From positions 1-30,657 of IMG/VR virus record IMGVR_UViG_3300021185_001776: a DNA stretch of 30,657 bases; one strand, given 5' to 3'. A program made the position numbers and the translations under genes. Positions 1 through 30,657 of this stretch are shown here, in pieces. Every line of letters starts with the position of its first letter. Positions within the stretch are counted from its first letter, which is position 1. The notes under the pieces are model-generated. The model did no database searches. It had not been told where the DNA came from and was given only the letters and a program-made list of their open reading frames with translations. The DNA comes from a virus.

Positions 1-14
1 ATTTGGAGACTTAG

Positions 15-416
15 ATGGCTGAAGGCAAAAAGTATGACGGAGGAAAGCCCCAGATGCACCTGCTTCCTCCCAAAGCTATAGAAGAAGTAGCTGATGTACT
101 AACATTTGGTGCAGTGAAGTATGGCGAGCACAACTGGAAGAAGCTAGACAATCTACAAAACAGATACACTAGTGCAGCTCTGAGACATATCTTTCAAAGT
201 ATGGAACAAGAGCTAGATGAAGAAACTGGATGTTACCACGAAGCACATGCAATATGCTGTTTATTATTCAAATTGGAGGCGAAATTAAATGAGGCGCGGA
301 GTAAAGAAGAAGGACTACGAGAATCTGAGCGCAGCCAACGTCAAGAAAGTAATATCTCTGTTGACCCCTGGAGAGGGTACTTCACAGTCGGCGATTACGA
401 AAAAAGCCGCGTGTGA
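15..416 (+). CDS. MazG-like dATP/dGTP diphosphohydrolase-type protein
   Basis: Residues 8-92 match the phage MazG-like family annotated as dATP/dGTP diphosphohydrolase (N-terminal domain). There is an early GGKPQMHLLPP motif, then LTFGAVKYGEHNW, an RYTSAALRH helix and an acidic EELDEETG/HEAHAICCLL segment. Conserved Glu, Asp and His residues of this all-alpha fold would bind Mg2+ and a nucleotide, converting a dNTP to dNMP plus pyrophosphate in the cytoplasm. Phages use such enzymes to adjust dNTP pools, which fits the RNR and polymerase genes downstream. A GGAG lies about 6 nt before the ATG. Oddity: the recognisable domain ends near residue 92, yet the frame runs another ~40 low-complexity residues and overlaps the next gene by 128 nt. 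The tail may be run-on after loss of a stop. The family call is from pattern memory. Confidence 0.62.
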   Translation: MAEGKKYDGGKPQMHLLPPKAIEEVADVLTFGAVKYGEHNWKKLDNLQNRYTSAALRHIFQSMEQELDEETGCYHEAHAICCLLFKLEAKLNEARSKEEGLRESERSQRQESNISVDPWRGYFTVGDYEKSRV

Positions 417-1011
417 TATGCTCAACATCTCGTATAATACTACGAGATTGGATAGAATCATTGAAGATTTCTTAGAGACACAAGCATATGTAGCTAAGCG
501 TAAATCAATGAATCGTGGTAAGCCGGCTACGGATATCGAGATTGGAGAGGCTGTAATGAGTTATCTTCAAGGTGCTACAATAGCAGATATTGCTAAAGGT
601 TTGTACCGATCTCCGTCTTTCGTCAAGAATTTGATCGAAAGGGTTGGAGTACCACAAAGACTTACTTCAAAAGACCAAGTAGGAGAAATAGACTATCTTC
701 CAGATGAGTGTGTCTCCGATTCTTTTGAGATAGGTGAGATAGTCTGGTCTGCTAGGTATCATCGTGCAGGTACAGTTATGAAGGAATTAAGCCCTACTTA
801 TGTTCAATCTAGGAAGGGTCTTGCTAATACTGACTATGAAGCAAAGTATGCGTGCAAATGCTACGATATACATATTTCAGAAGCTACAGATAGCGAAGAC
901 TCTATGTTTCCAGGCGTATCAGCAGGTGGCTTTTTTGCATCTTCTACAGCTTATGACCTTGGTAAACTCACTCACTTGCAAAAGTATGGAGTAAACCTAG
1001 AGACCTTGTAA
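289..1011 (+). CDS. Predicted helix-turn-helix DNA-binding protein
   Basis: This 240-residue protein is not a family I recognise by name. Its N-terminal 60 residues are basic (MRRGVKKKDY) with a possible winged-helix pattern. Residues about 85-125 read as a helix-turn-helix: a helix around IGEAVMSYLQG, a turn at ATIADIAKGL, then a recognition-like helix SPSFVKNLIERVG and a short basic exit. The C-terminal half (about 140-240) is mixed and contains clustered Cys (YACKCYD). The start is supported by GGAGG at 275-279 with about 9 nt to the ATG. A promoter begins right after the stop at 1011. A phage transcriptional regulator is the simplest reading, but DNA binding and target are inferred from the HTH pattern only. 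Confidence 0.5.
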   Translation: MRRGVKKKDYENLSAANVKKVISLLTPGEGTSQSAITKKAACDMLNISYNTTRLDRIIEDFLETQAYVAKRKSMNRGKPATDIEIGEAVMSYLQGATIADIAKGLYRSPSFVKNLIERVGVPQRLTSKDQVGEIDYLPDECVSDSFEIGEIVWSARYHRAGTVMKELSPTYVQSRKGLANTDYEAKYACKCYDIHISEATDSEDSMFPGVSAGGFFASSTAYDLGKLTHLQKYGVNLETL

Positions 1012-1021
1012 AAAATAATTC

Positions 1022-1051
1022 TTGACAGAAAGCTCAAAACTTTTATATAAT
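1022..1051 (+). promoter_or_regulatory. sigma70-type promoter P1
   Basis: TTGACA (1022-1027), an 18-nt spacer and TATAAT (1046-1051) form a near-perfect promoter. It follows an A-rich stretch that starts at the stop codon of the upstream gene (TAA at 1009-1011, then AAAAATAATTC). It drives the HTH gene starting at 1085 and shares the TTCTTGAC core with five other promoters in this window. Confidence 0.88.
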
Positions 1052-1084
1052 ATTATTTCAAATTTAGAGAAGGAGAAACAAATC

Positions 1085-1447
1085 GTGGCATGGGACGACG
1101 AGAAGAAAGCAGCAGTAATTGAAGCGTACGAAGGAGCAGACCCCACCCCTGAGAACTCTATGGAGATCGTCAAGGACTTGGCAGATGAATATGAAGAGTC
1201 ACCTAATGGTGTTCGGATGATTCTAACCAAAGCCGGTGTCTACGTTAAGAAGACTCCTGCAGCTTCAAGTAAATCTTCTGGAGGCACTAGTGCTGGGGGT
1301 ACGCGAGTATCTAAAGCAGCCGCTCAGGAGTCATTAATAGCCGCACTCACCGATGCGGGTCAAGAAATTGACAATGATATTGTTGATAAATTGACAGGTA
1401 AAGCTGCACAGTATTTTACTGCTGTAATTACCGCTGTTAATGCCTAA
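1085..1447 (+). CDS. Small HTH (Myb/SANT-like) DNA-binding protein with C-terminal helical domain
   Basis: This 120-residue protein starts at a GTG with AGGAG at 1071-1075. An upstream in-frame TTG at 1022 is the promoter -35 itself, so it cannot be the start for that transcript. Residues 1-55 (WDDEKKAAVIEAYEG ... PNGVRMILTKAGV) look like a short three-helix DNA-binding unit, with the last helix GVRMILTKAGV as the likely recognition helix. A Ser/Gly/Thr-rich linker (about 58-75) leads to a small C-terminal helical segment. The last helix closely resembles GVKTMLTRRGI at the end of the protein encoded at 3964-4689, so the two are likely paralogous. The gene has its own promoter and hairpin terminator, so it is a monocistronic unit. 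Likely a phage regulator or nucleoid-type protein; the role is inferred. Confidence 0.6.
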   Translation: MAWDDEKKAAVIEAYEGADPTPENSMEIVKDLADEYEESPNGVRMILTKAGVYVKKTPAASSKSSGGTSAGGTRVSKAAAQESLIAALTDAGQEIDNDIVDKLTGKAAQYFTAVITAVNA

Positions 1448-1470
1448 ATCCAAGCCCTAACAGGCCTGGT

Positions 1471-1510
1471 AAACGTCAGAGAGTTCCCCGCTCTCTGACG
1501 TTTCTTTGCA
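1471..1510 (+). terminator. Rho-independent terminator
   Basis: A perfect 13-bp inverted repeat (1471-1483 with 1491-1503, arms AAACGTCAGAGAG / CTCTCTGACGTTT) encloses a 7-nt loop and is followed by TTTCTTTG. It lies 23 nt after the stop of the HTH gene. The U-run is interrupted, so read-through is possible. Confidence 0.82.
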
Positions 1511-1577
1511 TCTACATCTTGAACCTGAGAAGTCAGCATTGCAAAAGATTTTGCTAACCTGCAACAAAGGAAGAAAG

Positions 1578-1844
1578 ATGAAAAAAGAAGCCCTAGCCGC
1601 TCTAGTAAGAGATTACGGAGACGCTGTTATAACATATAGAAGTGAGAATTCTAACAAGCTAAAGTATAATGTTTGTACTCTTGACTTTTCTACTCCTTAC
1701 ATTAAAGGTAAGAGTAGTCGAGCTAAAGAAGATAAAACTACATTACTATTATTTTGCTGGGACACAGATTCTTACAGGCTTTTAAAGCCTTCTACTGTTA
1801 CTAGCGTAGTTCCTTTAGGCTCTGTACTTAAAAACGGTAAGTAG
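1578..1844 (+). CDS. Hypothetical small beta-rich protein
   Basis: This 88-residue protein is of unknown family. The ATG at 1578 is chosen because AAGGAAG precedes it at 1567-1573; the longer in-frame TTG at 1506 sits in the terminator tail and has no ribosome site. After an N-terminal helix (MKKEALAALVRDYG) the sequence alternates in beta fashion: AVITYRS, KYNVCTLDF, KTTLLLFCWD, SYRLLKPSTV. That suggests a compact barrel or WYL/SH3-like fold, which I cannot confirm. It lies 2 nt upstream of the PC4-like gene, so the two are probably co-translated and may work together. No transmembrane or signal segment is visible. Confidence 0.55.
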   Translation: MKKEALAALVRDYGDAVITYRSENSNKLKYNVCTLDFSTPYIKGKSSRAKEDKTTLLLFCWDTDSYRLLKPSTVTSVVPLGSVLKNGK

Positions 1845-1846
1845 TA

Positions 1847-2146
1847 ATGGACTTATATCAAGCCCCCGAACTCTACGAAAGAACTATACACTACGATACT
1901 GATAAAGAAATTCAGATTCGTTTAACTGTAAGTACCTTTCGTGGAGTTGAATATCTTAGCCTAAGAAAGTATTACCTAGATTTTTTCGAAGAGTGGAAAC
2001 CTACTCCCGAAGGTATTTCTATGCCTATTGATTTCTCTAACTCAAAAGAGCTATTCATAGGTCTCACAGAAATATTGTCCCTAGCAGAATCTAAAGCTGT
2101 AATACAAGAGCACTTCAAAGAACTTATTGAGGATATCTACAAATAA
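1847..2146 (+). CDS. PC4-like ssDNA-binding / transcription cofactor protein
   Basis: At 99 residues the protein matches the PC4 (transcriptional coactivator p15) fold. Strands are visible at EIQIRLTVSTFRG and VEYLSLRKYYLDF, followed by EEWKPTPEGISMPIDF and a long helix from about 68. The core pattern is R-x-T-V-S-x-(F)-R-G-V-x-Y-L-S-(I/L)-R-x-Y-Y, then W-(K)-P-T-x-(E)-G-I-S-(M), as in bacterial and phage PC4 proteins. These dimerise through the helix and bind ssDNA on the beta face; PC4-like proteins are known in bacteria and phages (T5 is one I recall). The ATG follows the upstream stop by 2 nt. Position among regulators and before the ligase fits a role in transcription or replication; which one is not shown by the sequence. 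Confidence 0.72.
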   Translation: MDLYQAPELYERTIHYDTDKEIQIRLTVSTFRGVEYLSLRKYYLDFFEEWKPTPEGISMPIDFSNSKELFIGLTEILSLAESKAVIQEHFKELIEDIYK

Positions 2147-2149
2147 TTC

Positions 2150-2178
2150 TTGACTTCTTATCTGAATTTATATATAAT
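2150..2178 (+). promoter_or_regulatory. sigma70-type promoter P2
   Basis: TTGACT (2150-2155), a 17-nt spacer and TATAAT (2173-2178). The preceding AAATAATTC includes the stop codon (TAA, 2144-2146) of the PC4-like gene. It drives the first ligase gene at 2206, giving a short leader of about 20 nt that contains the ribosome site. Confidence 0.88.
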
Positions 2179-2205
2179 AGTTTTATAAATTGATGGAGAG
2201 AAGAA

Positions 2206-3150
2206 TTGAAACACTTTTTAGATTATGCAGCCAAGTGCTACTACGAAGGCAGTCCTGTTATATCAGATGGAGAGTTTGACGCTCTTGCTGATAGATATTC
2301 TTATGGTAAAGTTGGTCACACTGATAGCGGTGGAACTACTCACGCATATAAAATGTACTCTCTTCAGAAGTTCTTTGAGCTGGAAGGCGTCTGTAACAAC
2401 TTAGAAGATTATGTATCTACTCCTAAGTTAGACGGTGCAGCAGTGTCTATTCTATATGTAAATGGACGGCTAGCAATGGGTCTTACTCGTGGCGATGGTG
2501 TGAAAGGTCAAGTCATCACTGATAAGATAGCACATCTTGTTCCAAACGAAATTCTACTTACAGGCACTGTTCAGATTACTGGAGAGGTTGTATGTCCTTC
2601 ATCTGTAACAAATGCTCGTAACGTCGCAGCGGGGTCATTGAACCTTAAAAGCATAGAAGAGTTCAAAACTCGCCCCGTAGAGTTTGTAGCCTATGATATC
2701 CAGGGCGATATTGACTTCAGAACTTGGATACGAGCAATGCTTGCGTTAGAGTTTCAAGGCTTTCAGACTGTGTACAAATTTGACGCAAGTAACTATCCTA
2801 CAGATGGTATCGTGTACCGAATCAATGATTATGAGGTTTTCTCAGAGATGGGCTTCACCGCTCATCATCCTAGAGGAGCTTTTGCTCTCAAAGAGCAGAA
2901 GGAAGGAGTGGTAACAACACTTCTTGATGTTGTGTGGCAAGTAGGCAAAAGCGGGGTCGTAAGCCCTGTTGCAATCTTAGAGCCTATTCTAATAGGGGAT
3001 GCTACGATATCACGAGCTACCCTACACAACATCGAATACATACGAGAACTAGACCTTGAAATAGGTTGTAAAGTAGAAGTTATTAGATCAGGAGAGATCA
3101 TCCCACGAGTTGTAAAAAGAGTGGGATACCTCTCAAAAAATAATTCTTGA
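2206..3150 (+). CDS. ligA: NAD+-dependent DNA ligase, N-terminal part (adenylation + OB)
   Basis: This 314-residue protein holds a shortened Ia domain (YYEGSPVISDGEFDAL, residues 12-27, the NMN-binding motif), then the nucleotidyltransferase core with catalytic Lys74 in KLDG. It also has TRGDG, the NARNVAAGSLN motif, and the GIVYR motif. The OB fold follows at about 225-310 (VVWQVGKSGVVSPVA, SRATLHN, GEIIPRVV). The enzyme seals nicks using NAD+. The zinc-finger, HhH and BRCT parts of a normal ~670-residue LigA are missing here and are encoded by the next gene. The start is a TTG with GGAG at 2195-2198; no better in-frame start exists. The stop TGA (3148-3150) is part of the -35 box of the next promoter. 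Phage T5 is also annotated with a two-gene NAD ligase. Confidence 0.93.
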   Translation: MKHFLDYAAKCYYEGSPVISDGEFDALADRYSYGKVGHTDSGGTTHAYKMYSLQKFFELEGVCNNLEDYVSTPKLDGAAVSILYVNGRLAMGLTRGDGVKGQVITDKIAHLVPNEILLTGTVQITGEVVCPSSVTNARNVAAGSLNLKSIEEFKTRPVEFVAYDIQGDIDFRTWIRAMLALEFQGFQTVYKFDASNYPTDGIVYRINDYEVFSEMGFTAHHPRGAFALKEQKEGVVTTLLDVVWQVGKSGVVSPVAILEPILIGDATISRATLHNIEYIRELDLEIGCKVEVIRSGEIIPRVVKRVGYLSKNNS

Positions 3151-3175
3151 CTTTTACCTTACTTTTCCGTATAAT
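3147..3175 (+). promoter_or_regulatory. sigma70-type promoter P3, between the ligase halves
   Basis: TTGACT (3147-3152), a 17-nt spacer and TATAAT (3170-3175), preceded by AAAAAATAATTC as in P1 and P2. The TGA that ends the N-terminal ligase gene (3148-3150) lies inside the -35 hexamer. Transcription from here would give separate expression of the C-terminal ligase gene and the HTH gene at 3964. Confidence 0.88.
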
Positions 3176-3202
3176 ATCTTTTCAACTTAAGGAAGAAACA
3201 GA

Positions 3203-3964
3203 ATGACAGAAATTCAAGCTCCGACACATTGCCCTTCGTGCAACTCGTCACTTGAATGGTCGAACCATTTACTTTACTGTAGAAATTCTGACTGTGATTC
3301 TCAATCAGCTAAAAAGCTGGAGCATTTCGCTAAAACTCTAAAAATCAAGGGACTCGGTCCTGCCTCCATAAATAAACTGGGATTGACCAGTTTAGAGGAG
3401 ATCTATGCCCTGGATTTGGATACCCTTTGCGAGAAGCTCTCTTCTGATAAGTTAGGACAGAAACTGTTTGAAGAGATAGAAAAGTCTAAGCTAGTAGCAT
3501 TAGAAACTTTGTTGCCCGCATTTAGTATTCCTCTAATTGGCAAAACTGCCGCAGAAAAATTATCCAAAGTCTGCAATCGAATTGAAGACATAGACTATGG
3601 TATCTGCGCTAAAGCCGGTTTGGGAGAAAAAGCTGCAAAAAGTCTTATGCACTGGATTACGCATGATTTCTATTGTTTTTATGATGGTTACTTACCGTTT
3701 ACTTTTAAGTTCTCGTCAGTACCTCAGCCTTCAGCTTCCAAAGGCATAGTTTGCATCTCTGGAAAGCTGGTTAGTTATAAAACTAAAGCTGAAGCCGCTA
3801 CGGTTCTTGAAAGTTTAGGCTACACTATCAAGAGCAGTTTAACAAAAGAAGTAACGATTCTAGTCAATGAAAGTGGAATAGAATCACTCAAGACTATCAA
3901 AGCCAGAGAATCTGGCGTTGAAGTAATAACTAACCTTAAAACTTTTATTTTGGAGAATATATAA
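3203..3964 (+). CDS. NAD+-dependent DNA ligase, C-terminal part (Zn finger, HhH, BRCT)
   Basis: The 253-residue protein is the missing half of LigA. A four-Cys zinc finger (Cys10, Cys13, Cys26, Cys31) comes first. Helix-hairpin-helix repeats follow (LKIKGLGPASINKLG at about 47-61, PAFSIPLIGKTAAEKL at about 110-125, AGLGEKAAKSL). A C-terminal BRCT-like domain is at about 180-253 (GIVCISGKL, AATVLESLGYTIKSSLTKEVTILV). These parts grip DNA and would need to assemble with the adenylation half to form a ligase. AAGGAAG (3189-3195) precedes the ATG, and an in-frame TAA lies at 3188-3190. The gene is therefore independently initiated, and a single indel would not fuse the halves. It overlaps the next gene by 1 nt (TAATG). 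Confidence 0.9.
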   Translation: MTEIQAPTHCPSCNSSLEWSNHLLYCRNSDCDSQSAKKLEHFAKTLKIKGLGPASINKLGLTSLEEIYALDLDTLCEKLSSDKLGQKLFEEIEKSKLVALETLLPAFSIPLIGKTAAEKLSKVCNRIEDIDYGICAKAGLGEKAAKSLMHWITHDFYCFYDGYLPFTFKFSSVPQPSASKGIVCISGKLVSYKTKAEAATVLESLGYTIKSSLTKEVTILVNESGIESLKTIKARESGVEVITNLKTFILENI

Positions 3965-4689
3965 TGGCAGTCCCTAAGTGGAATGACGAACGTACATCAC
4001 AACTCACTGGCTATGTAGGCAATGAGTCCCCCGTATCACAAGCAACTGTAGCAGCCGCTGCAGAAGAGCTTGAAACATCTTCACGATCTATCTCTAGCAA
4101 ATTGCGAAAGATGGGTTTCGAAGTAGAACTTGCATCAGCAGCAGGAGGCAAAGCCTTCTCAGCAGAGCAAGAAGCGACTCTCGCTACCTTTGTATCTGAC
4201 AACAGCGGCACATATACTTATGCTGAAGTTGCTCAGTACTTTGAGCAAGGCGCGTTCTCTCCTAAGCAGATTCAAGGAAAGATTCTGTCTATGGAACTAA
4301 CTGCTCATATCAAAGCTGCTCCTAAGCCTGAGACTGTGAAAACATACTCAGACGCTGAAGAAGCTACTTTCATTGAGATGGTTAACTCTGGCGCATTTGT
4401 AGAGGCTATCGCCGAAGCAATGGGTCGCAGCGTAAGCTCAGTTCGCGGTAAGGCTCTTAGTCTTCTTCGTTCTGGCGCTATCGATGCTATCCCACGCCAG
4501 GAAAACACCAAGTCTGCGGCTAAAGAAGATCCTCTTGCAGCGATCGGAAACATTGCAGACCTTACAGTAGAGCAGATCGCAGAGACTGTCGGCAAAACTG
4601 TTCGTGGTGTTAAAACTATGCTAACTCGTCGCGGTATCACTGCCGCTGACTATGATGGCGCAGCCAAGAAAGAAAAAGCTGCACAGTAG
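3964..4689 (+). CDS. Multi-HTH DNA-binding protein with four tandem repeats
   Basis: This 241-residue, Ala-rich protein appears to be built from four imperfect three-helix units. They begin near residues 6 (KWNDERTSQL ... SSRSISSKLRKMGF), 63 (FSAEQEATLATFV ... SPKQIQGKILSM), 121 (YSDAEEATFIEMV ... SVSSVRGKALSLL) and about 190 (IADLTVEQIAETVGKTVRGVKTMLTRRGI). Each unit ends in a basic recognition-like helix. The last one resembles the protein at 1085-1447. Such arrays suggest binding to repeated sites or coating DNA, and might give regulatory control of the phage promoters; this is inference. Phage T5 encodes an early DNA-binding/transcription factor (D5) of similar size in the same neighbourhood, but homology cannot be shown here. 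GGAG at 3952-3955 supports the start. A hairpin terminator follows. Confidence 0.62.
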   Translation: MAVPKWNDERTSQLTGYVGNESPVSQATVAAAAEELETSSRSISSKLRKMGFEVELASAAGGKAFSAEQEATLATFVSDNSGTYTYAEVAQYFEQGAFSPKQIQGKILSMELTAHIKAAPKPETVKTYSDAEEATFIEMVNSGAFVEAIAEAMGRSVSSVRGKALSLLRSGAIDAIPRQENTKSAAKEDPLAAIGNIADLTVEQIAETVGKTVRGVKTMLTRRGITAADYDGAAKKEKAAQ

Positions 4690-4700
4690 TATAGTATTAC

Positions 4701-4734
4701 CAAGTGTTAGTTAATTCTGACTAACACTTGTTTT
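4701..4734 (+). terminator. Rho-independent terminator or attenuator before the helicase gene
   Basis: An 11-bp perfect inverted repeat (4701-4711 with 4720-4730, CAAGTGTTAGT / ACTAACACTTG) with an 8-nt loop is followed by TTTT. It lies 12 nt after the HTH gene's stop. No promoter is visible between it and the helicase start at 4758, so helicase transcription probably depends on read-through or antitermination. Confidence 0.72.
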
Positions 4735-4757
4735 GATAGGTTCGGGAGACACCTTAA

Positions 4758-6107
4758 TTGAATATCGCTAGTGCTTTAATCAAGCAAGTCATTGCTTTGC
4801 AAGACTTCGAGACTTGGAGCCGGTTGCGTAAACACTATCTACCCACAGAGTATGATACTCTGTACAAGGTTATAGATTCTCATTGCGATAAGTATCATCA
4901 AGTGCCTACATTTGATGATCTTCGCTATGAGATTCGTGATGGTGCTACACGCGACAGGCTTTATGCCATAGAAGGCATAGATGTAGATGCTGAGCCTCTG
5001 CATCTTCTCGAATATCTGAAGAATGAGTACGCGCAAAGAGAAATTTTGGGGTCTCTGGAAACCTATATAGATCAGTCTGTGGCTTTTGAAGACGCAGACG
5101 AATCTCTTGCTCACCTTCACCAGATCGTTCTTGATGTAGAAAACAAAGTTGAACTTCAAGACCCAGAGGAGAATATGCAATATATTCAACTCTTCGACCC
5201 TGATGAAGAGGTAAGCAAGTACCTGCCCCTCGGTCTCAATTCAGATTATGATGATAAGATTAAATTCTCTCCTAGAGACCTTATTCTTGTCGGAGGTCGA
5301 CGTGGGTCAGGTAAATCAATAACTTGTGCCAATCTTGCTAACAATGTATTTAACTCAGGCAAGTCTGCAATCTATTTCACTATTGAGATGGACAGCAGGC
5401 AGACTCTTCAACGTTGTGCTGCAATCGCAACGGGGATACCATTCTCTAGATTAAAGTTGAAAAACCTTAATGTTACTGAGTGGGAAAAAGTTGCTGGATG
5501 GTGGGCTAACCGCTTTACTGGCGGGGCTGACTGCTTGAAAGATTACAAACAGCACAGAAACTTCGAAAAGTTCCATCGTACACTAACATCCACTTGCGAG
5601 CTTCTCCCGACTCAGCAGCTAGATGTTGTGTATGACCCATCTTTGACAATATCCAAAATCAAAGCGGAGCTTGATAAGAAAGTTAAGTCGCTAAATGTAG
5701 GTGTAGTCATTGTTGACTATATCAATCAAGTAAAGCGTTCTGCCCTGCCCTCACGGGGCGGTCAGTATGACTGGACTGAGCAGATAGAAGTTAGTAAGGC
5801 GCTAAAAGCAATGGCACAGGAATTTGAGGTTCCAATATTTTCTCCTTACCAGACTGACGCTAGTGGTGAAGCTAGATTCGCAAAGGGTATCTTGGACGCC
5901 GCAGATGCTGCGTACGCTCTCGAGACCTGGAGTCCGGAAGATAATTGTATCACTTTCAACTGCGTTAAGATGCGTAATAACTCTATGGATTCTTTCACTT
6001 CTACAATGGAGTGGGACTCATTAAAGATTGGCCCAGAGACTTCCATGTCTCCAAAAGATGCAGAGGAATCTGGGCTTAAATCTGGTGAGAGTATTGACGA
6101 TCTCTAA
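4758..6107 (+). CDS. dnaB: Replicative DNA helicase, DnaB/RecA-fold
   Basis: The 449-residue protein unwinds DNA at the fork as a hexamer. The N-terminal ~150 residues are helical, as in phage DnaB-type helicases. The RecA-fold motor follows: Walker A GGRRGSGKS (residues 179-187), an acidic motif YFTIEMDSRQTLQR, Walker B VGVVIVDYINQV, and a later SPYQTDASGEARF segment equivalent to the glutamine sensor region. The end (SPKDAEESGLKSGESIDDL) is acidic and probably flexible. The start is a TTG with GGGAG at 4744-4748. It is followed by a promoter and, 0.5 kb later, by the primase, the usual helicase-primase-polymerase set. Phage T5 has a helicase in the same position. It is slightly shorter than bacterial DnaB (about 470 aa). 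Confidence 0.9.
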   Translation: MNIASALIKQVIALQDFETWSRLRKHYLPTEYDTLYKVIDSHCDKYHQVPTFDDLRYEIRDGATRDRLYAIEGIDVDAEPLHLLEYLKNEYAQREILGSLETYIDQSVAFEDADESLAHLHQIVLDVENKVELQDPEENMQYIQLFDPDEEVSKYLPLGLNSDYDDKIKFSPRDLILVGGRRGSGKSITCANLANNVFNSGKSAIYFTIEMDSRQTLQRCAAIATGIPFSRLKLKNLNVTEWEKVAGWWANRFTGGADCLKDYKQHRNFEKFHRTLTSTCELLPTQQLDVVYDPSLTISKIKAELDKKVKSLNVGVVIVDYINQVKRSALPSRGGQYDWTEQIEVSKALKAMAQEFEVPIFSPYQTDASGEARFAKGILDAADAAYALETWSPEDNCITFNCVKMRNNSMDSFTSTMEWDSLKIGPETSMSPKDAEESGLKSGESIDDL

Positions 6108-6115
6108 AATACTTC

Positions 6116-6144
6116 TTGACACTCCTGTTCTTTTTTAGTATAAT
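6116..6144 (+). promoter_or_regulatory. sigma70-type promoter P4
   Basis: TTGACA (6116-6121), a 17-nt spacer and TATAAT (6139-6144). The preceding sequence AAAATACTTC follows the helicase stop directly. It would drive the small basic protein gene at 6178, and probably the primase and polymerase downstream, since no terminator is visible before them. Confidence 0.88.
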
Positions 6145-6177
6145 ATACATATTAAATAATTACAGGAGTTCTTTTCT

Positions 6178-6468
6178 ATGATGGTTTATACAGACAGCAA
6201 GTATCGACCAGTCACTCGTAACCGTAAAAAACTGCCCTCCAAGCCTAAGCGCACTAAGCCTAAGTTTGTACCCTACACACCTACATCACAGGTGTTTCGC
6301 AGGGAAACTCCAGAGTACCCCTCTGTAGTATCTAAGTCAGCAGTACCTACCAAAACAGACGACTCTTATAGAGCAGAAGTATCTAAGAAATACACACTAG
6401 CACCTGCATATAATAAAGGTGCATACCAAGTAATCAGTATCGACAATGTGGAGCATATAGGAAAGTAA
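6178..6468 (+). CDS. Hypothetical basic, proline-rich protein
   Basis: No family recognised for this 96-residue protein. The N-terminal third is strongly basic (NRKKLPSKPKRTKPKF) and Pro-rich, and the remainder carries repeated Tyr/Ser/Thr and Pro, with a short hydrophobic AYQVISIDNV near the end. It looks largely disordered with nucleic-acid-binding potential. The start has AGGAG at 6164-6168 with 9 nt spacing; two consecutive ATGs (6178, 6181) are possible starts. It is the first gene behind promoter P4 and overlaps the following 52-residue gene by 1 nt. Placement between helicase and primase suggests a replication or host-takeover role, but nothing in the sequence proves it. Confidence 0.6.
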   Translation: MMVYTDSKYRPVTRNRKKLPSKPKRTKPKFVPYTPTSQVFRRETPEYPSVVSKSAVPTKTDDSYRAEVSKKYTLAPAYNKGAYQVISIDNVEHIGK

Positions 6469-6626
6469 TGAAACCATCCCCAATAATGTCAGAAGATGTT
6501 TATAGATTTCTAAAAAATCTAGTAGACCCAGGCAAGTTTGGACACGCAGTAACTGCGGAAGTAAGAGACGAAGCAAGAGTACTGCTAGGTTTAGGAAGAG
6601 CAGAAATGGAGCAGTACAGAGCGTGA
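6468..6626 (+). CDS. Small hypothetical protein, 52 aa
   Basis: This short gene starts ATG-AAA-CCA and ends in TGA at 6624-6626. It overlaps the upstream stop by 1 nt (TAATG) and the primase GTG by 4 nt (GTGA). The tight couplings at both ends fill the whole space between two supported genes, so a real gene is likely. The product is predicted helical (SEDVYRFLKNLVD, TAEVRDEARVLLGLGRAEME) with a Gly/His turn. No family is recognised. An upstream ribosome site is weak (GGAAAG), so translation may be coupled to the previous gene. Confidence 0.58.
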   Translation: MKPSPIMSEDVYRFLKNLVDPGKFGHAVTAEVRDEARVLLGLGRAEMEQYRA

Positions 6627-7450
6627 CAGTAGAAGAATTATTAACTAAGAAAGATATTGACTTTCAGTTGAAAGGCAAAGACCTTATAGTAAAATGCTTG
6701 AATCCAGAGCATGATGATTCTAACCCGAGTATGCGTATTGATCAAGTAACTGGTATATTCAATTGCTTTTCGTGCGCTTACAAAGGTAATGTATTCTTTC
6801 TTTACGGAGAGAAGGTAAATCAGCTACAGTTACGAAGAGATTTGCTAAAGCGCAAGATACTACAAAAACGATCAGAGAGTATTGGCTTAGCCATGCCTAA
6901 AGGTGCAGAACCTTACAGCGGGGATTGGCGGGGTCTCAAACCAGAGACTTATACTAAGTTCGAGGCATTTCAGCATCACGCTCCCGACTTTATAGGCCGC
7001 ATAGTATTTCCAGTACGAGACACTAGCGGAAATATTGTAGCATTTAACGGACGACACACTAGCAATGGCATACCTAAATACAAGATTAATCCAATTGGAG
7101 CAAAGTTACCTTTCTATCCTAAAGTAAATGCTAGGGATGGTAAAATAATACTTGTAGAAGGTATCTATGATATGTTAAACTTACATGATAAAGGATTAAC
7201 AAACGCAGTATGTTCTTTCGGAACAAAGAATGTAAGTGAGGAGAAGCTGCAAATACTCAAAATGCAGGGAGTTGAAGGAGTAGACATCTTCTTTGACGGA
7301 GACGAAGCAGGACAAAAAGCAGCAGCAACAATAATTGATATGTGTGAGAAAATTGGTCTCACTACCAGAAACATCCATCTCAATGGAACTGACCCTGGTG
7401 AACTATCAGAAACTAAAGTAATTACACTAGCGAGAAAATTATATGCCTAA
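6623..7450 (+). CDS. DNA primase, CHC2 zinc finger + Toprim
   Basis: The 275-residue protein makes RNA primers for the phage fork. A zinc-binding CHC2 domain is visible: Cys25, His30, Cys48, Cys51 (KCLNPEH ... FNCFSC). A DnaG-like catalytic part follows, with RIVFPVRD and AFNGRH (about 126-145) and a Toprim domain with Glu179 in ILVEGIYD and the Asp225-Gly-Asp227 motif in FFDGDEAG. It is much shorter than bacterial DnaG and lacks the helicase-binding domain, as in many phages. The start is a GTG overlapping the preceding stop, with GGAG at 6608-6611. It overlaps the polymerase gene by 8 nt, consistent with coupled expression. Confidence 0.9.
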   Translation: MTVEELLTKKDIDFQLKGKDLIVKCLNPEHDDSNPSMRIDQVTGIFNCFSCAYKGNVFFLYGEKVNQLQLRRDLLKRKILQKRSESIGLAMPKGAEPYSGDWRGLKPETYTKFEAFQHHAPDFIGRIVFPVRDTSGNIVAFNGRHTSNGIPKYKINPIGAKLPFYPKVNARDGKIILVEGIYDMLNLHDKGLTNAVCSFGTKNVSEEKLQILKMQGVEGVDIFFDGDEAGQKAAATIIDMCEKIGLTTRNIHLNGTDPGELSETKVITLARKLYA

Positions 7451-9716
7451 AGTCGCATTAATAGAGACTAAACCAAGCAAGACTAACTTCCGACAAGAAT
7501 TTGATGGAGCTTTCGAGTTCGATCAGTTTCAGCTATGTTCGAATCCTACCATCAAGAAAGTTCTTAAGAAAGACTGCGATATCGAAATCGACAGCAGCCT
7601 CTATGACTGGATTATTCTAGTGGGCAGTGACGCTCTCAAATTCTTCACAAAAATTAATTCTGTTACAGAGTATTCAGGTAAGGTAGTAGAGCAAAAGTTC
7701 CTACCTGTAATCAATCCTGCTATGCTCGCATTTAAACCAGAAGCTCGCAAGACTTGGGAAGATTCCAAAGATAGTATCATTGGCTTTATCAGTGGTACTA
7801 AGCAAGAAACGTTTGTAGATGAAAGCATTGCTTTCGGTATTCAAGATACTGCAACTGCAAACGCATTTATTCAAGATGCAATTGACTATGACTATACTCA
7901 CGTTGCTCTTGACTCAGAGACTACTGGCTTATACCCCCGTGATGGGCATATGCTAGGTCTATCACTGTCTTACGACGGTGAGAAAGGTGCATATATTGAT
8001 ACTGAGTGTTTCGATGAAACTACTGAAGCACTATTACAGGAACTCTTTGATAAGAAGACTGTAATTTTTCACAATGCTAAGTTTGACTTGGCATTCTTTC
8101 AGTATCACTTCAATTTCAACTTTCCACAAATTGAAGACACTATGCTTCTACACTACTTGATCGACGAGAACCCAGGTACTCATGGACTCAAACAACTGGC
8201 TATGAAGTACACCCCTTACGGAGACTACGAGCAGCCTATGTATGAGTGGATTGGTGAGTATCGTAAGAATCATGGCATTCTCAAGGAGCAGTTCTCATGG
8301 GACTTAATTCCTTTTCATACTATGAAAGTATACGCTGCGATGGACTCTCTAGTTACATTTCTAGTATACGAAAAGTTCAAGAAGATCAAGCAAAACGCTA
8401 AACTGTTATGGGTATATGATAACATTCTTATTCCTGGTACTCGCTTTCTTCTAAATGTACAAGATAACGGTGTTCCTTTCGACAGGACTCGACTTCTTGT
8501 TGCACAAGAATTAATGCAGTCGGATATTGATGCAGCCGTCAAAACTCTCTACACAAATCCTGCTATTGCTCGATTTGAAGAAGTTCAAGGCAAGCAATTC
8601 AACCCTAACAGTACAGTGCAACTTCGTAGCTTGTTGTTTGACTTCCTAGGTCTACAGCCTACTGGCAAGAAAACCGGCACAGGTGCAAACTCTACAGATG
8701 CGGAAGTTCTAGGTGAGCTTGCTGAGAAATCGGATGTTCCAGCTTTGATTCTTGATATTCGTCAGAAGTCAAAAATCAAAAATACTTACCTAGATAAAAT
8801 TATTCCACAGCTAGATCGTGATAGTCACCTTCGTACAGGTTTTAATCTGCACGGAACTACTTCTGGTCGTCTAAGCTCTAGTGGTAAACTCAATATGCAG
8901 CAGTTGCCGCGAGACAATCCTATTGTTAAGGGCTGTATCAAAGCACGCCCAGGGCATCAGATTGTCGCAATGGACTTAACAACTGCCGAAGTATATGTAG
9001 CTGCTGTACTTGCAGAGGACAAAGCTTTAATGGATGTATTCCGTTCCGGAGGTAACTTTCACAGTACGATTGCTAAGACAGTGTTTAAGCTACCTTGCGA
9101 TGTTGAAGATGTTGCCACTCTACACTCTGTAGAGCGTCAAGCTGCTAAAGCTGTAACCTTTGGTATCATGTATGGTGCTGGCGCTAGAAAAATTAGTCAG
9201 GAAGTTACCAAGAGTTCTGGTACTTTTTTCAGCCCTCAAGAAGCTCAAGAAGTTATTGATGACTACTTCAAGAGCTTTCACAAGCTCAAGAGCTGGATTA
9301 AGCACAATGAGAGCTATATAGAGCAGAATGGCTTTATATATAGTTTCTTTGGTAGAAAGCGCAGGCTGCCAAATGTGGCATCAACTGATAAAGGTATTAA
9401 GAGCCATACAATACGGTCAGGCCTAAACTTTCTAGTTCAGTCTGCGGCTTCTGACATTAACTTGTTGGGTGCCATAGATATGGAAGCCTATATTAATGCG
9501 AAAGGTATGAAGTCTAAAATCTTTGCACTAGTACATGACTCCATTCTTGCAGAAGTTCCCGATGAAGAAGTCGATATGTATCGTAGTAAACTACAGCAAT
9601 TCATTCAAATGGATCGTGGCATTTCCATTCCAGGAGCTGCAGTAGGTTGTGACTTCGATATTGGGGGAGACTATTCAATGGGTAAGTTCGAGACTAAGTA
9701 CGGTCAGTACCTTTGA
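7443..9716 (+). CDS. polA: DNA polymerase, family A with 3'-5' exonuclease
   Basis: At 757 residues this is the replicative polymerase. The proofreading domain has ExoI Asp157/Glu159 (ALDSETTG), ExoII NAKFD (211-215) and ExoIII Tyr297/Asp301. The polymerase domain has motif A with Asp511 and Glu516 (MDLTTAEVY), motif B Arg565/Lys569/Phe573/Tyr577 (RQAAKAVTFGIMYG), and motif C His698-Asp699 (LVHDS). There is no 5'-3' exonuclease domain; a separate gene at 16405 supplies it. Phe573 corresponds to E. coli Phe762, the residue used in viral ecology to classify phage polymerases. Motif A has DLTTAEVY in place of the usual DYSQIELR, a variant I associate with T5-type polymerases. All catalytic residues are present. 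Confidence 0.96.
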   Translation: MPKVALIETKPSKTNFRQEFDGAFEFDQFQLCSNPTIKKVLKKDCDIEIDSSLYDWIILVGSDALKFFTKINSVTEYSGKVVEQKFLPVINPAMLAFKPEARKTWEDSKDSIIGFISGTKQETFVDESIAFGIQDTATANAFIQDAIDYDYTHVALDSETTGLYPRDGHMLGLSLSYDGEKGAYIDTECFDETTEALLQELFDKKTVIFHNAKFDLAFFQYHFNFNFPQIEDTMLLHYLIDENPGTHGLKQLAMKYTPYGDYEQPMYEWIGEYRKNHGILKEQFSWDLIPFHTMKVYAAMDSLVTFLVYEKFKKIKQNAKLLWVYDNILIPGTRFLLNVQDNGVPFDRTRLLVAQELMQSDIDAAVKTLYTNPAIARFEEVQGKQFNPNSTVQLRSLLFDFLGLQPTGKKTGTGANSTDAEVLGELAEKSDVPALILDIRQKSKIKNTYLDKIIPQLDRDSHLRTGFNLHGTTSGRLSSSGKLNMQQLPRDNPIVKGCIKARPGHQIVAMDLTTAEVYVAAVLAEDKALMDVFRSGGNFHSTIAKTVFKLPCDVEDVATLHSVERQAAKAVTFGIMYGAGARKISQEVTKSSGTFFSPQEAQEVIDDYFKSFHKLKSWIKHNESYIEQNGFIYSFFGRKRRLPNVASTDKGIKSHTIRSGLNFLVQSAASDINLLGAIDMEAYINAKGMKSKIFALVHDSILAEVPDEEVDMYRSKLQQFIQMDRGISIPGAAVGCDFDIGGDYSMGKFETKYGQYL

Positions 9717-10204
9717 TAATAACCTATAAAACTATTAATAAGATTAAGTTTCCTGTGTTCCAGTTACCAAACTCTAATTGGAGTACACAGGACGGCCTTA
9801 TGTTTATAGATCGAGAAATTGTAGACGATAAGAATATGCGTGGAGATACTCTCGGATTGAGAAGACTTCAAAGCCCTTTCACTATGATGAAACTTAATCG
9901 TTCCGTTAATAATATTATAGGTATAATAAAACAACCAAGAAATACTTTTATTGATTCTACTGGTACTCCATTTATATACCAGAAGACTTTATTTGTTACC
10001 TTAAAATATTTAAAAATAACGAAGATAGTACGAAGAGACATTGCAACCTTAGTATATGTACGAAGTTGCAACTCTCCCTTCACCGTACCAAGACCTCCTG
10101 CAGATGATATGCGTTGGGCAGGGGTATTGCATCTTCACGGATTCCCTTGGGAATTATATGAGTATTCTGAGTCATACCAGAAAGATACTCGTAGGAAAAT
10201 ATAA
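9713..10204 (+). CDS. Hypothetical protein between polymerase and PhoH
   Basis: This 163-residue protein is not recognised. It starts at a TTG that overlaps the polymerase stop by 4 nt (TTGA) and ends directly before the PhoH ATG, so translation is probably coupled. The sequence is rich in beta-type stretches and basic residues, with NRSVNNIIGIIKQP, a hydrophobic TLFVTLKYLKITKIV, and a Trp/His/Pro-rich end (DMRWAGVLHLHGFPWEL). No catalytic motif or membrane segment stands out. Location inside the replication operon suggests a replication accessory role, but this is inference. Expression from a TTG start without a strong ribosome site would be weak. Confidence 0.6.
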   Translation: MIITYKTINKIKFPVFQLPNSNWSTQDGLMFIDREIVDDKNMRGDTLGLRRLQSPFTMMKLNRSVNNIIGIIKQPRNTFIDSTGTPFIYQKTLFVTLKYLKITKIVRRDIATLVYVRSCNSPFTVPRPPADDMRWAGVLHLHGFPWELYEYSESYQKDTRRKI

Positions 10205-10864
10205 ATGGCAAAAAGAAATAGACTATTAGCATCTGGAAACTTACAGCTACAAGAAATTGAGCCTCTTACTAAGAATCAACTCAAAGCCTTTGAGAGCGAT
10301 AAGCATTTAGTGCTACATGGCGTGGCTGGCACAGGAAAAACATTCATATCATGCTACTTAGCATTTGATGATATATTAAAGAATGAATACAATAGCCTAG
10401 TTATAATCCGTAGTGCCGTTCCTACTAGAGACATTGGTTTCTTGCCTGGTAACGAAAAGGAAAAATCTTCCGTCTATGAAGAACCTTATAAGGACATTTG
10501 TATAGAGTTATTTCAACGAGGTGATGCTTACGAGATTTGTAAAACAAAAGGTTTAGTCCATTTTATGACAACCTCTTTTATTAGAGGAGTGACATTACGA
10601 GATGCAGTTGTACTCATTGATGAGTGTCAAAATATGTCTTTTCATGAGCTAGACTCAATTATAACTCGCATGGGTGAAGGTTGCCGAGTTATATTTTGTG
10701 GAGACTTCAGACAAGCAGACCTTAGTGACAATGGGTTAACAAAGTTTATTCGAGTATTGAAAGCAATGGATGAGTTTACGCTAGTAGACTTTGAAGCTGC
10801 CGACATAGTACGAAGTGATTTTGTTAAAAAGTATATCATCGCAAAAACAGATTTAGGCTTATGA
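10205..10864 (+). CDS. phoH: PhoH-like P-loop ATPase
   Basis: The 219-residue protein is a compact PhoH family ATPase. Evidence: an LTKNQLKAFE entry motif, Walker A GVAGTGKT (39-46), the PhoH-typical IIRSAVPTRDIGFLPG segment (68-82), Walker B VVLIDECQN with Asp139/Glu140, and the GDFRQADL motif near 176. PhoH genes are frequent in marine phage genomes and act in nucleic acid metabolism or stress; the exact role in phages is unsettled. Here it sits inside the replication cluster, between the polymerase and a D10-like helicase, and its stop overlaps the next ATG (ATGA). It is shorter than host PhoH proteins but retains all core ATPase motifs. Confidence 0.9.
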   Translation: MAKRNRLLASGNLQLQEIEPLTKNQLKAFESDKHLVLHGVAGTGKTFISCYLAFDDILKNEYNSLVIIRSAVPTRDIGFLPGNEKEKSSVYEEPYKDICIELFQRGDAYEICKTKGLVHFMTTSFIRGVTLRDAVVLIDECQNMSFHELDSIITRMGEGCRVIFCGDFRQADLSDNGLTKFIRVLKAMDEFTLVDFEAADIVRSDFVKKYIIAKTDLGL

Positions 10865-12144
10865 GTAAAGCAGTTTTAAGTAATAGGATATTTATGGATT
10901 GTACCCCTGAACTACAGGAGTCAATAGATAAAGAATTAACCTATAAAATACCTTCATGGAATGCTGACGAACCTCCTCAGGTTATCAAGAATATGGGCAT
11001 CATTAAGAAAGGGTTAATTACCATTCCTATTGGTAGAACTGACTTAATACCAGAAGACTATGAGATAGTTGATAAGCGGTTGAGTATTGAAGCAGACTTC
11101 CCTGAGTTCAGATTTGAGCTTAGGGAAAGTCAGCAACAAGTATACGATGAGATTGAGGATAACGCTATAATTAACGCTTGGGTTAGTTGGGGTAAAACCT
11201 TCACGGGGTTGGCCATAGCTGGAAAACTAGGGCTAAAGACCTTAATCGTAACTCATACAGTTGCACTACGAAATCAGTGGGCGAAGGAAGTTAAGAAAGT
11301 ATACGGCTTTGAGCCTGCTATAATTGGTAGTGGTAGATTTGAGCTAGATAAACCTATAGTGATAGGCAATACACAAACTTTATACCGAAACATGGACAAA
11401 CTTCGGAAAGAGTTTGGAACAATTATACTGGATGAAATGCATCATGTAAGCAGCCCAACTTTTTCCAGAATTTTGGACATAAGTCATGCAAGGTATAAGA
11501 TAGGCTTGTCAGGAACAATTGAAAGAAAAGACGGAAAGCACGTAGTTTTTCGTGATTATTTCAGCTCTAAGGTATTTAAGCCTCCAAAAGAAAACTTTAT
11601 GACTCCTACTATACACATAGTAAAGTCAGACATACGTTTTATGGACGGTGGAACTCCCTGGGCAAATAGAGTTACCGCTCTAGCAAACAATGAAGAATAT
11701 CGCCATTCTGTTGCCATATTAGCGGCAGCATATGCAGCCAGAGGCCATAAAGTTCTGGTGGTAAGCGATAGAGTAGGCTTTTTAAGAGGTTGCGCCGAAC
11801 TGACCGGAGAAAAAGCAGTTTGTGTTACGGGCGAGGTCGAGCATGAGGAAAGAGAAAAGCTTGTGGACGGAATTTTGTATGGGGATAAGAATGTTTTGTT
11901 CGGAACTCAATCAATTTTCTCCGAAGGTATCTCAGTAAACAATCTAAGTTGTCTAATACTAGGTACTCCCATAAATAATGAGCCTCTATTGACACAATTA
12001 ATAGGACGAGTGATCAGACTACAGGAGGGCAAGAGAGATCCAGTAGTGATAGATATTCATCTGAAAGGTAATACTGCAAATAGACAGGCTTCCAATAGAG
12101 TAGGCTATTATATGAAGCAGGGCTACAAGATTACTCAGATATAA
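10861..12144 (+). CDS. SF2 helicase, UvsW / T5 D10-like
   Basis: The 427-residue protein is a superfamily 2 helicase with the order expected of UvsW-type branch-migration helicases. A Q-like LRESQQ motif is at 87-92. Walker A is atypical, WVSWGKT (107-113), with Ser-Trp where Gly-x-Gly is usual. A DEMH box (191-194), an SGT motif III (217-219), a conserved VVSDR around 304 and a final QLIGRVIR motif follow. T4 UvsW remodels stalled forks and R-loops, and T5 D10 branch-migrates Holliday junctions, so this enzyme likely acts in recombination-dependent replication with the SbcCD-like and resolvase genes downstream. It overlaps PhoH by 4 nt and ends just upstream of promoter P5. Confidence 0.88.
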   Translation: MSKAVLSNRIFMDCTPELQESIDKELTYKIPSWNADEPPQVIKNMGIIKKGLITIPIGRTDLIPEDYEIVDKRLSIEADFPEFRFELRESQQQVYDEIEDNAIINAWVSWGKTFTGLAIAGKLGLKTLIVTHTVALRNQWAKEVKKVYGFEPAIIGSGRFELDKPIVIGNTQTLYRNMDKLRKEFGTIILDEMHHVSSPTFSRILDISHARYKIGLSGTIERKDGKHVVFRDYFSSKVFKPPKENFMTPTIHIVKSDIRFMDGGTPWANRVTALANNEEYRHSVAILAAAYAARGHKVLVVSDRVGFLRGCAELTGEKAVCVTGEVEHEEREKLVDGILYGDKNVLFGTQSIFSEGISVNNLSCLILGTPINNEPLLTQLIGRVIRLQEGKRDPVVIDIHLKGNTANRQASNRVGYYMKQGYKITQI

Positions 12145-12154
12145 AAAATAGTTC

Positions 12155-12183
12155 TTGACAAATAGGTAAAAGTTTAGTATAAT
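12155..12183 (+). promoter_or_regulatory. sigma70-type promoter P5 touching a start codon
   Basis: TTGACA (12155-12160), a 17-nt spacer and TATAAT (12178-12183), preceded by AAAAAATAGTTC after the helicase stop at 12144. The last base of TATAAT is immediately followed by the ATG at 12184. A transcript from this promoter would start several nt downstream, so it would miss that ATG and serve the SSB and later genes. Confidence 0.86.
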
Positions 12184-12597
12184 ATGTTCTTATATAATTG
12201 GAAAAAGATATACGATGCGGCAAACGGCTCTACTACAGAGTGTTTCCGCATATTTGAGATGCTTGTAAAAAGCAAAGTTCCAAATAATCGTTACGATAAG
12301 ATATACAAGTATCGTAATACAGACTTTAATGGCAGGAGTTTTTTAGTTCATGCGGATGTTCTATTGTATAACTCATTTCATTACAGCCCGCGAGAAATCG
12401 CGATATACCTTTCGATAGCTGGACTACGCAAATTACCGCACTGGATAGCTACGAAAGACACAACCCTAGACTTGCTTCATGTACCGGATGAAGATGTAGT
12501 CCTCGAAGCACTATACGAAAGCAGACTATTTCATATCGAAGATCGCAAAGTGCATTTTAGATATGAGGAAGCCCCAACTAAAGAGGAATTAAACTAA
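12184..12597 (+). CDS. Hypothetical protein upstream of SSB gene
   Basis: The 137-residue protein is unrecognised. It begins MFLYNWKKIYDAANG and appears mainly helical, with RIFEMLVKSKVP, a beta-like RSFLVHADVLLY, SPREIAIYLSIAGL (about 65-78, a possible HTH) and a charged end. The start is uncertain: the ATG at 12184 directly follows the promoter -10 box and no ribosome site is visible ahead of it. The next in-frame Met is residue 26 (about 12259), also without a good site. If the ATG is used, the mRNA must come from read-through of the upstream transcript. It overlaps the SSB gene by 1 nt (TAATG). Confidence 0.6.
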   Translation: MFLYNWKKIYDAANGSTTECFRIFEMLVKSKVPNNRYDKIYKYRNTDFNGRSFLVHADVLLYNSFHYSPREIAIYLSIAGLRKLPHWIATKDTTLDLLHVPDEDVVLEALYESRLFHIEDRKVHFRYEEAPTKEELN

Positions 12598-13229
12598 TGG
12601 CAATATCATTCAATCAACAGAAAGGCGCAGCACAAAAATCATCAATCGACACTTTTTCATTCCGAGACGGAGACAACAAGATGCGTCTTGTTGGCGACGT
12701 ACTAGCTCGCTATGTCTACTGGATAGAAGGTGAAAACGGCAAGAACATTCCACTAGAGTGTTTGTCTTTTGATCGTAACGCCGAGCGTTTCACAAACATC
12801 GAAAAAGATTGGGTTCGCGAATATTATCCCGATCTCAAGTGTGGCTGGAGCTACGCTATGCAGTGTATCGATCCTGCAGACAATAAAGTAAAAGTAGTAA
12901 ACCTAAAGAAGAAGTTGTGGGAGCAAATTATTACTGCCGCAGAAGACTTAGGTGACCCTACAGATGTAACTACTGGCTGGGACGTTTGTTTCAAGCGAGT
13001 AAAGACTGGGCCTCTTCCTTACAATGTAGAGTACCAATTACAAGTACTAAAGTGTAAGCCTCGCCCACTAGAAGCAGCTGAAGCTGCTGCTATTGAAGGT
13101 CTCAAGTCTATGGACGAAGTAATGACTCGCCCAACTCCAGATGCTCAGAAAGAGCTTCTCGACCGCCTACGTGGCCCATCACAAGAGCAGATGGATGAGA
13201 GCTTGGAAGCTGAGTTCAATATTGGATGA
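12597..13229 (+). CDS. Single-stranded DNA-binding protein
   Basis: This 210-residue protein is the likely phage SSB. It has an OB-like core: DNKMRLVGDVLARYVYW, then LECLSFDR, YPDLKCGWSYAMQCID, KVKVVNLKKKLWEQI, GWDVCFKRVKTG, and VEYQLQVLKCKP. An acidic C-terminal tail (DESLEAEFNIG) resembles the partner-binding tails of phage SSBs such as T7 gp2.5 and T4 gp32. Unlike gp32, no zinc-binding Cys/His quartet is evident. SSB coats unwound template and coordinates polymerase and recombination enzymes. It overlaps the preceding gene by 1 nt and the SbcD-like gene by 4 nt (ATGA), with AGAGGA ahead of the ATG. Position matches D11 of T5, itself described as DNA-binding as far as I recall. Fold call is moderately sure. 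Confidence 0.72.
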   Translation: MAISFNQQKGAAQKSSIDTFSFRDGDNKMRLVGDVLARYVYWIEGENGKNIPLECLSFDRNAERFTNIEKDWVREYYPDLKCGWSYAMQCIDPADNKVKVVNLKKKLWEQIITAAEDLGDPTDVTTGWDVCFKRVKTGPLPYNVEYQLQVLKCKPRPLEAAEAAAIEGLKSMDEVMTRPTPDAQKELLDRLRGPSQEQMDESLEAEFNIG

Positions 13230-14185
13230 TCTTATTCACCGCAGATTGGCATATTAAACTAGGTCAAAAGAATGTGCCTGTACCTTGGGCATTGAATAGA
13301 TACCATCTATTCTTTAAGCAAATTAAAGAAATAGAAAAAGAATGTTCAATGCACATTATAGGCGGAGACTTATTTGATCGTTTGCCGACTATGGAAGAAT
13401 TAGAACTGTACTTCACGTTTATTCGTGGAGTACAGATTCCAACGATAATCTATGACGGTAATCACGAAGCTACAAAGAAGACTAAAACTTTCTTTAGCCA
13501 ACTAAAACAAGTCACTAGAGATATCAATCCTCTAGTGACAATAATCGATATTTCTTATATAGATAAAGATTTAGGCTTCGGAATACTTCCTTACACTGAG
13601 TTACATAAGAAAGGTATTATAGAGCATTTTGATGTTAAGAAACCTTTATTTACTCATGTCAGGGGCGAGATACCTCCTCATGTAAAACCTGAGATTGACT
13701 TAGACGACTTGTCTGAGTTCCCAGTAGTATTTGCAGGAGACCTACATTCTCACTCTAATACGCAAAGAAATATTGTATATCCAGGTAGTCCTATGACGAC
13801 TTCATTTCATAGAAGTAAAGTCTCAACGGGGTATCTACTCATTGACGAAAATTCTTGGAATTGGATGTGGGAAGAGTTCAAACTACCTCAGCTAATTCGT
13901 AAAACAGTTACCTCTACAGAAGAAATGGTTGAAACAGACTACGACCATACAATCTATGAGATAGAAGGTGATATTCAGGAATTGGCTGCAATTAAAAACT
14001 CTGACCTACTCGACAAAAAAGTAGTAAAGAGAAATACCGAAGCTACTCTTATTATGGAAAAGGATATGTCCATTGAAGAAGAGTTGTCCGAGTATCTAAA
14101 GTACATATTAGGTATAAACGAAGAAAAAATTACTGGAATACTAGGCACATTTAATGATTACTCTCAAACATCTCAAGTGGAATAA
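13226..14185 (+). CDS. sbcD: SbcD/gp47-like recombination nuclease subunit
   Basis: The 319-residue protein is a calcineurin-type metallophosphoesterase. The motifs are in order: DWH (Asp7, His9), GGDLFD with Asp48, GNHE (Asn79, His80), His144 in THVRG, and GDLHSH (His174, His176). All expected metal ligands are present. Such proteins pair with an SbcC-like ATPase to process double-strand ends and hairpins in recombination and replication; T4 gp47 and T5 D12 are the phage counterparts. It overlaps SSB by 4 nt and the SbcC-like gene by 32 nt, so the two subunits are translationally coupled. Length is close to T4 gp47 (about 340 aa). Confidence 0.93.
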   Translation: MILFTADWHIKLGQKNVPVPWALNRYHLFFKQIKEIEKECSMHIIGGDLFDRLPTMEELELYFTFIRGVQIPTIIYDGNHEATKKTKTFFSQLKQVTRDINPLVTIIDISYIDKDLGFGILPYTELHKKGIIEHFDVKKPLFTHVRGEIPPHVKPEIDLDDLSEFPVVFAGDLHSHSNTQRNIVYPGSPMTTSFHRSKVSTGYLLIDENSWNWMWEEFKLPQLIRKTVTSTEEMVETDYDHTIYEIEGDIQELAAIKNSDLLDKKVVKRNTEATLIMEKDMSIEEELSEYLKYILGINEEKITGILGTFNDYSQTSQVE

Positions 14186-15956
14186 TTGCTTCAGTTATGG
14201 AGCTGACAACGAGATAAACTTAAATGACAGTACTCTTACGCAAATGATCGGAACTAACGGAGTGGGCAAGTCGTCCATTCCGTTAATTCTCGAAGAAGCT
14301 CTATATAATAAAAACTCGAAAGGCATCAAAAAAGCAGATATACCTAATCGTTATGTAGGTAACGGTTATGATATATATTTGTCTTTTGAAAAAGGCGAAG
14401 ACCTTTACGAGATAACTATTAATAGAAAAGTCAATGTAAAAGTAAAACTAGAAGAAAATGGGCAAGATATATCTAGCCACACGGCTACGAATACTTATAA
14501 AAACATTCAAGAGATTCTAGGAATTGACTTTAAGACATTCAGTCAGTTAGTTTATCAAAACACCAACAGCAGCTTACAGTTCTTAACCGCTACAGACACC
14601 AACCGTAAAAAGTTTTTAATCGACTTATTACACCTGGAAGAGTATGTTAAATTGTTTGAAGTGTTCAAGGAAGAAGCAAAGCAGACCGCATCTACTTTAA
14701 CGAGCATAGATGCAAAGATAGCTACTATTGAAAAGTGGCTTTCCGAAAATAAATTGAGTGACACATCCATACTTCCTCTGTTAAATGTTGAAATTGACAC
14801 GGATGAAGAAGAGATAGAACTCCGTTCTCTTACGGTAGAATTGCAAAATATTTCGGAAAAAAATAAGAAAATTTCAGCCAACAACAAGTTTATAGAAATA
14901 CTGAGTAGTATTGATATAGCTGAAGCTAATAATATTAAAGCCACTGAGATTCTTTCTTATGATCACCTTCAATCCGAGGCTGGTAGTCTCAAAGGAGTTA
15001 TAGCAAGTAGTACTAATGCTTTAACTAAGTTGGAGTCACTAGGGCATAACTGCCCTACCTGCGAACAATCTATAGATGCTGCGTTCAAACAAGGATTGAT
15101 TGATGCAGAAGCAGCAAGGGCTAAGGAAGCCACAGAGAAACTGAAAGATGAAATTAACCCAGAAATTACAAGAATTAAAAGTAACAATTCAGAATACGAA
15201 CGTAAAACAGCTATTGAAAACGATTGGCAAAGGGTGTATAAATCTATTGACCGCAATCTTCCGACATCTCAAGTGGATAGGGATGAGCTTGATGGAAGGA
15301 TTCGCGGAATTCAGGAGCGAATACAGGTCGCTAAAGATAAATTGGCAAATATCTCAGCAGAGAATGAAAGACGCACAAGACGTAACACAAGAATCCAAGT
15401 AATAGAAGAACAAACCCAAGAGTTTGTAGACCAGCTAACTGAAGCACAATCACTGCTAGAAGCAGAATCAAATCTAAATTCTAATTTAGAAATACTAAAG
15501 AAAGCATTCAGCACTAATGGACTACTAGCTTATAAGATAGAAAATCTTGTAAAAGAGTTAGAAGAGTTAGTAAACTCATACTTAGGCGAGTTATCTGATG
15601 GTAGATTTACTTTAGAGTTTGTAGTATCAAACGATAAGCTAAATGTACAAGTAACAGATAACGGTAACATTATTGATATTTTAGCTTTATCGAGTGGTGA
15701 ATTGGCAAGAGTTAATACTGCAACTCTTATTGCTATTCGTAAGCTAATGAGCAGTATATCTAAGTCTAAATTAAACATACTATTCCTTGATGAAGTTCTC
15801 AATGTACTAGATGATCAGGGCAGGGAAAAACTAGTAGAAGTATTACTAGGAGAGGAAGAGCTAAATACTTACGTTGTAAGTCATGGTTGGACTCACCCAT
15901 TGCTAGAGAAGATAGAGATTGTAAAGAAAGGCAGTATAAGCGTACTAGAAAAATGA
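14154..15956 (+). CDS. sbcC: SbcC/gp46-like recombination ATPase subunit
   Basis: The 600-residue protein is an SMC-like ATPase. It has Walker A GTNGVGKSS (33-41), long charged helical stretches predicting an antiparallel coiled coil (about 160-290 and 310-440), a zinc hook CPTC (Cys300, Cys303), an LSSGE signature (512-516) and Walker B NILFLDE (Asp546, Glu547) with a His577 switch. It is the partner of the SbcD-like subunit, forming a DNA end-processing complex, as T4 gp46 or T5 D13. It starts with an ATG inside the upstream gene (32-nt overlap) and lacks a strong ribosome site, consistent with coupled translation. It is shorter than bacterial SbcC, as expected for phage. Confidence 0.93.
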   Translation: MITLKHLKWNNCFSYGADNEINLNDSTLTQMIGTNGVGKSSIPLILEEALYNKNSKGIKKADIPNRYVGNGYDIYLSFEKGEDLYEITINRKVNVKVKLEENGQDISSHTATNTYKNIQEILGIDFKTFSQLVYQNTNSSLQFLTATDTNRKKFLIDLLHLEEYVKLFEVFKEEAKQTASTLTSIDAKIATIEKWLSENKLSDTSILPLLNVEIDTDEEEIELRSLTVELQNISEKNKKISANNKFIEILSSIDIAEANNIKATEILSYDHLQSEAGSLKGVIASSTNALTKLESLGHNCPTCEQSIDAAFKQGLIDAEAARAKEATEKLKDEINPEITRIKSNNSEYERKTAIENDWQRVYKSIDRNLPTSQVDRDELDGRIRGIQERIQVAKDKLANISAENERRTRRNTRIQVIEEQTQEFVDQLTEAQSLLEAESNLNSNLEILKKAFSTNGLLAYKIENLVKELEELVNSYLGELSDGRFTLEFVVSNDKLNVQVTDNGNIIDILALSSGELARVNTATLIAIRKLMSSISKSKLNILFLDEVLNVLDDQGREKLVEVLLGEEELNTYVVSHGWTHPLLEKIEIVKKGSISVLEK

Positions 15957-15957
15957 T

Positions 15958-16404
15958 ATGGTTGATTCAAGAGCAAAAGGTGCAAGAGGAGAGTATCTCG
16001 TAAGAGATATGCTTCGAGAACATACAGGGCTTAAGTTCGAGAGAGTACCCGCTTCGGGTGCTCTTGAGTACTTGAAAGGGGATTTATATGTCCCTAACGA
16101 GAAAAATATATTCTGTATAGAAGTTAAAAACTATTCAGAGTCTCCGTTAAACGATAAAATGTTTACCGCAGAAAAGACTAATAACCTAATCCGATGGTGG
16201 ACTAAAGTAGAGTTACAAGCAGAGAACGGCGGACAAGAACCAATGTTATTTTTTAAATACAACAGGTCTAAGGTGTTTGTTGTAACTCGAATTAAACCGG
16301 AGCAATGCTTGAAATATTTCTTTATTTCTTGGCTAAATTGTTATATAATAGTTGCTGAAGAATGGTTAGAACAAGAAGAAATAAAATTTTTAGGAACATA
16401 CTAG
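15958..16404 (+). CDS. PDDEXK nuclease, Holliday junction resolvase-like
   Basis: The 148-residue protein has the Hjc-like/PDDEXK pattern: an N-terminal KGARGEYLVRDML with Glu12, then RVPASGALEYLKGDLYV with catalytic-type Asp42, and IEVKNYS with Glu55 and Lys57. The Glu/Asp/Glu-x-Lys set and the preceding P-x-SG stretch resemble archaeal Hjc and related VRR-type nucleases. A role in resolving recombination junctions is inferred, supported by position between the SbcC-like gene and the flap exonuclease, where T5 has D14. It starts 1 nt after the upstream stop and ends directly before the next ATG. A specific Holliday junction activity is not proved by sequence. Confidence 0.75.
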   Translation: MVDSRAKGARGEYLVRDMLREHTGLKFERVPASGALEYLKGDLYVPNEKNIFCIEVKNYSESPLNDKMFTAEKTNNLIRWWTKVELQAENGGQEPMLFFKYNRSKVFVVTRIKPEQCLKYFFISWLNCYIIVAEEWLEQEEIKFLGTY

Positions 16405-17238
16405 ATGGCATTTAATTTTTCAGATAAAATCACAGGATCAGGTAGAAACGCTACTATAGTGATAGACGCACTTAATTTGGCTTTTCGATGGAAACATCAG
16501 GGGCGTACAGACTTTTGTGATGACTATGTACGAACTGTAGAATCTCTTGCCCGATCTTACGACTGTAGTAATGTAATTATTACTTCAGACCAAGGTTCTT
16601 CTTCGTATCGTAGAGAAATTTCTCCTGAGTACAAACAAAACCGAAAGGATAAGTACGCAGAGCAAACAGATGAGGAGAAGCAAGCATTTGCAGATTTCTT
16701 CGAGGAGTTTGAGAATACTTTAGAAGTACTTGCTGATAAATTTCCTGTTCTCAGGTATCAAGGTGTAGAAGCCGACGACATAGCAGCACACTTAGTAAAA
16801 AACCAAAAGAGATATGGTCTTGGAGATATGTGGTTAATATCTAGCGACCGTGACTGGGACTTACTAATAGATGAGAGAGTGGCTAGATTTTCTTATGTGA
16901 CGAGAAAGGAAGTTACTATAGATAACTGGCACGAGCACTATGACGTTACTAGAGAAGAATATATCTCATTAAAGTGTCTAACTGGGGATAAAGGTGATAA
17001 TGTTGCAGGTGTTCCAGGCATTGGTCCAAAACGCGCACAAGACTTGATACGCCAATACGGAGATGCAATGGATATCTACAACAGCTTACCTATAGATGGT
17101 AGATACAAATATATAGAAGCGCTAAATGAAAGCGGGGAGCAACTGTTAATTAATTATCAGTTGATGGATTTGATAACATATTGCGATGATGCAATAGGCT
17201 CTGATAATATAGCAGACATACGCCGGAAATTTGATTAA
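16405..17238 (+). CDS. 5'-3' exonuclease / flap endonuclease
   Basis: The 277-residue protein is a FEN superfamily enzyme, as T5 D15 or T4 RNase H. Active-site carboxylates are visible at Asp21 (VIDALN), Asp62 (TSDQG), Glu122, Asp124, Asp125 (GVEADD), Asp148/Asp150 (SSDRD) and Asp195/Asp198 (TGDKGDN). The arginine/lysine-rich YRREISPEYKQNR bridge segment and an H3TH DNA-binding turn (VPGIGPKRAQDL) are also clear. The enzyme removes RNA primers and flaps, replacing the 5' nuclease domain that the phage polymerase lacks. It fills the remaining gap in the T5-like replication set and overlaps nrdA by 1 nt. Confidence 0.94.
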   Translation: MAFNFSDKITGSGRNATIVIDALNLAFRWKHQGRTDFCDDYVRTVESLARSYDCSNVIITSDQGSSSYRREISPEYKQNRKDKYAEQTDEEKQAFADFFEEFENTLEVLADKFPVLRYQGVEADDIAAHLVKNQKRYGLGDMWLISSDRDWDLLIDERVARFSYVTRKEVTIDNWHEHYDVTREEYISLKCLTGDKGDNVAGVPGIGPKRAQDLIRQYGDAMDIYNSLPIDGRYKYIEALNESGEQLLINYQLMDLITYCDDAIGSDNIADIRRKFD

Positions 17239-19013
17239 TGAATATAGATATAAACTATAGACGAGACAACTACCTCTCAGAATTTAGTATTAAAACACTA
17301 GAAGACAGGTACATGGTGGACGGAGAAATCTCTCCCCAAGACGCTTTTGCACGTGCGGCTAAAACATTTGCAGATGATGAAGCACACGCACAGAGACTCT
17401 ACGACTATGCTAGTAAGCTATGGTTTATGTTCTCTACCCCTATACTTAGCAACGGAGGAACGAAACGTGGACTACCCATTAGCTGCTTTCTTAATTACGT
17501 GGACGATAGCCGAACTGGGATTACTTCTCACTATACTGAGAATGCTTTTCTATCCTCGGTAGGCGGAGGTATTGGCGGAAGCTGGGACGGGGTCAGGAGT
17601 GTAGGCTCGAAAACGAGCAATGGCTCCGAAAGTACGGGAGTGATACCCTTTCTCAAAGTAGTAGATGCAGAGATGCTTGCATTCTCTCAAGGAGTTACTC
17701 GTCGAGGTAGCTATGCTGCTTATCTTGACATGGGACACCCAGAGATTGAAGAGTTTTTAGACATTCGTAAGCCTACTGGCGGAGATATTAACCGTAAATC
17801 TATTAATCTACATCACGGTGTAGTAATTAGTGATAAATTTATGGAAATTATCGAAAATGCTACTCGAATTGAAGGGTTTGACGACTCTTGGGACTTAATT
17901 GATCCAAACAGTAAGCGAGTTACTAAGACTGTATCTGCGAAGGCACTCTGGGTAAAACTTATTCAAAACCGTGTTGAGACAGGCGAGCCTTACATTATGT
18001 TTGGCGATACTGTACAAAATGCGTTACCCTCATTCCAAAAAGACCTTGGATTAGTAGCACGTCAATCAAATCTATGTTCTGAAATTACACTTGCTACAGA
18101 TAAAGACCGTACTGCGGTTTGTTGTTTGTCAAGTGTAAATTTGGAAGAATATGACGAGTGGAGAGATGACCCGCGCTTTATACCAGACTTAGTAAGAATG
18201 CTAGACAATGTATTAACACATTTTATTACCCACGCTCCTGATGAACTAGAAAAAGCAAAGTATAGTGCATTTAGAGAAAGAAGTATTGGTCTTGGAGCCA
18301 TGGGCTTTCATGCACACTTACAGAGGCATAACATTGCTTTTGAAAGTGCAATGGCGAAAGGCAGGAATATGCAAATGTTTAAGCATATTAAATCGGAGGC
18401 AAAACGTGCTACTGAACTTCTTGCGAAAGAGCGTGGCGAGTGTCCGGACGGAGTTGGTCATGGTGTTCGCAATGCTCATTTATTGGCTATCGCTCCTAAT
18501 GCTTCTAGTAGTATTATTTGTGGTAATACTAGCCCAAGCATTGAACCCTACCGTGCTAATGCATATGTACAGAAAACTAAAACAGGCTCTTCGCTCATGA
18601 AGAACGAGTACCTAGAGCATCACTTAGATGAGATAGGGCATAACACTGAAGAAGTTTGGAAGAGCATTACTACTGCTAATGGTTCAGTAGCACATCTAGA
18701 CTTTCTAGACGATTGGACAAAGGATGTATTCAAGACAGCAGTAGAAATAGATCAGAGATGGGTTATTGATATGGCGGCAGATAGGCAGAAAGAAGTTTGC
18801 CAAGCACAGTCTTTAAATCTATTTTTTGCAGGAAATGTTTCAAAGCAAGAACTGCATGCAGTACATATGATGGCTTGGAAGCAGAAAGTAAAAACTCTTT
18901 ACTATTTGCGAAGTGAAGCGTTAAAGCGTGCTGAAAACGTATCAGTAGAAGCACTAAGGCAGTATATTTTCGAAACAATCGATGAAGGCGCTTGTTTAGC
19001 GTGTGAGGGGTAG
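17238..19013 (+). CDS. nrdA: Class I ribonucleotide reductase large subunit (NrdA)
   Basis: This 591-residue catalytic subunit reduces NDPs to dNDPs. Visible residues are the redox Cys83 (ISCFLNY), the NLCSE loop with Asn278, Cys280 and Glu282, the redox partner Cys296 (VCCLSSVNL), the radical-transfer pair Tyr555-Tyr556, and a C-terminal CLAC (Cys586, Cys589) that accepts electrons from a thioredoxin or glutaredoxin. It lacks the N-terminal ATP-cone found in E. coli NrdA (761 aa), so dATP inhibition through that site is probably absent. The radical comes from NrdB, encoded 1 nt after this stop. No reductant gene is visible in the window; a host or other phage protein would supply it. Confidence 0.95.
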   Translation: MNIDINYRRDNYLSEFSIKTLEDRYMVDGEISPQDAFARAAKTFADDEAHAQRLYDYASKLWFMFSTPILSNGGTKRGLPISCFLNYVDDSRTGITSHYTENAFLSSVGGGIGGSWDGVRSVGSKTSNGSESTGVIPFLKVVDAEMLAFSQGVTRRGSYAAYLDMGHPEIEEFLDIRKPTGGDINRKSINLHHGVVISDKFMEIIENATRIEGFDDSWDLIDPNSKRVTKTVSAKALWVKLIQNRVETGEPYIMFGDTVQNALPSFQKDLGLVARQSNLCSEITLATDKDRTAVCCLSSVNLEEYDEWRDDPRFIPDLVRMLDNVLTHFITHAPDELEKAKYSAFRERSIGLGAMGFHAHLQRHNIAFESAMAKGRNMQMFKHIKSEAKRATELLAKERGECPDGVGHGVRNAHLLAIAPNASSSIICGNTSPSIEPYRANAYVQKTKTGSSLMKNEYLEHHLDEIGHNTEEVWKSITTANGSVAHLDFLDDWTKDVFKTAVEIDQRWVIDMAADRQKEVCQAQSLNLFFAGNVSKQELHAVHMMAWKQKVKTLYYLRSEALKRAENVSVEALRQYIFETIDEGACLACEG

Positions 19014-19014
19014 A

Positions 19015-19977
19015 ATGAGCAATTTATTAGAAGAAAGAGAGTATTACAAACCATTTAACTATCCGTGGGCTTTTGAGCACTATAAAGCTCAACAGCAAAT
19101 GCATTGGTTGCCAGATGAAGTTAATTTGGCAGACGATCTAAAAGACTACAGAGAGAAGCTGTCTCCAGGCAATCGACGCTTAGTTAATCAGATATTTCGT
19201 TTCTTTACTCAGGCAGATGTAGATGTGTGTTGTGGGTATGCAAAGCATTATCTACCGACATTTAAGCAGCCTGAGGTACGAATGATGCTGTCTGCATTTG
19301 CAGCGATGGAAGCAGTACATCAAGAAGCATATTCATTGCTTCTTGAAACTCTAGGATTTGATGAATCTGAGTACCAAAAGTTCTATGAGCATAAAGAGAT
19401 GTTGGATAAGCATGAACATCTTTCAAATTTTGGTATGAGTACAAAAATGGACATAGCAAAGACTATGGCTATTTACTCAGGCTTTACAGAAGGAGTACAG
19501 CTCTTTAGTAGTTTTGCGATTCTTCTTAATTTTCCTCGTCATAATCTTATGAAAGGAATGGGTCAGATTGTTACTTGGTCAATTCGAGACGAGAGTTTGC
19601 ACGTAGAAGGCATGAGTCAGCTTTTCCGTACTTTTATTCAAGAGAATCCAGATTTATGGAATGATGAATTGAAATATGAAATCTACTGTGCTGCAGAGCG
19701 TACTGTAGAGTTGGAAGATGCTTTTATTGATCTTTGCTTCGAAGGTGCAGATGTACCAGACTTAACTCCAGAAGAAGTAAAGTCTTATATTCGCTATATC
19801 GCAGATCGAAGACTACTAGGTCTAGGTATGAAGAAAATCTTTCATAGTGAGAAAAATCCTCTTGGATGGTTAGACTATATGCTCAACGGGGTTGAACATA
19901 CTAACTTCTTTGAGAATAGAGCTACTGAGTACTCAAAAGCGAGTACTACAGGAAACTGGCAAGACATATTTAAGTAA
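19015..19977 (+). CDS. nrdB: Class I ribonucleotide reductase small subunit (NrdB)
   Basis: A 320-residue ferritin-like subunit. The ATG at 19015 is chosen over a GTG at 19003 because AGGGG (19006-19010) lies just ahead of it and the GTG would overlap nrdA. Ligands of the dinuclear metal site are Asp68, Glu99, His102, Glu159, Glu193 and His196. The radical Tyr106 lies four residues after His102, as in the E. coli Tyr122 arrangement. The protein generates and passes a tyrosyl radical to NrdA. It is the last gene of the + strand block, before the terminator at about 19978-20008. Length is near the usual 320-375 aa. Which metal is used cannot be told. Confidence 0.95.
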   Translation: MSNLLEEREYYKPFNYPWAFEHYKAQQQMHWLPDEVNLADDLKDYREKLSPGNRRLVNQIFRFFTQADVDVCCGYAKHYLPTFKQPEVRMMLSAFAAMEAVHQEAYSLLLETLGFDESEYQKFYEHKEMLDKHEHLSNFGMSTKMDIAKTMAIYSGFTEGVQLFSSFAILLNFPRHNLMKGMGQIVTWSIRDESLHVEGMSQLFRTFIQENPDLWNDELKYEIYCAAERTVELEDAFIDLCFEGADVPDLTPEEVKSYIRYIADRRLLGLGMKKIFHSEKNPLGWLDYMLNGVEHTNFFENRATEYSKASTTGNWQDIFK

Positions 19978-20008
19978 ATAAAAAGCCCTCTAATTGAGGG
20001 CTTTTTAT
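19978..20008. terminator. Bidirectional Rho-independent terminator
   Basis: A perfect 13-bp inverted repeat (19978-19990 with 19996-20008, ATAAAAAGCCCTC / GAGGGCTTTTTAT) has a 5-nt loop. A GC core (GCCCTC/GAGGGC) is followed by T-runs on both strands. It lies between nrdB (+) and the tail chaperone gene (-), so it can stop both convergent transcripts. Confidence 0.93.
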
Positions 20009-20012
20009 TGGG

Positions 20013-20390
20013 TTAAGGTTTTGTAGGCCAATCGGCTTCTTCAAGATTAGGCCAGTTTTCATGAGATGTAATATCTCGAAGTGCTGTTCGATAAGTTGCC
20101 CAGTCCGTAGGAACGCTAATTCCAGATTCTAGAGCTTTAGTCGCAACCCAATCAGACTCTCCTAAATACTTATTTCGAACTCCTCGATTTTGTTGAGAGA
20201 AGTAGTTGTTTTGATGAGCAGTAAACTCGGCAATTTTTTCTTCCTCTGTTAGCTCTCGAATTGTTCCATCTTCCTCTTTTAGTAAATCTTTTCCTGCAAG
20301 AGAGTCCTCTATAACATCCCAATCTTCCATAAAAGATGCAGATTGGGCTATAGAACGATTATTTTCATCAAATTTTACATAAGTAGTCAT
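20013..20390 (-). CDS. Tail fibre assembly chaperone-like protein
   Basis: The 125-residue protein ends in a pattern typical of the phage tail assembly chaperone family: RNKYLGESDWVATKA, a spacer with PTDWATYRTALRDI and a closing DWPTKP. A helical N-terminal part (about 20-80, rich in Glu and Gln) precedes it. Such proteins help fold or attach tail fibres and are usually encoded directly after the fibre gene, as here: the upstream gene's stop overlaps this start at 20390. It is the last gene of the - strand block and ends at the bidirectional terminator. It is not itself likely to be a virion part, though that is inferred from relatives. Confidence 0.8.
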   Translation of the reverse strand: MTTYVKFDENNRSIAQSASFMEDWDVIEDSLAGKDLLKEEDGTIRELTEEEKIAEFTAHQNNYFSQQNRGVRNKYLGESDWVATKALESGISVPTDWATYRTALRDITSHENWPNLEEADWPTKP

Positions 20391-21481
20391 TATCTATCTC
20401 CAAATATTGTCGCACACGCTGTATAAATTTCTTCAGGATTTGCAGAGCTATTAGTTGCTGAAGGTGTTCTTGCTTGATGCAATGCATATAACATTCGTAA
20501 ATCACAAATAATATTAGGGTCAGTAAAAGTAGTATGCAAATTATAAAACAAACTGTGCTCCATAAATCTATGAGTCGTCTGATAAGCATGAGCAGTATTT
20601 AAAAGTACTAAAATTGTAGTATTTGCAGGAACACTAATAGAATTTGTACCCCAAGAACTACTTCCACTCCCAGCGGTTTGTAGCTGCGTCCACGTACCTC
20701 CTGTAACTGTTGAATATGCAGTACCGCTACTGTTTGTCGGAGTAAAATAGCCTAAAGAAGCAGCATTATAAGTAGTATAAGCAGTATACATAGCAGCTAT
20801 GTTTATTGTGATAGCAGACGCAGAAGTGTTACGAATAGGTAATACTCTCCAAGACAATCCTCCGTAACTGGTACTATTTTCATCATACCACCAGTCTCTG
20901 CCGACCCACCCTACTCTATTTCCAGTTGCATATTGTACCAGTCTTTGTACTTCAAGTCCTGAGTTTCCCACATAAGTACTTTGACTAGTTCCATTGGGGT
21001 GCCCGTCTCCTAAAAGCATATTAAAACCTTGGGTGCTGTCAGTCGTGCTCGAAAAAAACTGGTCATGACGATAAGTAGTCCAAGGCCCAGAGCTACTCCA
21101 ATCTCCCGTGCTGTAACTGTTACTTTGAGCGGTACTAGTTACCATAGTACCGTAAACCAGGCCTTCTGCACTTAACAAAGAAGGTACCACTGCGGGGGGC
21201 GCTGCCCAGCTAGTACTAGTTCCATCGGTGCTTAAATAATTACCGTTCGAACCGCTAGTAGTAGGAAGAGGAAACGCTCCAAATTGCAGTTGTCCGCTTC
21301 CATCAGTAGTTAATGGCTTATTTGCCGTTCCATCTGCCGCAGGCATTGCTAAAGGAGAGAAAGATAAAGTTCCAGAAGTACTTCCTACTATAGGTTGATT
21401 GTTTAAAGCAGCATCTGTACTTGGAATAGTAAGCACATCCCCCCCATTTGCTTGTATTTGGTCTACAATAATTTTAGACAT
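20390..21481 (-). CDS. Tail fibre / adhesin protein
   Basis: A 363-residue structural protein. It starts MSKIIVDQIQANGG, a short N-terminal adaptor common in phage fibre genes. Around residues 49-93 it carries a fibre-linker style motif twice: ADGTANKPLTTDGSGQL and TSGSNGNYLSTDGTST. The C-terminal two thirds are rich in Ser, Thr, Gly, Tyr and Trp, typical of beta-rich receptor-binding domains. It is followed by the assembly chaperone gene, so it is the best candidate in this window for the distal receptor-binding fibre. AGGAG precedes its ATG and the upstream stop is adjacent. No catalytic motif is visible; a depolymerase role is not supported. Confidence 0.75.
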   Translation of the reverse strand: MSKIIVDQIQANGGDVLTIPSTDAALNNQPIVGSTSGTLSFSPLAMPAADGTANKPLTTDGSGQLQFGAFPLPTTSGSNGNYLSTDGTSTSWAAPPAVVPSLLSAEGLVYGTMVTSTAQSNSYSTGDWSSSGPWTTYRHDQFFSSTTDSTQGFNMLLGDGHPNGTSQSTYVGNSGLEVQRLVQYATGNRVGWVGRDWWYDENSTSYGGLSWRVLPIRNTSASAITINIAAMYTAYTTYNAASLGYFTPTNSSGTAYSTVTGGTWTQLQTAGSGSSSWGTNSISVPANTTILVLLNTAHAYQTTHRFMEHSLFYNLHTTFTDPNIICDLRMLYALHQARTPSATNSSANPEEIYTACATIFGDR

Positions 21482-22258
21482 TTATATAATTCTCCTATAA
21501 ATCTTATACCCCATAGGGTACCCTTTATTTGTTGAGTAAAAATTCATGTTATATGATGTTCCAATTTTTAAGTACTTATGACTTTCAGTTTGAGATGCTG
21601 AAAAATTACTAAAGTAACCCTCCGCTATATACTGCCCATCTGTTCTAGCAGGAGTTTCTTTATACTTAAACCTTAAATAATTATAAGCATTTGAACCTGA
21701 AGGCAAAAACTTTGAAAGATGAAAAGTAAACTCAATTTCCCAAGGCACCAGCATTTGACCATAGCTCTGATTGTTGTCAGACCATTTTCCTACATAAGCG
21801 GAATTTGACATTCCTAATTGGCGTCCATTAGAAGAATTAGCAGTTTGCATACTAGTTGGATCACTATTAGTACCTGTCGTTAAAGGCCTGTATTGGCTTG
21901 CTTGAATACTATAATTTGCAGCTGTTCCTGCAGAGTCATAATCTTGATCACTATTACTATTACTCCACCATATCTTCGAGTTTCCAGAATTCTGTGCTGC
22001 TGTATACATATTAGCGGGATTTAATAAAAGTAATTTATACTCATAAGTAGCCGGATACTCATCCCTATCAAAAACAAAAGCTTTAAAACCTAAATCCTCT
22101 CCGCCCGCATACTCTTTCTCGCTTATAAGCTCCCAATCTCTATCATACTTTAAATTATTTGTAGCAATCAAGGAATTAACAATAGGAGTTGCGCTGCTTT
22201 CAGTAAGAACGCCAACAGCAACCCCCGAAGCAGAATTTAAAACATTTTTTCTTGGCAT
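21482..22258 (-). CDS. Putative tail fibre-associated structural protein
   Basis: This 258-residue protein is not recognised. It begins MPRKNVLNSASGVAVGVLTE, then runs through beta-rich, aromatic and Asn/Ser-rich stretches (KLLLLNPANMYTAA, SKIWWSNSNSDQD, GYFSNFSASQ). Residues 160-230 have a regular beta pattern (VPWEIEFTFHLSKFLP, YLRFKYKE). No signal peptide, transmembrane segment or enzymatic motif is visible. It lies inside the adhesin operon, ends immediately before the fibre gene at 21481, and has GAGG ahead of its start, so a minor tail or fibre-tip protein is the most likely reading. Confidence 0.62.
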   Translation of the reverse strand: MPRKNVLNSASGVAVGVLTESSATPIVNSLIATNNLKYDRDWELISEKEYAGGEDLGFKAFVFDRDEYPATYEYKLLLLNPANMYTAAQNSGNSKIWWSNSNSDQDYDSAGTAANYSIQASQYRPLTTGTNSDPTSMQTANSSNGRQLGMSNSAYVGKWSDNNQSYGQMLVPWEIEFTFHLSKFLPSGSNAYNYLRFKYKETPARTDGQYIAEGYFSNFSASQTESHKYLKIGTSYNMNFYSTNKGYPMGYKIYRRII

Positions 22259-22261
22259 AAA

Positions 22262-23869
22262 TTAAACCTCTACGTACATAACCGTTGCGCCTATTTTAGC
22301 ATTAGAAGCTGCATTTTCTACATATATACAGTCGCCAGGAGCTAGTATTACTCCTGTTCTCTCAAAGGTTCCTGCTTGCTCTGATTTTTCTAAAAGGCCC
22401 GAATCAGGAACAGAGTCTATTCCTGATTCAAACTTATCCCAATTTCCTGTTCCAAAATAATAAGTAGGAGCTGCTCCCGTATTGTCAACCGCTAGCGTAG
22501 AGTAGCTAGAAGGATTTGGAACAGCAGGAAATACACTTTCTAAATACTGTGCTGCTGTTTTCCAAGATATTAAATCAGTAGAATAATATAAAGCATCTTG
22601 ATCGGTAATTGTAACCCACAAATTTTGAGCAATTTTTGAAGGCTGTTGTGAAGAATCTGTTCCAAAAGGATACTCGGCTTCTTTACTCAGTATTGCACTT
22701 GCAGCAGTAAAGCTATTATAAGTGCCAAACGATCCGCCGTTCGGGAAAAATGTACTCTTAGGCGCACTAAAAATTCCTTCTGATTTTGAAGCAATATAGT
22801 ATTTATCTGCGGTTTTATTATATTTTATCCACTGAAAATCTTCTGGCCCTGCTTGGGTTATTCTAAAACCGCCATAATTACTATCACTCCGTGTCGTTAA
22901 ATACCGATTACCACTGTTAGCAGCTTCTGTGAAATGAATTGGGCCACTCATGTCATTTGAGTTTGTATTACCATTATTAGCAGGATTAAACCAACAGTAA
23001 TTTGTGGATGTCCAAGTTCCTCCAGTTACAACAAACACACCTCTTTCGGCTTGTAGCATTTTACAGAAAGGAGTATCTATATCGTAATTAATAGGATTGT
23101 TAGAGCTTATAATATTATATAGAGTTGAATTCGAAGTGCCACCGCCATCTAGTATAGTATAATTGCCGTTATTAAGGTAAGGAGCGGCATAAGTCATATA
23201 GGAATTGCTGTTTACAGCAAGAGTTCCAGCAGTATACCAATCATGACACTGGGGATAATTATTTGAGAAGTAGCCCGGCGCGCCGCTCCAACCAGTAGCA
23301 GTGGCGTTGCCTGGGTGAGTATGAGGCCCCGCTTCGGACTGAGTATGGGTGCGCCCTTCTATCCACATATTGTTATAATTAGCCCAAAGATCTGATCCAT
23401 CTAACCACCAATAATTAATGCTACCCCTTACGTACCAATAAGGAAAAGTAGTTACTTTACCATCAAAATAGTCCGAAGGATTTATAAACATCCACGGATC
23501 TATGCAAGTATATCGATGAGTCCTTCTCTCATCATTTGAAGAGGCTGGGATAGCTCCAGTTCCTTGCTGATATCTAATAGTATTGGCAGTAGGATCTTGA
23601 AAGTAAAAAGAATTACCAGCATCCCCCCAAGTACTTTGATGACTTCCTCCATCTAGAAAACGAGTAACAGAGCCTCCGGGAGTAGAAGAGGCTACCGCTT
23701 GATTTAAAGAAACATTATTCGTAGTATGTAATTTTATTGTAATTGGAGGATTTACCGTTTCATCAGTTGAACATAGATTTATTGAACATACTTGAACACT
23801 GCTAGAAGTATTTTGATAAATCATCCCCGTTGCTGTTTCTGTTATTAAAGTTGAGCTTCTTCCAGCCAT
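22262..23869 (-). CDS. Large putative tail fibre / adhesin protein
   Basis: A 535-residue protein rich in Asn, Ser, Thr, Tyr and Trp. The N-terminal 70 residues (TGMIYQNTSSSVQVCSINLCS, then IKLHTTNNVSL) read as a beta-sandwich. The middle has repeated Trp/Tyr/Asn segments (TFPYWYVRGSINYWWLDG, NNMWIEG). Later stretches LWVTITDQDALYYSTDLISWKTA and DFQWIKYNKTADKYYIA resemble blades of beta-propeller type domains with Tyr/Trp repeats. The C-terminal end (GVILAPGDCIYVENAASNAK) looks like a phage structural beta domain. A receptor-binding role is inferred. AGGAG precedes the start and the previous gene's stop overlaps it by 1 nt. Confidence 0.65.
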   Translation of the reverse strand: MAGRSSTLITETATGMIYQNTSSSVQVCSINLCSTDETVNPPITIKLHTTNNVSLNQAVASSTPGGSVTRFLDGGSHQSTWGDAGNSFYFQDPTANTIRYQQGTGAIPASSNDERRTHRYTCIDPWMFINPSDYFDGKVTTFPYWYVRGSINYWWLDGSDLWANYNNMWIEGRTHTQSEAGPHTHPGNATATGWSGAPGYFSNNYPQCHDWYTAGTLAVNSNSYMTYAAPYLNNGNYTILDGGGTSNSTLYNIISSNNPINYDIDTPFCKMLQAERGVFVVTGGTWTSTNYCWFNPANNGNTNSNDMSGPIHFTEAANSGNRYLTTRSDSNYGGFRITQAGPEDFQWIKYNKTADKYYIASKSEGIFSAPKSTFFPNGGSFGTYNSFTAASAILSKEAEYPFGTDSSQQPSKIAQNLWVTITDQDALYYSTDLISWKTAAQYLESVFPAVPNPSSYSTLAVDNTGAAPTYYFGTGNWDKFESGIDSVPDSGLLEKSEQAGTFERTGVILAPGDCIYVENAASNAKIGATVMYVEV

Positions 23870-24345
23870 TATAATACTCCTAAGAAAATAAGTTTTCCTG
23901 TGCTTTGATACTTATCTGCCTCCGTAACAACGGCTCCAGGAAGCAGTGGATTTTCTACTCCGTGTATCGTATAAGCAGAAGGAACAGTAAGAGTTGCAGT
24001 ATCTGCTATATAAAAATTATCATAAAAAATGTGATGATTAGCTAAAGTAGTGTCCGCCTCTGCATAGTTACCATCAGTTCCAATTTCTGATACTTCTGCA
24101 ACGTGCAATGTTGCATTTGATGCCATACCTTGCCAACTTTGTCCTACCGAAAAAGGAGTAGGAACAACTTCATAGTGTTTAAATATATAAGAAGCTATTG
24201 ACGTATCTGCAATTACATAACTGTCTAACTCAGCACCCCCACCACTTGCAGCAGCAGAATCAATTTGAGTTTGAACATCGTCAGAAACTGAATCGAAAAA
24301 GTTTATTACTGAAGCAGCATCTGCTAGGTCTCGAGCTTTTGACAT
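23869..24345 (-). CDS. Small tail fibre-type protein, first gene of the promoter-driven adhesin unit
   Basis: The 158-residue protein starts MSKARDLADAASVINFF and has SDDVQTQIDSAAA at about 22-34. Both motifs are common at the N-termini of marine phage fibre proteins, where they mark an adaptor and short coiled-coil trimer stem. The remainder is a small beta-rich domain (ASYIFKHYEVVPTPF, ATLTVPSAYTIHGV). AAGGAGT precedes the ATG. It is the first gene after promoter P6 and overlaps the next gene by 1 nt, so it heads a unit of five genes ending at the chaperone. Probably a structural adaptor; the exact partner is unknown. Confidence 0.68.
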   Translation of the reverse strand: MSKARDLADAASVINFFDSVSDDVQTQIDSAAASGGGAELDSYVIADTSIASYIFKHYEVVPTPFSVGQSWQGMASNATLHVAEVSEIGTDGNYAEADTTLANHHIFYDNFYIADTATLTVPSAYTIHGVENPLLPGAVVTEADKYQSTGKLIFLGVL

Positions 24346-24373
24346 TAGTTACTCCTTAATTTTATATGGTATA

Positions 24374-24402
24374 ATTTTACATGGGTTTACATCTTTAGTC
24401 AA
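24374..24402 (-). promoter_or_regulatory. sigma70-type promoter P6 (minus strand)
   Basis: Read on the - strand: TTGACT (24402-24397), a 17-nt spacer and TAAAAT (24379-24374). The upstream sequence is AAAATTTC, giving the same TTCTTGAC core as P1-P5. It lies in the 82-nt gap between the 643-residue protein gene and the start at 24345, the only sizeable gap in the adhesin locus. The -10 box is weaker than in P1-P5. Confidence 0.72.
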
Positions 24403-24427
24403 GAAATTTTTTTTACAAAGTATCATA

Positions 24428-26359
24428 TTATGCTATTGCTAAGAAAATGTAGTTTCCACCAGAATTGTTAAGCCCATCAAAAGAAGCACCTGATGTTACT
24501 GTAAATCCACTCGATAGTGGGTCGATGTAGTCAGTGTTAGTGACTTGAGCGGCTGTAGAGTTCAAGAGCAAGTAAGGATCGTTACCTGCAACAATGCCTC
24601 TTTCATAATCCCAGTAGAACCAATCGCCAGTAGAGTCTGTACGCTTGATAAGAATAAATCTAGCACCTGCGCTAAAGCCACAGTCTACGTCTACATTACT
24701 ACCTGTGCCTGTGTAGCTGCCTACTTTGCTTACTCCTGCTAGTGTGGCGAATAGGTAGGCTATGTAAGTGTAAGAGGAGCTGTTTACCTCTGCGTCAGTA
24801 CTTAAGTAAAAAACAGAATCGGTTGGGGTGGTGCTATTCCAAACAGATTGGCCGGTAAAGGCTGATTGATCTGTGTTTAATGTTATAAAGGAAGTATTGC
24901 CTAAAGGAGCGGCATAAACATTCCACCCTTGCCCGCCACCAGAAGACCGTCGCTTCACAAACATCAGCTCAGGGGCGACTCCCAAGTTGTGGTTTTTTGA
25001 CCCTGCGACTGATGTCCCAGTATAAGCAACCATATCCATGAAGCCTGTGGCGCGTTTGAACATCCAACTTCGGTTATTAGTTTCTGTTCCTTGGTCATTA
25101 TACCAACCATTTTGGAAGTCCCATGTATAACTATTTTGATTGCCTTCGGCGGCAGTGCTAGTTGTGTTTAAATATTTAGCGCCTGTAAGACGATTAGCAA
25201 TCTCAGTAACGCCGGTTGAGTTTATATTAGACCTAAACCACGCCATATCAACAGGGAACGAAGAACGGTATTTTGGTGGGCTTGTAGAATCCGGTGTATC
25301 TACAGCAAAAACCTCAGTCCCAGACTTAGGAGTCTTCATTGGTCTGCGGATGGCTATGTAGATGTAGGTGTTGCCTTGTATATTGGGTTCGCCACCTGAC
25401 CCACTAGAAAATCCAGTGCTTGTTACGTTAAAAGCAGAAGAGTCATTTTCCGCATCACTTGTGTTGGGTCGTAATTCTTTGTCTGCGCCAGTAGCATGGA
25501 AACCACGCATCGTGTCTACAAGTAGCCAGTTTTTTCCTCCGCCGCCTGTAGTTGCATTTTTAACCAGTAGCCACTGCGGCTCAAAACCAAGATCAACGCT
25601 AACTACATAAGGCGCAGTATCCCCGCTACCCGTATAACTCCCGCACTTAATAATATTCTCGCTGCCATCGTCTCCAAAGCCTCCTGCGTCGTGAGCGAAT
25701 AGGTAGGCGACAAAGGTTTCACCACTTTGATTTACAGTTGTGGAATTACCACAAGTAAACTCTGATTCAGTAGGCTCAGTTCCATTCCATCTGTTTGGGT
25801 TTGCATAAAAAGGGGCTGTTGTTAAATCTGTATAAGAGCTAGCACCTTCTGACCTGTGGTAAACAGCCCACGCTTGAGCTGATGATGTACATTTTACAAG
25901 TATAAATCCGGGAACACTCCCAAGATTATGACTGACAGTTCTTCCAGTAACACCATCCCCAGTATAAGTCACAACATCAAAGAACTTCTCAGCCTTGCGG
26001 AATGTCCATGAGACTCTAGGGTCGCTTGTGCTACTTACCTCAACACCGTTTCCTATAGAAAACCCATCGCTATTAAAAGCAGTGAGGTTGTTACCTGCGC
26101 TGTCTTCTGCGGAATTGTCATTAGTATTTAAATCTTTGTAAATACCCCTTTCGGTATCATATAAAAGATGTTTTAAGGCTGAGGAACCCCTTTTTTTAAT
26201 CCAAACAAGTCCACCCTCACCCGCAAGATCAATGTCGTTGGTGATGGTCTGTGCCGCGCCAGTACCGTCATACAAATAAGTCGAGAAGACATCCTCAGCG
26301 TATAGAGACTCACCTGCATTACCCGCAGCAGCTGTTAGAGCTTTAGTTAATTTGCTCAT
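24428..26359 (-). CDS. Phage structural protein with repeated beta modules (adhesin)
   Basis: The 643-residue protein has an N-terminal module (VWIKKRGSSALKHLLYDTERG) followed by an alternating set. One unit begins near 127 (FFDVVTYTGDG ... SHNLGSVPGFILVKC ... FVAYLFAH) and recurs near 437 (MDMVAYTG ... NHNLGVAPELMFVKRR ... YIAYLFA). The second unit begins near 240 (KCGSYTGSG ... DLGFEPQWLLVKN ... LLVDTMRGF) and recurs near 560 (KVGSYTGTG ... RFILIKRT ... YWDYERG). Repeats of this kind are known in marine phage structural proteins, where they are usually called concanavalin-like or unknown. No enzymatic motif is visible. Base composition looks more GC-rich than the neighbouring fibre genes, suggesting exchange. 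AGGAG precedes the ATG. Confidence 0.75.
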   Translation of the reverse strand: MSKLTKALTAAAGNAGESLYAEDVFSTYLYDGTGAAQTITNDIDLAGEGGLVWIKKRGSSALKHLLYDTERGIYKDLNTNDNSAEDSAGNNLTAFNSDGFSIGNGVEVSSTSDPRVSWTFRKAEKFFDVVTYTGDGVTGRTVSHNLGSVPGFILVKCTSSAQAWAVYHRSEGASSYTDLTTAPFYANPNRWNGTEPTESEFTCGNSTTVNQSGETFVAYLFAHDAGGFGDDGSENIIKCGSYTGSGDTAPYVVSVDLGFEPQWLLVKNATTGGGGKNWLLVDTMRGFHATGADKELRPNTSDAENDSSAFNVTSTGFSSGSGGEPNIQGNTYIYIAIRRPMKTPKSGTEVFAVDTPDSTSPPKYRSSFPVDMAWFRSNINSTGVTEIANRLTGAKYLNTTSTAAEGNQNSYTWDFQNGWYNDQGTETNNRSWMFKRATGFMDMVAYTGTSVAGSKNHNLGVAPELMFVKRRSSGGGQGWNVYAAPLGNTSFITLNTDQSAFTGQSVWNSTTPTDSVFYLSTDAEVNSSSYTYIAYLFATLAGVSKVGSYTGTGSNVDVDCGFSAGARFILIKRTDSTGDWFYWDYERGIVAGNDPYLLLNSTAAQVTNTDYIDPLSSGFTVTSGASFDGLNNSGGNYIFLAIA

Positions 26360-26368
26360 GCGTTACTC

Positions 26369-26980
26369 CTAAACGTAGCTGCCAGTGTACGCACCGTAGA
26401 GTACGGAGGAGACTTTCCAGAGCACCAGTGTGTCTTTCGCAGTCAGCGTAGGAGCGACATTGCCGCCAGAGGTTACCCAAGTCATTGTAGGCCACGTTAC
26501 TGTGTAACTAGCACCTGCTTCGAGCTGTAGGACGATTGCGTCACCAGAACTAAGTGAGTCTGTGAAGGTCGTGTTAGCCGCGAGAGTCTTGGTCTGTACT
26601 GCGCCGTTAGTAGCGTCAAAGGCTGTGCCGGATAGAGCGTATACAGTGTCTCGTACTGTCTTGTTGGTAAGAGTCTGAGTGTTGGTGGACGTTGTGGTGT
26701 TAGCGTCATAGGCTTGAACCGTAGAGCCAATATCAGTATCTACAACAACATTAGAGCCTCCATTTTGAAGCGTCCCAGTGAAGTTAGCCGTAGTGTCAGA
26801 ATAAGAAGCATAGGCGCCAGTATCTACAAGATAACCAAGACTACTCCAGACTGTAGAGCCGTCACCAATCTTAATTTTACTTGTATCAGTTTCCGCACCT
26901 AATTCACCTTGAGCAAGTGTAGGATTGGCTGAAGTCCAGTTAGCGGCAGTATCTCGTCTAAGTTGTATTATATCAGCCAT
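26369..26980 (-). CDS. Structural protein with Mtd-like N-terminal adaptor
   Basis: A 203-residue protein. Its N-terminus (MADIIQLRRDTAANWTSANP, then GELGAETDTSKIKIGDG) is the short adaptor found in many phage fibre and major tropism determinant-like proteins. Middle residues (about 75-125) include SNTQTLTNKTV, a trimeric fibre linker motif. The C-terminal beta domain (AIVLQLEAGASYTVTWPT ... LVLWKVSSVLYGAYTGSYV) is typical of marine phage fibre tips. I chose the ATG at 26980 because GGAGG lies 8 nt ahead of it; a longer in-frame ATG at 26995 would put that ribosome site inside the coding sequence. It overlaps the upstream gene by 8 nt and is GC-richer than its upstream neighbours. Confidence 0.75.
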   Translation of the reverse strand: MADIIQLRRDTAANWTSANPTLAQGELGAETDTSKIKIGDGSTVWSSLGYLVDTGAYASYSDTTANFTGTLQNGGSNVVVDTDIGSTVQAYDANTTTSTNTQTLTNKTVRDTVYALSGTAFDATNGAVQTKTLAANTTFTDSLSSGDAIVLQLEAGASYTVTWPTMTWVTSGGNVAPTLTAKDTLVLWKVSSVLYGAYTGSYV

Positions 26981-28091
26981 TTGCTGAGCCTCCATTTATT
27001 GATTGTGCAGAAGTGTAAACGCTGTTTGCGAACCCACCGTCTGAGTTAATAACTTGAACAATTGTAGTATAAGTTGTATGTGCAATTATTTCGACTATAT
27101 CTCCCACTGCAACTGCAGGAGAAACTACAATGCTTGTTCCATTAGTAGCAGTAAAGTCGGTTCCAACTAGTAGTTTAATACCGTTTAAGTATACGTCAAC
27201 ATAGCCTATCGTATAAGTTGCATTAAAAGTAGTTTGACTAGCGGTGGCAGTATATGTAGTCCTAGTATATACAAATTCTGGCAAAGCCAGTTCATCCCAT
27301 GCAGCAACACTACCGTTAGTAGTTAAATACTTACCCGCATTTCCAGTCTGAGAAGGTAGTCCATCTATTCCTGTAAGCCCAGAGCCATCTCCAATAAAAG
27401 CATTCGCAGTAATAGTAGTACCTAGAATATCTATCTCATCTAAGTAAAAAGCGCAAATAACAATAGATGTTCCTGCAGCAGCTCCTGTAGCTAATACTAT
27501 AGAAGTTCCATTTGTTGCAGTATAATCACTACTGTCTAGTAAGACACCATTTAAGTATACTTGTAGTTGATTTACTGTGTAGGCAAGAGTAGCCGAATTA
27601 TTGTCGCTACCAGAAAAAGTAGTTTGAGAGGCCGTTGCAGTATAAGCATACGTATTTACCCCTTTTGTAAGCACAAGATTTTCTACAGCAGCAGAGCCCA
27701 TTGCAACTATTTGAACAATGTCTCCGCTAGAAGTTCCCGCCGCTAAAACAATAGAAGTTCTATTGGTAGCAGTGTATTCTGTTCCATCTATTAACTTTAC
27801 ACCATTTAGGTAAACGTCAACAAACCCAGGAGAGTAGCTCAAAGTTCCAGAGTTATCGTCGGAACCCGTAAAAGTAGTCTGTGCAGAAGTAGCAGTATAA
27901 ATATACTTTGTATATACGCTAGAAGTCGGATCTGCCAGTCCGACTTCTACAATGCTTTGAGTTCCGTTATCTTTCTTGATGTACATTTTGCCATCATAAG
28001 TATTGATAGCAACTTCGCCCAGCTCTAATTGACCTGTACTAGGGACGGTGCCCTGCGTAGCAGAACGTTTTAATTTAATCGTCTGTGCCAT
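26973..28091 (-). CDS. Tail fibre protein with three ~65-residue repeats
   Basis: A 372-residue protein with the adaptor MAQTIKLKRSATQGT at its start and an ELGEVAINTYDGKMYIKKD stretch of the Mtd-like N-terminal type. It carries three clear repeats (about 65-130, 150-214 and 280-338). Each has YTATASQTTF, an Asn/Gly spacer, VDVYLNGVKL, YTATNGTSIVLA and a GDIVxIxA ending. A fibre linker (GDGSGLTGIDGLPSQTG ... KYLTTNGSVAAWDE) sits between the second and third. The repeats look like successive beta domains along a fibre shaft. AGGAGAG precedes the ATG. The role in the virion is inferred from these motifs and the context. Confidence 0.8.
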   Translation of the reverse strand: MAQTIKLKRSATQGTVPSTGQLELGEVAINTYDGKMYIKKDNGTQSIVEVGLADPTSSVYTKYIYTATSAQTTFTGSDDNSGTLSYSPGFVDVYLNGVKLIDGTEYTATNRTSIVLAAGTSSGDIVQIVAMGSAAVENLVLTKGVNTYAYTATASQTTFSGSDNNSATLAYTVNQLQVYLNGVLLDSSDYTATNGTSIVLATGAAAGTSIVICAFYLDEIDILGTTITANAFIGDGSGLTGIDGLPSQTGNAGKYLTTNGSVAAWDELALPEFVYTRTTYTATASQTTFNATYTIGYVDVYLNGIKLLVGTDFTATNGTSIVVSPAVAVGDIVEIIAHTTYTTIVQVINSDGGFANSVYTSAQSINGGSANG

Positions 28092-28108
28092 TTGGCTCTC
28101 CTAATATT

Positions 28109-28120
28109 GCGTATATACGC
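28109..28120. repeat. 12-bp perfect palindrome in an intergenic gap
   Basis: GCGTATATACGC reads the same on both strands and lies in the 43-nt gap upstream of the gene starting at 28091. It could be an operator-like site or a transcript hairpin; no T-run follows in either direction, so a terminator is unlikely. Confidence 0.4.
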
Positions 28121-28134
28121 TGGAGTTTAACTAT

Positions 28135-30108
28135 TTAGAATGTTCCGCCATCTAATTGAGTAACAGAAAGAACGCCTGCAAGGTAGGATAAGCCATCTCC
28201 TGCAAGGGAAGATTTAAGTTGTAAGTCGCCAGAGCTAATCTCAATACCTCCAGCACTAGCAACATTTACACTAAACTCACTACCTGTTAAAGTTAGTCCT
28301 GAACCTGCAGTATAAGTGCCTGCTCCTGAGAACTGTACAAAAGATACTGCATCTGTGCCTACAGTAGCTACTGGCTCACTTAATACCCAACCTGTATCGG
28401 CGTACTGAGTGCCATGAGTAACAAATATGAAGTCACCTCCCGCCATTTCTGTGGGAGTATTAAAATCTTCAGCACGAGTAAGGACAGTAGCTGAAGTAAA
28501 TACATAAATACCATTGTGAGCAGCAGTTGCTTCGCCAGCAACAACAATGCGATCCCCAGTAGTAATATCTGTGTCGCCATCAATATCTCCGCCAGCAACA
28601 TTTAGACCTGTAGATAAAGTTAGAGTAGCACCTACTCCAGAACTTCCATTATTATAAGTAACGGTATCCCCAGTTATAGTAGCAAGAGAACTTGCAAGAA
28701 TAGCATGGGCGGCAGCATGTACATGCAACCCTTCTGCAACTGCATCCACATAACTTTTAGTAGCTGCATCAGAACCATTTACAGGGTCTAGCAGTCCTGT
28801 AATACGAGAGCTATTAACAGATACAGAGCCAGAGCCATTAGGATTAAGAGATATGTCTCCATTAGTATCCGTAGATGCAATTTGATTACCATTAAAGTTT
28901 AAATTATCAACAGTAAGTTCTGTTACTCCTGCCAAAGAAGTAGAAGTAGCCCCAAGCTCTAGAGTAGTGGAGCCTAAAGTTACAGATGAATTTGCAAGTT
29001 TTGCATTTGTAATCGCACCCGTGGCAATAGTAAAATCACCAGTTGCAGAAGTATAAGTAATACCTCCAGAAGCTGTAAAATGAGAACGAATCTCTGCTGC
29101 AGAAGGTCCAGTATAAGTAATAACTCCAGTACTAGAGTTATATGCTAAAGAGCCATCTCCCCCTGCGTCAGTAACACTAATAGCTGAACGTGAACGAGTA
29201 TCTGTATAGTAAAGGTTTGTTGCACCTTCAGATAAATCGTCAGTATCGGCTAATGCAAGTTTTGAATCAAACATTGCTTCGCCGCGTGCAGTCGTCCAAT
29301 AAAGGTTACTTACCCCTTCGGATACATCATCAGTTGTTTTGTTAGCTAAATCAGTATCAAAGTCAGCCGATTTGTAAGTCGTTACACTAAATTCACCGGT
29401 TGTGCTGTTATAGCTTAAATCACCCGCTGCACTAAAGAGCCCTCGAACTTCTGCATCTGTACGCTCTGTAAAAGAGAACTCTCCAGTAGTAGAGTTATAG
29501 GATAAATCTCCTGCAGCACTAACTAATCCACGTATTTCTGCGTCTGAAAGACCTGTAAAAGTAACTTCATTATTTGTAACAGTAGTGGTAATATTTGTAC
29601 CACCAGTAAAAGTAAGAGTTTCCCCTGTAGTAAACGTATCCGAGCTAGTACCATCAGATAAAGTAAAGCTTCCAGAAGGAATAGCTGCCCAAGAAAGTTG
29701 TCCACTACCGTTTGTCTTTAGAAAGGAATTTGCTAGACCATCTGCTTGAGGCCAATTTTGTCCGTCAAGGATTAAATCGCCAGTGCCATTTGGAGTAATT
29801 GAAATATTACCATTAGTATCTGTGGAAGTAATAGCATTACCGTTTAAAGTAATATTATCAACATTTAAGACATCTAGCTTACTATTAGAATCTACTATAA
29901 GAGCGCTACTTGCAGTTACTGTACCCGCAGTATGATCTAGTAAGTCTGTGAAAAACTTACCTCCAATAGCGTCTATGTCCCCGAGACCCCCTCCAGGACG
30001 TCCTACAAATAGCTTATTACTATTTGAAGAATACGCTAATTCTCCATTTTGCAAGCTAGAAGGAGCGGCTGTAGTAGTACTTCTTTTAATTTTTAATATT
30101 TGAGTCAT
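28135..30108 (-). CDS. Long tail fibre protein with fibre-repeat modules
   Basis: The 657-residue protein starts with the shared adaptor MTQILKIKRSTTTAAPSSLQ and GELAYSSNSNKLFVGRPGG. It then has NITLNGNAITSTDTNGNISI (about 80-100) and the later copy NLNFNGNQIASTDTNGDISL. Repeats of AAGDLSYNSTTGEFS (two near-perfect copies, about 200-235) and D(D/T)xSEG(V/A)(S/T)NLY(W/Y)T (two copies at about 255-300) follow. These are typical of long trimeric tail fibres in T4-like cyanophages and related marine phages. The C-terminal part (about 460-657) contains ATKSYVDAVAEGL, a further fibre linker, and a beta-rich tip. No strong ribosome site is seen before the ATG. Likely a main side or tail fibre shaft. 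Confidence 0.85.
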   Translation of the reverse strand: MTQILKIKRSTTTAAPSSLQNGELAYSSNSNKLFVGRPGGGLGDIDAIGGKFFTDLLDHTAGTVTASSALIVDSNSKLDVLNVDNITLNGNAITSTDTNGNISITPNGTGDLILDGQNWPQADGLANSFLKTNGSGQLSWAAIPSGSFTLSDGTSSDTFTTGETLTFTGGTNITTTVTNNEVTFTGLSDAEIRGLVSAAGDLSYNSTTGEFSFTERTDAEVRGLFSAAGDLSYNSTTGEFSVTTYKSADFDTDLANKTTDDVSEGVSNLYWTTARGEAMFDSKLALADTDDLSEGATNLYYTDTRSRSAISVTDAGGDGSLAYNSSTGVITYTGPSAAEIRSHFTASGGITYTSATGDFTIATGAITNAKLANSSVTLGSTTLELGATSTSLAGVTELTVDNLNFNGNQIASTDTNGDISLNPNGSGSVSVNSSRITGLLDPVNGSDAATKSYVDAVAEGLHVHAAAHAILASSLATITGDTVTYNNGSSGVGATLTLSTGLNVAGGDIDGDTDITTGDRIVVAGEATAAHNGIYVFTSATVLTRAEDFNTPTEMAGGDFIFVTHGTQYADTGWVLSEPVATVGTDAVSFVQFSGAGTYTAGSGLTLTGSEFSVNVASAGGIEISSGDLQLKSSLAGDGLSYLAGVLSVTQLDGGTF

Positions 30109-30125
30109 CTAAAAATTCCATTGGG

Positions 30126-30494
30126 CTAGAAAGCCCCTGCGTCCACCGTATCGGAATTAGGAGAGTCGTTGCCTATCATTATAGGAACCCACTCTACTAC
30201 TCCTGGACTTGTTTCTCGGTAGACATAGAGTTGCTCCGTGTCTGGGTTATACCATTGGTCTCCTTGCTCAATATTAGAACCAGTAGGAGTATCTACAGAA
30301 CGAAAAGACTGATCTGCAAGTTGTTCTATTGCTTCTTGTAAATTATTAGCAGTTATAGTATTATAAGGTGTTACAGTAATATCTGAGGCTACAGCCGTAA
30401 CCGTAGGAACCGCAGCTGTACTTAAAGTAAGCTCTACAGTACTGCCCCCTATATTTAAGGAAGTTCCAGAAGTAATTTCAAGAGTAATTGCCAT
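30126..30494 (-). CDS. Small phage structural protein, fibre/baseplate-associated
   Basis: A 122-residue protein. The N-terminal half is beta-rich with alternating Thr/Val (TSLNIGGSTVELTLST, VTAVASDITVTPYNTI), then NNLQEAIEQLADQS, a motif often seen in phage fibre linkers. The C-terminal half (GDQWYNPDTEQLYVYRETSPGVVEWVPIM) resembles the common WYxxxxxxLYVYxD tail-protein motif that ends in an IMIG-like segment. It overlaps the upstream gene by 1 nt. Near its stop, a small inverted repeat (about 30122-30135, GGGCT/AGCCC) includes the stop codon; it is too weak to call a terminator. Probably a virion structural protein of the same adhesin locus. Confidence 0.68.
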   Translation of the reverse strand: MAITLEITSGTSLNIGGSTVELTLSTAAVPTVTAVASDITVTPYNTITANNLQEAIEQLADQSFRSVDTPTGSNIEQGDQWYNPDTEQLYVYRETSPGVVEWVPIMIGNDSPNSDTVDAGAF

Positions 30495-30657
30495 TATCGT
30501 GTAATTTCTCGGGTTACTGTAGCTTGCCCCTGTATCAATCGAAGTACAAACGCATCACTACCTGTAAATATTTCTAAGTCGTAAAAATATACTCCAGCAG
30601 CAATAGCTCCTGTAGTAGCATTTGACATTGACATTCTAATCTTGCCCGCAGAAGCAT
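30494..30657 (-). CDS. Phage structural protein, C-terminal fragment (cut by window edge)
   Basis: Read on the - strand from the window edge, an open frame of about 53 codons ends in TAA at 30496-30494, overlapping the ATG of the next gene by 1 nt (TAATG). The visible end includes KIRMSMSNATTGAIAAGVYFY, DLEIFTGSDAF, VLRLIQGQATVTREITR. The GVYFYDLE ... LIQGQATVTREITR pattern is one I associate with small beta-sandwich proteins in marine phage structural operons, adjacent to tail genes. The N-terminus and start lie outside the window, so length and function cannot be judged. Confidence 0.72.
   Translation of the reverse strand, partial: ASAGKIRMSMSNATTGAIAAGVYFYDLEIFTGSDAFVLRLIQGQATVTREITR

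Follow-up and report, generated by a model that had tools for sequence, protein, structure and literature searches.

The locus described here very probably encodes a heterodimeric NAD-dependent DNA ligase of the T5 type and, between its two genes, the promoter of a ligB-D5 transcription unit, in an uncultured marine T5-like phage, as judged by comparison of sequences, gene order and predicted folds. The stretch analysed, hereafter the window, is a 30,657-base virus record whose early block lies on the plus strand and has the gene order of T5 (D2-like, D3-like, PC4/p15-like, ligA, ligB, D5, DnaB-type helicase, primase and DNA polymerase). The order PC4-ligA-ligB-D5-helicase-primase-polymerase agrees with that of T5, BF23 and their relatives, and the syntenic block D2/D3/PC4/ligA/ligB/D5/D6/primase/polymerase, a mark of T5-like (Demerecviridae-type) phages, is present in the window. 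When 20 kb of the window were compared with phage records by megablast, no near nucleotide match was found, and in the phylogeny the marine relatives stood outside the cultured genera, the window being a 30.7-kb fragment. The early block ends at position 19977; convergent with it, the right third of the window (20013-30494) lies on the minus strand and, judged by eye, codes for repeat-rich, tail- or fibre-like proteins.

We propose that LigA (adenylation and OB domains) and LigB (zinc finger, HhH and BRCT) of the window phage would assemble into one nick-sealing enzyme. The junction promoter would drive ligB and the abutting D5 regulator gene up to the terminator, whereas ligA is preceded by a predicted promoter of its own, likewise of the early type; since no terminator was detected behind ligA, transcription probably reads through from there into ligB-D5. 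The coordinates of the features are given in Table 1.

Table 1 Features of the ligA-ligB-D5 region of the window
Feature	Position	Strand	Remarks
PC4/p15-like transcription coactivator gene	1847..2146	+	just 5' of ligA, as in T5-like phages
ligA promoter (predicted)	2150..2178	+	TTGACT-17-TATAAT; AATAATTC motif ahead, as at the ligB promoter
ligA, NAD-dependent DNA ligase subunit A	2206..3150	+	TTG start, TGA stop, 314 aa; partial domain Ia, adenylation domain with KLDG motif, OB fold
Last codons of ligA, AAA AAT AAT TCT TGA (KNNS*)	3136..3150	+	also supply the ligB promoter with its A+T-rich stretch and -35 box
ligB-D5 promoter (predicted)	3147..3175	+	TTGACT 3147-3152, 17-nt spacer, TATAAT 3170-3175; predicted start ~3182
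ligB, NAD-dependent DNA ligase subunit B	3203..3964	+	ATG start, 253 aa; four-Cys zinc finger, HhH, BRCT
D5-like transcription regulator gene	3964..4689	+	ATG overlaps the ligB stop by one base
Terminator-like hairpin	4701..4730	+	13-bp stem, T run; closes the ligB-D5 unit

The preliminary description of this DNA had assigned the adenylation/OB half and the zinc-finger/HhH/BRCT half of the ligase to separate genes, and indeed the two open reading frames lie in different frames and are separated by 52 nt. LigA contains the Pfam domains PF01653 (adenylation) and PF03120 (OB), and the residues K74, D76 and G77 of its catalytic KxDG motif were invariant across 26 aligned sequences. LigB was identified as the zinc finger/HhH/BRCT part by alignment to E. 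coli LigA, Thermus LigA and chain B of PDB entry 9hu3. Its predicted fold agreed with this, matching the C-terminal half of LigA and BRCT domains, and the zinc-finger cysteines C10, C13, C26 and C31 were invariant. A Pfam search with LigB at 1e-3 gave no family, whereas PHROGs, PDB sequences and the fold gave matches. The best solved match of both proteins was PDB 9hu3/9i5i (E=6e-60 and VIA Z 26.5-27.5 for LigA; E=7e-38 and Z 17.6 for LigB, which aligned over its full length to 9hu3 chain B). In PHROGs each subunit has a half-length family of its own, phrog_3359 for LigA and phrog_3498 for LigB; the window proteins match these nearly end to end, with no difference noted. Identities to the subunits of three cultured T5-like phages (BF23, PR1 and My1) were 41-47% for LigA and 37-41% for LigB, and the single-chain predicted models were of moderate confidence (pTM 0.65 and 0.58, respectively). 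The two halves represent a genuine T5-type split, as had been suggested, and T5 is split at the same point.

The site between the two genes belongs to a small set. On the plus strand of positions 1-20000 of the window, five sigma70-like sites matched at least 11 of 12 hexamer positions (at 1022, 2150, 3147, 6116 and 12155), all of them standing before a gene, and none was present on the minus strand of this region; 60 dinucleotide shuffles of the same sequence gave a mean of 0.3 and a maximum of 2 such sites. The five have a common form: an A-rich run, ATAnTTC, TTGACW, 17-18 nt and TATAAT. The A-rich run with ATAnTTC directly 5' of TTGACW constitutes a lineage-specific extended -35 form that marine relatives also possess. 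Since the five sites are of one form and each precedes a gene, we regard the site at 3147 as one of a set of like early promoters and not as a special ligase element. The window promoter has the hexamers, the spacer and the A+T-rich AAAAAATAATTC expected of T5-type early promoters, and the promoters of ligA and ligB are both of early-type architecture and both contain the AATAATTCTTGACTT stretch. In T5, genes of every class are reported to be transcribed by the sigma70 RNA polymerase of the host, and the early promoters to have ATATT in common downstream of the -10 box (PMC7472727); the window promoters are similar but not identical there, the downstream ATCTT merely resembling this motif. The promoter at 3147-3175 is predicted to be active in the window phage.

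To compare junctions, loci from viral contigs and cultured phages were scanned with profiles of both ligase halves. Every T5-like locus with both ends present consisted of two open reading frames, and ligA and ligB were separate in all 46 distinct T5-like junctions, which came from independent contigs and isolates. The joined state was visible to the same scan, which recognized it in five phages that do not belong to the T5 group (L057, L058, L059, L061 and L062); among the scanned loci, neither a T5-like relative with a joined ligase nor one with split genes but without a promoter was found. In each of the 46 junctions a sigma70-like site ended its -10 box 25-34 nt before the ligB start (33 sites scored 11-12 of 12, 12 scored 9-10 and one scored 8), and none of 1037 coding segments of equal length, used as a control, reached 11/12. 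The spacing between the ligA stop and the -35 box, in contrast, ranged from -4 to +3841 nt. Small genes occupy the ligA-ligB gap in PG07, Kamaji, KEY, Ceto and KIT04, and in one relative (L035) several genes separate ligA from the ligB promoter. This latter interval (L035:4931-8833) measures 3.9 kb and contains several open reading frames, by eye including a carbamoyltransferase-like and a 2OG-oxygenase-like one. The near-constant distance to ligB and the widely varying distance to the ligA stop show that the promoter goes with ligB and does not, contrary to what had been assumed, mark the domain border: up to 3.9 kb of genes may lie between it and ligA. Two promoters are present in the ligA-ligB gap of some cultured phages (T5, L052:6337-6535; also L001, L053 and L049), with a very short open reading frame behind a ribosome-site-like stretch between them (MARVSKVS in T5, MADKPDGNE in PR1).

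The genes downstream of the promoter are equally constant. In all 45 junctions in which the region was present, D5 directly followed ligB (gap -14 to +32 nt), no site of at least 11/12 occurred between ligB and D5 (0/45), and a terminator-like hairpin lay 3' of D5 in 35 of the 45. A promoter, ligB, D5 and a terminator therefore form the conserved unit, and the junction promoter is best read as that of the ligB-D5 unit, with ligA belonging to the preceding one. This start would supply D5 and LigB independently of upstream read-through. The 46 junctions, including the window, were also scanned for a terminator in the interval from ligA to the ligB promoter, and none was detected. One that the hairpin scan had missed is annotated immediately behind ligA in the PR1 record; the scan is thus non-exhaustive, and read-through from ligA may vary across the T5-like family.

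The preliminary description had placed the ligA stop within the -35 box of a strong sigma70-like promoter, and this is correct to the base: TGA 3148-3150 falls within TTGACT 3147-3152. The KNNS* ending was found only in the window and its close relatives (L004, L005, L007, L009, L043 and duplicates), and in the LigA tree its five complete carriers group together as a single clade (support 100/96). In the sister L010, ligA ends with TAA 11 nt before the -35 box of the same promoter, and in other relatives with a close gap the stop lies 3-24 nt before this box. A stop lying inside this box is a derived trait of the small clade of the window. In the simplest reading, loss of an earlier stop extended the frame 3' through the A+T-rich segment at the upstream side of the ligB promoter, as far as the TGA that TTGAC contains. 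The resulting tail of LigA was modelled with low confidence and has no conserved counterpart, so it probably carries no functional weight. As a case in which the end of a gene and a promoter use the same bases, the arrangement is neat but minor, and it leaves the general picture unchanged.

Several other explanations of the split and of its promoter were considered. It had been suggested that the two halves might be made at different levels or times, and a promoter that sets LigB apart from LigA in this way could control ligase activity. A promoter-like site of its own precedes ligB in 46 of 46 junctions, and ligA of several cultured phages lacks a strong promoter (a site of at least 11/12 was present upstream of ligA in 28 of 42 relatives tested). 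However, the two promoters of the window are alike in the stretch named above and in their early-type architecture, and the unit driven is ligB together with D5, which makes D5 the simplest target of extra transcription. We consider control of ligase activity unlikely. Differences in promoter sequence that would point to different timing were sought, and this part of the suggestion was unsupported: the promoters of ligA and ligB are of one form, which gives no hint that the two genes are expressed at different times. Different levels are possible, because ligB-D5 would have its own initiation on top of read-through.

The preliminary description had further proposed that a promoter cassette inserted at the OB/zinc-finger border of a once single-gene ligase caused the split. 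Consistent with this, the split and a promoter just before ligB occur together at all T5-like junctions, and the tree separates LigA of this family from the single-gene ligases, which makes one ancient split plausible. Yet no joined T5-like relative was found among the scanned loci that would represent the prior state, the promoter is tied to ligB and D5 and lies several genes from the ligA end in some relatives, and near-identical promoters precede other early genes that are not split. The branch uniting all split LigA proteins, apart from the joined ones, is only moderately supported (84/78), and the outgroup branches are long. The LigB tree places a joined phage ligase, itself very long-branched, among the split proteins, but this position is not trustworthy. 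A single origin of the split nevertheless appears likely. An insertion as its cause is very unlikely; the split itself is family-wide.

In a further reading, which as a whole is highly improbable, LigB would be tied transcriptionally to D5 rather than to LigA throughout the T5-like phages, and the split might have been kept because LigB, a DNA-binding zinc finger/HhH/BRCT module, is made in step with D5 and works with it beyond the ligase, for example at nicks or replication forks for late transcription. Finally, an assembly or sequencing artefact of one contiguous gene, for which it could be said that the halves are adjacent, in order and jointly cover a whole LigA, can practically be dismissed and the frameshift reading was rejected, as the preliminary description had already argued from the ribosome site (AAGGAA) of ligB and the TAA 3188-3190 in frame upstream of its ATG, given the separate genes in 46/46 junctions, with no contiguous T5-like relative among the loci scanned, and a PR1 enzyme solved as two chains.

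To summarize, a T5-type ligase pair followed by a separately promoted ligB-D5 unit remains our preferred reading, and it agrees well with known systems. The split NAD-dependent ligase of T5 had already been referred to in 2006 (PMC1684257). The T5 record (GenBank AY543070) lists ligA, the promoters PK28b and PK28a, and then ligB, and promoters in this gap are also annotated in the records of BF23, AKFV33 and PR1. Thus a promoter at the junction, which had been thought perhaps undescribed, is described at the annotation level, and in T5 itself. T5 ligA (T5.116) and ligB (T5.117) have the same split point, direction and order (ligA, promoter, ligB, D5, D6 helicase) as the window genes, but the genes of T5 are 199 nt apart, with two promoters in between and TTGCTA as the -35 box near ligB, whereas the window has a 52-nt gap with one promoter and TTGACT and, unlike T5, the ligA stop inside the promoter. 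Going by the record annotation, we take PK28a and PK28b to have been functionally mapped; the T5 promoter set reportedly stems from Gentz and Bujard in 1985.

Both subunits of the PR1 ligase are homologous to those of the window over the full length (41% identity each), and a promoter is annotated in the PR1 gap; the terminator annotated directly after PR1 ligA has no detected equivalent in the window. The entries 9hu3 and 9i5i are titled "PR1 phage heterodimeric DNA ligase in complex with 21-mer nicked DNA", and chain B of 9hu3, in the part that was matched, has the sequence of LigB from Providencia phage PR1. According to the titles, the DNA in the solved complexes was either "containing phage nick sequence" or random in sequence, and from this it seems that a connection with the site-specific nicks in the virion DNA of T5-like phages was being tested by the depositors; a literature search found no paper on the PR1 ligase structure. 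Single-gene LigA (of E. coli, Rhizobium phage RHph_TM2_3B and others) has the same domains in the same order as the window pair, but as one polypeptide, and the window halves are only 28-37% identical to E. coli LigA. The window is a new marine case of the known two-gene T5 ligase, and its junction promoter occurs throughout the family, T5 included, where it had been annotated before. It extends this arrangement to a divergent marine lineage, and the comparison gives a cleaner reading of the promoter, which belongs to a promoter-ligB-D5-terminator unit and not to the ligase domain border.
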